This document shows, piece by piece, positions 1-64,000 of a stretch of 64,000 nt of DNA; the first letter of the stretch is position 1; every line of letters begins with the position of its first letter. The notes beneath the pieces were generated by a model. The model did not search any database, had not been told where the DNA came from, and saw nothing but the letters and a program-made list of their open reading frames with translations. Both the position numbers and the translations under genes were made by a program. The DNA lies in contig NZ_KQ410734.1 of assembly GCF_001262505.1 (NCBI RefSeq), forward strand, positions 1 to 64,000. The letters are read 5' to 3'. This stretch comes from Shinella sp. SUS2. Lineage in GTDB: Bacteria; Pseudomonadota; Alphaproteobacteria; Rhizobiales; Rhizobiaceae.

Positions 1-77
1 CCCGGCGGTCTCAGGCCGGCGCCACCGTGGCCGACTGTTGCTCCGCCCCGTGGCCGGTTTTTACTCCGCCGTTGACA
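1..77. mobile_element. Terminal end of an IS21-like insertion sequence (partial)
   Basis: The first 77 bases are not coding in the frame of the gene that follows. They hold two imperfect 21-base direct repeats, at 27-47 and 50-70 (17 of 21 identical, start-to-start 23 bases), and end in TTGACA at 72-77. Read on the minus strand the end starts TGTCAACGGCGGAGTAAA, with a GCGGAG...CCGGCCAC unit repeated. Ends opening with TGT and carrying tandem internal repeats are typical of the IS21 family. CoA-transferase coding sense starts immediately afterwards. The transposase genes would lie outside the window to the left. The family call is from memory of such ends; the truncation itself is seen directly. 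Confidence 0.65.
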
Positions 78-681
78 CGGCGAAGGCCAATGTATCGACT
101 TGGCGCTCTATGACGCGCAGGTCGCCTGGCTGATCAACGCGGCCACCAACCATCTCGTGTCGGGCAAGGTGCCCGGTCGTATCGGCAACCGGCACCCGAA
201 CATCGCGCCCTACCAGACCTTTGGGACTGCCGATGGGGAGATTGCGATTGCGGTCGGCAACGACCAGCAGTTTGCCCGCTTCTGCGTCGAGCTGGGCCTT
301 CCCGACCTCGCCCTAGACGAACGGTTCCGCCGCAACCGGGATCGTGTCATCCATATGGACGCGCTTGACGGCATCCTTTCGGATGCGCTGAAGGCGGACG
401 GGGCCGAGGCCTGGGAACGCCGGCTTGTCGCGGCGGGCATACCCGCGGGACGCGTTGCGACGATCGATCAGGTTCTGTCCGACCCGCACACGGTCGCGCG
501 CGACATGGTGGTCGAGATGCCGGCTGGTGACGGTGGAACCCTGCGTCTGCTCGGAAACCCCTTGAAGATGTCGGCAACGCCGGTTCGGTTCGATCGCCCG
601 CCACCGCATGTCGGGGAGCATGGAGACGAAATCATGGCCGAGCTTGCTCTGGCCGAGGCTGCTGCCGAAAGACAACCGTGA
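78..681 (+). pseudogene. 3' fragment of a CaiB/BaiF family (class III) CoA transferase
   Basis: Frame 1 from about base 78 reads GEGQCIDLALYDAQVAWL and continues for about 200 residues to the stop at 679-681. The GxGQxxD...DAQVAWL stretch is a core motif of class III CoA transferases, which are normally about 380-410 residues long and move CoA between carboxylic acids. The N-terminal half is missing, and a stop lies in frame at 73-75 inside the insertion-sequence end. A TTG at 100 gives a nominal 193-residue frame but is not a credible start. The fragment almost certainly does not work. Its stop overlaps the possible GTG start of the next gene, so the two were probably once co-transcribed. 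Confidence 0.8.
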
Positions 682-683
682 TC

Positions 684-1490
684 ATGCTGCATCGCTCTCT
701 CCTTGCCCTTGCTCTCGTCATGGCGGCTTCTGTCAGGGTCACAGCCGCGCTTGGCGCCGAGCCGGTTGTGCGGATGGTTCCCTCCGGCAACTACAGGATC
801 GCCATGCCCGAGGACGGGGATGTTCGTGGCGCCTATGTGTATTTCCATGGCTTCAAGGGGTCCGCAGAGCTGCAGATGCAGCAGGCCTCCCTTATGGCCA
901 CCACGCTCGCTCACCATCTGGCCTATGTCGCCGTCGATGGAACGAAGGGCGGCTGGTCCTTTCCCAATGGAGCGTGGACGGGCCGGGATGAGCAAGCCTT
1001 CATTGCCGAGGTTCTCGGTGACCTTTCGGCGCGCGACGGCTTCACGGCGAACAAGATCGTGATCGGCGGGTTCTCCATCGGTGCATCCATGGCGTGGTAC
1101 ACGGCCTGCCAGCAGGGGGAGAAGGCGGCGGCGATGGTGACGTTTTCAGGCGTCTTCTGGAACCCCTTGCCGCGGCCGGAAGAGTGCGTGGCGGAGATCC
1201 CGCCGATGATCCATTTCCATGGCACCGCTGACCGGACCTTTCCGCTTTCCGGTCGAGCCATCGGCGCGACGCGTCATCAGGGCGACGCCTACAAGAGTGT
1301 GGCCATCCTGCGCCGACGGGCGCTGTGCGAGGATGAAGCAAGAACAAGGATCACCCTTGACGGCATCGATTGTGAGGTCGCGCCCGGCTGCCTCAGGGGC
1401 AGCAGCACCATGTGCATCCATGGCGGCGGACACCAGGCGCGCGCCGACATGCTGGATGCCGGCCTGACGGCTGTCGGGTTTCCGAAATAG
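684..1490 (+). CDS. Secreted alpha/beta hydrolase (LpqC/feruloyl-esterase-like)
   Basis: 268 residues from the ATG; a GTG at 678 overlaps the upstream stop and is an alternative. The N-terminus (MLHRSLLALALVMAAS...) is a signal peptide, so the enzyme is probably periplasmic or secreted. The nucleophile elbow is GFSIGAS with Ser131, an acid candidate is Asp183 in HGTADRTFP, and His250 lies in a C-terminal HGGGH motif. This layout is typical of the LpqC/polyhydroxybutyrate-depolymerase-like and feruloyl esterase group, which cleave ester bonds. Several cysteines (for example CQQ, EECV, CEDE, CEVAPGC) could form disulfides. The natural ester substrate cannot be read from the sequence. It follows the broken CoA transferase closely and may now depend on a promoter in or near the insertion sequence. 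Confidence 0.75.
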   Translation: MLHRSLLALALVMAASVRVTAALGAEPVVRMVPSGNYRIAMPEDGDVRGAYVYFHGFKGSAELQMQQASLMATTLAHHLAYVAVDGTKGGWSFPNGAWTGRDEQAFIAEVLGDLSARDGFTANKIVIGGFSIGASMAWYTACQQGEKAAAMVTFSGVFWNPLPRPEECVAEIPPMIHFHGTADRTFPLSGRAIGATRHQGDAYKSVAILRRRALCEDEARTRITLDGIDCEVAPGCLRGSSTMCIHGGGHQARADMLDAGLTAVGFPK

Positions 1491-1610
1491 CGCCGATCGT
1501 CTGCCGGAAATGCCCACCGGCCTGTAACAAATTCCTGTCCGGGACCGTAGCTGTTGCAGTGAGCCGGGGCGGCAGGCAGCCGTTCCGGCATCGAGACAAA
1601 GGAGCGTCTT

Positions 1611-2135
1611 GTGCTGCAATCGAAGTCGCAATTCCATTCGGGTCGCGGTGTCGTCCGGCTTTTTGGGGAAGGGACAAGTCCGTGGGGGAAGACGCTGAAC
1701 CCGAGCCTTGCCCACTTCATTCAATTGCAAAGGTCGCTCTCGATCGCGTGCCCCGACGCTCCCCTTCAGGCAACGACCGGTCTTGGCACGCTGCCGCATG
1801 TGATGGCCCCCTCGACGATCCGCCTGCATGTCGATGCGGAGGTATCGCTGGCCGTGCGGCGTGCGCCGGGCCGATCCATAGGCGCGATCTTGCGCTGTAG
1901 CGTCGGCGATGGATGCGACCTGACGATCTGGGGAGGCCTGGAGCTCGAGATGCCGGGAAAGCGGCGGGAACCCGCCTTGGCGAGCGCCATGACACCCGCG
2001 TTGTTTTCGCTGGCATTCTGGTGTGTTTCCCGTTCGCCCGACGACGCTCTCTCGCTGTTCGTCGCCCCAACGGACAAGAAAGCCCGCATTCGCGAACTCG
2101 AAGCGCTCGCCGCCCTGTCGAGGTGCGCACAATAG
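1611..2135 (+). CDS. Hypothetical protein, 174 residues
   Basis: This GTG-started frame has a good ribosome binding site (AAAGGAG at about 1598-1604) and the GC-rich third positions of its neighbours, so I accept it although I recognise no domain. There is no signal peptide. A hydrophobic stretch near residues 130-145 (ALFSLAFWCVS) may be buried or membrane-associated. The C-terminus is rich in charged and Ala residues (DKKARIRELEALAALSRC). It sits 70 bases before the secreted YHS-domain gene and could be expressed with it. Long competing frames exist on the minus strand here but lack a binding site and family resemblance. Confidence 0.45.
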   Translation: MLQSKSQFHSGRGVVRLFGEGTSPWGKTLNPSLAHFIQLQRSLSIACPDAPLQATTGLGTLPHVMAPSTIRLHVDAEVSLAVRRAPGRSIGAILRCSVGDGCDLTIWGGLELEMPGKRREPALASAMTPALFSLAFWCVSRSPDDALSLFVAPTDKKARIRELEALAALSRCAQ

Positions 2136-2205
2136 GCACCACAAAGCGCCTTATCCTCCAGCTGCCGGAACCGGCAACAATCGGAAATCAACGAAAGGAC
2201 CACCC

Positions 2206-2664
2206 ATGTTGAAGGCCAGCGTTCTCATTCCTACCGTCGTCTGCCTTGCATCCGTGCTGTCGCCCGCATTGGCGAAGGCAGGAGAGGTGTTTTCGAAGGA
2301 AGGCGTTGCGATCAATGGATATGATGCGGTCGCCTACTTCACCGAAGGCGGCCCCGTGAAGGGGTCGAGCGCATTCTCCGCTCCCTACAAGGGGGCGATT
2401 TTCCATTTCTCCACCGCGGCGAACCGGGAGGCGTTCCTGCGCGATCCCGTGCGTTATGTCCCGCAATATGGCGGCTACTGCGCCTATGGCACCGCGAAAG
2501 GTTACAAGGCGCCCACCGAACCGCAGGCCTTCAGTATCGTCGATGGAAAGCTCTACCTGAACTACAACGACGATATCAAAGCGCTCTGGAGCAAGGATAC
2601 CAAAGGCTACATCCAAAAGGCGGATGAAAACTGGGGCGAGGTGAAGGTGCAGGCGGAGCCTTAG
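2206..2664 (+). CDS. Secreted YHS-domain protein
   Basis: 152 residues. ATG 2206 is chosen because AAAGGA lies 7 bases upstream and a clear signal peptide (MLKASVLIPTVVCLASVLSPALAKA) follows; upstream extension would bury it. The mature part carries a YHS-type fold: INGYDAVAYF near the start, then FHFSTAANREAFLRDPVRYVPQYGGYCAYG, the hallmark of rhizobial exported YHS proteins. YHS domains are small and often metal-linked (related to TRASH and heavy-metal ATPase domains), but the exported stand-alone family has no settled function. A periplasmic metal or redox role is possible. The gene stands alone before a convergent LysR gene. Confidence 0.85.
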   Translation: MLKASVLIPTVVCLASVLSPALAKAGEVFSKEGVAINGYDAVAYFTEGGPVKGSSAFSAPYKGAIFHFSTAANREAFLRDPVRYVPQYGGYCAYGTAKGYKAPTEPQAFSIVDGKLYLNYNDDIKALWSKDTKGYIQKADENWGEVKVQAEP

Positions 2665-2713
2665 GCAGCCGCTTGGCGGTCACTCAATTCCGGTGTCGAG
2701 GTTTGCCGCAATA

Positions 2714-3616
2714 CTACCGTTCCGGCAGGTGAAACGCCTGCTGGAAATAGGAGCGGAAGGCGAGCATGGGTGGGGTGAGCTCCATGTTGCGGCGCCAGGC
2801 GAGGCCGACATCCATGGCGGGCACGGGGTCGGCGATGTTGACGGTTTCGATGCGGCGGCCTTCCAGCGACCAGGGGCGGTGCACCATGTCGGAGAGGATG
2901 GCGACGCCCTGGCCATTGGCGACGAGAGAGCGCACGGCTTCCACGGACGACGTGCGCAGGATGACGCGCGGCTGGTAGGGGGTGGCGCTCCAGTATTTCA
3001 GGGCGGAATGGGCGGCCTCGTCCACCGTCAGCATGATGTAGGGTTCCTCGGCAATCTCCTTGAAGCCGACGGTTTCCATCTGCAGCAGCGGGTGCTGGGC
3101 GGGGAGCCATAGGCGGCGGGTGGAGCTCAAAACCTTTTCCGTCACCAGGGCCGGGTTGAGAATGTTCGAGGTGAGCAGCACCGACATATCGTAGCGATTG
3201 CTCAGCAGCCCCTCCTCGATGGATTCGCGGTTCAACTCGAAAAGCTGGATCTCGAGCCTCGGGAAGAGGCGGCGCAGGCGCTCGATATGGAGGGGAAGGA
3301 AATAGCCGATGACGGTATAGGTCGCGGCGACCGTCAGCGTACCTTCGATCTCGCTGCTGACGACGTTGAGATGCATCGCCTCGTCGACCTTCTTCAGGAT
3401 CTCATAGGCATGCGAGAGGAACTGGCGGCCGGCGGGCGTCAGGTCCATGCCGTGCGGGGCGCGCAGGAACAGGCTGGCGCCGAGCGTGCGTTCCAGCTCC
3501 TTGATCGCCGTCGTCACCGCCGATTGCGAAATGGAGAGGTCCACCGCGGCCTGCGAGATCTGGCCGAGCTCGGCGGTCGCGACAAAGTAGCGGATCTGGC
3601 GGAGGCTGATCGTCAC
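2714..3616 (-). CDS. LysR-family transcriptional regulator of the pxp/biotin cassette
   Basis: 300 residues from a GTG at 3616. The N-terminal helix-turn-helix (ISLRQIRYFVATAELGQISQAAVDLSISQSAVTTAIK, about residues 3-40) is a textbook LysR domain, followed by a periplasmic-binding-protein-like effector domain. It diverges from the five-gene biotin/oxoprolinase cassette starting at 3872 across a 255-base AT-rich gap with a LysR-type box. LysR proteins usually control the divergent operon and themselves, so it probably activates the cassette in response to its lactam-like substrate or a breakdown product; the ligand is inferred, not seen. Confidence 0.93.
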   Translation of the reverse strand: MTISLRQIRYFVATAELGQISQAAVDLSISQSAVTTAIKELERTLGASLFLRAPHGMDLTPAGRQFLSHAYEILKKVDEAMHLNVVSSEIEGTLTVAATYTVIGYFLPLHIERLRRLFPRLEIQLFELNRESIEEGLLSNRYDMSVLLTSNILNPALVTEKVLSSTRRLWLPAQHPLLQMETVGFKEIAEEPYIMLTVDEAAHSALKYWSATPYQPRVILRTSSVEAVRSLVANGQGVAILSDMVHRPWSLEGRRIETVNIADPVPAMDVGLAWRRNMELTPPMLAFRSYFQQAFHLPER

Positions 3617-3770
3617 GGCTGCAATTCCTCTTCTGGTTTATCGTGGCATGGTATCGAAAAATCAGAATGCACGCTGCAGAATTGGGCGTGATGTCGAAAA
3701 GTTTTGGGCATTCCTGCGTTATCTCGCTGTTTTTTTTGGATTCTGCGTTGCAACAAAAGCAGGCTTATTG

Positions 3771-3785
3771 TTCTGATTTTCAGAA
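3771..3785. promoter_or_regulatory. Candidate LysR operator (TTCTGATTTTCAGAA)
   Basis: A perfect inverted repeat with 6-base arms and a 3-base centre that also fits the LysR T-N11-A rule. It lies in the AT-rich gap between the divergent LysR gene and the cassette, 87 bases before the pxpA start. Related half-sites (ATCAGAAT near 3660, ATTTTTCAAAA near 3807) are nearby. The assignment rests on symmetry and position. Confidence 0.5.
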
Positions 3786-3871
3786 TTCGTATCTGCAAAA
3801 ATAGAATTTTTCAAAAGCCCTGAAACCGCCTAGCGTTTCTTTCGAGGAAAACAGCAGGCGAGGGTAGAGCA

Positions 3872-4645
3872 GTGCGCGAGGTCGTCGATATCAATTGCGA
3901 CATGGGCGAGGCCTTTGGCCGCTGGCGCGTCGGCGATACAGACGACGCAGCGCTGATGCCGCTGATCAGCTCTGCCAATATTGCGGCGGGCTTCCATGCC
4001 GGCGATCCCAACCTGATGGACGAGACGGTGCGGCTTGCCGCCGAACACGGCGTCGGCATCGGGGCGCATCCCGGCTACAACGACCTGCAAGGTTTTGGCC
4101 GGCGCAAGATCGCCGGCACGGCGCGCGAACTCGTCAACGACATCGTCTACCAGGTCGGGGCCATCAGGGAATTCGCCCATCGCCACGGCGTGCGCCTGCA
4201 ACATGTCAAGCCGCACGGTGCGCTCTACATGGAGATGGCGGTCAATCCGGAACTGTCGCAGATTTTCGTCCAGTATATGCGCACCGTTGAGCCGAACGCC
4301 TTCATCTTTTGCATGGGCGGCTCGGCGACGTTTCGTGCGGCGCAGGAGGCGGGTCAGCCGGTCGTGCGGGAGTTCTATGCCGACCGGGATTACGATGACA
4401 GCGGCTCCATCGTCTTCACCCGCGATGCCGGCCGGCCGGATCCCGCCACCATCGCGAAGAAGGTGCTGCGCGCCTGCCAGGAGGGCCGGGTGCGCACGGT
4501 GCAGGGCAACGACATCGCCATCGACTTCGAATCCATCTGCTTCCATTCCGATACGCTCGGCGCCTTCGAGATTGTTAGCCGCATGCGGGAGGCGCTGGTG
4601 GGGGCCGGCATTCGCATCGCGCCGGTCTCGGCGGCCGGGCGCTGA
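3872..4645 (+). CDS. pxpA: 5-oxoprolinase subunit A-like protein (LamB/YcsF family)
   Basis: 257 residues from a GTG preceded by AGGGTAG. Family motifs are all present: DINCDMGE at 6-13, [12 protein letters not shown] at 35-46, and GAHPGYND soon after, which form the metal-dependent active site of LamB/YcsF (PxpA) proteins. PxpA works with PxpB and PxpC to open 5-oxoproline to glutamate with ATP. It is the first gene of a compact cassette, 79 bases before the biotin carrier gene. Because a biotin carboxylase and carrier are included, the true substrate may be another lactam or cyclic amide. Cytoplasmic; no signal peptide. Confidence 0.9.
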
Positions 4646-4724
4646 CGCAGTTCCGGCAAACGTTCGAAAGCGGTTTGCGCCGGCAAGTGCGTGACAACAA
4701 AGAGTTCAAGTGGAGAGAGACAAT

Positions 4725-4967
4725 ATGAGCAAGATCGAGATCAGATCGCCCCTGCCGGGCACTTTCTACCGTTCGCCCTCGCCGGACGTGCCGCCGTTCA
4801 AGACGGATGGCGACAGCGTTTCGAGCGGTGATGCGATCGGGCTCATCGAGGTGATGAAGACGTTCCAGGAGGTGCCGGCGGGCGTCGAAGGCAGGAACAT
4901 TACCTTCCTCGTCGACAACGAGGAGCCGGTCATGGCGGGGCAGGTGATTGCCGAGGTAGAGGCATGA
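4725..4967 (+). CDS. Biotin carboxyl carrier protein, single biotinyl domain
   Basis: 80 residues. ATG 4725 is preferred over GTG 4710 because GGAGAGA sits just upstream of the ATG. The protein is little more than a biotinyl/lipoyl domain: the biotin-accepting Lys45 lies in IEVMKTF, with the usual SPLPGTFYRSPSPD opening and the PVMAGQVIAEVEA closing strand. AccB proteins are about 150 residues with a long linker; this one lacks it, so it is a dedicated carrier rather than the housekeeping subunit. It overlaps the biotin carboxylase by 4 bases (ATGA), implying tightly coupled translation. Confidence 0.92.
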   Translation: MSKIEIRSPLPGTFYRSPSPDVPPFKTDGDSVSSGDAIGLIEVMKTFQEVPAGVEGRNITFLVDNEEPVMAGQVIAEVEA

Positions 4968-6349
4968 CGATCCGCTCGATCCTCGTCGCCAACCGCGGGG
5001 AGATCGCGGTGCGCATCATCAAGGCGGCCAAGGCGCTCGGCATTCGCACCGTGCAGGTGCACAGCGCCGCCGATGCGGACATGCTGGCGGTGAAACTGGC
5101 GGACCAGGCGGTCGATATCGGTTCGCCGGCGCCGAAGAAATCCTATCTCAACATCGAGGCGGTGGTGAACGCTGCCAAGGCGGCCAGCGTCGATGCGGTG
5201 CACCCGGGCTACGGTTTCCTCTCGGAAAATGCCGATTTCGCCGATGCGGTGGAGGCCGCGGGGCTGATCTTCATTGGCCCGAAAGGCGATGCCATCCGCC
5301 TGCTCGGCGACAAGGTGGCCGCGCGCGAAGTGGCGGCAAGAGCCGGCGTGCCGACGGTGCCCGGCAGCGCCGGGCGGCTTGCGACCCTTGAGGAAGCGCG
5401 GGCCGTGGCTGAGAAAACCGGCTTTCCGATCATGATCAAGGCGGCAGCGGGCGGGGGCGGTCGCGGCATCCGCATTGCCGCCGATCTCGCCGATCTTGAA
5501 CGACATTTTCCGCAGGCGTCGGCTGAGGCGCTCGCCTCCTTCGGCGATGGCGGGCTCTATCTCGAAAAGGTCATCACTAAGGCCCGCCATGTCGAGGTGC
5601 AGATCCTCGGTGACGGCGAAAACTTCGTCCACTGCTTCGAGCGGGAGTGCTCGCTGCAACGCCGCCGCCAGAAGGTCTGGGAGGAGGCGCCGTCCTTCCT
5701 GCTTCCCGCCGAGGTGCGCAAGCGGCTGTGCGACAGTGCGGTGGCGCTGGCGCGCGAGGTCGGCTATCGCGGCGCGGGCACGGTGGAATATCTCTATGAC
5801 GAGGCGACGCGTGACTTCTATTTCATCGAGGTGAACACACGCATCCAGGTCGAGCATCCCGTGACGGAGATGATCACCGGCATCGACCTCGTGGAAGAGA
5901 TGATCCGCATTGCCGGCGGTGCGCCGCTGTCGATCGGTCAGAAGGATGTTGTGGCCGAAGGCCACGCCATCGAGTGCCGCATCAATGCCGAGGACCCGGC
6001 GAGGGGTTTTCTGCCGGCGCCGGGCACGATCACCAGGCTCGTCGTTCCGGAGGGCGAGGGTATCCGCTTCGATACCATGCTCTACGAGGGTTACACGATC
6101 CCGCCCTTCTACGATTCGCTCGTCGGCAAGCTGATCGTCTGGGGCGAGACGCGCAAGGCTTGCCTTGCGCGGCTGAAAGGCGCGCTGGAAGGTCTCGTTA
6201 TCGAGGGCATTTCGACGACCATACCGTTGCATCTGGCGCTTGCCACCGATGCCAGCGTTACGCGGGGCGCCTTCGACACCCGCTTCCTCGAACATTGGCT
6301 TGAAACCGATTTCGCCGCAAAGGCCGGCGCGACTGCGGAGGTTGCCTGA
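4964..6349 (+). CDS. Biotin carboxylase (AccC-like) of the pxp cassette
   Basis: 461 residues with the full AccC/urea-carboxylase biotin carboxylase order: the N-terminal ILVANRGEIAVRIIKAA, the ATP-grasp glycine-rich loop (KAAAGGGGRGIRIA), the catalytic EVNTRIQVEHPVTE region and the C-terminal domain with INAEDPARGFLPAPG. It carboxylates biotin on the carrier using ATP and bicarbonate. It overlaps genes on both sides (ATGA with the carrier; shared bases with pxpB), so it is an integral part of this cassette and not the fatty-acid enzyme, whose partner AccA/AccD genes are absent. Confidence 0.93.
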   Translation: MTIRSILVANRGEIAVRIIKAAKALGIRTVQVHSAADADMLAVKLADQAVDIGSPAPKKSYLNIEAVVNAAKAASVDAVHPGYGFLSENADFADAVEAAGLIFIGPKGDAIRLLGDKVAAREVAARAGVPTVPGSAGRLATLEEARAVAEKTGFPIMIKAAAGGGGRGIRIAADLADLERHFPQASAEALASFGDGGLYLEKVITKARHVEVQILGDGENFVHCFERECSLQRRRQKVWEEAPSFLLPAEVRKRLCDSAVALAREVGYRGAGTVEYLYDEATRDFYFIEVNTRIQVEHPVTEMITGIDLVEEMIRIAGGAPLSIGQKDVVAEGHAIECRINAEDPARGFLPAPGTITRLVVPEGEGIRFDTMLYEGYTIPPFYDSLVGKLIVWGETRKACLARLKGALEGLVIEGISTTIPLHLALATDASVTRGAFDTRFLEHWLETDFAAKAGATAEVA

Positions 6350-7224
6350 TGAGCATCCGATACACATTTGGCGGCGACGAGCACCTGTTCGTCGAATGCA
6401 GCGAGGAGATGTCGCTGGAAGCCTTCTTCAAGAGCCTGTCCATGGCGAAGGGGGTTCGCGAGAGCGCCATCAGGGGCGTGACGGAAATCTGCCCGGCAAA
6501 CGCCTCCTTCCAGGTGAAGTTCGACCCCGACCTCATCCACCCCGACGACATCCTGCGCGAGGTGAAGGCCATCGAGGGCGCGGCGGAAAAGGCCGAGCCT
6601 GTCTTGACCACCCGCATCGTCGAAATCCCCGTCTTCTACAACGATCCCTTCACGCATGAGACGCTGATGCGCTTTCGCGAGCGCCACCAGGACCCCTCGG
6701 GCACCGATCTCGACTATGCCGCGCGCATCAACGGCTACGGCTCGGTGGAGGATTTCGTCGCCGCGCATTCCGGCTCGCCCTGGTTCGTCTCTATGGTCGG
6801 CTTCGTTGCGGGCCTGCCCTTCATGTACCAGATGGTGGAGCGCCAGCGGCAGATCCAGGTGCCGAAATATCTGAGGCCCCGCACGGACACGCCGCGCCTC
6901 ACGGTCGGCCATGGCGGCTGCTTCGGCTGCATCTATTCGGTGCGCGGGGCGGGCGGCTACCAGATGTTCGGCATCACGCCCATGCCGATCTTCGATCCGG
7001 CGCAGACGACCAGTTATCTCATGGATTTCATGGTGTTCTTCCGCCCCGGCGACATCGTGAAGTTCAAGCCGATCGACCGCGACGCCTATGACCAGGCGGT
7101 GGAGGATGTCGACAGGGGCCGTTTCGCCCCGCCCATCCGCGAGGTGCGTTTCGACCTCAGGGACTTCCAGAAGGACATCGACGGCACCAACGCCAAGCTG
7201 GAGGGCATGCTCCATGGCCATTAA
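6349..7224 (+). CDS. pxpB: 5-oxoprolinase subunit B-like protein (AHS1/KipI family)
   Basis: 291 residues, longer than the about 230 of Escherichia coli PxpB or Bacillus KipI. The N-terminal half (YTFGGDEHLFVECSEEMSLEAF...) resembles the KipI N-domain, and the second half holds a divergent AHS1 core with RTDTPRLTVGHGG and a cysteine pair (GCFGC). AHS1 together with AHS2 (next gene) forms the carboxyltransferase part of urea carboxylase and the kinase-like part of PxpABC. Start ATG 6349 overlaps the biotin carboxylase stop. The extra length and unusual Cys pair may mark a subfamily tied to the biotin partners. Confidence 0.85.
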   Translation: MSIRYTFGGDEHLFVECSEEMSLEAFFKSLSMAKGVRESAIRGVTEICPANASFQVKFDPDLIHPDDILREVKAIEGAAEKAEPVLTTRIVEIPVFYNDPFTHETLMRFRERHQDPSGTDLDYAARINGYGSVEDFVAAHSGSPWFVSMVGFVAGLPFMYQMVERQRQIQVPKYLRPRTDTPRLTVGHGGCFGCIYSVRGAGGYQMFGITPMPIFDPAQTTSYLMDFMVFFRPGDIVKFKPIDRDAYDQAVEDVDRGRFAPPIREVRFDLRDFQKDIDGTNAKLEGMLHGH

Positions 7225-8185
7225 GGTACTCCATCACGGTCTTGCGACCACCGTCCAGGATCTCGGCCGGCCCGGCTATTTCCACCTCGGCATTCCCGTC
7301 GGCGGGGCGATGGACCGCTATGCGATGCGCGCGGCCAACCTGCTCGTCGGCAACGACGAGGGCGCGGCGGGGCTGGAGGCCGTGTTCATCGGTCCCAAGC
7401 TGGAATTTTCCGAAGATGCGCTGGTTGCCGTGACCGGCGCGGACATGCCGGCCAAGGTGGACGGCGTTCTCCAGCCCGGCTGGACGGCCTTCAGGGTGAA
7501 GGCGGGCCAGACGCTGACCTTCGACTTCCTGAAATCCGGCGCGCGCATCTGCATTGCCGTTTCCGGCGGCATCGACGTGCCGGAAGCGCTCGGCAGCCGC
7601 GCGACCTATCCGATCGGCGCGCTCGGCGGCTTCAAGGGCCGGCCGCTTGCGGCGGGCGACGCGCTGCCGGTCGGCGCGGGAAGCCTGGCAAGCGAGGGCA
7701 AGACCGTGCCCGAGGCGCTGCGCCGCAAGCCGGGCCTGCCGGCGGAGCTGCGCGTGCTGCCCGGCCTCTACTGGCACCGCGTCACCGAACAATCGCAGGA
7801 AAACTTCTTTGCCGACGAATGGAAGGTGGCGAACGAGGCGGACCGCATGGGCTATCGCTTCAAGGGCGGGCGCAAGCTCGATTTCGTGGAGCGCGACCAG
7901 CCGTTCGGCGCGGGTTCGGACCCGTCGAACATCGTCGATAGCTGCTATCCCTACGGCTCGATCCAGGTGCCAGGCGGCACGGAGCCGATCATCCTGCACC
8001 GCGACGCCGTCTCCGGCGGTGGCTATTTCATGGTCGGCACGGTCATTTCCGCCGACATGGACTTCATCGGCCAACTCCAGCCGCACACGCCAACCCGCTT
8101 CGTCAAGGTGACGATGGAGGAGGCGCTGGCGGCGCGGAAAGTCCGACAGGCGGGGCTTGTGCAGCTGCGCCAAGCGCTGGCGTAG
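7214..8185 (+). CDS. pxpC: Biotin-dependent carboxyltransferase / PxpC-like protein (AHS2 family)
   Basis: 323 residues. ATG 7214 is chosen because the family N-terminus (IKVLHHGLATTVQDLGRPGYFHLG) begins there, overlapping pxpB by 11 bases. The AHS2 signature VQDLGRPGY...GIPVGGAMDRYAMRAANLLVGN is clear. In urea carboxylase this domain carries substrate-side carboxyl transfer from biotin; in PxpABC it pairs with PxpB. As last gene of the cassette it completes the set biotin carboxylase + carrier + AHS1 + AHS2, the same domain set as the single-chain urea carboxylase. Cytoplasmic. Confidence 0.9.
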   Translation: MAIKVLHHGLATTVQDLGRPGYFHLGIPVGGAMDRYAMRAANLLVGNDEGAAGLEAVFIGPKLEFSEDALVAVTGADMPAKVDGVLQPGWTAFRVKAGQTLTFDFLKSGARICIAVSGGIDVPEALGSRATYPIGALGGFKGRPLAAGDALPVGAGSLASEGKTVPEALRRKPGLPAELRVLPGLYWHRVTEQSQENFFADEWKVANEADRMGYRFKGGRKLDFVERDQPFGAGSDPSNIVDSCYPYGSIQVPGGTEPIILHRDAVSGGGYFMVGTVISADMDFIGQLQPHTPTRFVKVTMEEALAARKVRQAGLVQLRQALA

Positions 8186-8285
8186 GAGGCGGGGCTGTGC
8201 GGTCGGCCGTCGCACTCAGGACGAGACGTGGACCGCCTGGCGGGGCGGGGTCTTTGACTGCGGTGCGGCGGATGCTTTGGGTGCA

Positions 8286-8437
8286 CCCCCCTCTGATCTG
8301 CCGGCCATCCCCCTCGCGAGAGAGGAGATCGGATGGGGCACCGTTTCGTCCATTCCCGGCGCTGCAATTTGCGCGAGGTTCATGCCTCCTGCCAATTTCT
8401 CCCCTTGAGGGGGGAATGGCCGACGGGCCAGGGGGCG
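8286..8437. repeat. Rhizobial intergenic palindromic repeat element
   Basis: The 296-base gap between pxpC and the convergent GntR gene contains no gene but a repeat-type element. Its left end (CCCCCTCTGATCTGCCGGCC near 8286) is repeated inverted and imperfectly at the right end (near 8410-8437, minus strand GGCCCGTCGGCCATTCCCCC). Inner CCCCTTGAGGGG-type palindromes are also present. This style of element is common between genes in Rhizobiaceae. It may act as a transcript-end structure for the two convergent operons. Confidence 0.65.
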
Positions 8438-8481
8438 ATATGCCCCACAGCCCAGCGAGTGATGCACGATACCGTCAGCGC

Positions 8482-9492
8482 TCAATCGAGAACGGGCGTC
8501 AGATAGGCGGCCGTCACCCCCGGCCCCGGAATGATCGCGACGATCTTCATCTGGGCGATGGTGCGGTTCAGCGAAGCCTGCAGGTGAGTCTCCATCATGG
8601 AGACCGCCGATTCCGTCGCCCCGCGCAGCAGAAGTTCTGCGACGAGGCGCAGTTCCGTTATGATCGCGGGATCGCCGGGCAGGCCAAGACGGCGCAGCAG
8701 GCGGTCGGTGGCGGTGACGGGCAGGAGATTGTTGCGCACCAGGTCCTTCAACCGCTCGTTCGGCGCGGCGAGCACGCAGCATTCGATGAACTCGGTCTGG
8801 ATCGCCTCGACCTCGCGCAGCGCCCCGGCGGTGCTCGCCTCTTCGGCGCCGCGCAGGCGCCTCAAAAGGGTTTCCAGCCGTGCCTGGCTGACGGCGCGGG
8901 CACCGAGGCGGATCGCCGGCGGTTCCAGCATGGTGCGCAGCACGAAATGGTCCTTCACCGTCTGGGCGGTCAGCGGCCCGGCGATCCAGTGCGAGCTCTG
9001 GTTCTTGCGCACGAGGCCCCGCTCGCGCAGCCGCGTCAGCACGTCGCGCACCACGGTGCGGCTGACGTTGAAATGGTTGGCGAGCTCCATCTCTATGATC
9101 CGGTAGCGGCCGAACACCACGCAGCCCGCGACATCCGCTTCCACCTGGTTGTAGATGCGCTCCCAGGAGGAGCGGCTTTGCAGGGCTTCGTCGGCATGGC
9201 GCGGCACGATGAGGCCGAGGGCCTTGATATCCGTGCGGTTCGGCTCGACATCCGCGCCCGGCGGGCCGACGAGAAAGCCGCGGCCGGAAAAGCGGTGCAC
9301 CAATCCTTCTGCTTCCAGCGTCTGCAAGGCGCGCTGCACCGGCGCGCGCGAGGTTTGCAGGATGTCGGCGATCGGGCCTTCCAGGAGCACCAGGCCGGGT
9401 GGCAGCGTGCCCGTTTCGATATTGCTGCGCAGCACGTCCTCGGCGATCGCGTAGCGCCGCTGGGTGCCGGTGGCTGCCTGCTCGTCCGTCAT
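8482..9492 (-). CDS. FCD-type regulator with two GntR winged-helix domains
   Basis: 336 residues from the ATG at 9492; a longer frame to 9639 adds 49 residues unlike the family. Unusually there are two winged-helix GntR domains: one at about residues 12-75 (RYAIAEDVLRSNIETGTLPPG...RAPVQRALQTLEAEGLV), a second at about 105-165 (ELANHFNVSRTVVRDVLTRLRERGLV), then an FCD-like helical ligand domain. Ordinary FadR/FCD proteins have one DNA domain and about 230 residues. It diverges from the large ABC/amidase operon starting at 10047, with matching candidate operators in front of both genes, so it most likely represses that operon and itself. Confidence 0.88.
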   Translation of the reverse strand: MTDEQAATGTQRRYAIAEDVLRSNIETGTLPPGLVLLEGPIADILQTSRAPVQRALQTLEAEGLVHRFSGRGFLVGPPGADVEPNRTDIKALGLIVPRHADEALQSRSSWERIYNQVEADVAGCVVFGRYRIIEMELANHFNVSRTVVRDVLTRLRERGLVRKNQSSHWIAGPLTAQTVKDHFVLRTMLEPPAIRLGARAVSQARLETLLRRLRGAEEASTAGALREVEAIQTEFIECCVLAAPNERLKDLVRNNLLPVTATDRLLRRLGLPGDPAIITELRLVAELLLRGATESAVSMMETHLQASLNRTIAQMKIVAIIPGPGVTAAYLTPVLD

Positions 9493-9572
9493 GGAATCCC
9501 GTATCCGTCGGCCTCGTGGAGGGATGCACTCTGACGCATTCTCCGGCGCAAGGAAAGGACAGCATAAATGAT

Positions 9573-9585
9573 TATTGAATACAAA
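9573..9585. promoter_or_regulatory. Candidate GntR operator copy 1 (TATTGAATACAAA)
   Basis: This 13-base word occurs twice in the 550-base gap between the two-GntR-domain regulator and the ABC operon. On the other strand it contains TTGTATTCAA, close to the TTGTATACAA-like palindromes bound by FadR/FCD GntR proteins. This copy lies 81 bases upstream of the regulator start and is followed by a further ATTGAATA, suggesting autoregulation. Confidence 0.55.
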
Positions 9586-9824
9586 GATTGAATATAGCTT
9601 TCGCTTATCGTTGACGATGGAAAGCTGCGGCGCATTCATGATGGCTGTGCTGTCTTTGTGGAGTGATCGCCGATTTTATCGGCGAATGCGATGAATTTTG
9701 CGCACAATGCGCGAAAAATCGACAGAGAGTTGAAAGAGGCTGCGCGAGAAAGTCAGGTCGTCGTGGCTGGATTTCTGTGGCCTGGAGGCGAAAATGGTTG
9801 CGCGATAGAAATTTCTAAAAAGTC

Positions 9825-9837
9825 TATTGAATACAAA
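9825..9837. promoter_or_regulatory. Candidate GntR operator copy 2 (TATTGAATACAAA)
   Basis: Exact second copy of the 13-base word at 9573, 252 bases away and about 210 bases before the first ABC gene. The rest of the 9640-10046 gap is AT-rich at its left side, holds no convincing gene, and should contain the operon promoter. Two identical sites facing the two divergent units suit a regulator with two DNA-binding domains, possibly by looping; this last point is inference. Confidence 0.55.
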
Positions 9838-10046
9838 AATCATTCATGCCATGCTTTTGATACCAAGACGTCCGCAAGAGGCGTCGACAGTGGAACAAAA
9901 CGAAATGCTCAGGATCGACGCTGCGCCGCGCATCTGACCGATGCGGGACTGCAAGCTCTTTGTCTTCTCCGGACGCGGCTTCCCGTCCGGTGGACGGCGG
10001 AGCCTTGTCTGCAGGAAGGCCCTGGCGGGAACTGGTGGGAACAGAG

Positions 10047-11120
10047 TTGTCAGCCGTCCTCCAACTGAAAAATGTACACAAGGCGTTTGCCGGCGTGCCG
10101 GCGCTTGCAGGCGTCGATGCGATGCTGGCCGAGGATAGTTACGTCTCGCTGCTTGGACCGTCGGGTTCCGGCAAGACGACGCTTCTGCGGGTCATCGCCG
10201 GTTTCGAGCAGCCGGATGGCGGTGAAATCCTCTTTGCCGGCCGGCGCATCGACGGTGTGCCGCCACATGAGCGCGGCATCGGCTTCGTCTTCCAGAACTT
10301 TGCGCTCTTTCCCCATCTCAGCGTTGCCGAAAATATCGCCTTCGGTCTTGAAAACCGTGCAGTCGATCCGGTGACGGATGCGAAGGTCGTTGCCGTGCGG
10401 GTACGCGACATGATCGGCCTCGTCGGGCTTTCAGGCCTGGAAGACCGTGCCGTTACGCAGATTTCCGGCGGACAGAAGCAGCGCGTCGCACTCGCCCGTA
10501 CGCTGGTGACGGAGCCGAGCATGGTGTTGCTCGACGAGCCGCTCGGCGCGCTCGATGCCAATCTGCGCACACGCATGCGCAGCGAACTGCGTACGATCCG
10601 CGAGCGCTGCGGCGTGACCTTCCTGCATGTCACGGGGTCCGAGACCGAGGCGCTCGCCATGGGCGACACCGTGCTGGTGCTCGATCGTGGCCGCATCGCG
10701 CAATCGAGCGATGCCGGCACGCTCTACAGCCGCCCGGCCTCGGCCGACGTCGCGCGTTTCCTCAACTGCTACAACATCTTTTCCGGCGCGGTGTCGGGGG
10801 ATGTCTTCGAGAGCGCGGTCGGCCGCCTGGCACTTGGCGGCAGCAGGCAGAAATCCGGCAAGCAGGCCTACGCCATCCGTTACGACCGGGTTGCGATCCG
10901 CCCGAGAGATGCGGCGGCCGCTGGCGACGAGGTGCGCATCGAGGCGAGCTTCGTCGCCAGCGAGTATTCCGGTGCGGCGATCAACTCCTTCTTCACGCTC
11001 GACGACGGTCGCGTCTTCGAGGTGGAGACCCATCTCAGCCACGCCGCACCCGAGGTTTTCGAGGAAAAGGCTCGCTACGCCCTCGTCTGGAAACGGGAGG
11101 ACGCGCTTGTCTTCGTTTGA
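10047..11120 (+). CDS. ABC transporter ATP-binding protein 1 (PotA-like)
   Basis: 357 residues if started at TTG 10047, where family similarity begins (SAVLQLKNVHKAFAGVPAL) and GGTGGGA precedes; a TTG at 9960 would add 29 residues. Walker A is GPSGSGKTT, the signature is ISGGQKQRVALAR, Walker B is MVLLDEP, and a C-terminal TOBE-like domain follows. It belongs to the spermidine/putrescine-iron-sugar (PotA/FbpC) importer type. It opens the operon. A second PotA-like ATPase (15809) lies in the same operon, so this importer probably uses a heterodimer of ATPases, since there are also two permeases. Confidence 0.9.
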   Translation: MSAVLQLKNVHKAFAGVPALAGVDAMLAEDSYVSLLGPSGSGKTTLLRVIAGFEQPDGGEILFAGRRIDGVPPHERGIGFVFQNFALFPHLSVAENIAFGLENRAVDPVTDAKVVAVRVRDMIGLVGLSGLEDRAVTQISGGQKQRVALARTLVTEPSMVLLDEPLGALDANLRTRMRSELRTIRERCGVTFLHVTGSETEALAMGDTVLVLDRGRIAQSSDAGTLYSRPASADVARFLNCYNIFSGAVSGDVFESAVGRLALGGSRQKSGKQAYAIRYDRVAIRPRDAAAAGDEVRIEASFVASEYSGAAINSFFTLDDGRVFEVETHLSHAAPEVFEEKARYALVWKREDALVFV

Positions 11121-11147
11121 AGCCCCCATCCACCCGGAGAATGAGAG

Positions 11148-12053
11148 ATGACGATGGCCGCCACCAGCCATGACACGCCGGTCGAGACGGCGGCATCCGC
11201 CGCCCGCAAGAAGCCGGACCGCACCATTTGGCTGCTCGCCCCCGGCGTCCTGTGGATGCTGCTCTTCCTCGTCGCGCCTATCCTGATGATGGTCTACGTC
11301 TCGTTTTGGACGCAGACCACCTTCAAGATCGAGCCGACGCTGACCCTGAAGAGCTGGGTCACCTTCTTCTCGTCGGACACCTATCTCGGCGCGCTCTGGA
11401 CGACGATCCGCATCTGGCTGATCGTACTCGTCTCGACGCTCCTCGTCGGATATCCCGCGGCGCTCTTCGTCGGACTGTTCGTGAAGAACAAGACGCTCTC
11501 GACGGCGCTGTTGGTGCTCTGCGTCATTCCGTTCTGGACCTCCTTCCTCATCCGCGTGCTCGCCTGGCGGCCGATGCTCGGCAAGGAGGGCGCGATCAAC
11601 ATGATCCTGATGAAGCTCGGCATCGTCACCCAGCCGATCGAGGTGCTGCTCTTCTCCGAACTTTCGGTCATCATCGGCATGACGCAGATCTATTGCGTCT
11701 TCATGGTTGGGCCTATCGCCTTCATGCTCGGTCGCATCGATCCCTCCGTCATCGAGGCGGCGCAGGATCTCGGCGCGAGCTTCTGGCGGATTTTTCGAAC
11801 CATCATCCTGCCGCTCTCCATGCCGGGCGTGGTGGTGGGCTCGATCTTCGTCTCCGTCATGGTGCTCGGCGAATTCGCGACGTCGGCCGCCCTTTCCGGG
11901 CGCAAGGTCAACCTCCTCGGCAACATCATCGTCACCCAGGTCGGCTCGCTGAAATGGGCCTTCGCCGCCGTCGCCGGCGTGGTGCTGACCATCCTGATGG
12001 GGGCGGTCGTTGCCGCCATGCTTCGGGTCGTCGATCTCAGGAAGGAGCTCTGA
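11148..12053 (+). CDS. ABC transporter permease 1 (PotB-like)
   Basis: 301 residues, ATG 11148 with GGAGAA a few bases upstream. About six membrane segments (for example WLLAPGVLWMLLFLVAPILMMV, WLIVLVSTLLVGYPAALFVGL, and the last near AAVAGVVLTILMGAVVAAML). The coupling EAA loop reads EAAQDLGASFWRIFRTIILPL. It is the PotB-type inner-membrane subunit, paired with the permease directly downstream (3-base gap). Confidence 0.92.
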   Translation: MTMAATSHDTPVETAASAARKKPDRTIWLLAPGVLWMLLFLVAPILMMVYVSFWTQTTFKIEPTLTLKSWVTFFSSDTYLGALWTTIRIWLIVLVSTLLVGYPAALFVGLFVKNKTLSTALLVLCVIPFWTSFLIRVLAWRPMLGKEGAINMILMKLGIVTQPIEVLLFSELSVIIGMTQIYCVFMVGPIAFMLGRIDPSVIEAAQDLGASFWRIFRTIILPLSMPGVVVGSIFVSVMVLGEFATSAALSGRKVNLLGNIIVTQVGSLKWAFAAVAGVVLTILMGAVVAAMLRVVDLRKEL

Positions 12054-12056
12054 GCC

Positions 12057-12902
12057 ATGAACGCAGCTGGCATCAAGCTTGGCCTCGGCCTCTATACGAC
12101 GTTGTTCATCGTCTTCCTCTACGGCCCGCTTGCGGTGCTCGCCATCCTTTCCTTCCAGACCGGGCCGGAGGGCGGGCCGCAGTTCCCGATCATCGAATGG
12201 TCGACCTACTGGTACAAGCACCTCTTCGGCCTTACGCCGCCGTCGCGCATCGCGCCGCTGCCGATCGACCAGGCGCTGGTGCGCTCGCTGGCGCTCGCGG
12301 TCATGACGATGATCGTCTCCACCGTGCTCGGCGTTACCGCCGCACAGGCATTCCGCAAGAAGTTCCGCGGCTCGGGCGTCGTCTTCTATCTCATCGTGCT
12401 CGGCATGATGGTGCCCGGCGTGCTCGTCGGCCTCGGCATGGCGCTGGTCGCCAACGCGCTCGGCATCGACCGCCACTGGTGGGGCACGGCCTTCGTGCTG
12501 CATGTCGTCTACACCTTCCCTTTCGCCTTCCTCGTCATGCTGGCGATCTTCAACCGCTTCGATCCGAGCGTCGAGGAGGCCGCTTGGTCGCTCGGGGTCA
12601 CTCCGGCACGCACCTTCCGCAAGATCACCTTCCCGCTGATCTTCCCCGGCGTGCTTTCGGCCATGCTCTTTGCCTTCACGCTCTCCTATGACGAGTTTTC
12701 GCGCACGCTCTTTGCCTCCGGCCGGGACCTGACGTTGCCGCTCGCCATCTACGGCACCTTCTCGGTGGAAGTGCATCCGAACGTCTTCGCCTTCGGCGTG
12801 TTGACGACGCTGTTCTCCTTCGCGCTGCTCGGCACCTATGCCGTTCTGATGGGCTTTTCTGTGCGCCGTGCCAAGCGCATGGCGATCCAGGAGGAAGCGT
12901 GA
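12057..12902 (+). CDS. ABC transporter permease 2 (PotC-like)
   Basis: 281 residues with six predicted membrane segments, starting LGLGLYTTLFIVFLYGPLAVLAIL. The EAA loop is EEAAWSLGVTPARTFRKITFPLIFPG. It is the PotC-type partner of the permease upstream. Its stop overlaps the start of the first SDR gene (TGATG), tying the importer to the catabolic enzymes. Substrate class by family is polyamine or other small organic cation or anion; it cannot be fixed further from this subunit. Confidence 0.92.
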   Translation: MNAAGIKLGLGLYTTLFIVFLYGPLAVLAILSFQTGPEGGPQFPIIEWSTYWYKHLFGLTPPSRIAPLPIDQALVRSLALAVMTMIVSTVLGVTAAQAFRKKFRGSGVVFYLIVLGMMVPGVLVGLGMALVANALGIDRHWWGTAFVLHVVYTFPFAFLVMLAIFNRFDPSVEEAAWSLGVTPARTFRKITFPLIFPGVLSAMLFAFTLSYDEFSRTLFASGRDLTLPLAIYGTFSVEVHPNVFAFGVLTTLFSFALLGTYAVLMGFSVRRAKRMAIQEEA

Positions 12903-13636
12903 TGGCGGGCGCTGCTCTCGTCACCGGCGCAGGCTCCGGCATCGGCCGCGCCATCGCGATAAAACTTGCGGCGAATGGGTATGCCGTCACCGTCAACGAT
13001 CTCTCGCTCGAACATGCCGAGGCTGTCGTGGGCGAGATCCGCGCGGCGGGCGGCCGGGCCGTCGCCGTTGTGGGCGACGTCTCCGGCGAGGCGGATGTCG
13101 CGCTCATCCATCTTGCCGCCGTTGCGGCGCATGGCGATGTCACGCTGCTCGTCAACAATGCCGGCATCGTCCATCAGGCCCTGTTCGAAAATCTCGATGT
13201 CGGCGATTTCGACCGTATGTTCGCCGTGCATGTGCGCGGCACCTTCCTGATGACCAAGGCCGTGCTGCCGGCAATGCTTGCCGCCGGAACAGGCGTCATC
13301 GTCAATGTCGCCTCGCAGCTCGGCCAGATCGGCGGCGTGGAGCTGGTGCACTATTCCGGTGCGAAAGCCGCGATCATCGGCATGACCAAGGCGCTCGCCC
13401 GCGAGATTTCCGCCCGCGGCGTGCGGGTGAACGCCGTCGCGCCGGGGCCGATCAACACGCCACTGGTCATGGGCCTTTCCGAAGACTGGCGCGCCGCCAA
13501 ACGCGCCGGCCTTCCCCTCGGTCGCTTCGGCGAGCCGGAGGAGGTCGCCGAGACGGTCGCCTTCCTCGCCTCGCCTGCCGCCAGCCTCTTCGTCGGGCAG
13601 ACGCTCGGACCGAATTCCGGCGACGTCATGCTGTGA
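12902..13636 (+). CDS. SDR-family oxidoreductase 1
   Basis: 244 residues from ATG 12902 (GTG 12899 is possible). It is a classical short-chain dehydrogenase: TGAGSGIG cofactor loop at about 9-16, NNAG in the middle (LLVNNAGIVHQ), Ser in NVASQLGQ, catalytic Tyr-x3-Lys in HYSGAKAA, and NAVAPGPINTP. It would oxidise or reduce a hydroxyl/keto group with NAD(P)H. Translation is probably coupled to the permease upstream. A second SDR follows after 14 bases; the pair may act one after another on the imported compound or one may be an epimerase-like partner. Confidence 0.92.
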   Translation: MAGAALVTGAGSGIGRAIAIKLAANGYAVTVNDLSLEHAEAVVGEIRAAGGRAVAVVGDVSGEADVALIHLAAVAAHGDVTLLVNNAGIVHQALFENLDVGDFDRMFAVHVRGTFLMTKAVLPAMLAAGTGVIVNVASQLGQIGGVELVHYSGAKAAIIGMTKALAREISARGVRVNAVAPGPINTPLVMGLSEDWRAAKRAGLPLGRFGEPEEVAETVAFLASPAASLFVGQTLGPNSGDVML

Positions 13637-13650
13637 ACCCGGAGACAACA

Positions 13651-14418
13651 ATGTCCAACCAAAAGAAACGCATCGTCATCATCACCGGGGCCGGCATCGG
13701 CATCGGCGCAGCCACCGCGAAGGCGTTTGGCGCGCTCGGCGACCATGTGGTCGTCACCGATATTCTGGAGGCGGAAGGCCGCGCGGTCGTCGAGGCGATT
13801 TCTGCGGCCGGCGGCTCGGCGGAATTCCATCGCTACGACGTGCGCTCAACGGCGGCGACCGATGCGCTCGTTGCTGATGTCGAGGCGCGGCACGGGCGGA
13901 TCGACGTCGTTGTCGCCAATGCCGGCATCGCGCACCGTACGAAGCTTGCCGATCTCACCGACGAGAAGTGGGACCTCACCTTCGACATCGACCTCAAGGG
14001 CATCTTCCGCCTCGTGCGCGCCGCCGCGCCCGGTATGCGTGCCCGTCGATCCGGGGCGGTCGTCGCGCTCTCCTCCATCATGGGTGTCGCCTATGGCTGG
14101 GACGAGCATGTGCACTATTCGGCGGCCAAATCCGGCGTCGTCGGCCTCGTGCGGGGGCTCGCGGTCGAGATGGCGCGCGACGGTGTGCGGGTGAACGGCA
14201 TTGCGCCCGGCTACATCCGCACCGCCCAGCTTCTGTCCGAGGAAAATTCGCTCGGGCCGGCGGCAGCGGAAAAGGCGGCGGAGTTCATTCCGATGGGGCG
14301 GCTTGGAACCGGGGAGGACATCGCCGATGTCGCCGCGTTCCTTGCCTCCGACAGCGCGAGATACATGACCGGCCAGGTGCTGGTCGTGGATGGCGGCCTT
14401 CTGGTGGGCCGGTACTGA
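13651..14418 (+). CDS. SDR-family oxidoreductase 2
   Basis: 255 residues from ATG 13651 (GGAGAC upstream). Motifs: IITGAGIGIG at about 9-18, VANAGIAH, Ser pair in ALSSIMG, Tyr-x3-Lys in HYSAAKSG, and NGIAPGYIRT. Only moderately similar to the SDR just before it, so it is a paralogue rather than a recent copy. Cytoplasmic NAD(P)-dependent enzyme, likely acting on the operon's substrate or its ring-opened product. Confidence 0.92.
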   Translation: MSNQKKRIVIITGAGIGIGAATAKAFGALGDHVVVTDILEAEGRAVVEAISAAGGSAEFHRYDVRSTAATDALVADVEARHGRIDVVVANAGIAHRTKLADLTDEKWDLTFDIDLKGIFRLVRAAAPGMRARRSGAVVALSSIMGVAYGWDEHVHYSAAKSGVVGLVRGLAVEMARDGVRVNGIAPGYIRTAQLLSEENSLGPAAAEKAAEFIPMGRLGTGEDIADVAAFLASDSARYMTGQVLVVDGGLLVGRY

Positions 14419-14518
14419 GCAATTCCAGCAAACATGTGCAGCGGTTTTGCGTCCGGAATTGCGAACAAAAAGAGAGCCGCAGGGCGGCTCAGGGAACGAT
14501 AACAACTGGAGAAGAGAC

Positions 14519-15751
14519 ATGTTCAAGTCGGAAATCAATCGCCGCTCGCTTCTCAAGCGCTCGGCAGGCGTGATGGCGCTGGCGATGGGTGGCGGCACGC
14601 CGTTCCTGTCCTCCCGCATGGCCTTCGCGCAGGCCGCTGACCTTGCCGGCCAGCAGCTCCGCACCATCGGCCTTTCCGTAACGGTGCAGGAACGCATCCT
14701 CGAAGAGTTCAAGAAGGCGTCGGGTGTCGGCGGTACGTCCGGTACCGCCGCCACCTTCCCGGATGCGCAGACGAAGATCCTCTCGGGCTCGAAGGACTAC
14801 GATTGCTGGGAGATCATCGCCGAGCGCCTGCCCTCCATCGTCATGACCGACAATGTGGAGACGATCCCGGCGGCTTCGCTGAAGAACTGGGCGAACATCC
14901 GCGATACCTTCACCACGGCGAGCGACAAGTGGGACCGCGCCGCGCAGATCGTCGGCCAGATCTGGGCGGACGAGGGCCAAACCGTGCTCAACATGGTGCC
15001 CGCCGTCTACAACTACGATTCCATCGGCTACAACCCGGATGTGCTCTCCGATGAGGAGGCCAATACCTGGACGGCGATCTTCGATGCGAAGTGGAAGGGC
15101 AAGTCGGGCCTCAACACCGACCCGCTCATCGCCTTCGGCCAGGCCATCATGGCGATGAACACGCTCGGTCTTTCGGATGTCAAGAACCCCGGCAACCCGA
15201 CCGCCGCCGAGATCGACGAGGCCGCCGCCTTTCTCGTCTCCAAGAAGAAGGAAGGCCAGTTCCGTGCGCTCTGGGGCGATTTCGGCGAGCTGGTCAACCT
15301 GATGGCCTCGGGCGAGATGGTCGTCTGCGACGCCTGGCAACCCGCCGTCATGGCTGTCAAGGCGCAGGGCAAGGCCTGCAAATACGCCGTGCCGAAGGAA
15401 GGCTATCGCGGCTGGGCGATCGGCCCGTCGATGATCGCGGGCACCACCAACCGGGAGGCGGTCATCGCCTATGCCGATTACTGGCTCTCGGGTGAACCCG
15501 GCATCACCGTCTCCGAACAGGGCTACTATTCGCCCTCGACCAATATCAAGGACGTCATGGCCCCGGAAAAATACGCCTTCTGGTACGAGGGCAAGCCCTG
15601 GGTCGGTGCGGAAGAGCGCGGCATCAAGGAGGGGGACCTGCGCGATGGTGGTTCGCTGGAAGAGCGCGCCAAGAACGTCGCCTACTGGCACCAGTGGCCG
15701 GAAGAATACGATCACCTCATCCAGAAGTGGGACGAATTCCTCAACGCCTGA
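14519..15751 (+). CDS. ABC transporter solute-binding protein with Tat signal
   Basis: 410 residues from ATG 14519 (GGAGAAGAG upstream). The N-terminus NRRSLLKRSAG followed by a mild hydrophobic stretch and a FAQA cleavage region is a twin-arginine signal, so the protein is folded before export to the periplasm. The rest is a PotD/SBP-type binding protein (family 1/8). Its 3' part shares spaced identities with the second binding protein at 19409 (EGYRxW, SGxPGxxVxxQGYY, WYEG). It delivers substrate to the two permeases of this operon. Confidence 0.9.
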   Translation: MFKSEINRRSLLKRSAGVMALAMGGGTPFLSSRMAFAQAADLAGQQLRTIGLSVTVQERILEEFKKASGVGGTSGTAATFPDAQTKILSGSKDYDCWEIIAERLPSIVMTDNVETIPAASLKNWANIRDTFTTASDKWDRAAQIVGQIWADEGQTVLNMVPAVYNYDSIGYNPDVLSDEEANTWTAIFDAKWKGKSGLNTDPLIAFGQAIMAMNTLGLSDVKNPGNPTAAEIDEAAAFLVSKKKEGQFRALWGDFGELVNLMASGEMVVCDAWQPAVMAVKAQGKACKYAVPKEGYRGWAIGPSMIAGTTNREAVIAYADYWLSGEPGITVSEQGYYSPSTNIKDVMAPEKYAFWYEGKPWVGAEERGIKEGDLRDGGSLEERAKNVAYWHQWPEEYDHLIQKWDEFLNA

Positions 15752-15808
15752 TCCCAAGACGAAGGACCGGGGCGCGCGTGGCCCCGGTCCGCGACCGGAG
15801 ATTTTCTG

Positions 15809-16903
15809 ATGCTATTCGACCTCGAACTCAACACTGTCGGCAAGGTCTATGACAACGGAACGCCCGCCGTCATCGATTTCAATCTTTCCGTCCAGAAGGG
15901 CGAGTTCATTGCCTTCCTCGGCCCCTCGGGCTGCGGCAAGACGACGACGCTGCGCATGATCGCCGGTTTCGAGGGCATTTCCTCCGGCGAGATGCGCATC
16001 CGCGGCGAGCGCATGAACGAGGTGCCGCCGCAGCGCCGCCCGACCTCGATGATTTTTCAGAACTACGCGCTCTTTCCGCATATGAGTGTGCGCCGCAATG
16101 TCGGTTACGGCCTGGAGGTGAAGGGTATCGCCAAGAGCGAACGCGAGGCCAAGGTCGACCGCATCCTCGCAACGCTCGGCCTTGAGGACATCGCCGAGCG
16201 CAAGCCGGAAAAACTCTCGGGCGGCCAGCGCCAGCGCATCGCGCTCGCCCGCGGCCTCGTCGTCGAGCCGGACATCCTGCTGCTTGACGAGCCGCTCGGT
16301 GCTCTCGATGCGAACCTCCGCAAGGCCATCCAGAACGAGTTGAAGCTCCTGCAAAAGAGCCTCGGCGTCACCTTCATCTTCGTCACGCATGCCCAGTCCG
16401 AGGCTTTGGCGCTCTCCGACCGCATCGTTGTGATGAACCAGGGCCGCGTCGAGCAGGTGAGCCCGCCGCACCAGCTCTATAGCCGGCCGAACACACCCTT
16501 CGTCGCGCAGTTCATCGGCCGCAACACCGTGCTTTCGGGCGAGGTTGCAGGCAGCGAGGGTGAGGACGTGGTGGTGACGACGGGCATCGGCACGCTTTGC
16601 GGCCGTGCCAACGGGGCGCTCGCCGAGAAGGGCCGCGTCAATCTCGTCGTGCCGGCCGAGGCGATCGAGCTGCATACGGCGGGCGAGGCCGCGCTTTCCG
16701 GTGTGAAGAACCGCGTCGATGCCCGCATCGAGCGCTCCGAGGTCGTCGGTCATATCGCCCACCTGACGGCGCGGCTTCAGGACGGCCGGGCTATCGCGCT
16801 GGAAGCCCATGTCGACAAGTACCGCCCGGGTGCGTTCCCGGCCGGAACCCCCGTTCTTTTGAGCTGGAACCCCGCCGAGGCGACGGTCATCCCGGCCCAG
16901 TGA
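15809..16903 (+). CDS. ABC transporter ATP-binding protein 2 (PotA-like)
   Basis: 364 residues. Walker A GPSGCGKTT, signature LSGGQRQRIALAR, Walker B ILLLDEP, H-loop FVTHAQSEAL, and a TOBE domain at the C-terminus. It is clearly different from ATPase 1 of the same operon, so duplication is old. With two permeases and two ATPases the importer can assemble as a full heterotetramer. Lies 57 bases after the binding-protein gene. Confidence 0.92.
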   Translation: MLFDLELNTVGKVYDNGTPAVIDFNLSVQKGEFIAFLGPSGCGKTTTLRMIAGFEGISSGEMRIRGERMNEVPPQRRPTSMIFQNYALFPHMSVRRNVGYGLEVKGIAKSEREAKVDRILATLGLEDIAERKPEKLSGGQRQRIALARGLVVEPDILLLDEPLGALDANLRKAIQNELKLLQKSLGVTFIFVTHAQSEALALSDRIVVMNQGRVEQVSPPHQLYSRPNTPFVAQFIGRNTVLSGEVAGSEGEDVVVTTGIGTLCGRANGALAEKGRVNLVVPAEAIELHTAGEAALSGVKNRVDARIERSEVVGHIAHLTARLQDGRAIALEAHVDKYRPGAFPAGTPVLLSWNPAEATVIPAQ

Positions 16904-16933
16904 TCCTTCTTTCAGGGAACCAAGGAGATAAAA

Positions 16934-17815
16934 ATGGCAAAAGAGATTTTGTGCAGTTTCGGCGTCGACGTCGATGCGGTGGCCGGCTGGATCGGCTCCT
17001 ATGGCGGTGAGGATTCGCCCGACGACATCTCGCGCGGCATCTTTGCCGGCGAGGTGGGCAGCTTGCGGCTCCTGAAACTCTTCGAGCGGTTCGGTATCAG
17101 GACGACCTGGTTCATCCCCGGCCATTCGATCGAGACGTTCCCGGAGCAGATGCAGGCCGTTGCCGAGGCCGGCCACGAGATCGGCATTCACGGCTATACC
17201 CATGAAAACCCCATCGCCATGACGCGGGAGCAGGAGACGGAGGTGCTCGACAAGAGCATCGAGCTGGTCACCAAACTTTCGGGCAAGCGGCCGACCGGCT
17301 ATGTCGCACCGTGGTGGGAGTTCTCCAATGTCACCAACGAGTTGCTGCTGGAGCGCGGCATCAAGTACGACCACTCGTTGATGCACAATGACTTCACGCC
17401 CTACTACGTGCGCGTCGGCGACAGCTGGACGAAGATCGACTATTCCAGGAAGCCGTCGGACTGGATGGTGCCGCTGAAGCGCGGCCATGAGACCGACCTC
17501 ATCGAAATCCCGGCCTCCTGGTATCTCGACGACCTGCCGCCGATGATGTTCATCAAGAAATCCCCGAACAGCCACGGCTTCGTCAATCCGCGGCAGATCG
17601 AGGAGATGTGGCGCGACCAGTTCGACTGGGTCTATCGCGAGATGGATTATGCGGTGTTCCCGCTGACCATCCATCCGGACGTCGCCGGCCGGCCACAGGT
17701 GCTGATGATGCTGGAGCGGCTTTATGCCCACATGATCAAGCATCCGGGTGTGAAGTTCGTGACGATGGACGAGATCGCGGATGATTTCGCCAAGCGGTTT
17801 CCACGCAAGAAATGA
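16934..17815 (+). CDS. Polysaccharide-deacetylase-fold hydrolase (PuuE/HpPgdA-like, possible cyclic imidase)
   Basis: 293 residues, ATG preceded by AAGGAG. NodB-homology fold: [11 protein letters not shown] near the start supplies the metal-binding Asp, and [14 protein letters not shown] gives the His-x3-His pair; [11 protein letters not shown] ends the domain. There is no signal peptide, so it does not act on cell-wall glycans. Cytoplasmic members of this branch include PuuE allantoinase, Helicobacter HpPgdA and cyclic imide hydrolases (imidases), which open cyclic amides with a bound metal. With an amidase in the same operon, an imidase/half-amidase pair is my favoured reading; this is inference. 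Confidence 0.82.
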
Positions 17816-17840
17816 CTGCGGGGATCGCGCGGAGCGTTTG

Positions 17841-17976
17841 CCCCTCACCCTAACCCCCTCCCCGCAAGCGGGGAGGGGAGGTGCCCAACGGAACGGTGAT
17901 GCCTGAGGCAACCGGCGTATCCTGCCTCCTTCACGCCGCTTGTGGGGAGAAGGAGGTTGGCAGGCCGGATGAGGGG
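17841..17976. repeat. Rhizobial intergenic palindromic repeat element
   Basis: Starts CCCCTCACCCTAACC and ends with an inverted CCGGATGAGGGG near 17965-17976. Inside is a perfect 11-base hairpin, arms 17855-17865 and 17868-17878 with loop AA, and a second stretch rich in CTCC/GGAG. It belongs to the same general style as the element at 8286-8437. It separates the deacetylase-fold gene from the CSLCG gene and may tune distal expression of the operon. Confidence 0.7.
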
Positions 17977-18010
17977 CTGTGCGTCTCGGCGATAGAAAGG
18001 ACCAAACCCC

Positions 18011-18340
18011 ATGTGCTCCCTATGCGGCATCATCGGCGGAGACCAGCATTGGACGGATGCCGCGGCGCGCCCCGGCGTCTTTACCCGCAATCTTGAGCGC
18101 CTCGATCGGCGTCGCGAGCGCGCCCGGCGGGTGACGGCTGCCAATCGCGTGCTCGCCGCCTTCGGGATGAGCCTTTCCGACTGGCAGGGTGCGTCCTTTA
18201 TCCTCGCCACCCGCACCGGCAAGAGCGAGATGATCGACGACCTCGGCCATCTCTGGCCGGCCGCCGAGCGCCTTGCCGGTCGTCCCTGTGATCCGCTCGA
18301 TCCTTCGCTGATCACCCGCATGGAGCGGAGCGATGGCTGA
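18011..18340 (+). CDS. Conserved hypothetical CSLCG protein paired with COG0523
   Basis: 109 residues, ATG 18011 with AAAGGA upstream. The N-terminus MCSLCGIIGGDQHWTD contains a CxxC pair near the very start and a conserved His, which could bind metal or act in redox. The middle (SFILATRTGKSEMIDDLGHLWPAAE) is hydrophilic and alpha-helical in character. It overlaps the metallochaperone gene by 8 bases. From memory, similar small proteins accompany COG0523 genes in rhizobia, but no function is established. A role in metal hand-over or as accessory to the hydrolase is possible. Confidence 0.8.
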   Translation: MCSLCGIIGGDQHWTDAAARPGVFTRNLERLDRRRERARRVTAANRVLAAFGMSLSDWQGASFILATRTGKSEMIDDLGHLWPAAERLAGRPCDPLDPSLITRMERSDG

Positions 18341-19409
18341 CATTCCTGCCTTCACCCCCGTCCATCTCCTCACCGGCTTCCTCGGCTCGGGCAAGACGAC
18401 GCTGCTGAAGCGCCTGCTCACCGATCCCGCGCTCGCCGATACCGCGGTGCTGATCAACGAATTCGGTGAAGTCGGCCTCGACCACTACCTCGTCGAGCGC
18501 ATCGATGAAACGATGGTGCTGCTGCAATCGGGCTGCGTGTGCTGTACCGTGCGCGGCGAGCTTGCCGAGGCGTTGCGTGACCTCCATTCGAAGCGCGAAC
18601 GCGGCCTTGCGCCACCCTTCACCCGCGTTGTCATCGAGAGCACCGGCCTTGCCGACCCCTTCCCGGTGCTTTCGACGCTGAAATCCGACCCTGTTCTGCG
18701 CCACCATTTTCGCGCTGGCAGCGTTGTGACGACGGTCGATGCCGTCAATGGCCCTGCCCAGCTGGAGACCTATGTCGAATCGAACCGGCAGGCGGCCATC
18801 GCAGACCACATCGTCGTCACCAAGGCGGATCTTTGCGATGGTAATGGTGGTCTGGCGCGTCTGCTTTCACGCCTTGCCGAGCTCAACCCGGATGCGGTCC
18901 GCCACAGTGCAACGGTCGATGGACCGGGTGCCGATGCGCTCTTCGGGGATGACACGGCGCATCGTGCGGCAAAGCTGCAATCGGCGAGCGGCTTCTACTG
19001 CGATACCCCAACCGGGCTGGTGGCGGCGGACGGCACGGTACACCAGGCGGCCATTTCCTCCTTCGTGATCACCGTCGATACTCCGATCGACTGGACGGGC
19101 TTCGGTGTCTGGCTCACCATGCTGCTCAACCGCCATGGAGAACGTGTACTGAGGGTGAAGGGCATGCTCGATATTCAGGGCGAGGATCGCCCGGTGGCGG
19201 TGCATGGCGTGCAGCATCTCGTCCATCCGCCCGTGCATATGGAAACATGGCCGGTGGGGGAGCGCGCCTCGCGCATCGTCTTTATTGTTGACGGTCTCGA
19301 TCCGAACCTGTTGAAACGGTCCTTCAATGCCTTCGCGCTTGCCGGGAGGGCGGCAGATAGTCCACAGCCAGAGGCAGCCGCACCGGTTCGCAACGCCCAG
19401 AGCCCTTGA
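18333..19409 (+). CDS. COG0523/CobW-family GTP-dependent metallochaperone
   Basis: 358 residues. Walker A GFLGSGKTT at 15-23, the family metal motif CVCC at 68-71, guanine-specificity motif TKAD, and a CobW C-terminal domain (HGVQHLVHPPVH). Proteins of this family deliver Zn, Co, Fe or Ni to client enzymes with GTP. Because it is inside a catabolic operon with a metal-dependent deacetylase-fold enzyme, the simplest inference is that it loads metal into that enzyme (as proposed for nitrile hydratase activators). No zinc-uptake genes surround it, which argues against a zinc-starvation role. Confidence 0.9.
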   Translation: MADIPAFTPVHLLTGFLGSGKTTLLKRLLTDPALADTAVLINEFGEVGLDHYLVERIDETMVLLQSGCVCCTVRGELAEALRDLHSKRERGLAPPFTRVVIESTGLADPFPVLSTLKSDPVLRHHFRAGSVVTTVDAVNGPAQLETYVESNRQAAIADHIVVTKADLCDGNGGLARLLSRLAELNPDAVRHSATVDGPGADALFGDDTAHRAAKLQSASGFYCDTPTGLVAADGTVHQAAISSFVITVDTPIDWTGFGVWLTMLLNRHGERVLRVKGMLDIQGEDRPVAVHGVQHLVHPPVHMETWPVGERASRIVFIVDGLDPNLLKRSFNAFALAGRAADSPQPEAAAPVRNAQSP

Positions 19410-20641
19410 TGAACAAGCATTCCCCGAAACCGGAACCCGCAGCGCCGGCACTCCACCTGGCCGGCAAGCCGAAGCTGCGTGTGCTCGGCACCGCCATCTC
19501 GCTTCTGGAGGAGTTGCGGGTGAAGGCCGAAGCGGATCTCGGCATCGAGGTCAGTTTCGACAACAACGATTTCATCGTCACCCAGCACAAGGCCGCGCAG
19601 GAGCCTGACAGCTACGACATCTACGACCAGTGCTTCCACAATCTCGATATCGTCTGGTACTGGCGTGCCATCCAGCCGATCGAGATTGCCCGCGTTCCGC
19701 TCTGGGGCGAGATCAACGACCTCACGAAAACCGGCCAGATCGGTCCGAGCGCCCGTCTCGGCCAGGGCGACGTGCCGGCGCGCAAACTCTATGTCCAGCC
19801 GAGCCTTGCCCTCGGCGACACGCCGACCGGCCGCATCTCCATGCTGCCGACGACACATAATTTCGACAGCTTCGCCTATCGCAGTGACATCCTCGATCCC
19901 CTTCAGCCGATGAACAGCTGGGCCGCGCTGCTCGACGAACGCTGGAGCGGCCGTGCCGCCCTCGTGGATGAACCGGCGATCGGTATTTTCGATGCCGCGC
20001 TTGCTGCGCAGGCCGCCGGCCTCATGACCTTCGGCAATATCGGCAACATGACCGTCGCAGAGATCGACGCATTGATGGATATTCTGGAGACAAGGCGCAA
20101 GGCGGGCTTCTTCCGCAGCTTCTGGCGCACGGCGGAAGACGCTGCGGGATTGATGGTGGCGGATGAAACCGACATCCAGAGCATGTGGTCGACGGGTATC
20201 GGCATCCTGAACGGCCGCGGTTTTCCCGTCGAACAGGCGGCGCCTGCGGAAGGCTACCGTGCCTGGCATGGGGGTCTCTGCCTGTCGAGGCACCTTTCCG
20301 GCCGCATGCTGGATGTCGCCTACGACTATCTCAACTGGTGGATTTCCGGCTGGCCGGGTGCCGTCGTCGCCCGGCAGGGTTATTACATCTCCACCCCGGA
20401 GCGCTCGCGCCGCTATATGAGCGCCGCCGAATGGGACTACTGGTATGAGGGGCTAGCCGCGCGGGAAGACCTGCCTGGTCCGGATGGTACGATCCGCGTA
20501 AAACGCGGCTCGGTGCGCAGCGGTGGTTCCTACTGGCAGCGTGCCAACGGTATCGCCGTCTGGAACACGACCATGGATGAACACAACTATCTCGTCCGCC
20601 GCTGGATGCAGCTCGTCGGGCGTGCAGAGAAGGACATTTGA
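19409..20641 (+). CDS. Solute-binding-protein homologue without an export signal
   Basis: 410 residues, the same length as the exported binding protein at 14519. The start ATG overlaps the metallochaperone stop (TGATG). The first 25 residues (MNKHSPKPEPAAPALHLAGKPKLRV) contain no hydrophobic signal, Tat motif or lipobox, so the protein should stay in the cytoplasm. Shared landmarks with the exported paralogue include EGYRAW, WISGWPGAVVARQGYY and a WYEG motif near the C-terminus. An intracellular binding protein could act as substrate sensor, buffer or scaffold for the enzymes; a mis-called start is unlikely because coupling to the upstream gene fixes it. Confidence 0.88.
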   Translation: MNKHSPKPEPAAPALHLAGKPKLRVLGTAISLLEELRVKAEADLGIEVSFDNNDFIVTQHKAAQEPDSYDIYDQCFHNLDIVWYWRAIQPIEIARVPLWGEINDLTKTGQIGPSARLGQGDVPARKLYVQPSLALGDTPTGRISMLPTTHNFDSFAYRSDILDPLQPMNSWAALLDERWSGRAALVDEPAIGIFDAALAAQAAGLMTFGNIGNMTVAEIDALMDILETRRKAGFFRSFWRTAEDAAGLMVADETDIQSMWSTGIGILNGRGFPVEQAAPAEGYRAWHGGLCLSRHLSGRMLDVAYDYLNWWISGWPGAVVARQGYYISTPERSRRYMSAAEWDYWYEGLAAREDLPGPDGTIRVKRGSVRSGGSYWQRANGIAVWNTTMDEHNYLVRRWMQLVGRAEKDI

Positions 20642-20643
20642 CG

Positions 20644-22005
20644 ATGACGACAGAGCCGCGCTCGATCGCCCAGCTTTCCGTGCTTCTGCAGTCGGGCGCG
20701 CTTGATCCCGTTGCGCTTGTGGAAGAGACGCTTGCAGCCATCCGGTCGCATCCGGATGCCGCGGTCTTCACCTTTCTCCTGGAGGAGCGGGCGAGAGCGG
20801 AAGCTGCGGCCGCACGGCAGCGCCTGCGGAAAGGGCGCTCGCGCGGCGTCCTCGACGGTGTACCGATCGCCTGGAAGGACCTCTTCGATATCGCGGGCCT
20901 GCCGACCACCGCCGGTTCCCGCGTGCTGAGGGACGCGGAGCCCGCAAGCCGCGATGCGGCCGTGGTGCAGGCTCTTGCGGGCGCCGGCATGGTCAGCGTC
21001 GGGCGGGTGAACATGAGCGAGTTCGCCTTTTCCGGCCTCGGTATCAATCCGCATTACGGCACGCCGCGCAACCCGGCCTCGCCCGCTGGCGAGCACCGCA
21101 TTCCCGGCGGCTCCTCGTCCGGTTCCGGGGTCGCGGTCGCGGCTGGGCTCGTGCCCGTCTCCATCGGCACGGATACCGGCGGCTCGGTGCGCATCCCCGC
21201 CGCCTTCAATGGTATCGTCGGCTACAAGGCGACCCGCGGGCGCTACGCCATGGAGGGTGTGTTCCCCCTGGCCAAAAGCCTCGATTCCCTTGGTCCGCTC
21301 TGCCGCACCGTGCAGGACGCGATCCTCATCGATGCTGCCATGCGGGGCCTGCCCGCTGCCGGCCCCGTCCCGCACCAGAATGTTGCCGACCTCTCCTTCG
21401 TCATTCCCGAGACCGTGTTCTTCGACGGTGCGGAACCGGAGGTCGTCGCGGCTTTCGAGGCGGGCGTCACGCAGCTTTCGCGCGCCGGCGCGCGCATCCG
21501 GCGCGAGGCCTTCCCGGAGTTTTCCGCAATTTTCGAACTGATGGCGAAACACGGCGCGCTGGTGACGGCGGAAGCTTTCGTCCTTCATCGTGCGCGCATC
21601 AAGGGTGCGGCGGCGGCGGAGATGGATCCCCGTGTCGTCAAGCGCACGCTGCTCGGTGAGAAGATCACCATCGCCGATTATCTCGAGATGCTGGAGGCCC
21701 GAGAAAAACTGACAGCAGCCTTCGAAGCCAGGCTCGGTCCGCAGGACCTGCTGCTCAGCCCGACGCTTCCCCATGTCGCCCCGGAAATCCAGCCGTTGCT
21801 CGATGATGAGGACCTGTTCTTCCAGACCAACGGCAAGACGCTGCGCAACACGCTGGTCGGCAATTTTCTCGATTGGTGCGGGGTGTCGCTGCCGTGTGGC
21901 ACGGGTGCCGGGGGCTTGCCCGCCGGGCTCTTGGTGTCGGCTCCGCGGTGTGGTGACGAACGGTTGCTGGCCGCCGCTATGGCGGTGGAAGGCGTGCTCG
22001 GCTGA
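20644..22005 (+). CDS. Amidase-signature family amidase
   Basis: 453 residues from ATG 20644. Catalytic Lys78 (AWKDLFDIAG), the Gly/Ser loop GGSSSGSGVAV (about 155-165) with the cis-Ser, and nucleophile Ser181 in DTGGSVRIP are all present, so it is an active-type amidase related to GatA, but GatB/GatC are absent. It hydrolyses an amide to acid and ammonia. Being last in the operon with an imidase-like metal hydrolase, it could be the half-amidase that finishes degradation of a ring-opened imide. Cytoplasmic. Confidence 0.92.
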   Translation: MTTEPRSIAQLSVLLQSGALDPVALVEETLAAIRSHPDAAVFTFLLEERARAEAAAARQRLRKGRSRGVLDGVPIAWKDLFDIAGLPTTAGSRVLRDAEPASRDAAVVQALAGAGMVSVGRVNMSEFAFSGLGINPHYGTPRNPASPAGEHRIPGGSSSGSGVAVAAGLVPVSIGTDTGGSVRIPAAFNGIVGYKATRGRYAMEGVFPLAKSLDSLGPLCRTVQDAILIDAAMRGLPAAGPVPHQNVADLSFVIPETVFFDGAEPEVVAAFEAGVTQLSRAGARIRREAFPEFSAIFELMAKHGALVTAEAFVLHRARIKGAAAAEMDPRVVKRTLLGEKITIADYLEMLEAREKLTAAFEARLGPQDLLLSPTLPHVAPEIQPLLDDEDLFFQTNGKTLRNTLVGNFLDWCGVSLPCGTGAGGLPAGLLVSAPRCGDERLLAAAMAVEGVLG

Positions 22006-22059
22006 GGTTCCTGGCCGCTTCTCTGCGACTTTCCGCGGATCCTGGCGCGCAGGTTCGCG

Positions 22060-22434
22060 TCAGGACTGCAGGCGGGCCATAGCCTTGACGAGTGGGACCG
22101 TGGCGCCGGTTTCGGCAGCGGTCTCGACCGCGTTCCAGACGTCCGATTTCGAGCGGTTGCCGGCAACGGCGGAGGATGCCGCCTCGGCGGCAGGGAGCCA
22201 GACATCGAGCATGGTCTTGTCGCCACACTGCGTCTTGCCGCGGTTGCGGATGCCCTTGGCGATGGCGATGAGCATGTCGCGGCCGGCAAGCGCTTGGGCG
22301 GCGCGCCGGAGGTCTGTCGTGTAAAGTGGGCCGGTGGAAGTGCCGACGGCGTCGAGAAAGCCGCTGGCCGCTGTCGACAGGACGTCGGACGGGCTCGCAG
22401 CGTCAAGATCGGACCTGGAGAGAGCAGTGTTCAC
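22060..22434 (-). pseudogene. Remnant of a DhaL-type (DAK2 domain) kinase subunit
   Basis: The 124-codon frame keeps the family core GTSTGPLYTTDL...GDKTMLDVWLPAAEAA...ETGATVPLVKAMAR, where GDKTMxD is diagnostic of DhaL/DAK2 domains. The N-terminal GDGDHG nucleotide/metal motif and the C-terminal GERSxGHxDPGA motif are both missing, and a stop follows QS. A normal DhaL has about 200-210 residues, so this cannot bind ADP and is a decayed gene. It faces away from the broken sugar kinase next to it. Confidence 0.75.
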
Positions 22435-22475
22435 CGCCTTGAAGTTGCCGCCGCGGCGGTGCCAGGCTCGGTGCG

Positions 22476-22994
22476 TTGAACGGCCTTCTGGTCTACAAGC
22501 TTAGCGCGCCTTCGCTCATCGTCACGATTGGTACGCACACCATTTTCGATCTTCTCGGCGCGAATGACGGGACGCTCGGTCTCATCGAGCCGCTGTTCCC
22601 GTATATCGATTACTTCACGCCCCGGATCGAAGAGGCCAGACAGATCTCGGCCGCGCCCGATGTCGAGGGCGCAGGGCGGTTCTTCCTGGAGCGTGGCGTA
22701 AAACATTGTTTTTTTACCCTCGGCGGCGACGATGTCTGCTTCATGGATGCCGCAAGTACTGTCGTCCGGGAGCGGGTGTTCGAAATCGAGGTGGTCGAAT
22801 ACGATGGGTTGCGGCGACGCCTTCGATGCCGGTTACATCACGGCCCTGCATCACAAGATGGACCTGGTCACCGCGCTAACCTCGCGCAGGCAAGCGCCGC
22901 GCTCGTGGCGACCGGTCTCGGTTCGGATGCCGGTATCCGCTCTTTCGATGAAACACTTGTCTTCATGAACAGCGCGCCGCGCAAGGCGGCTTGA
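22476..22994 (+). pseudogene. Degraded PfkB-family sugar kinase
   Basis: Only the C-terminal half of a PfkB kinase remains and no credible start exists. Family landmarks read FPYIDYFTPRIEEARQIS and FTLGGDDVCFMD, but the catalytic GCGDAFDAGYITAL loop appears in another reading frame (about 22803-22870). The original frame resumes at ANLAQASAALVATGLGSDAGIRSF. So two compensating small indels at roughly 22800 and 22872 disrupt the active site while the frame stays open. With the adjacent DhaL remnant it marks a lost sugar or polyol catabolic operon. Confidence 0.75.
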
Positions 22995-23084
22995 GGCGAT
23001 CTATTAGGGGCCGCCCCAAGGCCCTTGGCAAAATTCGCATCCGACGACGGGGTTGCCGAAGAAACCGCGTTTGGTTTCGGTATG

Positions 23085-23882
23085 TCATTTTTGCGCTACG
23101 ATCGCATAACGGTGTTGAAGGCCCCGCGCGATGGCCTTGAAGAAACCGAAATGCGCTGCCTGCGTCTTGTGGATTTGCCGCAGATCCCTGTCCGCCGTCA
23201 CGCTTGAAAAACCCGCTTCCGCAAGCAGGCGTGAAACGACGTCGACCCGCGCACCGCCGGAAAAATGGACGCGGGAGAGGATGTCTGCATGCGTGCCGGT
23301 CATGGCCGCAGGCGCCTGCACTCCTGTCGTGCCTGCTCGTTCCAGAAAGGCGGCGAGCCGTTTTACGAGCCGCTCGGCGAGGCCCGTATTGACGAAATCA
23401 CCGTCGATGACCAGCAGCTTGCCGCCCGGTTTGAGGACACGCAGCCACTCTGCAAAACAAGCGGCCGGATCGACAAGGGTCCAGACAAGATGGCGCGTGA
23501 CGATCACGTCGTAGCTGTCATCGGCCTCAAGCGTGTTCTCCGCATCGCCGAGATGAAAACGGATGGAACGGCCGCGGGCTGCGGCCTTGGCGCGGGCGCG
23601 TTCCAGCATGGGTTCGGCCCAGTCGATGCCGGTCACCCGATAGCCGAGGTCATCCATCAGGTGGGAGATCACGCCGGTTCCGCTCGCAAGGTCGAGAGCC
23701 TCGCGGCCATCGCCACGGCCGAGATGCCGTTCGATGAGCGCATGCCAGGCGGCGCGTTCCTCCTCGGAGAAGATCTCGTGGCCGGGCGACTGGTCGAATG
23801 TTGCAGCGCGCGCGGACCAATAGGCCTTGATTTCATCCCGCAAGGTGAAATTGGTGCCCTCCGTCGTGCGGTTGCTCTGCAT
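23085..23882 (-). CDS. Class I SAM-dependent methyltransferase next to a FecBCD importer
   Basis: 265 residues from ATG 23882. Motif I ALDLASGTGVISHLM (about 63-77), motif II GIDWAEPMLERARAKA, and the motif-III area VLKPGGKLLVIDGDF are standard for Rossmann-fold methyltransferases of the UbiE/Methyltransf_11 type. It diverges from the metal-chelate importer at 23988 with only 105 bases between, sharing a control region. Such pairing suggests modification of the imported chelator or corrinoid-like ligand, but the substrate cannot be read from the sequence. Cytoplasmic. Confidence 0.88.
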   Translation of the reverse strand: MQSNRTTEGTNFTLRDEIKAYWSARAATFDQSPGHEIFSEEERAAWHALIERHLGRGDGREALDLASGTGVISHLMDDLGYRVTGIDWAEPMLERARAKAAARGRSIRFHLGDAENTLEADDSYDVIVTRHLVWTLVDPAACFAEWLRVLKPGGKLLVIDGDFVNTGLAERLVKRLAAFLERAGTTGVQAPAAMTGTHADILSRVHFSGGARVDVVSRLLAEAGFSSVTADRDLRQIHKTQAAHFGFFKAIARGLQHRYAIVAQK

Positions 23883-23929
23883 GCTTCGTTCCCCGATTTC
23901 AGCTTCGAACGCTTCTAAAAGATAATACT

Positions 23930-23944
23930 TGACTATAAAAGTCA
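23930..23944. promoter_or_regulatory. Candidate operator TGACTATAAAAGTCA
   Basis: Perfect 5-base inverted repeat with a 5-base centre in a strongly AT-rich stretch (23913-23955) between the divergent methyltransferase and FecB-like genes. The position suits a shared repressor site, for example an iron or metal regulator of the Fur/Mur/RirA kind, although it does not match a consensus I can name with certainty. Confidence 0.45.
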
Positions 23945-23987
23945 TAAAATAATATGTGCCGGGCAGTTTCCACCGGAGATGAATCCC

Positions 23988-25118
23988 ATGCCCTTTTCTG
24001 GCAAGTCGACGATGTTTGCCCTCGGCCTCCTCGTGTCCACCGTGCTGCCGGCAATGGCCGATCCCGTCGTCCTCAAGGACGTTACCGGGCGAGACGTCGA
24101 AGTGAACGTGCCGGTCAAGCATGTCATCCTCGGCGAAGGCCGGCAGATCTATTTCCTCGCCGCGCTCGACAAGGAAAACCCGTTCCAGCACGTTGTCGGC
24201 TGGCGCGACGACCTGCCGAAGGCTGATCCGGAATCCTACGCCGCTTACCTCGCGAAATACCCCAACATCGCCAAGCTGCCGACCTTCGGCGGCATGAAGG
24301 ACGGTACGTTCGATATCGAGCAGGCCGTGGCCCTGAAGCCGGACGTCATCCTGATGAATGTCGATGCCAAGACCGCGACGGAAGAAGCCGGCTACATCGA
24401 GAAGCTTGCCAAGGTCGGCATCCCGCTCGTCTATGTCGATTTCCGCGAGAAGCCGATGGAGAACACCGAGCCGAGCATGCGCATCATGGGCACGCTGATG
24501 GGCAAGGAGAAGGTTGCGGAGGATTTCATCACCTTCCGGGCCGATGCGATCAGGAAGGTCACGGACGTCCTTGAAAAGACTGGTCCGGCAAAGCCAGTCG
24601 TCTTCGTCGAGCGGGCAGGGGGCTACTCCGACGATTGCTGCATGTCCTTCGGCAACGAGAACTTCGGCAAGATGGTCGAACTCGCCGGCGGCACGAACAT
24701 GGCCAGGGAGATCATCCCCGGCACGTTCGGCACGGTGAACCCGGAGCAGATCATCGCCTCCAATCCCGACCAGGTGATCATCACCGGCGGCATGTGGGAA
24801 GGGTATGTGCCGGGTGGCAACTGGGTCGGCGTCGGGTATGGCGCCGATACGGCGGAAGCCCGCCGCAAGCTGGAAAACCTGACCAAGCGTCCGGCCTTTA
24901 CGGGCGTCAAGGCGGTAAAGGACGGCAATGTGCACGCCATCTGGCACCAGTTCTACAACAACCCCTACCAGTTCGTCGCCATCCAGCAGATCGCCAAGTG
25001 GCTGCATCCCGATCTCTTCAAGGACCTGGATCCGGAGGCGACCTTCAAGGAGCTGCACGCCCGCTTCCTGCCGCTTGAATACAAGCCGGGATACTTCGTC
25101 TCGCTGAAGGGCGAGTAG
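23988..25118 (+). CDS. FecB/BtuF-type ABC solute-binding protein
   Basis: 376 residues from ATG 23988; ATG 23979 is too close to the GGAG at 23975. A signal peptide (MFALGLLVSTVLPAMA) leads into a class III periplasmic binding protein: DVTGRDVEVNVPVKHVILGEGRQ, the two-lobe helix linker, and the C-terminal GVKAVKDGNVHAIWHQFYNNPYQF. Family members bind ferric siderophores, haem or cobalamin. A cysteine pair (DDCCMSF) near the ligand cleft is notable. First gene of a three-gene importer. Confidence 0.92.
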   Translation: MPFSGKSTMFALGLLVSTVLPAMADPVVLKDVTGRDVEVNVPVKHVILGEGRQIYFLAALDKENPFQHVVGWRDDLPKADPESYAAYLAKYPNIAKLPTFGGMKDGTFDIEQAVALKPDVILMNVDAKTATEEAGYIEKLAKVGIPLVYVDFREKPMENTEPSMRIMGTLMGKEKVAEDFITFRADAIRKVTDVLEKTGPAKPVVFVERAGGYSDDCCMSFGNENFGKMVELAGGTNMAREIIPGTFGTVNPEQIIASNPDQVIITGGMWEGYVPGGNWVGVGYGADTAEARRKLENLTKRPAFTGVKAVKDGNVHAIWHQFYNNPYQFVAIQQIAKWLHPDLFKDLDPEATFKELHARFLPLEYKPGYFVSLKGE

Positions 25119-25121
25119 TCG

Positions 25122-26186
25122 ATGGCCGCCACGGCGACCGAAGCCAGGGCGACGGGGCGCGATCAATATCGCGCCCTTGCCTTTCGGCGTATCCTCATCC
25201 TTGCCGGCCTCGGTCTTGCGCTTGCCGCCAGCATTGCCATCGACATGGCGCTTGGGCCCGCGAACTACAGCGTTTCCGAGGTTCTTTCCGCGCTCTTCTC
25301 GCCGGAGACGGCAGGTGACCAGCTGCGTGTCGTCATCTGGGATATCCGCATGCCGATCGCGTTGATGGCGGTGACGGTCGGCGCGTCGCTCTCGGTTGCG
25401 GGTGCGCAGATGCAGACGATCCTGTCGAACCCGCTCGCCAGCCCCTTCACCCTCGGCATTTCAGCCGCTGCCAGCTTCGGTGCGGCGCTGGGGCTTGTTG
25501 CCGGCGTCGCCATCTTTCCGGGGGCGACCCAATACATGGTGCCGGTCAATGCCTTCATCATGGCGATGGTGGCCGCGCTCTTCATTCATTTCGCCTCGAC
25601 GTTGCGGGGCGTGACGGTGGAGACCATCGTTCTGCTCGGCATCGCGCTCGTCTTCACCTTCAATGCCGCGCTGTCGCTTCTCGAATACCTCGCCTCCGAA
25701 CAGGCGCTCGCGGCCGTCGTGTTCTGGACCATGGGCAGCCTCACGAAGGCGACCTGGGACAAGGTGTTCGTCACCGCGGCCATACTGGTCGTGACGCTGC
25801 CGCTCTTCATCCGCAATGCCTGGGCACTGACGGCGCTGCGGCTCGGCGACGACAAGGCGGCCAGCATGGGCGTCAATGTCCGGCGCCTGCGTCTCCACAC
25901 CATGCTCGTCGTCAGTCTGCTCGCCGCCATTCCTGTCTCCTTCGTCGGCACGATCGGCTTTGTCGGCCTTGTCGGCCCGCATATCGCGCGCATGGTGGTG
26001 GGCGAGGATCAGCGGTTCTTTCTGCCCGGGTCCGTGATCTGCGGTGCGCTTCTTCTGTCGGCGACATCAGTCGTCAGCAAGGTGCTCATCCCCGGTGCCA
26101 TCCTGCCGATCGGGGTCATCACCGCGCTTGTCGGCGTTCCCTTCTTCTTCGTCCTGATTTTCTCGAACCGGAGGCGCGCATGGTAA
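25122..26186 (+). CDS. FecCD-family ABC permease
   Basis: 354 residues with about ten membrane segments, as usual for FecCD/BtuC permeases. Recognisable family stretches are IRMPIALMAVTVGASLSVAGAQMQTILSNPLASPFTLGISAAASFG and VSFVGTIGFVGLVGPHIARMVVGEDQRFFLPGS. It forms a homodimeric channel with the ATPase downstream, whose start overlaps its end. Substrate: a metal chelate. Confidence 0.94.
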   Translation: MAATATEARATGRDQYRALAFRRILILAGLGLALAASIAIDMALGPANYSVSEVLSALFSPETAGDQLRVVIWDIRMPIALMAVTVGASLSVAGAQMQTILSNPLASPFTLGISAAASFGAALGLVAGVAIFPGATQYMVPVNAFIMAMVAALFIHFASTLRGVTVETIVLLGIALVFTFNAALSLLEYLASEQALAAVVFWTMGSLTKATWDKVFVTAAILVVTLPLFIRNAWALTALRLGDDKAASMGVNVRRLRLHTMLVVSLLAAIPVSFVGTIGFVGLVGPHIARMVVGEDQRFFLPGSVICGALLLSATSVVSKVLIPGAILPIGVITALVGVPFFFVLIFSNRRRAW

Positions 26187-26932
26187 GCCTGGTGCTGAAG
26201 GACCTTGGCGCCAGCTATGGCCGCACGACGGTTTTGTCCAATGTAGCGATCGAACTGCTGGCATCCGGCACCACCACCGCGGTCATCGGCCCGAATGCGG
26301 CGGGAAAATCGACCCTCTTCAAGCGTATCGCAGGCCTTGTTTCCGGTCCTGGTGTCGTGCAGCTCTCCGATGTGGCCCGCGGGGACCGCTCGATCTGCTA
26401 CATGCCGCAGGATACCGGTTCGAATGCCGTGCTGACGGTGTACGAGTCGTTGCTGCTTGCCGCAAAACAGGGTGGCGGCTGGCGTGTGAAGGACGGCGAG
26501 CTGTTCGAGATCGATGCAATCTTGAAGGCGTTGCGCATTGAAGAGCTTGCGTTTCGCGGCCTCGATGCGCTGTCCGGCGGCCAGCGTCAGCTTGTCTCGC
26601 TCGGCCAGGCGCTGGTGCGCAAACCCGAGGTCCTGCTGATGGACGAGCCGACCTCGGCGCTCGATCTCCATCGGCAGATCGATGTGTTGGAATTCGTCGC
26701 CGATCTTGCCCGCCGCACTGGCATGGTCGTGCTCATCGCGTTGCATGATCTCAATCATGCCCTGCGCTACTGCACGAACACGATCGTCATCGCCAATGGT
26801 GAAATGGCCTCGAGTGGCGCAACCGCCGAGGTGATAACACCGACCATGTTGCGCGATATCTATCGCGTCGATGCCCGCATCGAAGCTTGTTCCCGAGGCC
26901 GGCCGATGGTCATCGTCGATGGTGCGCTTTGA
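26180..26932 (+). CDS. FecE-type ABC ATPase
   Basis: 250 residues. Walker A GPNAAGKST, signature LSGGQRQLVSLGQALVRKPE, Walker [14 protein letters not shown]-loop ALHDLNHAL. The start overlaps the permease by 7 bases. It powers the FecBCD-type importer. The stop is 27 bases from the convergent LysR gene. Confidence 0.94.
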   Translation: MVSLVLKDLGASYGRTTVLSNVAIELLASGTTTAVIGPNAAGKSTLFKRIAGLVSGPGVVQLSDVARGDRSICYMPQDTGSNAVLTVYESLLLAAKQGGGWRVKDGELFEIDAILKALRIEELAFRGLDALSGGQRQLVSLGQALVRKPEVLLMDEPTSALDLHRQIDVLEFVADLARRTGMVVLIALHDLNHALRYCTNTIVIANGEMASSGATAEVITPTMLRDIYRVDARIEACSRGRPMVIVDGAL

Positions 26933-26959
26933 GCCGTGACCCGAGCCCGGTGGTCGCCT

Positions 26960-27850
26960 TCAGGGAATGGTCGCCTCTTCGATCAGCCAGTTGATGAAGT
27001 AGCCGACCTCGGCGGTTTCCCGCTTCGCTTCCGGGCAGATGCAATAGTAGTTGTGAAGGGCCGGCACGCTGAGCTGCAGCGGCTGGACGAGGCGGCCTTC
27101 GTCGAGATCGCGGGCGGAAACGACTTCGTCGCTGAGCGCGACGCCGAAACCGTCGCGCGCGGCCTGAAGCACGATGCCGAAGTCGTCGAAATAGACGTCC
27201 GCCTCCCCGGCATAGGCGATGCCGGCCTCTGCCTGCCAGCGCCGCCACTGCGAACCGTCGTCTTCATGGAGCAGCCGGTGATAGGCAAGGTCTGAGGGCT
27301 GGCGGATGGCGTTCGGTCCGCGCAGGAGCTGCGGGCTGCACACCGGCGTCATGCGGATACCGTGCAGAAGACGCCACCAGAAACCCGGCCATGGCGGTGC
27401 CCCGTAGACGATCGCGACGTCGGTCTTGCGCCAGTCGACGCCGGGAAAATGGCTGGACGTGACGACCTTCAACTGGAAATTCGGACTGTCGGCCATGAAG
27501 GTGAAAAGCCGGGTCGCAAGCCAGGCGACGCCATGCACCTGTGGGATGGAGATGGTCAGGGTTCGCCTGCTGGCCTCGCCGTATCTTTGCGCCGAGAGCT
27601 GGCGCACGCCGGTCTGGATCGCGTCCATCGCATTTGCCACCGAGCGCTGGAGCTGGCTTCCGCTCGGGGTCAGGGCCAGTTGGCGTCCGCGTTTTTGAAA
27701 CAGGTCGACACCGAGTGCTACCTGGAGCGCGCGGATCTGCTGGCTGACCGCGCCTGGCGTCACATGCAGCTCCGCTGCCGCCGCGCCGACATTGCCGAGC
27801 CGTGCGACGCTTTCGAAGACGCGAAAGGCATGAAGGGGGGGCAGCGTCAT
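26960..27850 (-). CDS. LysR-family regulator (GcvA-like)
   Basis: 296 residues, ATG 27850. N-terminal LPPLHAFRVFESVARLGNVGAAAAELHVTPGAVSQQIRAL is the GcvA-subtype helix-turn-helix; a binding domain follows. It lies 30 bases downstream of another LysR gene on the same strand, so the two are probably co-transcribed. Both have GcvA-like effector domains (RLLHEDDGSQW here and ALLHEDDGGEW in the other). It probably shares control of the divergent hydrolase/ABC operon at 28898. Confidence 0.92.
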   Translation of the reverse strand: MTLPPLHAFRVFESVARLGNVGAAAAELHVTPGAVSQQIRALQVALGVDLFQKRGRQLALTPSGSQLQRSVANAMDAIQTGVRQLSAQRYGEASRRTLTISIPQVHGVAWLATRLFTFMADSPNFQLKVVTSSHFPGVDWRKTDVAIVYGAPPWPGFWWRLLHGIRMTPVCSPQLLRGPNAIRQPSDLAYHRLLHEDDGSQWRRWQAEAGIAYAGEADVYFDDFGIVLQAARDGFGVALSDEVVSARDLDEGRLVQPLQLSVPALHNYYCICPEAKRETAEVGYFINWLIEEATIP

Positions 27851-27880
27851 CGGTTTCGGTCCTCAAACGGGGCTTGACGA

Positions 27881-28789
27881 TCAGGCATTCTGGTCGCGTC
27901 CGGGGCGCAACTGCTCGATCACGCGATCGGCAAGCGCGCGCAGGACCGGGTCGTTCGCCCGGTCCACAGGGCAGACGATGTAATATTCCCGCGCTGCGTT
28001 GATCGTGGTCGAAAACGGCTGGATGAGACGGCCTTCGCTTAGATAGTTCCGCGTCAGGACATCGGAGACCAGCGCCACGCCGCGGCCTTGAACGGCAGAG
28101 GCGATTGCCTGCGCCACCGAATTCACCCGCACACGCGTGTTGCCTTCGAGGCCTATCCGCGCGGCGACGGACCATTTTGCCCATTCGCCACCGTCGTCTT
28201 CATGAAGCAGGGCGACCGAACTCAGCTTCCTGTCGCGATTGCGCAGGTCCAGCCGGGGAAACAGCGTCGGCGCGCAGACGGCACAGAGCCTGACTTCGCT
28301 GAGGGATCGCCAGTATTTTCCGGTAAATGGCGGGTTGTCGTAGACGATGGCGAGGTCGTTTTTGTCCCAATCCACGTCAGCGGCGGTGATCGCCTCGTTG
28401 ATCGTCAAGCTGGCGATGCCGTTCGACTGAGCGAAATCGACGATCGCGGCCGTCAGCCAGGCGATGCCGAGCGCCGTCGGTACGGAGACCGACAGCGCGG
28501 CGGGCTGGTCGCCGGCGGTAATTTTCCGCGAAGCCCGCGTCGCCGTGTCGAGCTGGCCGAGCGATATGGCGACGGCCTGCGAAAAATCCTTGCCCGCCTG
28601 GGTCAGCGCGACATTCCGGCCCGCCTTCTGAAACAGCACGATCCCCGTCGCTTCGCCCAGTTTCTTCAGTTGCAGGGAGATCGCGCTGGGGCTGAGGTTC
28701 AGTTCCTCGGCGGCATGCCGGACCCCGCCGAGGCGCGCGGTCGCCTCGAAGGCCGGCAGATATTGCAGGTACGGCGGCAGACGGCTCAT
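27881..28789 (-). CDS. LysR-family regulator (GcvA-like), divergent to hydrolase operon
   Basis: 302 residues, ATG 28789. N-terminal LPPYLQYLPAFEATARLGGVRHAAEELNLSPSAISLQLKKL is a GcvA-type DNA-binding domain. It diverges from the cysteine hydrolase operon over 108 bases with a T-N11-A box, and is the likely primary regulator of that operon. The following LysR gene at 26960-27850 is its tandem paralogue. Confidence 0.93.
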   Translation of the reverse strand: MSRLPPYLQYLPAFEATARLGGVRHAAEELNLSPSAISLQLKKLGEATGIVLFQKAGRNVALTQAGKDFSQAVAISLGQLDTATRASRKITAGDQPAALSVSVPTALGIAWLTAAIVDFAQSNGIASLTINEAITAADVDWDKNDLAIVYDNPPFTGKYWRSLSEVRLCAVCAPTLFPRLDLRNRDRKLSSVALLHEDDGGEWAKWSVAARIGLEGNTRVRVNSVAQAIASAVQGRGVALVSDVLTRNYLSEGRLIQPFSTTINAAREYYIVCPVDRANDPVLRALADRVIEQLRPGRDQNA

Positions 28790-28842
28790 TATTTGACCCG
28801 GCTAGTTGTTTGGAAAAACAGAACGATACTGGTGATTATAAA

Positions 28843-28855
28843 TTGATTTTTTCAA
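28843..28855. promoter_or_regulatory. Candidate LysR operator (TTGATTTTTTCAA)
   Basis: 13-base perfect dyad with 4-base arms that fits T-N11-A exactly, centred about 49 bases before the hydrolase ATG in an AT-rich stretch between divergent genes. This is a usual position for LysR activation. Confidence 0.5.
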
Positions 28856-28897
28856 ACTGTTAAGAGTGCTATCCCAACGACAAAGAGGAGAACGTTC

Positions 28898-29572
28898 ATG
28901 ATTGCGGCCAAACCATTCGACTTTCCCTATGACGGCAATCTGGAGGCGCAGAAGACTGCGCTCATTGTCATAGACCTGCAGGAGGATTTCCTGTCGACGA
29001 CCGGCTATTTCGCCCGCCAGGGCTACGACCCGGCGCCGCTCCGAGCGATCCTTCCCGCAGTCAACCGGCTCATTGCCGCTTGTCGGGAGGCCGGCGTGCA
29101 GATCATCCACACGCGGCAGGGTTATCGCGGGGACCTCGCGGACATGACGCCTTACGAAAAATGGCGCCGGAAGCGCTCCGGTCTTGAGGGCACGACCGCG
29201 CTGCTGCGCTCCAGCCCGGGCTTCCAGATCGTTCCCGAACTCGATGTGCGTCCGGAAGACATCATCGTCGACAAGACCTGCAACGGCGCCTTCACCTACA
29301 CGGATTTCGAACATGTCCTGCGCGCGCAGGGCATCACCCATCTCCTGTTTTCCGGCTGCACCACGGATGTCTGTGTGCACACCACGCTGCGCGAGGCCTG
29401 CGACCGCAACTTCCAGTGCCTGACGATCTCCGATGCCTGCGCCAGCGGCGATCAATATGCCCACGAGGCGGCCCTTCACATGGTCACGGTCGAGAACGGC
29501 ATTTTCGGTGCGCTCACCGATACGGCCGCAGTCCTTGAGGGGCTCAAGAAGCTTGGAACGTCTACGAAATGA
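28898..29572 (+). CDS. Cysteine hydrolase (isochorismatase fold; biuret hydrolase/ureidoacrylate amidohydrolase-like)
   Basis: 224 residues, ATG with AGAGGAG upstream. The catalytic triad of amide-cleaving isochorismatase-fold enzymes is visible: Asp26 (VIDLQEDF), Lys126 (IVDKTCNGAF) and Cys159 (SGCTTDVCVH). The region HTRQGYRGDLADMTPYEKWRRKR resembles biuret hydrolase of Rhizobium from memory. It would hydrolyse a carbamoyl or ureido-type amide. It is followed by a GYD protein (4-base overlap) and a polar amino-acid-type importer, so the imported compound is likely its substrate or precursor. Confidence 0.9.
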   Translation: MIAAKPFDFPYDGNLEAQKTALIVIDLQEDFLSTTGYFARQGYDPAPLRAILPAVNRLIAACREAGVQIIHTRQGYRGDLADMTPYEKWRRKRSGLEGTTALLRSSPGFQIVPELDVRPEDIIVDKTCNGAFTYTDFEHVLRAQGITHLLFSGCTTDVCVHTTLREACDRNFQCLTISDACASGDQYAHEAALHMVTVENGIFGALTDTAAVLEGLKKLGTSTK

Positions 29573-29880
29573 GCGAGGTGCATGCGAGCCAGAAATACGT
29601 TTCCCTGATGCGTCTGACGCAGAAGGGGCTCACCGAGCTGACCGACAGCGCCAAGCGCCGGAAGGTCAGCGAGGATCGCGTGGCCGCGCTCGGCGGTCGC
29701 TCGATCGCCTTCTATGCCCTGCTCGGCCCCTATGATTTCGTGCAGATTTTCGAAATGCCGAGCAACGAAGCCATGATGCAATACGTCCTCACCGCGCGCC
29801 GGGACGGGCATGTCGAGCCGCTGATCCTTCCGGCCTTCGACACCGACACGTACGGGCAGATCCTCACCGAAATAGTTTAG
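29569..29880 (+). CDS. GYD-domain protein
   Basis: 103 residues; start ATG overlaps the hydrolase stop. The protein is one GYD domain (YVSLMRLTQKGLTEL near the start, FYALLGPYDFVQIFEMPSNEAM in the middle, giving the G-x-YD motif). GYD proteins are small ferredoxin-like-fold proteins of unknown function, often encoded with catabolic operons. Coupling to the hydrolase suggests a helper or subunit-like role. Cytoplasmic. Confidence 0.88.
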   Translation: MSEVHASQKYVSLMRLTQKGLTELTDSAKRRKVSEDRVAALGGRSIAFYALLGPYDFVQIFEMPSNEAMMQYVLTARRDGHVEPLILPAFDTDTYGQILTEIV

Positions 29881-29984
29881 TTTTTCTGCGTTTATTTCGC
29901 GAAAACATTTAGCTTGTCTGCATGGGATGTTCGTATACGACTTCACAAAACATCAATCCAAGAAGCCAAAAACAAGGGAACACG

Positions 29985-30827
29985 ATGATGAAAACTGCAC
30001 GACTGGGAATGAAACCGTCTCTTCTCGCCGGCGCGATGCTGGCCGCTCTTCTCGGCGCAGGCAATGGTCTTGCCGCAGAGCAGAAACCCGATTTCGTATC
30101 GGGTGGCGTCCTGAAGGTCTGCACCAGCGGCGAATTCCCGCCGATGGAATATTATGAAAACCCCGGCGACAAGGACCTCGTCGGCTTCGAGATCGACGTC
30201 ATGGACGCAATCGCCAAGCAGTGGGGTGCCAAGGCCGAATATGTCGTCGGCGATTTCAAGGGGCTGCTCCCCTCGCTCGATTCGAAGCGCTGCGATCTCG
30301 TCGCGAGCGGTATCCTGATCACGCCGGCCCGTCTCGAAAAATACGACGGCATCCCCTATTTCAGCTCGCATATCGTGATGGTCACCGCGGCAAGCGACAC
30401 GGAGACGAAGGTTCCGGCCGATGTCAGCGGCAAGGTGATGGCGATCGAGGCCGGCACCTCCTACGAAAAGATGGTCGCCGATCTCAATGCGGAGCTTGAG
30501 GCCGGCGGCAAGGCGCCGATCCAGGCACAGACCTATCCCTCGGCATCCGGCGTCATCGAGCAGATCCTCGTCGGGCGTGCGACGGCCACCATCACGCAGG
30601 ATACGACGGCGGCCTATCGCATGCTGCAGGTACCGGGCCGCCTGAGCATTCCCTACACCTACGAGCAGAGCGAAAACTACGGCATCTATCTCCGCAAGAG
30701 CGATGGTGACCGCCAGATGCTGAAGGAAGCGATCGAGGCCCTGCAGGCGAGCGGCGCGATGAAGGCACTGCTTCAGAAATGGAACCTGCCGGAAACGGCG
30801 ACCGACGTTTCCCACGACGTCAACTGA
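29985..30827 (+). CDS. Polar amino-acid-type ABC solute-binding protein
   Basis: 280 residues from ATG 29985 (AAGGGA upstream; signal peptide KPSLLAGAMLAALLGAGNGLAA). SBP_bac_3 fold: LKVCTSGEFPPMEYYENPGDKDLVGFEIDVMDAIAKQWG and KGLLPSLDSKRCDLVASGI, with the ITQDTTAAYRML lobe linker. It serves the permease and ATPase directly downstream. Family ligands are amino acids, opines or small heterocycles. Confidence 0.92.
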   Translation: MMKTARLGMKPSLLAGAMLAALLGAGNGLAAEQKPDFVSGGVLKVCTSGEFPPMEYYENPGDKDLVGFEIDVMDAIAKQWGAKAEYVVGDFKGLLPSLDSKRCDLVASGILITPARLEKYDGIPYFSSHIVMVTAASDTETKVPADVSGKVMAIEAGTSYEKMVADLNAELEAGGKAPIQAQTYPSASGVIEQILVGRATATITQDTTAAYRMLQVPGRLSIPYTYEQSENYGIYLRKSDGDRQMLKEAIEALQASGAMKALLQKWNLPETATDVSHDVN

Positions 30828-30845
30828 CGATAGGACGGTTTCGCG

Positions 30846-31523
30846 TTGTTCCAGCTCGACCTCTTCCTGCAGGCGATATTCAGCGCCCCCCTTTTCAAGG
30901 GGGCGCTCCTGACGATCGGCCTTTCCCTCTGCGTCATGGCCGTGTCTCTCGTGCTCGGCATGGGGCTCGGTTCCATGGCGGGCTCACCGCGGCCGGCGGT
31001 CCGATGGCTGGTGACGCTCTATGTCTGGCTCTTCCGCGGCGCGCCGGCCCTGCTGGTGTTGCTCTTCGTCTGGAACGGCCTGCCGCAGATTTCGGAGATT
31101 TTCCGCGCCGGCTGGTTCACGCCTTTCGTCGCGGCGTTCCTGGCGCTCTCGCTCATCCAGATCGCCTATCTGGCGGAAATCCTGCGCAGTGCCTTTGCCG
31201 CCGTCGGCCATGGCCAGCGGGAAGGGGCTGCGGCGCTCGGCATGCATCGCTGGCAGATCTTTCTGGTCATCACCATGCCGCAGGCGCTCCGGATCGCGGT
31301 TCCCGCGCTGATGAACGAGTTCATCTCCCTCCTGAAGACCACGTCGCTGGCGACCGTGATCTCGCTCAAGGAGCTGATGACCGTCTCCCAGTTCGCCATC
31401 GCGACGAGCTTCCGCTTCCTCGAATGGTACGGCGCCGCGCTCGTCTACTATCTTGTTATCGTCTCGGTGCTGACGCTTGCGCAGAACCGCATCGAATATG
31501 TGCTTTCGCGCGGCTATCGCTGA
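30846..31523 (+). CDS. Polar amino-acid-type ABC permease
   Basis: 225 residues from a TTG ([24 protein letters not shown]) located 18 bases after the binding-protein stop. HisMQ-type permease with about five membrane segments; coupling loop [47 protein letters not shown] is typical. A single permease gene implies a homodimer. Confidence 0.92.
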
Positions 31524-31548
31524 TCCCGCTTCAACCCGAGAGTTGGAA

Positions 31549-32313
31549 ATGAACACGCAAACGACGACCGATCTTCCGCACCGGGCCGCGATCGAGGTGG
31601 CTGGCGTCAACAAATGGTACGGCGCTTTCCAGGTCCTGAAGGGCATCGACCTGACGGTGAACAAGGGCGAACGCATCGTGATCTGCGGCCCTTCCGGCTC
31701 CGGCAAATCGACGCTGATCCGCTGCATGAACCGTCTCGAGATTCACCAGGAAGGCTCGATCATCGTCAACGGCATCGAGCTTACCAACCAGCTCAAGCGC
31801 ATCGACCGCATTCGAAGCGATGTCGGCATGGTCTTCCAGCACTTCAACCTGTTCCCGCATCTGACGGTTCTCGAAAACTGCACGGTCGCCCAGCGCTGGG
31901 TGCACAAACTGTCGAAGAAACAGGCGACCGAAATCGCAATGACCTATCTGGAGCGCGTCCACATTCCGGAAAAGGCCGACAAATATCCCGGTCAGCTATC
32001 CGGCGGCCAGCAGCAGCGCGTCGCCATTGCGCGTGCACTCTGCATGAACCCGAGCATCATGCTGTTCGACGAGCCGACCTCGGCACTCGATCCCGAAATG
32101 GTCAAGGAGGTGCTGGACACGATGATTTCTCTCGCCGCCGACGGAATGACGATGGTCTGCGTCACGCACGAGATGAATTTCGCGCGCGAGGTGGCGAGCG
32201 AAGTGGTTTTCATGGATGGCGGCCAGATCATCGAGCGCAACACGCCCGACCGCCTGTTCTCCGCGCCCGCGCATGAGCGCACGCAGCGCTTTCTCGGCAA
32301 GCTGCTGCATTGA
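31549..32313 (+). CDS. Polar amino-acid-type ABC ATPase
   Basis: 254 residues; ATG 31549 follows GTTGGAA. Walker [10 protein letters not shown], signature [15 protein letters not shown], Walker [17 protein letters not shown]-loop [10 protein letters not shown]. Partner of the upstream permease (GlnQ/HisP type). The gene after it begins within a few bases, so the metallo-hydrolase belongs to this operon. Confidence 0.94.
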
Positions 32314-32324
32314 GGGAGGTGAGG

Positions 32325-33047
32325 GTGCGCAATAAGGACTGGTTTTCGAAGGAGACAATCTCCGAGAGGCTGACGCGGCTTTACGAGCCGCATGTGCACA
32401 GCTTTTTCCGGGCCAACATGTTTCATTTCGTCGGTCGGGATGCTGATCTCGTCGTCGATTTTGGCATGGGGCTCGCCAGTCTCGCGGGCGCGCTGGACAT
32501 TCCGGCCGGCAAGCCTGTGCTGGCGGTCGCGACCCACGTCCATGTCGATCATGTCGGTTCGTTCCACGAATTCGAGAACCGGCTGGGGCACGAAGCCGAG
32601 GCCGCTGCCTTTGCGCAGATGCTCGACACCGATACGCTCGCCCCCTATTTTCGCACGCAACCGGACGCCCTCGCAGCGGTCGCGCCCACGGGCGTCATGC
32701 CGGAGGCCTATGCGATCCCGCCCGCTGCGCTTGCCACGATCCTCAAGGAAAACGATGTCATCGACACCGGCGACGCCCGCTACATGGTCCTGCATCTTCC
32801 GGGCCATTCACCCGGCTCGCTCGGCCTTCTCGATGAGAAGACGGGGACGTTTTTCAGCGGAGACGCGATCTACGAGGGCAACCTCGTGGATGACCTGCCG
32901 GGATGCGACGTCGCGGCCTACCGGGTGACCATGGAGCGCCTGTCGCGGCTCGACGTCCATACTGTTCACGGCGGCCATGGATCGAAGTTCGGAAAGGCCC
33001 GGATGCAGCAGATTGCCCGGGCTTATCTGACGGAAAAGGGGGGCTGA
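32325..33047 (+). CDS. Metallo-beta-lactamase-fold hydrolase
   Basis: 240 residues from GTG 32325, for which GGGAGG lies 5 bases upstream; a TTG at 32310 overlapping the ATPase stop is less likely. The zinc motif HVHVDH is at 71-76, with LPGHSPGSLGLLDEKTGTFFSGDAIYEG supplying further His/Asp ligands and a final HGGHGSKFGK. Cytoplasmic. In this operon it probably opens or cleaves a product of the cysteine hydrolase, for example a lactone or cyclic amide; substrate unknown. Confidence 0.9.
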   Translation: MRNKDWFSKETISERLTRLYEPHVHSFFRANMFHFVGRDADLVVDFGMGLASLAGALDIPAGKPVLAVATHVHVDHVGSFHEFENRLGHEAEAAAFAQMLDTDTLAPYFRTQPDALAAVAPTGVMPEAYAIPPAALATILKENDVIDTGDARYMVLHLPGHSPGSLGLLDEKTGTFFSGDAIYEGNLVDDLPGCDVAAYRVTMERLSRLDVHTVHGGHGSKFGKARMQQIARAYLTEKGG

Positions 33048-33081
33048 GCGGGGCCAGTCGACTACGGCGTCGATTGCCACA

Positions 33082-33360
33082 TTATCCGTCGAGCAGGCTG
33101 GCATAGTCCGGGTGTTTGACGGCGAAGGCGGCCATGAAGGGGCATTTTGCGATGATGCGCGTCTTTCGGGCGCGCAACGTCTCGAAGACACCCCGTGCAA
33201 GACGCGTGCCTATGCCTTGGCCTGATAGCGCCTGGGGAACCTCGGTGTGGATGAGCACGATCCGGCCATTCTCCTCGCGGTAGTAGGCGACCGCCATCTC
33301 GTCTCCGACGGCCAGCTCGAAGCGCGACTCGGCCGGGTTGTCGCGAACGTCGTCATCCAT
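33082..33360 (-). CDS. Small GNAT-like acetyltransferase (YjdJ/COG2388 type)
   Basis: 92 residues from ATG 33360. It shows the short acetyltransferase layout: MAVAYYREENGRIVLIHTEVP, then the acetyl-CoA loop QGIGTRLARGVFETLR, then AKCPFMAAFAVKHPDY near the end, a motif typical of the COG2388 mini-GNAT family. Substrate unknown. Lies 38 bases after the small membrane protein on the same strand and may be co-expressed. Confidence 0.85.
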   Translation of the reverse strand: MDDDVRDNPAESRFELAVGDEMAVAYYREENGRIVLIHTEVPQALSGQGIGTRLARGVFETLRARKTRIIAKCPFMAAFAVKHPDYASLLDG

Positions 33361-33398
33361 CAGGCATCCTCCGCTTTCCAGTCTCGCCGGTGATCCGG

Positions 33399-33536
33399 CT
33401 AAAGGCCGCTGAATTGCCACAGGAGCCCGATCAGCCCCAGATAGAGGAGCGATCCGGCGATGAACCGCTCCTGCAGGCTGGCAACCGATTGTAGGGGCAG
33501 ACGGCCGGGAACGGCAAATGCTGTCTTTGCGTCCAT
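33399..33536 (-). CDS. Small single-pass membrane protein, 45 residues
   Basis: Started at ATG 33536, which has AAGGAAG upstream; a longer frame to 33632 has no such site and an unlikely sequence. After a short polar N-terminus (MDAKTAFAVPGRLPLQSVASLQERF) comes one membrane segment, IAGSLLYLGLIGLLWQFSGL, running to the end. No known family is recognised. It sits between the mini-GNAT and a divergent LysR gene, so could be controlled by that regulator. Confidence 0.6.
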   Translation of the reverse strand: MDAKTAFAVPGRLPLQSVASLQERFIAGSLLYLGLIGLLWQFSGL

Positions 33537-33630
33537 GTCGTGTTTCTTCCTTGAACGGGGCGAGGGATCGCGCTTGTCGAAGGTGGTGCCGGAAGCTACA
33601 TTAATCAAATGAGGCTGGGGCATTGGAAGC

Positions 33631-34611
33631 ATGCGCGAAATTCATAGCGCCGATCTTAACCTTGTTCGCGTCTTCGTCGCAGTCATGGAGGAGCGGGGCG
33701 TCACGCGGGCGGCCGAGCGCCTGCACCTTACCCAGTCGGCCATTAGCCATGCACTCGCCCGGCTGCGCGAGACGCTTGGCGACGAGCTCTTCATCCGCGG
33801 GCCGAACGGCATGTATCCGACCCCCCGTGCCCTGGAGCTTGCGCAGGCGTTCAAGCCGGCCCTGCGGCAGATCGAGGGCGCCCTCGCGGGCAATACCTTC
33901 AATCCCGAGACCTCGGACATCACCTTCGCGATCTCGACCTCGGATTTTCTCACGGCGACGGTCATTCCCGAGCTGATGGCGCGCATCCGCTGCCATGCGC
34001 CGAAGGCCGGCTGCTGGCTGCGCCCGTTGAGTGAGCTCAACATCACGGAGGAACTCGATCGCGGCGCCCTTCATGTGGCCATCGGCGTTTTCGGCAAGAC
34101 ACCGTCCCGTTTCGTCAGCGAGCCGCTGTTTTCCGATCAGAGCGTGTGGCTGATGCGCCGGGATCATCCCGCCGCCGCTGGTCCCTTCGGTCTCCAGGCG
34201 CTTGCGGCCTTTCCGCATGTCGATATCCTGATTTCCGACCAGCTTCAGCCGGCCGGGGATGCGACGATCGACCAGGGTGGGCTGGAGCGGGCCTACATCA
34301 CCAGCAATCCGCGTTATATCGAGGGTCTGCTCGGCGCCGAGGGCCTGACGCGCACGGTTGGCGCGACCGTCTCGCACATCCTTGCCGTTCCGGCCCTTTT
34401 GGCGGCAACCGACATGATCGCCTACGTGCCGCTGCAATTTGCATTGCGCGCCGCGCGCGCGCTCGATCTTGCGTGGCGCGATCCACCTTACCACGCGCCA
34501 CCCTTCGAGATCTCGATGCTGTCGCACCGGACGATGGGCGCACATCCCGCCGTGGCCTGGTTGCGGCAGGCGCTGGTGGAAAGCGCGGAACGTTACCATC
34601 GTAAGGATTGA
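33631..34611 (+). CDS. LysR-family regulator upstream of EmrAB-like exporter
   Basis: 326 residues. The N-terminus IHSADLNLVRVFVAVMEERGVTRAAERLHLTQSAISHALARLRE is a LysR helix-turn-helix of the NodD/SyrM-like branch. It is followed on the same strand, after 125 bases with a T-N11-A dyad, by an HlyD/MFS exporter pair, and is divergent from the 45-residue membrane protein. Probably regulates the exporter in response to a toxic compound. Confidence 0.92.
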   Translation: MREIHSADLNLVRVFVAVMEERGVTRAAERLHLTQSAISHALARLRETLGDELFIRGPNGMYPTPRALELAQAFKPALRQIEGALAGNTFNPETSDITFAISTSDFLTATVIPELMARIRCHAPKAGCWLRPLSELNITEELDRGALHVAIGVFGKTPSRFVSEPLFSDQSVWLMRRDHPAAAGPFGLQALAAFPHVDILISDQLQPAGDATIDQGGLERAYITSNPRYIEGLLGAEGLTRTVGATVSHILAVPALLAATDMIAYVPLQFALRAARALDLAWRDPPYHAPPFEISMLSHRTMGAHPAVAWLRQALVESAERYHRKD

Positions 34612-34624
34612 TCCAGGCAAGAGA

Positions 34625-34639
34625 ATGAATCTTGTTCAT
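34625..34639. promoter_or_regulatory. Candidate LysR operator (ATGAATCTTGTTCAT)
   Basis: Perfect 5-base dyad with T-N11-A spacing, about 100 bases before the HlyD gene. The same gap has further AATGAAT/ATTCATT repeats (34663-34671 region), giving two or three half-sites as usual for LysR-activated promoters. Confidence 0.5.
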
Positions 34640-34736
34640 GAATCAAATGCTAATGCATCATTTCATTCATTGAGTATCCGCGCCCATATTTGCCGATATC
34701 TAAATCCGGTCCAAAGGACCTAGGAGAGTTACGGCA

Positions 34737-35927
34737 ATGAACGCAATCGTCACAGGTCTCGTCGTCCCGGACAACAGGCCGCAATCCGCGCCGGCCCCGG
34801 ATGTACGTGCGCCGACCGCTCACCATCCGCAGCCGAAGGGCGCGACGCAGAAGCGGCCGCGCCGGCGCAGCTATCTTGCCCTTGCCCGTTCGGCCGCCAT
34901 CGTCGTCGGCATCGGGCTTGCCACCGTCATTCCGCTCGGCTGGGGGCAATGGGTCGCGGGCTTCACGAACCAGTCTACGGACAATGCCTATCTCCGGGCG
35001 GACACGACGCCGATCAGCACGCAGATTTCCGGCCGTGTGCGCGGGGTCGCGGTGAGCGACTTCCAGGCGGTCCGGGCCGGCCAGCTGCTCGGCGAGATCG
35101 AGGCTTCGGAATATGACGCGAAGGTCAGCCGCGCGACGGCCTCGGTTACCGCTGCGGATGTCGCCATCCGCAATGTCGACAGTCGGATCGTGCTGCAACA
35201 CCGCACCATCGCCCAGGCCGATGCCGCTATCCTTGCAATCAGCGCCGATCGCGACCGGGCTGCGGGTGAGTACGGCCGGCAGACTGCCGCCGTCGAGGAC
35301 GGCTGGTCCACCAGCCAGCGCCTGGAGGACGCGCTTGCCGCAAATCGCCGCTTCGAGGCCCAGCTTGCGGAAAAACAGGCCGAAGCGGACGCGCAGCGCC
35401 AGCAGCTCAACGTGTTGGGCACGCAGCGGGAGCAGGCGCTGGCGGAGCTGGAGATCCGCAAGGCCGATCTCGCGCTCGCCCGTATCGAGCTCGGCCATAC
35501 CAGGATCGTTGCGCCCATCGATGGCGTCGTCAATGTCAGCAGTGTGCGCGCTGGCCAGTATGTTTCCGTCGGTACTCGCTTCATTTCCATTGTTCCGCTG
35601 CCCAAGGTTCATGTCGTGGCGAACTACAAGGAAACACAGCTCGGCAGGGTGCATGTCGGCCAGGCCGCGACGATCAAGGTCGATATGTTCCCGGGGCGGG
35701 AGCTGAAAGGCCGTGTGGAGCAGATTGCGCCCGCGACTGGTGCGGAATTCGCGCTGCTGCCGGCGGACAATGCAACCGGTAATTTCACCAAGGTCGCCCA
35801 GCGTATCGCCGTGCGGATTGCACTCGTCGATGTTCCGCAGGACCTGCGGAAGGCGCTGCGGCCGGGCATGTCGGTCCTGTCGACAATCCATACGGACACG
35901 GCGATCGACGATCCCGCGATCAAGTAG
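34737..35927 (+). CDS. HlyD/EmrA-family membrane fusion protein
   Basis: 396 residues. A cytoplasmic basic N-terminus, one membrane anchor (SYLALARSAAIVVGIGLATVIPLGW, about 45-70), then the membrane-fusion layout: SGRVRGVAVSDFQAVRAGQLLGEIE half-lipoyl motif, a long coiled-coil hairpin (about 110-235) and the second lipoyl half with IVAPIDGVVNVSSVRAGQYVSVG. It links the inner-membrane MFS pump (next gene) with an outer-membrane channel, exporting drugs or other toxic compounds. Confidence 0.92.
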   Translation: MNAIVTGLVVPDNRPQSAPAPDVRAPTAHHPQPKGATQKRPRRRSYLALARSAAIVVGIGLATVIPLGWGQWVAGFTNQSTDNAYLRADTTPISTQISGRVRGVAVSDFQAVRAGQLLGEIEASEYDAKVSRATASVTAADVAIRNVDSRIVLQHRTIAQADAAILAISADRDRAAGEYGRQTAAVEDGWSTSQRLEDALAANRRFEAQLAEKQAEADAQRQQLNVLGTQREQALAELEIRKADLALARIELGHTRIVAPIDGVVNVSSVRAGQYVSVGTRFISIVPLPKVHVVANYKETQLGRVHVGQAATIKVDMFPGRELKGRVEQIAPATGAEFALLPADNATGNFTKVAQRIAVRIALVDVPQDLRKALRPGMSVLSTIHTDTAIDDPAIK

Positions 35928-35943
35928 GTGGGAAGGACAGATC

Positions 35944-37512
35944 ATGACAGCGGCAACGGTTCCGGCCCTCCGGAAAGAATGGCCCGGCCTCAGGACGCTC
36001 GTCGGCATCGGCGCTGTCCTCCTCGGCACCTTCACATCGATCCTCAACGCGCGGCTGACCGACATCGGCCTTGCGGATATCCGCGGTGCCCTCGGCCTCA
36101 GCCTCGATGAGGCCTCGTGGATCACCACAGCCTATGTCGTCGCCGAGGTGGCGGCGATCCCAGCGGCAGTGTGGCTGCGCGGGATACTGTCGCCGACGCG
36201 CGGCGTCATCCTCGGCGCGGCATTGTTTTCCGTGTTTTCCCTCGCGGCACCGTTCAGCCCCGACCTTTCGATCCTGCTCAGCCTTCAGGCGCTGCGCGGG
36301 TTGAGTGCCGGTGTGCTGATCCCCATGGCCTATGCTGTGATCATGCGCCACTTGCCGCAGCACCAGCGGCTCTACGGCCTGTCGTTCTATGCGCTGGTTT
36401 CCGCCACCACGCCCAGCCTCTCGGTTTCGCTCGAAGCCTTCATTCTCGAACATCTCTCCTGGGAGTTCCTGTTCTGGCTCAACATCGTCCCGGGCGCACT
36501 GACGGTTTTTGCGGCCAGTTATGGCCTTGCCCACGACCCCGTCAAATACATGCGCTTTCGCAAGTTCGACGGCTTCGGGCTGCTTGCCCTGTCGCTCGGG
36601 CTGGCTGCGCTGGTGGCCGCCCTCGACCAGGGTAACCGGCTCGACTGGCTGCAATCCGGTCTCATCGTCGGCTTTCTGCTTGCCGGAGCGTTTCTCATCG
36701 GCGCGTTCTTCGTGCACGCCTTGCTACATTCGAACCCGGCCGTCAGTCCGCGGCTCCTGTGGCGGCGCAATATCGGCCTTGGCCTGATGATGATGTTCGC
36801 AAGCCGTATTGCCGTCATGTCCTCGGCCTTCATCGTTCCGCAGTATCTCATCCGCATCCAGGGCTATCGCGCGCTGGAAAGCAGTGACCTGTTCCTTGCT
36901 ACGGCAATCCCGCAATTGCTCCTCGCACCCGCGGTGGCCTGGCTCTGCTATCGGGTCGATCCGCGCAATCTGCTGGCGCTCGGCGGCATGCTGATGGGTG
37001 GGGGTTTGCTCCTGTCCGCCAACATTACCGGCCTGTGGGCCAGCGAGGAATTCCTCCTGCCGCTTCTGCTCCAGTCGGTCGGCGGGTCGCTCGTCGCGAT
37101 CCCCACCATGGTGCTGATCACCGAAGACATCACGTTGCAGGAGATCCCCTGGATCGCCTCGCTGGTGCATATCGTGCGCACGATCGGCAGCGCGATCGGC
37201 TTGGCGCTCGTGACGACCACGGTGCGGGTGCAGGAACAGGTCTATTCCAACCTGATCGGCCAGCATGTCGAAAGCGGTGATGTGGACGTGGCAGCGCGGA
37301 TCGAGACGCTGGCGCAAACAGTGTTGCCGCGGGCCGCCAATCCACAGGAAGCGGTCGGGCAGGCTACTGCCCTGCTTGCTCGTACCGTCCAGCGCGAGGC
37401 CTATGTGTTGAGCTACACAGACGCTTTTCTGCTGATCGGAGCGATCATGCTGCTTGCGACGGCCCTGTCGCTGGCCCTGCGCAAGACCCTCCTGCCCGGC
37501 CGGTTTCTCTGA
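35944..37512 (+). CDS. DHA2/EmrB-family MFS exporter
   Basis: 522 residues; ATG 35944 lies 17 bases after the fusion-protein stop. Fourteen membrane segments are expected. Seen motifs include ARLTDIGLADIRGALGLSLDEASWITTAYVVAEVAAIPAAVWL and LRGLSAGVLIPMAYAVIMRHLP (motif C area), typical of EmrB. Proton-driven export partner of the upstream EmrA-like protein. Substrate unknown. Confidence 0.93.
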   Translation: MTAATVPALRKEWPGLRTLVGIGAVLLGTFTSILNARLTDIGLADIRGALGLSLDEASWITTAYVVAEVAAIPAAVWLRGILSPTRGVILGAALFSVFSLAAPFSPDLSILLSLQALRGLSAGVLIPMAYAVIMRHLPQHQRLYGLSFYALVSATTPSLSVSLEAFILEHLSWEFLFWLNIVPGALTVFAASYGLAHDPVKYMRFRKFDGFGLLALSLGLAALVAALDQGNRLDWLQSGLIVGFLLAGAFLIGAFFVHALLHSNPAVSPRLLWRRNIGLGLMMMFASRIAVMSSAFIVPQYLIRIQGYRALESSDLFLATAIPQLLLAPAVAWLCYRVDPRNLLALGGMLMGGGLLLSANITGLWASEEFLLPLLLQSVGGSLVAIPTMVLITEDITLQEIPWIASLVHIVRTIGSAIGLALVTTTVRVQEQVYSNLIGQHVESGDVDVAARIETLAQTVLPRAANPQEAVGQATALLARTVQREAYVLSYTDAFLLIGAIMLLATALSLALRKTLLPGRFL

Positions 37513-37567
37513 TAGACCGGCAGGACGGCAGGCTGGATGGCCGCGGCGCGACAGAAGGGGTCCATCG

Positions 37568-38482
37568 ATGCTCGATCGCCTGACCGGCATGCAGGTCTTT
37601 GTACGCACGGCGCAACAGGGCAGCCTGTCGGCCGCGGCGCGTCAGCTGAAGATGTCGCCGGCCATGGCGACGAAACATGTCGATGCGCTGGAGGAACGGC
37701 TCGGAATCAAGCTCTTCCATCGCACCACGCGCAAGCTTTCGCTCAACGAGTCGGGACGGCAATATCTCGAATTCTGCCTGCGTATCCTGCCTGATATCGA
37801 GGAGACCGAGGCGGCCGTCTCCTCCCAGCGCATCGACGTCGTCGGTACGCTGCGCCTCAGCGCGCCGATCTCCTTCGGTGTGCGCTATATCGCCCCGCTC
37901 GTCCCTGAATTCAGCGCGATGTATCCCGGTGTTACCGTCGATCTCGGCCTGAACGACCGCTATGTCGATTTGATCGACGAAGGTTGGGACATGACGGTGC
38001 GTATCGGCCGGCTGGCCGACAGCCGGCTGATCGCCCGCCGGCTTGCGCCGACGAAGATGGTCGTTGCCGCGACGCCCGCCTATCTCGATGCGCATGGGCG
38101 GCCACGGCGCGTCGGCGACCTGCTCGACTACAATTGCCTCAGCTATTCGCTTTCCGATGCGACAGGTGCCCGGGAATGGATCTTCGGCACCCGCAACCAG
38201 CTGCGCGTGCCGATCCGGGGCAACTTCATCGCCAACAATGGCGATGCCCTTGTGGCGGCGGCGCTGAACGGGCAGGGCATCCTCTACGGTCCCGATTTCC
38301 TCATCGCCGACCACGTTGCGGCCGGGAGGCTGGAACTTCTGCCGCTCGACCAGCCAGCCTATGACATGGCCGGCATCTTCGCCGTCTACCCGCCGGACCG
38401 GCGCCCGCCGGCGAAGGTCCGGGCGATGGTGGACTTTCTCGCCGATGCCTTTGCCGGTGTTCCTGACTGGCAGGTCGATTGA
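37568..38482 (+). CDS. LysR-family regulator
   Basis: 304 residues from ATG 37568. N-terminal LDRLTGMQVFVRTAQQGSLSAAARQLKMSPAMATKHVDALEERLG and the effector domain of the DmlR/PA-type LysR branch. It follows the exporter genes by 55 bases and precedes the hydrolase at 38798 by 315 bases on the same strand; it could regulate either. Confidence 0.92.
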   Translation: MLDRLTGMQVFVRTAQQGSLSAAARQLKMSPAMATKHVDALEERLGIKLFHRTTRKLSLNESGRQYLEFCLRILPDIEETEAAVSSQRIDVVGTLRLSAPISFGVRYIAPLVPEFSAMYPGVTVDLGLNDRYVDLIDEGWDMTVRIGRLADSRLIARRLAPTKMVVAATPAYLDAHGRPRRVGDLLDYNCLSYSLSDATGAREWIFGTRNQLRVPIRGNFIANNGDALVAAALNGQGILYGPDFLIADHVAAGRLELLPLDQPAYDMAGIFAVYPPDRRPPAKVRAMVDFLADAFAGVPDWQVD

Positions 38483-38797
38483 GTACGTTTCGCACTCCTG
38501 GTGTTAAGTGATCCAACGGAACTGGGAATTATCGTTTCCAGAAGAAAGGCATAGGTTTCACTCATCGGAGGCGAGCAACGAAAACCTCAGGGTTTTCAAG
38601 CCTCAGCGGGATGGAACCTGCCGGTACGGGATGCCGGCACCGCCCGTTCTCCTTCGAAGACGTTCTCTCGCTGCAAACGGCAAGCCAGCCGCGTGCGGGG
38701 CCATCATTGTCCTGCAGCCGACAGGTATTGCCCGATTGCGGGGGAACTTGGAACCCACCGCCTGCACAGGCAGGCAGCCAAACCAGGAGTGAAGACC
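38483..38797. other. Gene-free interval with the hydrolase promoter region
   Basis: No convincing gene. The stretch contains CCGGTACGGGATGCCGG (38621-38637) and a CCTGCACAGGCAGG (38762-38775) dyad, and AGGAG before the hydrolase start. Nothing else can be supported. Confidence 0.4.
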
Positions 38798-39451
38798 ATG
38801 ACCAGTGAAGTCATCCGCAACCCGGCCGAAGACCACCTTCTGACCCCGCAGAACTCCGCCCTTGTCGTCATCGACTACCAGCCCGTCCAGGTGAACTCGA
38901 TCGCGTCGATGGATCGCCCGCTGATGGTGCGCAACATCGTTGCGACCGCCAAGGCCGGTGTCGCCTACAAGCTGCCGATCGTGCACACCACGGTCAATGT
39001 GAAGACCGGTCTCAACAAGCCGCCGATCTCGCAGCTGCAGGCGGTCCTTGCCGATTTCCCGACCTATGATCGCACGACGATCAACTCCTGGGAGGATATC
39101 GAGTTCCGCCAGGCCGTCGAGGCGACCGGCCGCAAGAAGCTGATCATGACAGCCCTGTGGACGGAAGCCTGCCTGGCTTTCCCGGCGCTCGATGCGCTGA
39201 AGGAAGGTTATGAGGTCTACGTGGTCGTCGATGCCGTTGGCGGCACCTCCGTCACGGCTCATGACGCGGCCCTGCGCCGTATCGAGCAGGCCGGCGGCAA
39301 GCTGATCTCCGTCGTCCAGCTGCTGTGTGAATTGCAGCGCGACTGGAAGCGGACCGAGACGGTTCCGGCCTTCCTCGACATCATGAAGGGCCTCGGCGGT
39401 ACCGCTGGCCTGCAATTCGAGTGGGATGCCGCAGAACGCGCACACGGCTAA
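38798..39451 (+). CDS. YcaC-like isochorismatase-fold hydrolase
   Basis: 217 residues, ATG 38798 with AGGAG upstream. Catalytic Asp26 in LVVIDYQPVQ and Cys125 in WTEACLAFPALDALKEGYEVYVV match the YcaC-type branch, whose substrates are unknown. Downstream GKLISVVQLLCELQRDWKR is also typical of YcaC homologues. It is followed by a strong hairpin terminator, so is monocistronic. Confidence 0.9.
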   Translation: MTSEVIRNPAEDHLLTPQNSALVVIDYQPVQVNSIASMDRPLMVRNIVATAKAGVAYKLPIVHTTVNVKTGLNKPPISQLQAVLADFPTYDRTTINSWEDIEFRQAVEATGRKKLIMTALWTEACLAFPALDALKEGYEVYVVVDAVGGTSVTAHDAALRRIEQAGGKLISVVQLLCELQRDWKRTETVPAFLDIMKGLGGTAGLQFEWDAAERAHG

Positions 39452-39463
39452 GGCTCGATAATG

Positions 39464-39488
39464 GGGAGACGCCCTTGCGGCGTCTCCC
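39464..39488 (+). terminator. Hairpin terminator after the YcaC-like gene
   Basis: Perfect 10-base stem (GGGAGACGCC with GGCGTCTCCC) and a 5-base loop, followed by TCTATGTTT. Placed between convergent genes. Confidence 0.75.
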
Positions 39489-39518
39489 TCTATGTTTGCG
39501 GTGCGGTGCGCCGCTTTC

Positions 39519-40619
39519 TCATTTCCAGCTTTGATAGTCCGCAGCCGTGCATCCAAAGGGTGCAGGGCCATCGGCGAAGCGTTTTTGCAGCTGGTCGCAG
39601 CCCCACTGGTTGAGGGCTTCCGGCAGCATGTTGTTGATGTCCATCCCCGGAGAATTGAACTGCGAGGGCGCGCTGGTCACGTACCAGAGCCAGTAACCGA
39701 AAATACCGACGATGATGAGCAGGATGACGAGGAGGAACAGGCCCAGCCTTCGCAGCAGCGACGGCCCTGTCTTCGCCGGAGCAAGGGATGGTGCTGCCTG
39801 CCGCCCGGCCTGTGTCGCCGCGGCATAGAGCGGCGCAAGGGCCTCCGCCCGTTCCTGCTGTGTCATCTCGATGCGCTCGAGCTTGTCGTCGAGCAGGACC
39901 GGCAGGAAGGTGTCGCCGTGCCAGACAGCCAGTGCGACTGCATTGCTGCCTGCGTCGCCGATGATGATCGGCTCCTGTCCGGCCTCGAAACGGGTGTAGG
40001 CCACGCGTTTGGTCTTCCGTTCGCTCACCTTGTCCGCATAGGTGATCGCGAGGCGGTTGTTCTTCTTGTCCATGCCGGTGATCTCGACCGGAATCGGGGT
40101 GAGGGGCGCTGGATGCTGCAACTGGCCGCGAACGCGCAGGATCCGGAAGAGAAGGTAGATCATCGCCAAGGCGCCGCCGCCGAGCAGAAGGGCAAAGACG
40201 GAAAGTGTGATGATCCTGTTCCACAGCATGTCGAGCCCGAGGGTGATCGTGGCGAGATCCGGCCGATCCGCAGAAATCACAAGGCCCGTCTCATAGTCGC
40301 CGCTGTGCATGTCGACGAACATCACCTCGACGTCCTTGTCATAGCGCTGACCGTCATGCTCGTAGGAAAGATCGACCTCGCAGGTGGTGAAGATGGCCTT
40401 GCGGGTCGTGCAACTGCCCTTGATGTCGCCGTTTTCGAGGATGAGCGGATTCTGGCTGATCGTGTAGTCGCGCAGAATGCCCGGAGCCTCCGTTACCACC
40501 ATGAAGACGGCGATTGCCAGGAGGATCGGCGTGGAGAAGTAGTAGGCGAGCGGCGTTGAAATCACCCCGCGCTTCAAGGCGAGGGGGCGGGCGGGAAGCT
40601 TGATTGTGGGAAATGTCAT
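39519..40619 (-). CDS. Membrane protein of unknown function (three membrane segments)
   Basis: 366 residues from ATG 40619. Layout: a membrane segment near 25-45 (FSTPILLAIAVFMVVTEAPGIL), an external domain with two cysteines (SCTTRKAIFTTCEVDLSYEHDGQRYDKDVEVMF, resembling DUF3592-type domains), a second membrane segment near 135-160, a cytoplasmic domain, and a third segment (LGLFLLVILLIIVGIFGYWLW) before a C-terminal tail with Cys-x-Cys-like spacing (WGCDQLQKRF...FGCTAADY). I do not recognise a named family. Divergent from the pentapeptide gene. Confidence 0.75.
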   Translation of the reverse strand: MTFPTIKLPARPLALKRGVISTPLAYYFSTPILLAIAVFMVVTEAPGILRDYTISQNPLILENGDIKGSCTTRKAIFTTCEVDLSYEHDGQRYDKDVEVMFVDMHSGDYETGLVISADRPDLATITLGLDMLWNRIITLSVFALLLGGGALAMIYLLFRILRVRGQLQHPAPLTPIPVEITGMDKKNNRLAITYADKVSERKTKRVAYTRFEAGQEPIIIGDAGSNAVALAVWHGDTFLPVLLDDKLERIEMTQQERAEALAPLYAAATQAGRQAAPSLAPAKTGPSLLRRLGLFLLVILLIIVGIFGYWLWYVTSAPSQFNSPGMDINNMLPEALNQWGCDQLQKRFADGPAPFGCTAADYQSWK

Positions 40620-40842
40620 GATCTGCCTGAAGGGATTGCATTTTTGGGAGGGCGAAGGGGAAACGGCGCAGGGCCGCCATAAATTCGCAGGGTAAATGGC
40701 GCAGTCCCCGTTCCGGGCATCAGGACCGTGGACAGACGGCATTGCGCGCCTCGTCTTTCCCGTCGCCATCCGGCATGATCCGAGCAAGCGCTTGCTTCGA
40801 GCGCAGGACAGGCACCCTCGATCAGATCGCAGATGGACGACC

Positions 40843-41463
40843 ATGGCTGAACGACGATACGGCGAAGCGGCACCGAAGACGGAGATCACCATTGCCGGGG
40901 CGGACTGGTATGGCCGGCAGATCGAACGCGAGCGCCACGCGAACACGCTGTTTGCCGATCTCGACCTCACCGAGGCGCAAAGTGAGGGCGCGGTCTTCGA
41001 CACATGCGTCTTTCGACGGGCCCGTTTCAATGCGTCCTCGCACCAGGCGAGCGCCTTCGTGAACTGTACTTTCCTGTCCTGCAAGTTCTTCGACAGTCGA
41101 TTCACGCAGTGCAAGTTCGTCGGCAGCATGTTCGATGGCTGCGAGTTTGATCAGATGCAGGTTTCGGGGGGTGACTGGTCCTTCGTCGGCCTGCCAGGCG
41201 CTGTGCTCGATCGGGCCTTCTTCGCGGACGTTCGCCTGCGGGAGGCGGATCTCACGGGTGCCTCCTGCAAGGCCGGCTCGCTGCGGGACGTCGATCTCTC
41301 CGGCGCGTGGCTGCATGGCGTGGATTTTTCCGCCTGCGATCTCAGGGGAAGCGACCTCAGTGCGATCGAACCGGAAAACGTTCGCCTCAAGGAGGCGATC
41401 ATCACGATCGACCAGACGATCGTCATCGCCGAGGCCCTGGGTCTCGATGTCCGGCGGAAGTGA
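40843..41463 (+). CDS. Pentapeptide-repeat protein resembling Qnr
   Basis: 206 residues from ATG 40843. The middle shows repeated A(D/N)LxX / CxF blocks (ACCTF, CKFFDS, CKFVGS, CEFDQM, then ADLTGA, VDLSGA, VDFSAC, DLRGSDLS). Two five-residue solenoid runs are split by GGDWSFVGLPGAVLDRAF, as in Qnr proteins, and the C-terminus ends with a helix-like tail (ITIDQTIVIAEALGLDVRRK) resembling the Qnr dimer helix. Size fits Qnr (about 218). Qnr proteins mimic DNA and protect gyrase, but that is only a possibility here. Confidence 0.85.
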   Translation: MAERRYGEAAPKTEITIAGADWYGRQIERERHANTLFADLDLTEAQSEGAVFDTCVFRRARFNASSHQASAFVNCTFLSCKFFDSRFTQCKFVGSMFDGCEFDQMQVSGGDWSFVGLPGAVLDRAFFADVRLREADLTGASCKAGSLRDVDLSGAWLHGVDFSACDLRGSDLSAIEPENVRLKEAIITIDQTIVIAEALGLDVRRK

Positions 41464-41496
41464 GCGCGATCCGATTTCGGTTTTGCAGCGATGATC

Positions 41497-43149
41497 CTAG
41501 TTCGTGATCTGCACCTTTACCCGGCCGAAATCACCCCGATCGAGATCGGTTTTGTCGATGGTGAGCACGAGATCGTAGGTATCGCCCCAGATCCAGTTCA
41601 TCAGACGGCTGGTGGGCAGTTGCAGCAGCGTTACGTCCTGTCCCATTGCGAATTCGTGGACATAGCCGTCTGGCACGTCGCGCATTGATCCCATTTCGCG
41701 CTGCGCATCGTGGGCCACCTGTTTCTCGACCCTTGTCCGCCACGCCGGCGGAAGCGCAGCAGGATCGGCGGCGTAGAGGAAGGTTGCATGATGCTGCGCA
41801 AGCGTCGCCCAGCTTGTCAGCCAGCAGGCGGCGGCTTCCGGCGGGCACCGGGTGGGGAAGGCGCTCGTCGGCCGTGCGTCATTTCCGTCCGGAATCGTGA
41901 TCTCCGCGAGTGATGTGATCAGGTCGTCGATCAATGCTTCCAGGCGAGATCCGGACGCGATCTCGCGTTCTGCCGCCGCCCGAAGCGCTCCGGCGTGCGA
42001 AAGGCAGGCGTCCCACTCCGCCATGCTTCGCGCGGATCGGGCTTTCTCGTCCTCCGCCCACTTTCGTGCTGTGTTGGGATTGTCGAAGCGCTCGGGCTGG
42101 GTGGCAAGCTGATCCAGCGTCTTTGCCGCCTTGTCGAGGTTCCTTCGCCGGCGCCCGGCCATCTCGCGGGCGTGGGCCGTGGCTGCATCGAGCATGAGAA
42201 GCGTGCTTGCGGCGTCGAATGGCTTCCAGCCGGGTTCGTTCAGGTCAAAACCCGTGTGGTATCGAAGGAAGCGTGGATCGCTCTCGTCGTCGGAACCGGG
42301 TTTCGTCCGCACCCGCGGGTCTTGCACCGCCGAGGGAACCCGGACCACGGCAACCGGCCATTTCGGAACGTCCTTTCGCACCAGCGATGTCCAGTCCGTG
42401 CCGGGAACCTCATGCAGCGACAACCACTCGAACTCGATCGGGAAAGGCGGCTCCGCCGGTGCGCCGTAGGATCGAGTGTGAAGAATCCTCGCGGCAAGAT
42501 AGCCGTTCTCGTAGCCGAGGAAGAAGGAAAGCCAGCCGTTGCGTGGCCCCGCGCCGCCCCAGAGGTCGGCGGGAAGGGCGGCGCAGTCGATCTGCGCCAG
42601 GAACGCCGCCGGTTTACCGCCGAGGATCGGCCAGGAGGTGCCTTCGGGCAGCGACGGGTTGCCGCCGAACCAGCTGTGCGGCGGCCCATCCGGAGGGATC
42701 GGCACCAGAGGCACGAGCCGCACGAAGGGGCTTGGCCGTTCATTGGCCTTGAGCATCTCGTGTTCCTGCGCGACTTGCCCGACGACTCCCTCGAGAATAT
42801 TGGCCAGCAGCTGCCTGTCCTGCGGACGCAGGTCGGATTTGGGTGCTCGATCGACCATGCGCTGCATGCGCGCCGGTTTGATGGTGACCGGTTCCGGGTG
42901 AACGGCTCGGCCGGCCTGTAGGGCGCGCAAGCAGACGGCGGCCGGCAGGAGGAGTGTCAGGAAGGCCAGCAAGGCCAGGGTGTTGGTGTGGCCGAGCCAG
43001 GATACGAGGCCGGTCCGGATGACCGTATCGATGCCGGTGACAGCGCGGGGAACCTTTTCGGTGAAACTCGCAAGGAAGCCGGTGGCGACATGGAGCGTAA
43101 GCAAGGCCATGAAGGCGAAAAGGACAAAAGCACGCGCCACCGATTTCAT
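41497..43149 (-). CDS. DUF1963-domain protein with N-terminal membrane anchor
   Basis: 550 residues. Two N-terminal membrane segments (FVLFAFMALLTLHVATGFLASF and TNTLALLAFLTLLLPAAVCL) then a large cytoplasmic part with the DUF1963/YwqG motif SWFGGNPSLPEGTSWP...AAFLAQIDCAALP, which is common in immunity-like or maintenance proteins. Followed by a C-terminal YwqG-like half (MLLQLPTSRLMNWIWGDTYDLVLTI). Function unknown. ATG 43149 is the only good start. Confidence 0.8.
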   Translation of the reverse strand: MKSVARAFVLFAFMALLTLHVATGFLASFTEKVPRAVTGIDTVIRTGLVSWLGHTNTLALLAFLTLLLPAAVCLRALQAGRAVHPEPVTIKPARMQRMVDRAPKSDLRPQDRQLLANILEGVVGQVAQEHEMLKANERPSPFVRLVPLVPIPPDGPPHSWFGGNPSLPEGTSWPILGGKPAAFLAQIDCAALPADLWGGAGPRNGWLSFFLGYENGYLAARILHTRSYGAPAEPPFPIEFEWLSLHEVPGTDWTSLVRKDVPKWPVAVVRVPSAVQDPRVRTKPGSDDESDPRFLRYHTGFDLNEPGWKPFDAASTLLMLDAATAHAREMAGRRRRNLDKAAKTLDQLATQPERFDNPNTARKWAEDEKARSARSMAEWDACLSHAGALRAAAEREIASGSRLEALIDDLITSLAEITIPDGNDARPTSAFPTRCPPEAAACWLTSWATLAQHHATFLYAADPAALPPAWRTRVEKQVAHDAQREMGSMRDVPDGYVHEFAMGQDVTLLQLPTSRLMNWIWGDTYDLVLTIDKTDLDRGDFGRVKVQITN

Positions 43150-43399
43150 CGCCGCCCCCGCTGGATGGATGCCGCGGCAATCCTAGGGAAGAGGTCTTCA
43201 CAAGCCGTCAATTTTTGCGCGTATGGGTGTTGCTCGTTGCCTGACGCTTCTGCCGCTAGGGCAGCGAAAGAACCGCCCGGCATTGCGCCCGCCGCTAGCG
43301 GATTTTGCAGGCCGGTAATTTCACCGAGAGTCGCACGTTCCGCAAGCGAAACATGCTATTGGGCAGGGTGATCGTTTCCATTTTCCGCAAGGCCTGTTC

Positions 43400-44605
43400 T
43401 TGATCAGCTTTCGCGAACGCATCCTCCTCTATGCTCTCCTGACCTCGTTGACCTCCCTCAGCATTGACGCGCTGTTGCCCGGGTTGCGGGAGATCGGGGC
43501 GGATGTCGGGCAGGCGCCCCCGCTTTCCACCCAGCACATCGTCTCGCTGTTCATTTTCGGCATGGCCTTCGGCGAGCTGCTGCTCGGGCCGGTCTCCGAT
43601 GCGATCGGGCGGAAGAAGGCGCTGCTACTGGGCCTCTGCGTCTACGGGGCCGGGACCGTTGTCGCCATGCAGGCGGGCTCGCTGGACATGGTGATCCTGG
43701 GCCGGTTCCTGCAGGGCATCGGTGTCGCCGGTCCGAAGATCGCCACGCGCGCGATGATCCGTGACCAGTTCGCGGGGGAGGCTATGGCGCGCGTCATGTC
43801 CTTCATGTTCACCCTCTTCATTCTCGTGCCGATGCTCGCCCCTGCTCTGGCACAGGGCCTGATCGCTCTCGGCGGCTGGCGCAGCGTTTTTGGCGCCTAT
43901 CTGGTGATCGCCGGTCTGCTCGGCCTCTGGCTCGCCGTTCGTCAACCGGAAACCCTGCCGGTGGCACGGCGCATCCCGTTTCGGCCGGGCTTGCTGGTCT
44001 TGAACAGCCGTCGCATCCTGTCCAGCCGACGGGTGGTGCTGCTGATCATCGCGACCGGGATCGTCTTCGGGGCGCAGCTCCTCTATCTCAGCACGGCGAC
44101 CGACCTGTTCTTCGATGCCTATGGGATCGGGCAGGCCTTCCCGCTCTATTTCGCCGGGCTGGCCGCCGGGGTGGGGCTCGCGTCCTTCGTCAATGCCAGG
44201 CTCCTGCACCGCTATGGCATGGATAGAATGGCGCGCGCCGGTTTTGCGGGGCTTTCTGCGGCCGGTTTCCTGATGGCGATCGCATGCATATTCTGGGGCG
44301 GTCGCCCGCCGCTTTCCATGCTGATGGTGCTCGGGTTTGGAGCTTTCTTCGCCATCGGGGTGCTCTTCGGCAACCTGAATGCTATGGCCATGCGTCCCCT
44401 CGGGCAGGTGGCGGGCCTTGGTGCGTCGCTGATCGCATCGGGATCAAGCCTTGTTGCCACGCTCTTCGCCGTCGGCATGGGCCGATTTTATGACGGCACA
44501 GCCCTCTCCCTGTCCGTGGGGTTCTGCATCGCCGGTCTCGGTGCGCTTCTTCTGGCGGAACTGGCCGCCCGCGGCGAGGCCGCGCCGATCGAGCCGTTTC
44601 GCTAG
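43400..44605 (+). CDS. Bcr/CflA-family MFS drug exporter
   Basis: 401 residues from a TTG; twelve membrane segments. Motif A is GPVSDAIGRKKALLLG, and ISFRERILLYALLTSLTSLSIDALLPGLREIGAD is the Bcr/CflA opening (DALLPALP-like). Antiporter for drugs or sulfonamide-like compounds. It stands alone between the DUF1963 gene (divergent) and the ChrB-like gene. Confidence 0.9.
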   Translation: MISFRERILLYALLTSLTSLSIDALLPGLREIGADVGQAPPLSTQHIVSLFIFGMAFGELLLGPVSDAIGRKKALLLGLCVYGAGTVVAMQAGSLDMVILGRFLQGIGVAGPKIATRAMIRDQFAGEAMARVMSFMFTLFILVPMLAPALAQGLIALGGWRSVFGAYLVIAGLLGLWLAVRQPETLPVARRIPFRPGLLVLNSRRILSSRRVVLLIIATGIVFGAQLLYLSTATDLFFDAYGIGQAFPLYFAGLAAGVGLASFVNARLLHRYGMDRMARAGFAGLSAAGFLMAIACIFWGGRPPLSMLMVLGFGAFFAIGVLFGNLNAMAMRPLGQVAGLGASLIASGSSLVATLFAVGMGRFYDGTALSLSVGFCIAGLGALLLAELAARGEAAPIEPFR

Positions 44606-44706
44606 GCCGGGACCGCGTCGGTTTCCTGTTTTGGGGAGGTGGATGATGAAGCCATACCCCTGTCGCAGCAGTTGATTTGTTACGATGGTTACATTAAAGA
44701 GAAGCC

Positions 44707-45249
44707 ATGGTTGTTCTCCACTGGCTTCTCCTGACCTACAAGGTCCCGCCCGATCCGGCCGCAAAGCGGGTGGCGCTGTGGCGGAAGCTGAAGGGGATGG
44801 GAGCGGTCTATCTCCAGAATGGCGTCTGCCTCCTGCCGAAGACCGACGAACATGTGCGCCGCCTGAAGATGATGGAAAACGACATCGCCACGATGGGCGG
44901 CGACGCGGTGATCCTGGAAACCGTGGCACTCGACCGGATGCAGGAGGACAAGGTCATCGTCCGCTTCCAGGCCGATCGCGACGAGCAGTATCGTGAATTC
45001 CTCGGTCGTTGCGCCGAGTTCGAGGTGGAGATCGCCAAGGAAATCGCCATCGAAAAATTTACCTATGCCGAGCTTGAGGAAGAGGATGCCGACCTGAAGA
45101 AGCTTCAGAGCTGGTTCGAGAAGATTCGCAAGCTCGACTTTTATGGCGCTCCGCTGGCCGCGGAGGCCGAGGCACGCCTTCGTGGCTGCGAGACGCTGCT
45201 CGACGGCTATGCGCAGCGTGTCTTCGATGCCCAGCAGGAGAACCGGTGA
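44707..45249 (+). CDS. ChrB N-terminal-domain protein
   Basis: 180 residues. HWLLLTYKVPPDPAAKRVALWRKLKGMGAVYLQNGVCLLP is the ChrB N-domain opening; DRDEQYREFLGRCAEFEVEIAKE and ELEEEDADLKKLQSWFEKIRKLDFYG follow. Full ChrB proteins (about 320 residues) combine this with a C-terminal chromate-regulatory domain; only the N-half is present and no chromate exporter ChrA is in sight. The gene is coupled (TGATG) to an MFS transporter, a pairing often seen. A regulatory or transporter-accessory role is inferred. Confidence 0.85.
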   Translation: MVVLHWLLLTYKVPPDPAAKRVALWRKLKGMGAVYLQNGVCLLPKTDEHVRRLKMMENDIATMGGDAVILETVALDRMQEDKVIVRFQADRDEQYREFLGRCAEFEVEIAKEIAIEKFTYAELEEEDADLKKLQSWFEKIRKLDFYGAPLAAEAEARLRGCETLLDGYAQRVFDAQQENR

Positions 45250-46490
45250 TGGGCACGGCCAAGGCGGGTACGCCGGTGGACGCGGCAGCGACGAGCCGCA
45301 AAGGAGCCGGTTGGCGCGGCATTCCGTCGGGCATATGGGCGCTCGGCTTCGTGTCGATGCTGATGGACGTCTCGTCGGAGATGATTCACGCGCTTCTGCC
45401 GCTCTACATGGTGACGGTTCTTGGCGCCTCGACGCTGGCTGTCGGCATTATCGAGGGCATCGCCGAGGCGACGGCTTCGATCACCAAGATCTTTTCCGGT
45501 GCGCTGAGCGACTGGCTCGGCAAGCGCAAGCTTCTCGCGGTACTCGGCTATGGCCTTGCCGCGCTCACCAAGCCGATCTTTCCCTTGGCATCGACGCTGG
45601 ACTGGATGGTCGCCGCCCGCTTCATCGATCGTATCGGCAAGGGTATCCGCGGTGCGCCGCGCGACGCGCTGGTGGCGGACATCGCGCCGCCCGAACTGCG
45701 CGGCGCCAGCTTCGGCCTGCGCCAGTCGCTTGATACGATCGGGGCCTTCCTGGGGCCACTCCTTGCCATCGCACTGATGTGGTTGACGGCTGACCACTTT
45801 CCGACAGTCTTCTGGGTGGCCGTCGTGCCGGCGTTCCTCTCCGTCGTCGTGCTGATGGTCTTTGTCCGGGAGCCGGAGCGGAAGGACGGTGCGCGCCCTG
45901 TGCGCATGCCCCTTCGGCGAAGCGAACTGGCGCGGCTTGGCGCCAGCTATTGGTGGATCGTCGGCATCGCGGCCGTGTTCACGCTGTCGCGCTTCAGCGA
46001 GGCTTTCCTGATCCTGCGGGCGCAGTCGCTCGACTTGCCGCTTGCAATGGTTCCGGCAGTCCTGGTGCTCATGGCCCTTACCTACTCGCTGTCGGCCTAT
46101 CCTGTCGGGGTGCTTTCCGATCGCATGAACCGTGTCGGCATCCTCATCGCCGGCCTGCTTCTTCTTGTTTTCGCCGATGTCGTGCTGGCGTTTTCAACCG
46201 GCATGGCGTCGCTCGCCGTCGGCGTCGTACTCTGGGGCTTGCACATGGGCTTCACGCAGGGCCTGCTCGCAACCCTTGTCGCGGATGTCGCACCGGCGGA
46301 TTTGCGCGGTACGGCCTTCGGAATGTTCAATCTCGTGACCGGCCTCGCCCTGCTGGCAGCAAGCGTGCTGGCGGGTGCGCTGTGGGACGCTTTTGGGCCG
46401 GAAGCCACCTTCCTTGCCGGCGCGGCCTTTGCATCCGTGACCATCGTCGGGCTTTTGGCGGCGCGGGGGCGTATCGGTGCCAAGGCCTGA
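45249..46490 (+). CDS. MFS transporter paired with ChrB-like protein
   Basis: 413 residues from ATG 45249. Twelve membrane segments; motif A-like GALSDWLGKRKLLAVLG and DRIGKGIRGAPRDALVADIAPPELRGASFGLRQSLDTIGAFLGP are characteristic of the subfamily found beside ChrB-N proteins. Substrate is unknown; with the ChrB partner, a metal oxyanion or stress-related export is one possibility. Confidence 0.9.
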   Translation: MGTAKAGTPVDAAATSRKGAGWRGIPSGIWALGFVSMLMDVSSEMIHALLPLYMVTVLGASTLAVGIIEGIAEATASITKIFSGALSDWLGKRKLLAVLGYGLAALTKPIFPLASTLDWMVAARFIDRIGKGIRGAPRDALVADIAPPELRGASFGLRQSLDTIGAFLGPLLAIALMWLTADHFPTVFWVAVVPAFLSVVVLMVFVREPERKDGARPVRMPLRRSELARLGASYWWIVGIAAVFTLSRFSEAFLILRAQSLDLPLAMVPAVLVLMALTYSLSAYPVGVLSDRMNRVGILIAGLLLLVFADVVLAFSTGMASLAVGVVLWGLHMGFTQGLLATLVADVAPADLRGTAFGMFNLVTGLALLAASVLAGALWDAFGPEATFLAGAAFASVTIVGLLAARGRIGAKA

Positions 46491-46555
46491 TCGCTTCCAG
46501 AGGTGCTGCCCCGCCCGGGCCGGAACAAATCGTGGATATTGCGTCCAGGAGAGGT

Positions 46556-46595
46556 GCTGTCACCCGGCTCGGCAATCCACAAGCCGGGTGACAGC
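46556..46595. terminator. Bidirectional hairpin between MFS and ornithine cyclodeaminase genes
   Basis: Perfect 14-base stem (GCTGTCACCCGGCT with AGCCGGGTGACAGC) around a 12-base loop, between convergent genes. No T-run, but position and stem strength suit a shared transcript end. Confidence 0.65.
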
Positions 46596-46600
46596 GCATA

Positions 46601-47662
46601 TCAGGCTGCGTTGAGCTTCTTCTCGCAGCGCAGCAGCATGCCGTAGAGGTCGCGCGGCTCGTCGGGGTCGGCGAGCAGGTCGAGTTCCACGAACATGCCG
46701 TGCTCGGCGAGCTTCTCCCGCACGTAGCGCAGCGCGGAGAAATCCTCGATGGCGAAGCCGACGCTGTCGAACAGCGTAATCTGGTCGGCGCTTTTGCGGC
46801 CCTCGGTCTCGCCGGTCATGACCTGCCAGAGTTCGATAACGGGGTGCTCGGCCGGCAGCTGCTGGATCTCGCCTTCGATGCGTGTCTGCGGCGGATATTC
46901 GACAAAGATGTCGGAGCGCAGCAGAATGTCCTTGCTGAGCTCGGTCTTGCCGGGGCAGTCGCCGCCGACGGCATTGATGTGCGCGCCGGGGCCGACATGG
47001 TTGTCCGAAAGGATCGTCGCATACTGCTTGTCGGCGGTGACGGTGGTGATGATGTCGGCGCCCTCCACGGCCTCTTCGACCGATCGGCATTCCTCAATGG
47101 TGAAGCCGAGGCCTGCAAGGTTCTGGGCACATTTGCGCGTTGCCGAGGCGTCAATATCGAAAAGGCGCAGCCTGTCGATTCCGAGAAGCGACTTGAATGC
47201 GCGCGCCTGGAATTCGCTCTGCGCGCCGTTGCCGATGATGGCCATGGTGCGAGAATTCGGCCGTGCCAGGTATTTTGCCGCCACCGCCGAGGTCGCGGCG
47301 GTACGCAGCGCGGTCAGGATCGTCATCTCGGTGAGCAGCATCGGATAGCCGTTGCCGACATCCGACAGCACGCCGAAGGCCGTCACGGTCTGCCGGCCGT
47401 CGCGCGTGTTCTTCGGATGGCCGTTGACATATTTGAAGCCATAGAGCGTCCCGTCGCTGGTCGGCATCAGTTCGATGACGCCCTCCTCGGAATGGGAGGC
47501 GACGCGCGGGGTCTTGTCGAAGACCGGCCAACGCCGGAAGTCTTCCTCGATCGTCGCCGCCAGCTCCGTCAGGAACCGGTCGATGCCGACCTTCAATACC
47601 AGCTTCATCATATGGTCCACGCTGACGAACGGAACCACGTTCAATTTCGGATCAGTGTTCAT
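46601..47662 (-). CDS. ocd: Ornithine cyclodeaminase
   Basis: 353 residues from ATG 47662 with GGAGGG upstream. Family features: TSDGTLYGFKYVNGHPKNTRDGRQTVTAFGVL, EMTILTALRTAATSAVAAKYLA, NAD-binding IGNGAQSEFQARAFKSLLGI, INAVGGDCPGKTELSKD. It converts ornithine to proline and ammonia with NAD. It follows the arginase gene on the same strand after 25 bases, giving the standard rhizobial arginine-degradation pair: arginine to ornithine and urea, then proline. Confidence 0.94.
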   Translation of the reverse strand: MNTDPKLNVVPFVSVDHMMKLVLKVGIDRFLTELAATIEEDFRRWPVFDKTPRVASHSEEGVIELMPTSDGTLYGFKYVNGHPKNTRDGRQTVTAFGVLSDVGNGYPMLLTEMTILTALRTAATSAVAAKYLARPNSRTMAIIGNGAQSEFQARAFKSLLGIDRLRLFDIDASATRKCAQNLAGLGFTIEECRSVEEAVEGADIITTVTADKQYATILSDNHVGPGAHINAVGGDCPGKTELSKDILLRSDIFVEYPPQTRIEGEIQQLPAEHPVIELWQVMTGETEGRKSADQITLFDSVGFAIEDFSALRYVREKLAEHGMFVELDLLADPDEPRDLYGMLLRCEKKLNAA

Positions 47663-47687
47663 TTTCCCTCCAGAAGAACAGCCGGGC

Positions 47688-48608
47688 TCAGCCTGCAAGC
47701 GTCGGGCGATCCATCACCCGCTTGCCCATCAGGCTGGCAACAAGATCGACGAGCAGCTTCGCAGTCTTGCCGCGCTCGTCGAGGAACGGATTGAGTTCGA
47801 CGATGTCGAGGCTCGTCACCAGGTCGCTGTCGTGCAGCATTTCCATGATCAGGTGCGCCTCGCGGAAAGTCGCCCCGCCCGGCACCGTGGTGCCGACGGC
47901 CGGTGCGATATCGGGCTCCAGGAAGTCGACGTCGAAGCTCACATGCAGGAGGCCGTTTGCAGCCCGAACCCGCTCGATGAAGGTGCGCACGAGGACGGCG
48001 ACGCCGTGTTCGTCGATGACACGCATGTCGTGGACCGTGATGCCGGTCTTGCGGATCGCGACCTGTTCAGCGGGATCGACGCTGCGAATGCCGATCATGC
48101 AGACATTTTCCGGGGGTACGGCATGGGCGAGCGGCGGGAAATAACCTTCAAAGCCTGCCTGGCCGGTATAGTAGGCAACGGGCGTGCCGTGCAGGTTGCC
48201 GCTGGCGGTGGTCTCAAGGCTGTGGAAATCAGTGTGGGCGTCCAGCCAGAGCACGAAGAGCGGCCGGCCCTGTTCGGCGGCGCGGCGTGCCAGACCCGGA
48301 ACGGTGCCGGCGGAGATCGCATGGTCGCCACCGAGGAAGATCGGCATGCCGGCCTTGCTGTGCTCGTAGGCGGCGGCAGACAGCGCCTCCACCCAGGCGA
48401 CCGTCTCGCCGAGATGGTGCACGGCAGCGTTCGGGTGCGGCATCTCGTCGAAGGCGCGGGGCGTAAGGTTGCCGGTGTCCTTCACCGTATGGCCAAGCTC
48501 CTCCAGCGCGGTGCGAAGGCCGGCGATGCGAAGGGCGCTCGGCCCCATCTCGCAGCCAAGCTGTCCTGCACCGATTTGCAAGGGGGCGCCGATCAGCGTG
48601 CACTCCAT
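47688..48608 (-). CDS. argI: Arginase
   Basis: 306 residues. Manganese motifs are intact: GGDHAIS, DAHTDFHS and SFDVDFLEPDIAP. It hydrolyses arginine to ornithine and urea. First gene of the arginase/ornithine cyclodeaminase operon; it diverges from the AsnC/Lrp-type regulator at 48728 across about 120 bases, which presumably activates it on arginine or ornithine as in Agrobacterium and Brucella. Length is normal for bacterial arginases. Confidence 0.95.
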   Translation of the reverse strand: MECTLIGAPLQIGAGQLGCEMGPSALRIAGLRTALEELGHTVKDTGNLTPRAFDEMPHPNAAVHHLGETVAWVEALSAAAYEHSKAGMPIFLGGDHAISAGTVPGLARRAAEQGRPLFVLWLDAHTDFHSLETTASGNLHGTPVAYYTGQAGFEGYFPPLAHAVPPENVCMIGIRSVDPAEQVAIRKTGITVHDMRVIDEHGVAVLVRTFIERVRAANGLLHVSFDVDFLEPDIAPAVGTTVPGGATFREAHLIMEMLHDSDLVTSLDIVELNPFLDERGKTAKLLVDLVASLMGKRVMDRPTLAG

Positions 48609-48672
48609 GACGTACTCCTTATTGGTTTTCCAAATTCTAGAAGCCTTGAACGGCAGATTGAATATTGAATTT

Positions 48673-48690
48673 TGGCATCTCGGAATGCCA
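48673..48690. promoter_or_regulatory. Candidate AsnC/Lrp operator TGGCAT-N6-ATGCCA
   Basis: Perfect 6-base dyad with 6-base spacing between the divergent arginase and regulator genes, flanked by ATTGAATATTGAAT on one side. The layout matches AsnC/Lrp sites, and it is 38 bases before the regulator ATG. Confidence 0.5.
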
Positions 48691-48727
48691 TATTGACCAT
48701 AATGGAAAGCCGAGGAGCCAGATTGGC

Positions 48728-49165
48728 ATGGACGAGCTCGACCAGAAGATCGTGACGCTGCTGCGCGGCAACGGGCGCCGGAGCGTTTCGGATCTCGCTT
48801 TGGAAACCGGGGCGTCGCGGGCGACCGTGCGCGCGCGCATCGAGCGGATGGAGCAGGACGGCACGATTCTCGGCTATACGGTGATGCTGCGCGCCGATGC
48901 TCTCGAAGATGTCGTTCGCGGCGTGATGACGATCGAGATCGAAGGCCATGTAACCGACCGCGTGATCCGTACGCTCGGTGGCTTCGCGGAGATTTCGCAG
49001 ATCCACACGACGAACGGCCGCTGGGACCTGCTGGTGGAACTGAGCGCCTCGAGCCTTGCCGAGTTCGACGCCGTCCTGCGCAAGATCCGCCTCGTGCCGG
49101 GCATCACGGGCAGTGAAACGAGCATCCTCCTCTCCACGCCGCGTTCGACGAGGGCGAAACTGTAG
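48728..49165 (+). CDS. AsnC/Lrp-family regulator (ArgR-type of arginine catabolism)
   Basis: 145 residues from ATG 48728. DELDQKIVTLLRGNGRRSVSDLALETGASRATVRARIERMEQDGTILGY is the AsnC DNA-binding part, followed by a RAM effector domain (GGFAEISQIHTTNGRWDLLVELSASSLAEFDAVLRKIRLVPGITGSETSILLS). Divergent from arginase; by analogy to rhizobial ArgR it activates arginase/ocd in response to arginine or ornithine. Confidence 0.93.
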   Translation: MDELDQKIVTLLRGNGRRSVSDLALETGASRATVRARIERMEQDGTILGYTVMLRADALEDVVRGVMTIEIEGHVTDRVIRTLGGFAEISQIHTTNGRWDLLVELSASSLAEFDAVLRKIRLVPGITGSETSILLSTPRSTRAKL

Positions 49166-49206
49166 AAGCCGGCCCACGCGCAGTCGCCTGTGTGGGCCTT
49201 CTTCTT
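49166..49206. terminator. Bidirectional terminator between AsnC and GNAT genes
   Basis: Stem GGCCCAC (49171-49177) pairs with GTGGGCC (49192-49198), extended by GAAG/CTTC outside; downstream TTCTTCTTAA gives a T-rich tail for the regulator transcript. Confidence 0.7.
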
Positions 49207-49741
49207 AACCGCCTGCGTGCGGCGCGGTGGCCCTGGAGAGTTCGGTTCTCAACAGGCTCATGATGGCAGTGTCCCAGCGCTCGCCCTCGACGCGGGCGGA
49301 TGCTCTGCGGACCCCTTCCAGAGTGAAGCCCAGCGCTTCATAGGTGCGGATGGCCGGCGTGTTCCAGGTGAATACGTTCAGTTCCAGCCGTTCAATCGCC
49401 TGGAAGCCGAAGGCCTTGTCGATCGCCAGCGCGATCATCCGGCCGGCAAGACGCCGGCCGCGCATTTCCGGCGCGATGGCCACGCGACCGAGCACGACGT
49501 TGCCGTTGCGCCAGTCGAAGGCAAGCTGGACATGGCCCGCCAGCTCACCGTCGAACACTGCCGTCCAGCAGAGCCGGGCCGGCGGATCGGATCTGCCTTC
49601 CGCCAGCATCCGTTCGAGCTGACCGTGCGACAGGGGAAATTCCAGAAGGGGACCACCCCATTGCACGAGATCGGCATAGCTTGGAAACCAGCCGAGAAGA
49701 GGAGTGAAATGAGTGGGTGCGAACGGAACCAGCGCCATCAT
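49205..49741 (-). CDS. GNAT-family N-acetyltransferase (RimJ/RimL-like)
   Basis: 178 residues. Acetyl-CoA motif area RVAIAPEMRGRRLAGRMIALAIDKAFGF and RLELNVFTWNTPAIRTYEALGFTLEGVRR are typical. ATG at 49741 or 49738, overlapping the GST stop, so co-translated with the GST. Substrate unknown; could acetylate an amine from the neighbouring ectoine-like pathway, but there is no direct evidence. Confidence 0.9.
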   Translation of the reverse strand: MMALVPFAPTHFTPLLGWFPSYADLVQWGGPLLEFPLSHGQLERMLAEGRSDPPARLCWTAVFDGELAGHVQLAFDWRNGNVVLGRVAIAPEMRGRRLAGRMIALAIDKAFGFQAIERLELNVFTWNTPAIRTYEALGFTLEGVRRASARVEGERWDTAIMSLLRTELSRATAPHAGG

Positions 49742-50385
49742 GCGGAGGCTGCGGTGAACACCGCCCGTTGTGCGTCGAAGGCCCGCGTGTAGGCGGGGCG
49801 ATCCTTGCCGCGGGTGATGTAGGCGGAGAGGCGCGGATAGTCCTCAAGGACGCCCGATCCCTCCAGCCGGCGCAGAACGGTCACCATGAGAAGGTCGCCG
49901 GCGCTGAAGGCGCCGTCGAGCCAGTCCGCATCGCCGAGCCGGCGGGAGAGCGCGTCCAGCCGTGTGCGGATACGGCTTTCCAGGATTGGCAGACGTTCCG
50001 CATACCAGGGTTTGTCGCGCTCGGTGTAGGTCGGCATTTCCCGGTCGAGGATCGGCGGCTCGATGGTGTTCAGTGCGGCGAACATCCAGCTGATCGCGCG
50101 TGCCCGGGCGTCGGCGTCCTCCGGCAGCAGGCCAGCATGGCGCTCCGCGATATGGAATACGATGCCTCCCGTTTCGAACAGGGCGAGATCGCCGTCCTCA
50201 TAGGTCGGGATTTGTCCGAAGGGTTGAAGCGCGAGATGCGCCGGCTCCTTCATGTCCTTGAACGTGAGGAGACGGACCGCGTAGGGCTGGCCCACCTCCT
50301 CGAGCGCCCAGCGAACGCGCATGTCGCGCGCAAGACCCCGACCGCGATCAGGCGATTGGGCAAAGGCCGTTATGGTGATCGTCAT
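49738..50385 (-). CDS. Glutathione S-transferase
   Basis: 215 residues from ATG 50385. N-terminal thioredoxin-fold opening ITITAFAQSPDRGRGLARDMRVRWALEEVGQPY and QIPTYEDGDLALFETGGIVFHIAE (cis-Pro and glutathione-binding ES/ET), then a helical C-domain with DWLDGAFSAGDLLMVTVLRRLE. Cytosolic conjugation or isomerisation. Separated from the M20 gene by 240 gene-free bases, so it may have its own promoter. Confidence 0.92.
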   Translation of the reverse strand: MTITITAFAQSPDRGRGLARDMRVRWALEEVGQPYAVRLLTFKDMKEPAHLALQPFGQIPTYEDGDLALFETGGIVFHIAERHAGLLPEDADARARAISWMFAALNTIEPPILDREMPTYTERDKPWYAERLPILESRIRTRLDALSRRLGDADWLDGAFSAGDLLMVTVLRRLEGSGVLEDYPRLSAYITRGKDRPAYTRAFDAQRAVFTAASA

Positions 50386-50624
50386 GTTGTCCTCCATAGC
50401 ATGTCTGCATGAAGACGAACGGCAGGCCGGAATTCCGACACCCTGCCGTGGTGCTTTTGTGGCGCCGATCATGTGCCTGCGGCTTGACGGTATGCTGTTT
50501 GCTGCAGATCGGAAAGCCGGCATGCCGTCAGATGAGCGGTGCCGAAGGCATTCCGCCGGAGCGTGCAAACGGCACGCCGCCCTTGGCGCGGCAAGGCTGA
50601 CCGGACGACAGGCCTGCGTCTTCC

Positions 50625-51821
50625 TCATTCCATCGTCTTGAGGAAGGTTTCGGCTGTGGCGCAGAGCACCGCCGCACCCTGCGGCAGGGCGGCCTCGTCG
50701 ATGCGGAACTGCGGGTGGTGAAGGGGGTATATGGCACCGGCCTGCTCGTTGCGAATGCCGAGGCGGAAATAGACCGACGGGCATTTCTCGCTGTAGAAGG
50801 CGAAGTCGTCGGCGGCGGTCCATCCGGGCGCCGACAGCACGTTGTCCGCTCCGACGATCGCCCTGCCGGCCTGGCGGACGATCTCGACCATTTCCGGCGC
50901 GTTGATGACTGGCGGCTCACCCCGTTGCAGATCGACCGTGACGGTTGCGCCATGCGCCGCCGCCACCCCTTCAAGGAGCTGCCGCAGCCGGCGCCAGGCC
51001 TTCTGCCGGGTTTCCTCGTGGCCGCTGCGGATGGTGCCTTTCAGTCGGGCCTCGGCAGCGATCACGTTGTAGGCGCCGCCGCCCTCGATGCCGGTGACGG
51101 AAATCACCAGGGGATCGTAGGGATCGATTTCCCGCGCGACGATCTTCTGCAACTCTGTCACCATCGTGCAGGCGACGGCGATGGCATCGATGCCGTCGGA
51201 GGGCCTTGCGGCATGTGCGGAGTTTCCGGTCACGACGATGTCGAAAATATCGCAGGCGAGCGTATAGGGGCCGGCGCCGACCGCGATCCTGCCGGTCGGC
51301 GTATAGGGATCGACATGGATGCCGATCGCTGCGTCGACATCGTCGAGAAGACCCTCCGCGACGACCCGCCGTCCACCGAGCGGTTCCGCCTCCTCGGCGG
51401 GCTGGAAGATCAGCCGCACGGTGCCACTGAAGGATTGTCTGCGCCTGTCCAGCAGGACGGCGGCGGCATAGCCCATGGCTGCGTGCGCGTCATGGCCACA
51501 GGCATGCATCACGCCCGGCTTTTCGGAGGTGAACGGCTCGCCCGACATTTCCTTGATCGGCAGCGCATCGATATCGGCGCGGATGACGACCTTGCGGTTC
51601 GAGGGGCCAGCGGTGCCCGCGATATCGACGGCCAGTCCGAAGCCGGCGACCGGCCGGACCGGGCCGAGGCCCACCTCTTCCAGCGCGTGCTTCAAATAGG
51701 CCTGCGTCTCGCGCTCCGCATTGGAAAGCTCGGGATTGCGGTGGAGATGGCGCCGGATTTCGATCATCCGGCGCGCGAGGGCCGCGTCCACTGCCGCCGT
51801 GTCGGGCTCAGGCCTTGACAT
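50625..51821 (-). CDS. M20 family deacylase, candidate N-acetyl-diaminobutyrate deacetylase (DoeB2-like)
   Basis: 398 residues. Metal motif ACGHDAHAAMG, RADIDALP, and the catalytic Glu in QPAEEAEPLGG define M20 amidohydrolases (hippurate/AmaB type). It overlaps the DoeA-like gene by 14 bases, so both act in one pathway. After DoeA opens ectoine to N-acetyl-diaminobutyrate, a deacetylase is needed; the usual DoeB/EutE is absent and an M20 enzyme is known to fill that place in some genomes (from memory, named DoeB2). The assignment is therefore inferred from context. Confidence 0.85.
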   Translation of the reverse strand: MSRPEPDTAAVDAALARRMIEIRRHLHRNPELSNAERETQAYLKHALEEVGLGPVRPVAGFGLAVDIAGTAGPSNRKVVIRADIDALPIKEMSGEPFTSEKPGVMHACGHDAHAAMGYAAAVLLDRRRQSFSGTVRLIFQPAEEAEPLGGRRVVAEGLLDDVDAAIGIHVDPYTPTGRIAVGAGPYTLACDIFDIVVTGNSAHAARPSDGIDAIAVACTMVTELQKIVAREIDPYDPLVISVTGIEGGGAYNVIAAEARLKGTIRSGHEETRQKAWRRLRQLLEGVAAAHGATVTVDLQRGEPPVINAPEMVEIVRQAGRAIVGADNVLSAPGWTAADDFAFYSEKCPSVYFRLGIRNEQAGAIYPLHHPQFRIDEAALPQGAAVLCATAETFLKTME

Positions 51822-52986
51822 GAATGTCCCGGGGGAAGTTGGTCAGCGTCTCGCAGCCGGTTTCGGTGACGAGGATCGTCTCGCTGACCTCGATGCCCCA
51901 GCCGTCCATCCACATGCCGAGGATGGAGTGCAGCACGTTGCCCGGCTTCAGGATGGTCGTGTCACCCGGGCGCAGGCTGATCGTGTGCTCGCCCCAATCC
52001 GGCGGATAGGCGACGCCGATCGAGTATCCGATGCGCGATTCCTTCTTGAGGCCGTGGCGCTCGATCACCTTGCGCCAGCTCGCTTCCACCGCCTCGGCCG
52101 TCACGCCTGGTCCGATGCTGGCAAGAACGGCTTCCATGCCCTCGAGAACCGCCTTGCTCGTGTCGTTCACCTTGACCGGCATTTTGCCGAGCTGGAGGGT
52201 TCGTGCAAGGCCGGCCGTATAGCGGCGCACGACACCGGCAAGTTCCAGCGCGACGGTCTCGTTCTCTCCGAAACGCCGGTCGCTCCACATGACATGGGGC
52301 GCGGAGGCGTTTTCGCCGGCGAGAATGGTCGGGGGCAGGGCGGTGATGTCGCCGGCAAAGTCCGGCGCGCCTGCAACCTGCGCCGCCTGAATTTTGGCGA
52401 TGGCATCGCATTCGCGCACGCCGGGCGCGATGGTGTCATAGGCAGCGCGCACCGCGGCCTCGGCAAGGCGTGAGGCCTTGCGCAGATAATCGACCTCGGC
52501 CGGCGACTTGACGCTGCGGATCCAGTTCACCAGCAGGTCGGCATCGTGGAAGGTGGCGTTTGGCAGGCCTGCTGTGAGGCGGGCATGGGCCTTTGGCGAA
52601 TAGTAATAGGCTTCCAGCTCGATGCCGATATTGCCGCGGCCCCAACCCTTCCGGCTGATCCAGGCAGCGATCCAGTCCATCGGGTGACGGTCGGCCCGCT
52701 GGACGTGGTCCTCGGGGAAGCCGACGATGTTTTCCGGTTTCATCCAGGCTGTCAGCAGGCCGCCGGCGGCATCCATGGCGCGGCCGATCCAGACGGGTTC
52801 CTCGTCGGCGAGCGGTACCAGCACGACCTGGGGCGTATAGAAGGACCAGCCGTCATAACCGGTGATGTAGTGCTGGTTGGCGACATCGTTGACGACGAGG
52901 AGATCGAGATTGCGTTGCGCCATCTCCGCGCGGATGGCCTGGAGCCGGGCTCTGTATTCGGAAAGGGCGAAGGGAAGTTCGATCAT
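51808..52986 (-). CDS. doeA: Ectoine hydrolase DoeA-like (M24 creatinase fold)
   Basis: 392 residues from ATG 52986. IELPFALSEYRARLQAIRAEMAQRNLDLLVVNDVANQHYITGYDGWSFYTPQVVL is the DoeA/EutD opening. M24 core follows with SVKSPAEVDYLRKASRLAEAAVRAAYDTIAPG, ESRIGYSIGVAYPPDWGEHTISLR and GWGIEVSETILVTE. DoeA opens the ectoine ring to N-acetyl-L-2,4-diaminobutyrate; its size fits. Next to EutA-like and MocR genes, which supports ectoine or a close compound. No ectoine uptake (ehu) genes are in the window. Confidence 0.88.
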   Translation of the reverse strand: MIELPFALSEYRARLQAIRAEMAQRNLDLLVVNDVANQHYITGYDGWSFYTPQVVLVPLADEEPVWIGRAMDAAGGLLTAWMKPENIVGFPEDHVQRADRHPMDWIAAWISRKGWGRGNIGIELEAYYYSPKAHARLTAGLPNATFHDADLLVNWIRSVKSPAEVDYLRKASRLAEAAVRAAYDTIAPGVRECDAIAKIQAAQVAGAPDFAGDITALPPTILAGENASAPHVMWSDRRFGENETVALELAGVVRRYTAGLARTLQLGKMPVKVNDTSKAVLEGMEAVLASIGPGVTAEAVEASWRKVIERHGLKKESRIGYSIGVAYPPDWGEHTISLRPGDTTILKPGNVLHSILGMWMDGWGIEVSETILVTETGCETLTNFPRDIHVKA

Positions 52987-53018
52987 GAGGAGGCATCCTG
53001 ATTGGCGGAACTGGAGTG

Positions 53019-53771
53019 TCAGGCGGTCGCGAGCAGGCGGCTTGCGGCCCTGGGGTCGGGCGCGACACCGCATTGTCGCAGGCTGGCCCAGGCGGCCGCC
53101 AGATTGCTGGTGACGACCGGCAGGCCGGTTTGCCGTTCGATCTCGGGGGTGCATTGTGCCGCCCGCAGTGCCGTGCAGGCGATGAAAAGAGCGTCGGTAC
53201 CGGCTGCGGCGATGTGTGCCGCCAGCCGGATGATCTCGGCCTGCGGCAGGCGGGCCATGTCGCGGTCGTCCTCCATGCCGAGGCAGGCGAGGCGATCGAC
53301 GCCAAAGCCGTTCGCCTCGAAATAGGCCTGCATGGGTTCGGCCGTCTGGCGGATGTAAGGTGTCAGGATGCTGATGCGTCGTGCTTTCAGGGCGCGTAGC
53401 GCCAGGACGGCGGCGCCGGCCGGCGTGATGACCGTGGCGCCCGGCTTGCCCTCGCGGATGGCGGCTGTGACAGCCTCCTCGCCGATGATGACCGAGGCCG
53501 AGGTGCAGCCGTAGACGATGGCGTCGAGCTCTTCGTCCGGCAAAAGCAGGGTGGCGGCAGCAGAAAGGTGGGGATGCATCGCGCGGAGGTTTTCCGGCGT
53601 CGTGGGGTTCGCATAGCCGACGCGCGTTACATGAACGGCGATGCCGTCGCTGGCGACGAGGCGCCGGAAATCCGCTTCCACCGTATGGTCCGTGGCAAGC
53701 GCGATCAGGCCGATGCGTCGGGCCGTGGCACGGGCCTCCAAGGTTGATTGATGCTGGATCTCCTCGATCAT
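53019..53771 (-). CDS. eutA: EutA-like Asp/Glu racemase-superfamily protein
   Basis: 250 residues from ATG 53771. ATARRIGLIALATDHTVEADFRRL, then cysteine-containing YGCTSASVIIGEE and FIACTALRAAQ give the two catalytic Cys of the racemase/arylmalonate-decarboxylase superfamily. Found in ectoine-utilisation operons as EutA, whose precise reaction is not settled. Lies 32 bases before doeA on the same strand. Confidence 0.85.
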   Translation of the reverse strand: MIEEIQHQSTLEARATARRIGLIALATDHTVEADFRRLVASDGIAVHVTRVGYANPTTPENLRAMHPHLSAAATLLLPDEELDAIVYGCTSASVIIGEEAVTAAIREGKPGATVITPAGAAVLALRALKARRISILTPYIRQTAEPMQAYFEANGFGVDRLACLGMEDDRDMARLPQAEIIRLAAHIAAAGTDALFIACTALRAAQCTPEIERQTGLPVVTSNLAAAWASLRQCGVAPDPRAASRLLATA

Positions 53772-53821
53772 GCACGCTCCGCCATAGTCTTGTGCAGGGC
53801 ATTCAGCCGTGGGAGGAAATG

Positions 53822-53853
53822 CATGTCAATCTGGGAAAAAGACACATGTCAAT
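53822..53853. promoter_or_regulatory. Direct repeat CATGTCAAT x2 before the eutA-like gene
   Basis: Two copies of CATGTCAAT at 53822-53830 and 53845-53853 (23 bases start to start, about two helix turns) inside the 138-base gap between the MocR-type regulator and the eutA-like gene. Direct repeats at such spacing suit a MocR-type regulator; speculative. Confidence 0.35.
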
Positions 53854-53909
53854 TTCCTGCGTGTGTCGTGCAAAATCGCCTGGCTGTTTTGCGACCGTAT
53901 TGCGGGGCT

Positions 53910-55292
53910 TCAGAGTGCCAGAACGCTCCGGTCGGGTGCGGCGCGCAGCAACGAGGCGAGGATGTCGAGGCCCGCGCGCAACTCGTCCGCTTCGGTTGCG
54001 CCGACCGATACCCGGACGGCGCCTGCCGGGTTGCCGGACAGGGAGAACGGCGTGCTCGGTGCGACGGCCACGCCTCGGGTGCGCGCCTGGGAAACGAAGG
54101 CGAGCTCGTCGTGCTCCGGCGGAAGCGGCAGCCAGAAATGGAGCCCTTCCGGATGCGCACGGTAGGCGGCGCCTTCCAGCGCCGTGGAGACGATGCGGTG
54201 CCGTTGGCCGAGGGCTTCGCGCTGCCAGTCCACCAGTGCTTGCATCGTACCATCGCCCAGCCACAGTGTGGCGATCTCGGCCATGACGGGCGTCGCCATC
54301 CAGTTTGCCATCAGATGCCGATTGGCGATCGTGGCGGCGAGATGATCCGGCGCGGCGACATAGCCGATGCGCAGGCCGGGGAGGGCGACCTTTGTGAAGC
54401 CCGTGATGTAAACCGTCCGTTCGGGCGCCAGCGCCGCGATCGGGCGCGGGCGACGGGAGAGGAGCGGGCCGAACACGTCGTTTTCGATGATCGTGACGTC
54501 GTGTCTGCGGGCCGTTTCGACGACGGCGTGGCGCCGGCCTTCCGGCATCAGCGAAGCCGTCGGGTTGGCGAGATTGGGCTGGAGGGTGACCGCGCGCACC
54601 TCGTCCCGCAGGCAGGCCTCTTCCAGCGCTTCGGGCACCATGCCGTCGGCGTCCGCGGCGATCGGGCGGACCCGGATGCCGAGATAGTCCGCGAGCGGCC
54701 GGATCACGTGATAGCAGATCTCTTCCGCGGCAAGGATCGCGCCAGGCCCTGCGGCCGAAAGGAGGGCGACGGCGAAAGCCGAAGAGGCGCCGTTCGTCAC
54801 GAGCAGGTTGCGCGGCGTGGTTTCGACGCCGAGCGTGGAGAGCCATCGGGCGGCCGCCTCGTTGTGCCGCGGGAAGATGGTGTTGGGCCGGAAGGATAAA
54901 GCCGCCGCAGGCGAGAGGCTGTCGCCGATCAGGTGCAGGGCGTCTTTCATCTGCTTGAGGTGAAAGGGGGTGCAGACGGGTGTGACGATCGAAAGGTCGA
55001 TCTCGTTTGCCAGCCGCTCCGCAATGTAGGGCGAGGGGGGTGCGACGCCGCCTGCCTTGACATAGGTGCCGCGACCGACCTCGCCCGAAACCAGCCCGCG
55101 CCGGGCAAGCACGTCATAGGCCTTGCTCACCGTCTGGATCGAAATCTTCAGGTCGTAGGCGAGATCCCGGTGCGCCGGCAGCTTGTCGTCCTTGACAAGC
55201 TTGCCGCTTTTGATTGCCGCCGTAAACTGGTCCGCGAGGGAGATATAGACGGGCCGTCGCAGCTGGCCGGGATCGGGGTGCCATTTTGTCAT
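53910..55292 (-). CDS. enuR: MocR/GntR-type regulator with aminotransferase domain (EnuR-like)
   Basis: 460 residues. N-terminal winged helix DQFTAAIKSGKLVKDDKLPAHRDLAYDLKISIQTVSKAYDVLARRGLVSGEVGRGTYVKAGG, then an aminotransferase I-type domain with the pyridoxal-phosphate Lys in TGFTKVALPGLRIGYVA. MocR proteins bind a substrate-PLP adduct; EnuR in ectoine loci senses diaminobutyrate compounds. It lies upstream of EutA/DoeA on the same strand, probably controlling them. Confidence 0.88.
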   Translation of the reverse strand: MTKWHPDPGQLRRPVYISLADQFTAAIKSGKLVKDDKLPAHRDLAYDLKISIQTVSKAYDVLARRGLVSGEVGRGTYVKAGGVAPPSPYIAERLANEIDLSIVTPVCTPFHLKQMKDALHLIGDSLSPAAALSFRPNTIFPRHNEAAARWLSTLGVETTPRNLLVTNGASSAFAVALLSAAGPGAILAAEEICYHVIRPLADYLGIRVRPIAADADGMVPEALEEACLRDEVRAVTLQPNLANPTASLMPEGRRHAVVETARRHDVTIIENDVFGPLLSRRPRPIAALAPERTVYITGFTKVALPGLRIGYVAAPDHLAATIANRHLMANWMATPVMAEIATLWLGDGTMQALVDWQREALGQRHRIVSTALEGAAYRAHPEGLHFWLPLPPEHDELAFVSQARTRGVAVAPSTPFSLSGNPAGAVRVSVGATEADELRAGLDILASLLRAAPDRSVLAL

Positions 55293-55452
55293 GCATTCTT
55301 GTCGTCCAAAAGCATGGCAATTTCAATCGGCATCGACATCTGCCTCGCCCAAGCGAGGGGGCACGAATGCTCCTTCTGCTGCGGTGTTAAATTGTCACGT
55401 CGCGCGCCGTTTTAAAGTGGTATATAGTTTGCCACATTAAAAGGAGAGGTGC

Positions 55453-55602
55453 ATGAACAAGGAAGAAACCCGCAAGCCCCTGGTGTTTTCCGGCGAGCAT
55501 GTCAGCGGACGGGACGCCGATGGCAGCAGCCTGATGCCGATGCTTGTTGTGGGGCTGGTCCTGATCGCGATCGGCTATGCAGGCGTGATGGTTTTCGTTT
55601 AG
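55453..55602 (+). CDS. Small single-pass membrane protein, 49 residues
   Basis: ATG 55453 has AAGGAG placed about 10 bases upstream. The protein reads a polar 25-residue head then MPMLVVGLVLIAIGYAGVMVFV, one membrane segment to the C-terminus. The head contains HVSGRDADGSSL. The gap upstream (55293-55452) is AT-rich with TATATA and GTGG-N11-CCAC, consistent with a promoter shared with the divergent MocR gene. No family is recognised. Confidence 0.6.
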   Translation: MNKEETRKPLVFSGEHVSGRDADGSSLMPMLVVGLVLIAIGYAGVMVFV

Positions 55603-55720
55603 CCGGGACAAGGGGCATGCGGTCTGCCGCCGCCACGCGCGCGCACCGCTGCGGGTACTGCTTTGTCGCGGACGCGGTTACCCACGCTTCGTCGGATGGG
55701 TCTTGACCGGACAAGAAAGA

Positions 55721-55743
55721 CCCCCTGCAGCGGCTGCAGGGGG
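55721..55743 (-). terminator. Terminator of the chemoreceptor gene
   Basis: 9-base perfect stem CCCCCTGCA/TGCAGGGGG around a 5-base loop; on the minus strand it is followed by TCTTTCTTGT, giving a rho-independent terminator. Confidence 0.8.
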
Positions 55744-55772
55744 CTAGGATCGTGGATCAGTATGACGCCCCG

Positions 55773-57893
55773 TCAGGCGGCGTAGGCCTGTCGGCTTGCC
55801 TGCGGCGCGTTCCGTGCCCTGTCGAGGCGGAACTGGGCGAGCAGCGCGGAGAGTGCTGCTGCCTCGCCGGCAAGGCCGTGGCTGGCGGCGGTCTGTTCCT
55901 CCACCATGGCGGCATTCTGCTGCGTGCCCTGGTCCATCGTGTTGACGGCAGTGTTGATCTCCTGCAGGCCCGTCGACTGCTCGCGGGCGGCAAGCACGAT
56001 GGCGTTCACATGGCCGTTGATCTCCTGCACCTCGCGCACGATGGCTTCCAGCGCGGCGCCCGTCTCGTCGACGAGGGAAACGCCGGAGCGGACCTGCTCG
56101 CCGGAGGCGGTGATCAGCGCCTTGATCTCCTTGGCCGCGTTGGCCGAGCGCTGGGCAAGCTCGCGCACCTCCTGTGCGACGACGGCAAAGCCCTTGCCCG
56201 CCTCGCCTGCCCGGGCCGCTTCCACGCCGGCATTGAGCGCGAGAAGGTTGGTCTGGAAGGCGATGTCGTCGATGACGCCGATGATGTTGGAAATCTCGTG
56301 CGAGGACTTTTCGATGCCCTGCATGGCCGAGACGGCGCGGCGGACGACGTCGCCCGACTTTTCCGCGCCCTGGCGGGTGCGCGAGACGAGCGAGCCGACC
56401 TCCTCGGCGCGGCGGGTGGAATCCTTCACCGTCGTGGTGATCTCTTCCAGTGCGGCGGCGGTTTCCTCCACGGAGGCGGCCTGCTGTTCGGTCCGCCGGG
56501 CAAGCGCGTCGGCGGAGCCGCGGATCTCGTTGGCACCGCCGTCGATCGCCAGAGCTTTCTCGCCGACCGTCGACATGGCCTGGTGCAGACGGGTGACGGA
56601 GTTGTTGAAGTCGATGCGCAGGCGGTCGAGGTCGCCGGCGAAGGGCGTGTCGATGCGGGAAACGAGGTCACCGTCGGCAAGACGGCCCAGCGCGTCGGCG
56701 ACCGTCTGGACGGCCTGGGCGACGGTCTCTGCTTCCTGTGCCTTGATCGCGTCGCGCTCGCGGCGTTCCTGTTCGCTCAGCGCCTGGTTCTCTTCCGCCG
56801 CACGCGCAAGGCGCCCGCGTTCGATGATGTTTTCGCGGAAGACGGTGACGGCGGCCGCCATCTGGCCGATCTCGTCGGTGCGTCCGGCGTCCGGGATGGT
56901 CTCGGAAACGTCGCCGCGGGCCAGCTTGCTCATCATGCCGGTCATGCGCACCACCGGCCGCACGACGAGGCTCGACAGAAGAAGGGCAAGGACGCCGATC
57001 ATGGCGAGAACGCCGACGGCAGTGGCGATGGTGGCGGCGATGCGGAATTCGGAAATGCCGGCATAGGCCATGTCGCGGTCGACGATCAGGCAGAGATACC
57101 AGCTGTCGAGCACCGGCAGGCCGGTGACCTGCACGAAGCGTACGAGGACGCGCTTGCCGTCGAGTTCGGTTTCCGTCAGCCCGGCCGCCTCGATGGACGG
57201 GGTCTCCTGCGGGAACACCTCGGTCAGCGGCTTGGCGACGAGATCGCCGTTGGGATGCACGAGGACCGTGCCGGACTTGTTGACGAGGAAGGCGGACCCC
57301 ATGCCGCCGAGATCAACCTCGCCGATCATGCCGAGCAGTCCCTGCAGGGGAAAGTCGGTGCCGGCGATGCCGAGCAGCTTGCCGTCGCGCTTGACCGGAG
57401 CGGTGGCGCTGATCACGAGCTTCTGCGAGGCGGAATCGACATAGGGATCGGTCAGCACCGGCGCGTCGAGCCTGACGGTATCCTTGTACCAGCCACGCTT
57501 GCGCGGGTCATACCCCTTCGGCATCGTCGCGGCGGGAATGCGTGTCATGGTGCCGTCCTCGCCGCCGAAATAGACGAGGGCGAATTCGCGGCTGAGCAGC
57601 GCGTTGTCAAAACCCTTGAGGATGTCCTCGTTATTCTCTGCCCGGGTGACGCCGGCGCCGGCGAGCTCGGTCAGCATGACGCGGGCATTCAGCCAGTTGG
57701 CGATACCGGTAGCCGCCAGCTCGCCGGCGGATTCGATTTCGGCCGCTGCTTCCCTGGAGAGGGTGTTTCGCTGAAGGCTGTCGATATAGACCGAAAAGCC
57801 GCAGAAGGCCGCAATGACGGCGAGCGAGGCGGCCAAAAGAATTTTGGTCATGAGATTGAAACGTGTGCTCAAGGAAACCCCCCAGTATTCCAT
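55773..57893 (-). CDS. Methyl-accepting chemotaxis protein with dCache domain
   Basis: About 706 residues. Start ATG 57893 (a TTG at 57872 with GGGGGG upstream gives the common MCP opening and is a good alternative). Two membrane segments flank a periplasmic dCache-type sensor (about residues 40-320; [41 protein letters not shown]), followed by HAMP and the signalling domain whose tip reads [47 protein letters not shown]. dCache domains commonly bind amino acids or organic acids. No CheR tether pentapeptide at the end. Confidence 0.94.
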
Positions 57894-58099
57894 TGCCGAA
57901 CGGCACGCGTCTTGCGCGCATGGGCTCGGCACAGCAAATGTCAGGAAAAAACGCGCCTTCATGGCAGCCGGCGCGAGAACCGCGCTCGTGATCGGTAAAA
58001 TTGAACGGAGTTCGTTAACACTCACCTAAGGCGGCGGCATTTGCCCGGATTGAAAGTGAAATAGGCCGGGTCCGTCATGCTCGCGGAATTTTCCTGCCC

Positions 58100-58738
58100 T
58101 CAGTCCGGCTTGTAGCCATGCCGGGCGAAGAAGCGGTCGAGTTCCCGTTTCTGCGGGGTTTCTCCGGTGTAGATCGCGATGTAGTCGGGAATGCGCTTCA
58201 TCCGTAGCGCGGTGTCCTCGGTGGACTGCATCGAGATGTATCCGATCTGGACGAGATAGGTCGTCCGCGCGCGAACATCCGCCGGGCCCTCGTCATAGCC
58301 GAACCGCACGAACATACGGCCGATCGCCTCTATCCTTGTCTGGTCTGCTGCCTGTACCTCAGCCAGGATGTCAGGCGATTGCAGCGCCCAGCTGCGCACC
58401 GCGAACTCGAACTGGGAATCGAACAGGTCCTTGTTCAGCCAGCAGTCGAAGACATTGAGCATCGCTTCGGCGAGCGTTTCCGCATAGGCCTCGGACTGCT
58501 TGACGAGATTGCCCGTGTTCTTCTCCCGCCAGCGCGCGATCAATGCGCTCAGCAGCTCCTCCCGATCCTTGAAGAACCAGTAGAAGCTGGTGCGGGACAG
58601 ATTGAGCCGCTTGGCGAGCGGCAGGATCTTGACCGATTCCACGCCGGATTCGAGCAGGCAGTCATAGGCGGCTTCCAGCCACCCTTCAGGGGAGCCACGC
58701 CAGCCGTTGTCGCTCGTCGCCTGTTCCATGCCGACCAT
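58100..58738 (-). CDS. TetR-family regulator
   Basis: 212 residues (ATG 58738 or 58729). Helix-turn-helix DCLLESGVESVKILPLAKRLNLSRTSFYWFFKDREELLSALIARW is characteristic; the C-terminal helical ligand domain follows. Divergent from the flavoenzyme at 58874, with a perfect dyad between, so it represses that gene until its N-methyl-compound-like inducer is present. Confidence 0.92.
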   Translation of the reverse strand: MVGMEQATSDNGWRGSPEGWLEAAYDCLLESGVESVKILPLAKRLNLSRTSFYWFFKDREELLSALIARWREKNTGNLVKQSEAYAETLAEAMLNVFDCWLNKDLFDSQFEFAVRSWALQSPDILAEVQAADQTRIEAIGRMFVRFGYDEGPADVRARTTYLVQIGYISMQSTEDTALRMKRIPDYIAIYTGETPQKRELDRFFARHGYKPD

Positions 58739-58798
58739 CTAGCGAATCCCATATGTCACGACAAGCAGAATGTGCATTTATGTTCTCTACGTTGACTA

Positions 58799-58821
58799 TA
58801 GTGTCACTGATATTGACACTA
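58799..58821. promoter_or_regulatory. TetR operator candidate TAGTGTCA-N7-TGACACTA
   Basis: Perfect 8-base dyad with 7-base spacer, 23 bases overall, midway between the divergent TetR and flavoenzyme genes. Length and symmetry are typical of TetR-family operators. Overlaps likely promoter TTGACT...TACATT. Confidence 0.7.
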
Positions 58822-58873
58822 GTGTACATTTTCCCTTAGCGTTCGCAAAAGATCCCAGTCCGGAGCCCGTGGC

Positions 58874-60910
58874 ATGTCGAACGACCCTCTGCTTCAGCCC
58901 TATCAGTTGAAGCATCTGACCCTGCGCAACCGCATCATCGTCACGTCGCACGAGCCGGCCTATCCGGAGGACGGCATGCCCAAGGGCCGTTATCGGGCCT
59001 ATACGGTGGAGCGGGCGCGCGGTGGCGTGGCGCTGACCATGACGGCCGGCTCGGCTGCCGTCTCGAAGGACAGTCCGCCGGTCTTCAACAACCTGCTCGC
59101 CTACAAGGACGAGATCGTGCCGTGGATCCGGGAAATGACCGATGCCGTGCACGAGGCCGGTGCTGCGATCATGATCCAGCTCACCCATCTCGGTCGCCGC
59201 ACACGCTGGGACAAGGGCGACTGGCTGCCCGTCCTCGCCCCCTCCCACCAGCGCGAGGCGGCGCACCGTGCCTTCCCGAAAAAGCTGGAAGACTGGGATA
59301 TCGCGCGCATCATCAAGGACTTCGCCGATGCAGCCGAGCGCATGAAGGCGGGCGGCATGGACGGCGTCGAGCTGGAAGCCTATGGCCATCTCATCGACCA
59401 GTTCACATCGCCACTGACCAATGAGCTCGACGGCCCCTATGGTGGTTCGCTCGACAACCGCCTGCGTTTCTGTTTCGACGTGTTCAAGGCGATGCGTGAA
59501 AGAGTCGGCGAGGATTTCATTCTTGGCGTGCGCTACACGGCCGACGAATGTCTTCCCGGCGGGACCGGAAGGGCCGAGGGCCTTGAAATCTCCCGCCGTC
59601 TCAAGGAAAGCGGTCTCATCGACTACCTGAACGTCATCCGTGGCCATATCGATACCGATCCGGGCCTGACAGACGTCATCCCGATCCAGGGCATGGCAAG
59701 CGCGCCGCATCTGGATTTCGCCGGTGATATCCGCGCCGCAACCAGGTTTCCGACCTTCCATGCGGCAAAAATCCAGGATGTTGCGACGGCGCGGCATGCG
59801 ATCGCCGCCGGCAAGGTCGATATGATCGGCATGACCCGCGCGCACATGACCGACCCGCATATCGTGCGCAAGATCATCGAAAAGCGCGAGGATGACATCC
59901 GCCCCTGCGTCGGCGCGAACTACTGTCTCGATCGCATCTACCAGGGCGGCCTTGCCTTCTGTATCCACAACGCGGCAACCGGCCGCGAGGAGACGATGCC
60001 GCATGTGATCCCGAAGGCGGATGTGCGCAGGAAGGTTGTGATCGTCGGAGCCGGCCCGGCCGGCCTCGAAGCGGCAAGGGTCTGCGCCGAACGCGGCCAC
60101 GAGGTGGTGGTGTTCGAGGCGGCGAGCGGTCCGGGCGGCCAGATTCGCCTGACGGCACAGAGCGAACGCCGGCGCGAAATGATGAGCATCATCGACTGGC
60201 GTATGAGCCAGTGCGAAAAACATGGCGTCACCTTCCGTTTCAACAGCTGGGCCGAGGCGGACACGATCCTTGCCGAAAAACCCGATGTCGTGATCGTCGC
60301 GACGGGCGGCCTTCCGCATACGGATGTCCTTTCGAAGGGCAACGAGCTGGTGGTCTCCTCCTGGGATATCATTTCGGGCGATGTGAAACCGGGCACCAAC
60401 GTCCTTGTCTACGACGATGCCGGCGACCATGCCGGGCTGCAGGCGGCCGAACTCATCGCCAAGGCGGGTGGCAAGGTGGAGATCATGACCCCGGATCGCG
60501 CTTTCGCGCCGGAGGTCATGGCGATGAACCTCGTCCCCTATATGCGCGCATTGCAAAAGCTCGACACGACCTTCACCGTCACCTACCGGCTGGAAGCGGC
60601 GGAAAGGAGCGGCAACCAGCTCATCGCCCATGTCGGCAGCGATTATGGCGGCGTCGCCCGGGAGCGTGTGGTTGATCAGATCGTGGTCAACCACGGCACC
60701 ATTCCGCTGGACGAACTCTATTTCGAGCTGAAGCCTGGCTCGCGGAACCTCGGCGAGGTCTCCTATGACGCGCTGCTTACCGGCACGCCGCAGACCATCG
60801 CGCGCAATGCGGACGGCGCCTATCAACTCTTCCGGATCGGCGATGCGGTCGCCGCCCGCAACACGCATGCGGCGATCTATGATGCACTGCGTCTTGCCAA
60901 GGATATCTGA
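58874..60910 (+). CDS. OYE-type flavoprotein dehydrogenase/demethylase (DgcA/trimethylamine dehydrogenase-like)
   Basis: 678 residues. FMN TIM barrel up to about 340 (DPLLQPYQLKHLTLRNRIIVTSHEP start; GVELEAYGHLIDQFTSPLTNELDGPYGGSLDNRLRF), then an iron-sulfur region with Cys345, Cys351 and Cys363 (CVGANYC...FC), then an FAD/NAD domain (VVIVGAGPAGLEAARVCAERGHEVVVFEA). TMADH has CxxCxxC; here the second Cys is Ala348. The family includes dimethylglycine demethylase DgcA and N-methylproline demethylase. I favour an N-methyl amine substrate, repressed by the TetR next door. Confidence 0.9.
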   Translation: MSNDPLLQPYQLKHLTLRNRIIVTSHEPAYPEDGMPKGRYRAYTVERARGGVALTMTAGSAAVSKDSPPVFNNLLAYKDEIVPWIREMTDAVHEAGAAIMIQLTHLGRRTRWDKGDWLPVLAPSHQREAAHRAFPKKLEDWDIARIIKDFADAAERMKAGGMDGVELEAYGHLIDQFTSPLTNELDGPYGGSLDNRLRFCFDVFKAMRERVGEDFILGVRYTADECLPGGTGRAEGLEISRRLKESGLIDYLNVIRGHIDTDPGLTDVIPIQGMASAPHLDFAGDIRAATRFPTFHAAKIQDVATARHAIAAGKVDMIGMTRAHMTDPHIVRKIIEKREDDIRPCVGANYCLDRIYQGGLAFCIHNAATGREETMPHVIPKADVRRKVVIVGAGPAGLEAARVCAERGHEVVVFEAASGPGGQIRLTAQSERRREMMSIIDWRMSQCEKHGVTFRFNSWAEADTILAEKPDVVIVATGGLPHTDVLSKGNELVVSSWDIISGDVKPGTNVLVYDDAGDHAGLQAAELIAKAGGKVEIMTPDRAFAPEVMAMNLVPYMRALQKLDTTFTVTYRLEAAERSGNQLIAHVGSDYGGVARERVVDQIVVNHGTIPLDELYFELKPGSRNLGEVSYDALLTGTPQTIARNADGAYQLFRIGDAVAARNTHAAIYDALRLAKDI

Positions 60911-61383
60911 GATCACCCTTGTGCCTGCCGGCGCCTTGCGAACGCGTCCGGCGCGGAAGATCGCTTTGCGTTCCGGCCCGGCAGGGCAAACCGGTTGACA
61001 TCGCGCTTTGCCGGTGTCTTCTTCCTGTCCGTGATGCCGAAGCAGTAGAGCTGCGGGTACCGCCATCGTCTGCATTTCCTGGAAGAGCAGACGAAGCAGA
61101 AGAGTTTGGAACCGTTGAATGCCGGCAGTCATCGTCGTCGATCGTATGATGGAATTCTTTTCCAGCCTGGCCCTCGGCTAGCGGCGAGCGCTGTTCTGTA
61201 TCCCTTGGCGGGATGAATACATCAAAAGTCGGAATCTGTTCGTTGGGAAAGTGCCGGTGTCGTCGCCTGTCACATTGGCACGCCGCCAGTTCCGACTTTT
61301 CGCTCCGTGTCCTCGTCTGGTGCTCTGTCGCCGCTGCGAGGCGACTTGAACACTTGATCTGAAATCACCGAAAAGGAGGGGAC
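60911..61383. other. Gene-free interval with an 11-base inverted repeat
   Basis: No believable gene in 473 bases. AAAAGTCGGAA (61224-61234) recurs inverted as TTCCGACTTTT (61290-61300). The 3' part before the 55-residue gene also has GTCGCC...GGCGAC. It could be a leader or small-RNA region, but nothing more can be supported. Confidence 0.4.
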
Positions 61384-61551
61384 ATGAAACGCATCGATCT
61401 CCTGGCGCGTCTCAAGGCTGTCGAAGGCAATGATCTCTACAGAGGCAAGCGGATCGGCTCCCTCAGCGCTTACATGAGCGATGAGCAGCTTGATAAGCAC
61501 ATCCGCGATATCGAGGACCGGATGCATGCGAACCGGCCGCGGCCGGAGTGA
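61384..61551 (+). CDS. Small hypothetical protein, 55 residues
   Basis: ATG 61384 with a near-perfect AAAGGAGG 5 bases upstream. Sequence is hydrophilic and helical (KRIDLLARLKAVEGNDLYRG, then MSDEQLDKHIRDIEDRM), ends in ANRPRPE. No signal or membrane segment. No family recognised; it may be a small regulatory or stress protein. Expressed in the direction of the esterase gene, 184 bases further. Confidence 0.6.
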   Translation: MKRIDLLARLKAVEGNDLYRGKRIGSLSAYMSDEQLDKHIRDIEDRMHANRPRPE

Positions 61552-61735
61552 CCGCCTGTCGTGCAGCCTTGATAAACACAGGGTGATCGGGTGGCGATGT
61601 CGCCCGATTGCCTCGCTTGCGAGGCGCCTTGCGGCATGTCTGCCGGTGACGAATCATATAACAGGGGAATTACAGTCAACTTTTATGCGGCAACGGCAGC
61701 ATTTCGCATCGCACTTTCGGCTGCCCGGAGAGACC

Positions 61736-62632
61736 ATGTCCCATTCATCGTCCGACGTTACAGGATCGCCCGTCACGCTTGCCGGTGCGACATTCACGGA
61801 TATGAAACTCGGCACGGGCGACCAGCCGCACCGGATCTTCCTCTACCGCCCGCCAAGACCGGCTCCGCCTGAAGGCTGGCCGGTGCTCTACATGACGGAC
61901 GGCAATGCCTGCTTTGCGACGGCCGTCGATGCGCAGAAGGTGCAGATGTCCTATCCGAGCGGCACGAACGTTTGCGACGGTGTGATCGTGGCGATCGGCT
62001 ATCCCACCGACGATGCTTACGACCCATTCCGCCGTTCCTGGGATCTCAGCCCGCCGCCCGGCCGGACCTATCCGCCGTTCTTTCCCGATACGCCTGACGT
62101 CAAGACCGGTGGCGGCGACGGCTTTCTCTCCGCGATCGAGGACGAGGTGAAGCCCTGGGTCGAGCGGCAGGTGCCGATCGACCGGTCTCGCCAGGCGCTT
62201 TTCGGTCATTCCTTCGGGGGGCTGTTCGTGCTCCATGCGCTCTTTACCAGGCCGCATGCGTATCGGCGCTGGATCGCAGCAAGCCCGGCGATCTACTGGG
62301 AGGATGCGGCCATTCTGGCGACGGAGCAGGCGTTTCTGGAGCGTTCCCACGTGCCCCCGGGCATCGAACTGCATCTTTCCGCCGGGCAATATGAAAGCGA
62401 GACGCGCATCGCCCCCTTCCACAAGGGGCGGCCCGACGAGGCACAGAGACAGGCCCGTGCGCTCGAAACCAGAACGGTGGAATTGGCCCGGACGATGGCG
62501 GAACGTTGGCAGGCGTCCCCGGGTCTCACCGGTGTTGCCCGTTTCGAGGAGTATGCCGGCGAGAACCATATGTCCGTTCTGCCTGTTGCCCTGAACCGTG
62601 CCGTCCAGATCGCCTTCCGGCAGGAGACGTAG
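61736..62632 (+). CDS. Alpha/beta hydrolase, IroE/Fes-type esterase
   Basis: 298 residues from ATG 61736 (GGAGAGACC upstream). GHSFGGLFVLHALFTRP holds the nucleophile Ser; YMTDGNACFATAVDAQK, AIEDEVKPWVERQVPI and ENHMSVLP (catalytic His) are landmarks of the IroE/YbbA branch, which hydrolyses trilactone siderophores or related esters. No signal peptide. Next to an iron-type ABC binding protein (convergent), a role in releasing iron from an imported siderophore is inferred. Confidence 0.88.
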   Translation: MSHSSSDVTGSPVTLAGATFTDMKLGTGDQPHRIFLYRPPRPAPPEGWPVLYMTDGNACFATAVDAQKVQMSYPSGTNVCDGVIVAIGYPTDDAYDPFRRSWDLSPPPGRTYPPFFPDTPDVKTGGGDGFLSAIEDEVKPWVERQVPIDRSRQALFGHSFGGLFVLHALFTRPHAYRRWIAASPAIYWEDAAILATEQAFLERSHVPPGIELHLSAGQYESETRIAPFHKGRPDEAQRQARALETRTVELARTMAERWQASPGLTGVARFEEYAGENHMSVLPVALNRAVQIAFRQET

Positions 62633-62690
62633 CTCCGGCTTGGAGAGCGCTCGTTGGATGTGATGCGCGGTCGGCAGCCGGGCGGAAGAA

Positions 62691-62714
62691 CCCCGCGCGC
62701 CGAAGCGCGCGGGG
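62691..62714 (-). terminator. Terminator of the iron-type binding-protein gene
   Basis: Perfect 10-base stem CCCCGCGCGC/GCGCGCGGGG with CGAA loop; on the minus strand followed by TTCTTCC. Lies between convergent genes. Confidence 0.8.
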
Positions 62715-62720
62715 CAAAGA

Positions 62721-63860
62721 TCAACGGGAGTGCTGCAGCCAGAAGTCCTGCCAGTCCTGCAGCTTGGCAAAATCGTCCTGGCTCGTTTCGGAGTGGTTGA
62801 CGTAAAGCTTGTCGACATGGCTCGCGATGCCGGAGACTTCGCTCTCGGGCATCTTGGCCTCCGTATTCGTCGAGATCTTGCCGTCGCCGAGCTGCGGGGC
62901 CATGCCTTCCTCGGTCATCATGAAGCGGGCGAAGAGCTTTGCTGTGTTCGGGCTCTTCGTGCCGGCGGCGATGACGGCGACGCGCGGCGTCAGCTGGCCG
63001 ATCCACGGCTTCATCTCCTTGCAGATGCCCATGCCGTAGCCGTCCTTCTTGGCGTCGCGGAAGATCGCGACGGAGAGGAAGCCGATCGGTGGCTTTTCCT
63101 CCTTCGCGCCGACGATCGGGCCGACATCGGTGTCGCTGCGCGTGACCTTCGGCTGGTTCCTGGCGAGACGCTTGACCCATTCGGCCGTTGCGCTGGCCTC
63201 GTCGGTCGTCAGCTCCTCGCCGAACTGAGCCTTGTAGGCCTCGCGCATCGCGGCGTCTTCGTGTGTCGCGAGCTGGTTGAACCAGAACATCGTCTCGTTG
63301 CGCAGCAGCGGATCGGGAATGGCGACGCGGCCCTTCCACTCCTCCGTCGTCAGCGCCCAGAGATTGTCGACCGGGCAGGTCTCGCCGTTGACGTCGGTGT
63401 TGTAGGCGAAGACCCAGGGATTGTTGCTGGTGATCGCCGGGCTCTGGTATGCGGCCGGGATCTTGTCCTTGAGATCAGGCGCGAGCCAGGAGATGCCGAA
63501 GCCTTGCGGCAGGATCTGGCTGGTCACCGACGGCAGGTTGCTCATGTTGAAGACGTCGGTGCGTACGTTGCCGGCGGCCGCTTCCCGGGCGATGATCTGT
63601 TCCTGATCCTGGCCGCTCATCTTCACGCCCGTCGCCTTCAGGCCGTATTTCGCCGAGAAATTCTCGGCCATGCTGACGATCTTGCCGGTCGCGTCGATGA
63701 CCGTGATCGGCTCTTCCTTCTTGGCGGCCTCGATCAGCGCCTCCAGCGAATAGTTGCTGTCGGGAATGCCGATCTGCTTGGCCTCCTGGGCCATGGCGCC
63801 CGTTAGGCCCATGGCCAGGACGGATGCGCTCGTGAACAGGCTGATCAATGTCTTAGGCAT
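62721..63860 (-). CDS. Iron-type (FbpA/class I) ABC solute-binding protein
   Basis: 379 residues from ATG 63860 (ATG 63863 lies only 2 bases from GGAGG, so is less likely). Signal peptide LISLFTSASVLAMGLTGAMAQ. Mature part has VIDATGKIVSMAENFSAKYG, the two-lobed type 1/6 layout (ITSNNPWVFAYNTDV, TTEEWKGRVAIPDPLL) and a C-terminal LFARFMMTEEGM. It belongs to the ferric/2-aminoethylphosphonate/thiamine-like binding proteins. The gene follows an ATPase on the same strand, unusual order for this type. Confidence 0.9.
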   Translation of the reverse strand: MPKTLISLFTSASVLAMGLTGAMAQEAKQIGIPDSNYSLEALIEAAKKEEPITVIDATGKIVSMAENFSAKYGLKATGVKMSGQDQEQIIAREAAAGNVRTDVFNMSNLPSVTSQILPQGFGISWLAPDLKDKIPAAYQSPAITSNNPWVFAYNTDVNGETCPVDNLWALTTEEWKGRVAIPDPLLRNETMFWFNQLATHEDAAMREAYKAQFGEELTTDEASATAEWVKRLARNQPKVTRSDTDVGPIVGAKEEKPPIGFLSVAIFRDAKKDGYGMGICKEMKPWIGQLTPRVAVIAAGTKSPNTAKLFARFMMTEEGMAPQLGDGKISTNTEAKMPESEVSGIASHVDKLYVNHSETSQDDFAKLQDWQDFWLQHSR

Positions 63861-63894
63861 CATTTCCTCCGTTGCCTTGATGGCGCATGCCCTG

Positions 63895-64000
63895 TCAGAG
63901 GGCGATGCGATTCCTGTCCCGGTCGAAAAGGTGCAGATGCTGCCTTTCGACCCAGAAATGGGTGGTCTCGCCCGCGGCCTTGCGCGGGTTTTCGGTCGCG
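63895..64000 (-). CDS. ABC ATPase, C-terminal end only (runs out of the window)
   Basis: The last 35 codons before the TGA at 63895-63897 read ATENPRKAAGETTHFWVERQ then HLHLFDRDRNRIAL, the end of a TOBE domain as in FbpC/PotA-type ATPases. The rest of the gene lies beyond 64000. It is the ATPase of the importer whose binding protein is at 62721. Confidence 0.8.
   Translation of the reverse strand, partial: ATENPRKAAGETTHFWVERQHLHLFDRDRNRIAL

Follow-up and report, generated by a model that had tools for sequence, protein, structure and literature searches.

Positions 3872-8185 of the window, the 64,000-nucleotide stretch of Shinella DNA analyzed here, carry five plus-strand genes for a LamB/YcsF protein, a biotin carboxyl carrier, a biotin carboxylase (BC), and the two halves of a carboxyltransferase (CT) of the urea-carboxylase type. 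Judged from their sequences, these proteins probably constitute a biotin-dependent carboxylase that works together with LamB on a cyclic amide. The best explanation overall, which we consider reasonably likely, is a split urea-carboxylase-type enzyme joined to a LamB/YcsF hydrolase for the opening of a lactam or a similar cyclic amide; 2-pyrrolidinone itself is our tentative best guess for the substrate. Operons of this kind are already annotated in databases, without a function, and our search of the open-licence literature, with subscription journals lying mostly outside its scope, found no functional study of the cassette.

Gene Organization

The initial annotation had described five overlapping genes. 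All five are present (Table 1); the overlap applies to four of them, with joins of 4, 1, and 11 nt, while a gap of 79 nt separates the stop codon of the upstream LamB gene from the carrier start.

Table 1. Features of the cassette and its surroundings in the window.
Feature	Position	Strand	Evidence
LysR-type regulator, divergent from the cassette	2714..3616	-	PF00126 + PF03466
LamB/YcsF (PxpA-like) ring-opening hydrolase (predicted), 257 aa, GTG start	3872..4645	+	PF03746, 303 bits
Stand-alone biotin carboxyl carrier, 80 aa	4725..4967	+	Biotin_lipoyl PF00364, 49.3 bits; NF005457, 121.3 bits (cut-off 87)
Lys45 codon, predicted biotin-accepting lysine in IEVMKT	4857..4859	+	Sequence
Biotin carboxylase (BC), 461 aa	4964..6349	+	PF00289/PF02786/PF02785; NF009471, 746.8 bits (cut-off 686)
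CT_C_D (AHS1; annotated PxpB-like), 291 aa, urea-carboxylase-like	6349..7224	+	PF02682, 132.3 bits; trees; structure
Lys173 codon, aligns with K. lactis urea amidolyase Lys1605	6865..6867	+	Alignment, hand count
CT_A_B (AHS2; annotated PxpC-like), 323 aa	7214..8185	+	PF02626, 294.7 bits; TIGR00724, 270.8 bits (cut-off 230.2)
GntR/FCD regulator, two GntR stretches	8482..9639	-	PF00392 (2 stretches) + PF07729
Polyamine-type ABC transporter: ATPase + two permeases	9960..12902	+	Permease PF00528; ATPase start uncertain

Biotin Carboxylase and Carrier

Both strict motifs of biotin carboxylases, EVNTRIQVEHPVTE and GGGGRG, are present in the window BC; across 110 loci, the former occurs in 80 and the latter in 106, and the MK motif is found in every one of the 110 carriers detected. 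A BC with intact motifs and a carrier with its predicted biotin-accepting Lys45 suggest that the cassette belongs to the biotin-dependent carboxylases. The genome encodes one biotin protein ligase and only two CT_C_D genes. NCBIfam names both carrier and BC "acetyl-CoA carboxylase". We discarded a housekeeping acetyl-CoA carboxylase as the identity of the cassette because Pfam reveals no AccA/AccD-type carboxyltransferase among the five proteins and the same genome possesses a separate AccB/AccC-like pair (G000:C2), to which the cassette BC and carrier are 55 and 34% identical, respectively. This separate pair, together with the low number of CT_C_D genes, also suggests that the proteins of the cassette are dedicated to it.

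The Carboxyltransferase Pair

The view that the cassette represents a urea carboxylase in pieces plus a ring-opening partner is borne out by the urea carboxylase model TIGR02712, which four of the gene products match in separate stretches (BC, 3-443; CT_A_B, 448-767; CT_C_D, 803-1082; carrier, 1149-1200). None of them qualifies as a single-chain urea carboxylase (cut-off 1303.85), with scores of 517.8, 231.9, 111.7, and 17.1 bits. CT_C_D scores higher against this model (111.7 bits) than against the PxpB equivalog TIGR00370 (72.4 bits; cut-off 145.55), and CT_A_B, with 224.4 bits, stays below the cut-off of 500 of the PxpC equivalog NF045499. In pairwise comparison, CT_A_B scores 174.8 bits against E. 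coli YbgK and 142.3 bits against urea amidolyase, so that YbgK is the nearer of the two.

Alignment columns reveal a lysine at position 173 of CT_C_D in all 118 relatives and in 20/20 urea carboxylases, with arginine at this place in 21/21 ordinary PxpB proteins. In the window protein, a Lys-Tyr pair replaces the Arg-Arg of ordinary PxpB, and the same pair is present in all 32 loci of a later sample. Lys173 aligns with Lys1605 of the Kluyveromyces lactis enzyme, a residue that has been proposed to act as general base in urea carboxylase and whose replacement in the K1605A variant cripples the enzyme (PMC5770610); by this residue, CT_C_D belongs with the urea carboxylases. The residue was dropped as a marker of biotin use, since Arg-Arg is found in 10/10 loci in which a fused PxpBC is accompanied by a BC-BCCP protein. 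Hence, we regard it as a mark of lineage that merely suggests a mechanism.

Phylogenetic trees into which 46 of the 118 cassette CT rows were included contain a supported branch (99 and 97) that puts both CT halves with urea carboxylase, opposite ordinary PxpB/PxpC. The cassette rows are not united in a single group: L163 clusters with urea carboxylase, and L131-L134 together with L178 make up a separate branch. Among five predicted structures, which vary in quality (mean pLDDT 59 to 83), the fold of CT_C_D has K. lactis urea carboxylase as its top match (Z 25.0 over 277 residues), compared with Z 17.0 over 199 residues for E. coli PxpB (5dud_B). The elongated "PxpB" had been suspected to represent a distinct subfamily, and Lys173, the trees, the predicted structure, and the urea-carboxylase-like extra length concur: the window protein differs from ordinary PxpB and sits beside urea carboxylase. 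Its GCFGC pair, offered as a further hint, is indeed present and is partly diagnostic; Cys191 alone is the family trait (80/80 near and 28/37 divergent loci), with Cys194 occurring in 20/20 urea carboxylases as well.

Conservation of the Five-Gene Arrangement

All five genes form a complete cassette in 78/80 near loci (the best 80 of 259 relatives), in 27/37 divergent loci, and in 32/32 loci of the independent later sample, so that the arrangement is not due to chance. In the two near exceptions, L029 and L038, the contig border is reached before CT_A_B. For the later sample, a draw of Gammaproteobacteria yielded only 2 of 369 genomes, and a second order was therefore used. Twenty urea-carboxylase and 20 ordinary PxpB loci, hand-picked from match lists rather than randomly drawn, served as controls.

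One might suppose that carrier and BC are bystanders, accessory to acetyl-CoA carboxylase as their NCBIfam names imply, and that LamB and the two CT-like proteins use ATP alone. In keeping with this, 5 of 23 Pseudomonadaceae loci, all from one genus, possess CT and LamB genes without an adjacent carrier or BC, and in the two of these five genomes that were searched, no cassette-type BC or carrier was found elsewhere (best matches 51 and 39% identical). Further incomplete loci are L124, L131-L134, L161, and L163. The CT of the five BC-less Pseudomonadaceae loci nevertheless retains the carboxyl-transfer lysine, as do the others, and the conserved adjacency of carrier, BC, and CT genes and the lack of an AccA/AccD-type CT among the five proteins likewise make the bystander explanation very improbable.

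The LamB/YcsF Hydrolase and the Nature of the Substrate

The LamB protein exceeds the cut-off of the PxpA model NF003814 (293.4 bits; cut-off 226), and the solved chains nearest to it are the UPF0271 proteins PH0986, TTHB195, and PA4511 as well as E. coli YbgL. In a tree built from 32/37 divergent, 8/80 near, and 14/20 ordinary loci plus the genome's own, LamB proteins from window-type loci do not intermingle with the 15 ordinary PxpA proteins.

The match to NF003814 would also suit a biotin-dependent 5-oxoprolinase that converts 5-oxoproline to glutamate with the same machinery. This substrate is served by PxpT/YcsG-type transporters (PMC13274462), and the genome contains a parallel system in which BC-BCCP is accompanied by a fused PxpBC, PxpA, an NRAMP-type transporter, and D-glutamate cyclase. 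The very presence of this fused system speaks against a second 5-oxoprolinase, however, as do the scores of both CT halves below the PxpB and PxpC equivalog cut-offs. Moreover, no D-glutamate cyclase or NRAMP neighbor was called among the window-type loci listed (the divergent part of the 117 and the 32 later loci), and the neighboring genes indicate GABA rather than glutamate. We therefore consider 5-oxoproline an unlikely substrate of the cassette.

Still less probable, in our estimate, is an acyclic amide, an amidine, or a urea-like compound, whose carboxylated product LamB would hydrolyze in the manner of allophanate hydrolase. Urea carboxylases are the nearest characterized relatives of the CT halves, they are described as accepting formamide and acetamide as substrates (PMC3098086), and the window contains an amidase gene (20638-22005) 12 kb downstream of the cassette. 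The hydrolase of the cassette, in contrast, belongs to the LamB/YcsF family, which has been linked to lactams (PMC3412718), and is no amidase-signature allophanate hydrolase; furthermore, the loci viewed show no recurrent urea- or guanidine-type partner next to the cassette.

Gene Neighborhood

A related LysR gene flanks the cassette in 78/80 near and 32/32 later loci. The GntR/FCD regulator is present in 47/80 near loci and opens the commonest downstream module of the Rhizobiaceae. A polyamine-type ABC transporter, found in 50/117 and 6/32 later loci, is a candidate importer of the cassette substrate; 22 of the 117 loci have no known transporter, partly through contig ends. The name of the TorT transporters found next to the cassette assigns them to a TMAO sensor, yet they are grouped with an ABC ATPase and a permease.

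Genes for the biotin transporter BioY are located nearby in 15 of 149 loci (9/117 and 6/32), with 0/40 in the controls; Pfam corroborated the identity of BioY in 7/7 tested cases. GABA transaminase (GabT) or succinate-semialdehyde dehydrogenase (GabD) with at least 55% identity is encoded at 13 of 149 loci (9/117 and 4/32, at coverage thresholds of 75 and 50%, respectively), again with 0/40 in the controls, and lies in line and on the same strand as the cassette genes in L084, L119, L314, L321, and L333. Both associations concern a minority of loci, clustered by lineage; in 20 genomes searched, 1 of 24 GabD copies (at least 55% identity) adjoins a cassette, and no GabT/GabD genes were seen beside the window cassette itself. 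Xanthine-dehydrogenase-like neighbors (Thermomicrobium L163, L128, and L130) were set aside as unspecific, since they occur at 7/117 cassette and 3/20 ordinary PxpB loci.

Viewed together, the gene neighbors in other bacteria suggest that a small lactam is opened to feed the breakdown of amino acids. The earlier proposal that a lactam is activated by carboxylation thus gains indirect support from BioY and the GABA genes and is plausible, with the substrate being a guess.

A Proposed Reaction Sequence and Its Implications

In our model, BC would consume ATP and bicarbonate to carboxylate the biotin attached to Lys45 of the carrier. Next, CT_C_D and CT_A_B would jointly transfer the carboxyl group, aided by Lys173 as the putative general base, to the amide nitrogen (or the lactim oxygen) of the substrate, and LamB/YcsF would hydrolyze the activated ring with release of CO2. 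From 2-pyrrolidinone, GABA would be formed, to be processed by GabT and subsequently by GabD. The conversion of delta-valerolactam to 5-aminovalerate fits nearly as well.

The listed substrates of biotin-dependent carboxylases are acyl-CoAs, pyruvate, and urea (PMC3199775). If our model holds, lactams would be added as a further substrate class, CO2 would serve as a removable activating group without involvement of a carbon-carbon bond, the misleading labels "acetyl-CoA carboxylase" and "PxpA" could be replaced in many genomes, and the lactams of nylon-4 and nylon-5 would gain a candidate enzyme.

PxpBC Proteins and Biotin

The established PxpABC 5-oxoprolinase is not known to need biotin. This premise of the initial annotation is less clear-cut than it had seemed, since ordinary-type (Arg-Arg) fused PxpBC genes can adjoin BC-BCCP: they are followed by a gene for such a protein in 6/6 genomic loci and in 4/4 plasmid loci viewed, one of them in the same Shinella genome. 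Adjacency to BC/BCCP is consequently not unique to the Lys type. PxpBC-type pairs in general might act as carboxyltransferases on carboxybiotin, supplied either by a dedicated BC and carrier (Lys-Tyr and fused Arg-Arg types) or, where no such genes adjoin, by housekeeping carboxylase complexes; we hold this to be doubtful, and against it counts that the Bacillus subtilis 5-oxoprolinase has reportedly been reconstituted from recombinant PxpA, PxpB, and PxpC. Hints in its favor come from the linkage of BC and carrier to two distinct PxpBC lineages and from the title of PDB entry 9yx5, which names MSMEG_0435-0436 as bound to an acyl-CoA carboxylase complex of mycobacterial origin. Such a general use of carboxybiotin would explain the "ATP-dependent" opening of lactams by proteins without a recognized ATP-binding domain. 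How PxpBC uses ATP becomes directly testable through the contrast of Lys-Tyr with Arg-Arg and through the Pseudomonadaceae loci that lack adjacent biotin proteins.

Comparison With Known Systems

Urea carboxylase (TIGR02712; K. lactis 3va7 and 5i8i; Oleomonas) shares with the cassette its four domains, the Lys-Tyr and Tyr-Gln positions of the CT, a similar length of CT_C_D, and the fold of this protein. It is, however, a single chain of about 1200 aa (20/20 control loci) instead of the four genes of Shinella, the CT identity is only 25-30%, and its partner is allophanate hydrolase rather than LamB/YcsF. PxpABC (E. coli YbgJKL; B. subtilis YcsF-KipI-KipA) has the LamB/YcsF, CT_C_D, and CT_A_B families in common with the cassette; ordinary PxpB differs by the arginine at the position of Lys173 and lacks the extra segments of the cassette CT_C_D, and its control loci have a BC or carrier nearby in 0/20 cases. 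The fused PxpBC plus BC-BCCP system (contig C10 of the same genome; Klebsiella and Rhizobium plasmids) likewise unites PxpA, CT halves, BC, and carrier in one operon, but with the CT halves fused to each other, BC fused to the carrier, and Arg-Arg throughout; its NRAMP transporter and frequent D-glutamate cyclase point to 5-oxoproline.

We take PA0492, PA0495, and PA0496 of Pseudomonas aeruginosa to be LamB and the two CT halves, and the LamA protein of Aspergillus to be urea-carboxylase-like. By its description, the PA0492-PA0496 operon, with a conserved hypothetical protein, a biotin-requiring enzyme, a carboxylase subunit, and two hypothetical proteins, resembles the cassette, and its function is given as unknown where these reports mention it (PMC5521831; PMC6249292). 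The use of 2-pyrrolidinone by Aspergillus nidulans through lamA and lamB, a fungal system, shares with the cassette the LamB family and a tie to GABA metabolism, as AmdR is described to co-regulate these genes with the GABA transaminase gene gatA (PMC8016842). The ATP-dependent lactamases OplBA, CapAB, and HyuAB also open lactams at the expense of ATP, but they possess the unrelated Hydantoinase_A/B fold and no biotin; a possible carboxylation of the lactim has been considered for enzymes of this type (PMC8453981; PMC11033972).

Gene neighborhood and conservation of the five-gene unit

Downstream of the cassette in the window, a GntR regulator gene is followed by a polyamine-type ABC transporter and two short-chain dehydrogenases, and this transporter and dehydrogenase part is also present 3' of the cassette in 6 of the 32 loci of our later sample, which comes from another order. 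The GntR-family protein (385 amino acids) carries two GntR helix-turn-helix stretches. The run beyond it comprises two SDR oxidoreductases, a polyamine-type binding protein, a polysaccharide-deacetylase-like protein, a CobW-type GTPase, a second binding protein and an amidase (PRK06102 match, 710.8 bits). The named closest relatives belong to Shinella, the carboxyltransferase (CT) half CT_C_D of S. yambaruensis being 98% identical. In other bacteria, NCBI labels the LamB gene as 5-oxoprolinase subunit PxpA, the carrier as acetyl-CoA carboxylase, the biotin carboxylase (BC) as acetyl-CoA carboxylase biotin carboxylase subunit, and the CT genes as carboxyltransferase domain-containing protein and biotin-dependent carboxyltransferase family protein.

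Features of the window and of the loci compared with it
Feature	Sequence	Position	Strand	Remark
LysR regulator	window	2714-3616		divergent, upstream of cassette
LamB/YcsF	window	3872-4645	+	cassette gene 1
Biotin carrier	window	4725-4967	+	cassette gene 2
Biotin carboxylase	window	4964-6349	+	cassette gene 3
CT_C_D	window	6349-7224	+	cassette gene 4
CT_A_B	window	7214-8185	+	cassette gene 5
GntR-family regulator	window	8482-9639	-
Downstream run	window	12899-22005
Second Pxp operon	L005, same genome (G000:C10:288000-304000)	6212-12479		also plasmid loci L274-L277
HyuA/HyuB-type genes	L010	4238-6319		adjoin cassette
BC-less gene run	Thermomicrobium roseum plasmid, NC_011961.1 (L163)	742025-760867

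All five genes stand together in 78 of the 80 near loci, which are the best 80 of 259 relatives; both incomplete loci stop at contig borders. The full set is likewise found in 27 of the 37 divergent loci and in every locus of the later sample (32 loci, 31 genomes, one other order), for which predictions had been written down beforehand. A class-wide draw had been intended first for this sample, yielded too few loci, and was replaced by the order-level one. Among the controls picked from match lists, urea carboxylase is a single long chain in 20/20 loci, and neither BC nor carrier was found near ordinary PxpB in 20 loci.

The carboxyltransferase is probably of the urea carboxylase type

The urea-carboxylase model gives CT_C_D 111.7 bits and the PxpB model 72.4 bits (cut-off 145.55); among solved structures, the best match is Kluyveromyces lactis urea carboxylase, over CT_C_D residues 3-274. 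The predicted model of CT_C_D (mean pLDDT 83) gives a Z score of 25.0 over 277 residues with urea carboxylase and of 17.0 over 199 residues with E. coli PxpB. By hand count in the printed alignment, Lys173 corresponds to K. lactis Lys1605, described as the probable general base, whose alanine mutant has a kcat 0.095 of wild type (PMC5770610). Across 159 aligned sequences, 118/118 cassette CTs and 20/20 urea carboxylases have Lys here, and 21/21 ordinary PxpB proteins have Arg; the positions of Tyr174 and Tyr204 split in the same manner, except that two ordinary PxpB proteins fit neither state at Tyr174.

The initial annotation had taken the elongated PxpB as a hint at a distinct subfamily and proposed a family-tree comparison, and both the alignment and the trees bear this out. 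The extra length (residues ~105-116 and a C-terminal part) is present in urea carboxylase and missing from ordinary PxpB, and both CT halves are set apart from ordinary PxpB/PxpC (support 99 and 97), grouping on the urea carboxylase side; in the tree of each half, 40 cassette rows out of the 46 included fall into one supported clade. Speaking against this kinship, E. coli YbgK gives a higher score than urea amidolyase when CT_A_B is compared on its own.

Links to biotin and their exceptions

The window carrier presents Lys45 within IEVMKT, and the MK motif occurs in 110/110 carriers found. The genome encodes one biotin protein ligase and an AccB/AccC-like pair separate from the cassette. Genes for the biotin transporter BioY lie near 9/117 loci and 6/32 later-sample loci, and near none of the 40 controls; in nine loci (L118, L119, L122, L128, L129, L130, L163, L309, L310) BioY is directly 3' of the cassette on the same strand.

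Within the Pseudomonadaceae, BC adjoins in 18 of 23 loci. The other five (L144, L146, L251, L253, L257), all of one genus, retain LysR, LamB, both CT halves and the Lys-Tyr residue pair of CT_C_D, with LamB immediately 5' of CT_C_D and neither BC nor carrier adjacent. In the two of these genomes that we searched, the best BC elsewhere is 51% and the best carrier 39% identical, and both are, judged by these identities, housekeeping-like. This genus offers a natural test of biotin dependence. Two further loci, L124 and L163, possess a carrier and no adjacent BC. On the T. roseum plasmid (L163), xanthine-dehydrogenase-like genes, a TorT-type ABC transporter, the carrier, both CT halves, PxpA and BioY form one run.

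A second Pxp operon of the same genome encodes an NRAMP-type transporter, PxpA, D-glutamate cyclase, a fused PxpBC and a BC-BCCP protein. Fused PxpBC precedes BC-BCCP in 6/6 genomic loci, drawn from 5 of 150 genomes in the order, and in the 4/4 plasmid loci viewed; 204 plasmid records match the fused protein, Klebsiella accounting for 96. This system looks like a biotin-linked 5-oxoprolinase. All ten loci carry the Arg-Arg pair, which speaks against equating Arg with independence from biotin.

Candidate substrates and proposed mechanism

Genes for GabT or GabD (at least 55% identity) occur in the fetched flanks of 9/117 loci and 4/32 later-sample loci, including Agrobacterium vitis, Pannonibacter, Martelella and a Bradyrhizobium MAG, and near none of the 40 controls, even at 45% identity. 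In L084, LamB, carrier, BC, both CT halves, a TorT-type ABC transporter, GabT and GabD follow each other on a single strand; in L119 the order is CT, BioY, SSADH (TIGR01780, 730.8 bits, cut-off 646). As a rough background, GabD at 55% identity or more occurs in 24 copies across 20 genomes (~93 Mb), one copy adjoining the cassette. Set against it, 13/149 loci vs 0/40 controls lead us to regard the GABA-gene link as real, though confined to a minority of lineages.

Polyamine-type, TorT-type or NCS1-like transporters, the last assigned by PF02133 at weak to moderate scores, accompany 115/149 loci, with exactly one kind in 114, as if different importers served one substrate. An NCS1-like permease (2 of 3 tested below the Pfam cut-off) adjoins the cassette in place of the ABC transporter in L081, L083, L015, L165, L176 and L177. 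Genes for HyuA/HyuB-type hydantoinases/oxoprolinases, a further family of ATP-dependent lactamases, adjoin it in L010, L309, L310, L315, L317 and L326, with 74-77% mutual identity across orders.

The LamB proteins of cassette loci form two clades in our tree, neither mixed with ordinary PxpA and the larger containing that of the window; substrates may therefore differ between the clades. Fungal LamA is presumably urea carboxylase-like. In Aspergillus, AmdR is described as controlling the lactam genes lamA and lamB along with the GABA transaminase gene (PMC8016842), and YcsF was tied early to lamB and 2-pyrrolidinone (PMC3412718). Together with the GABA-gene neighbors, transporters and LamB clades, this literature points to a lactam yielding an omega-amino acid, 2-pyrrolidinone being the first candidate and delta-valerolactam the second. 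Biotin on the carrier would be charged by ATP and bicarbonate, the CT pair would carboxylate the ring amide, and LamB would hydrolyze the carboxylated ring. For unrelated lactamases, lactim carboxylation is discussed as an activating step (PMC8453981, PMC11033972).

Relation to known systems

Gene sets of the cassette type are already in databases. Going by labels, P. aeruginosa PA0492-PA0496 presumably form one. These genes are in print, their function given as unknown (PMC5521831, PMC6249292), and section 8 of a 2011 paper on the biotin carboxylase family notes paired stand-alone CT halves, there without functional data (PMC3199775). To this our analysis adds the active-site residue of the urea carboxylase type, the phylogenetic split, the links to BioY and GABA genes, and the biotin-free exceptions.
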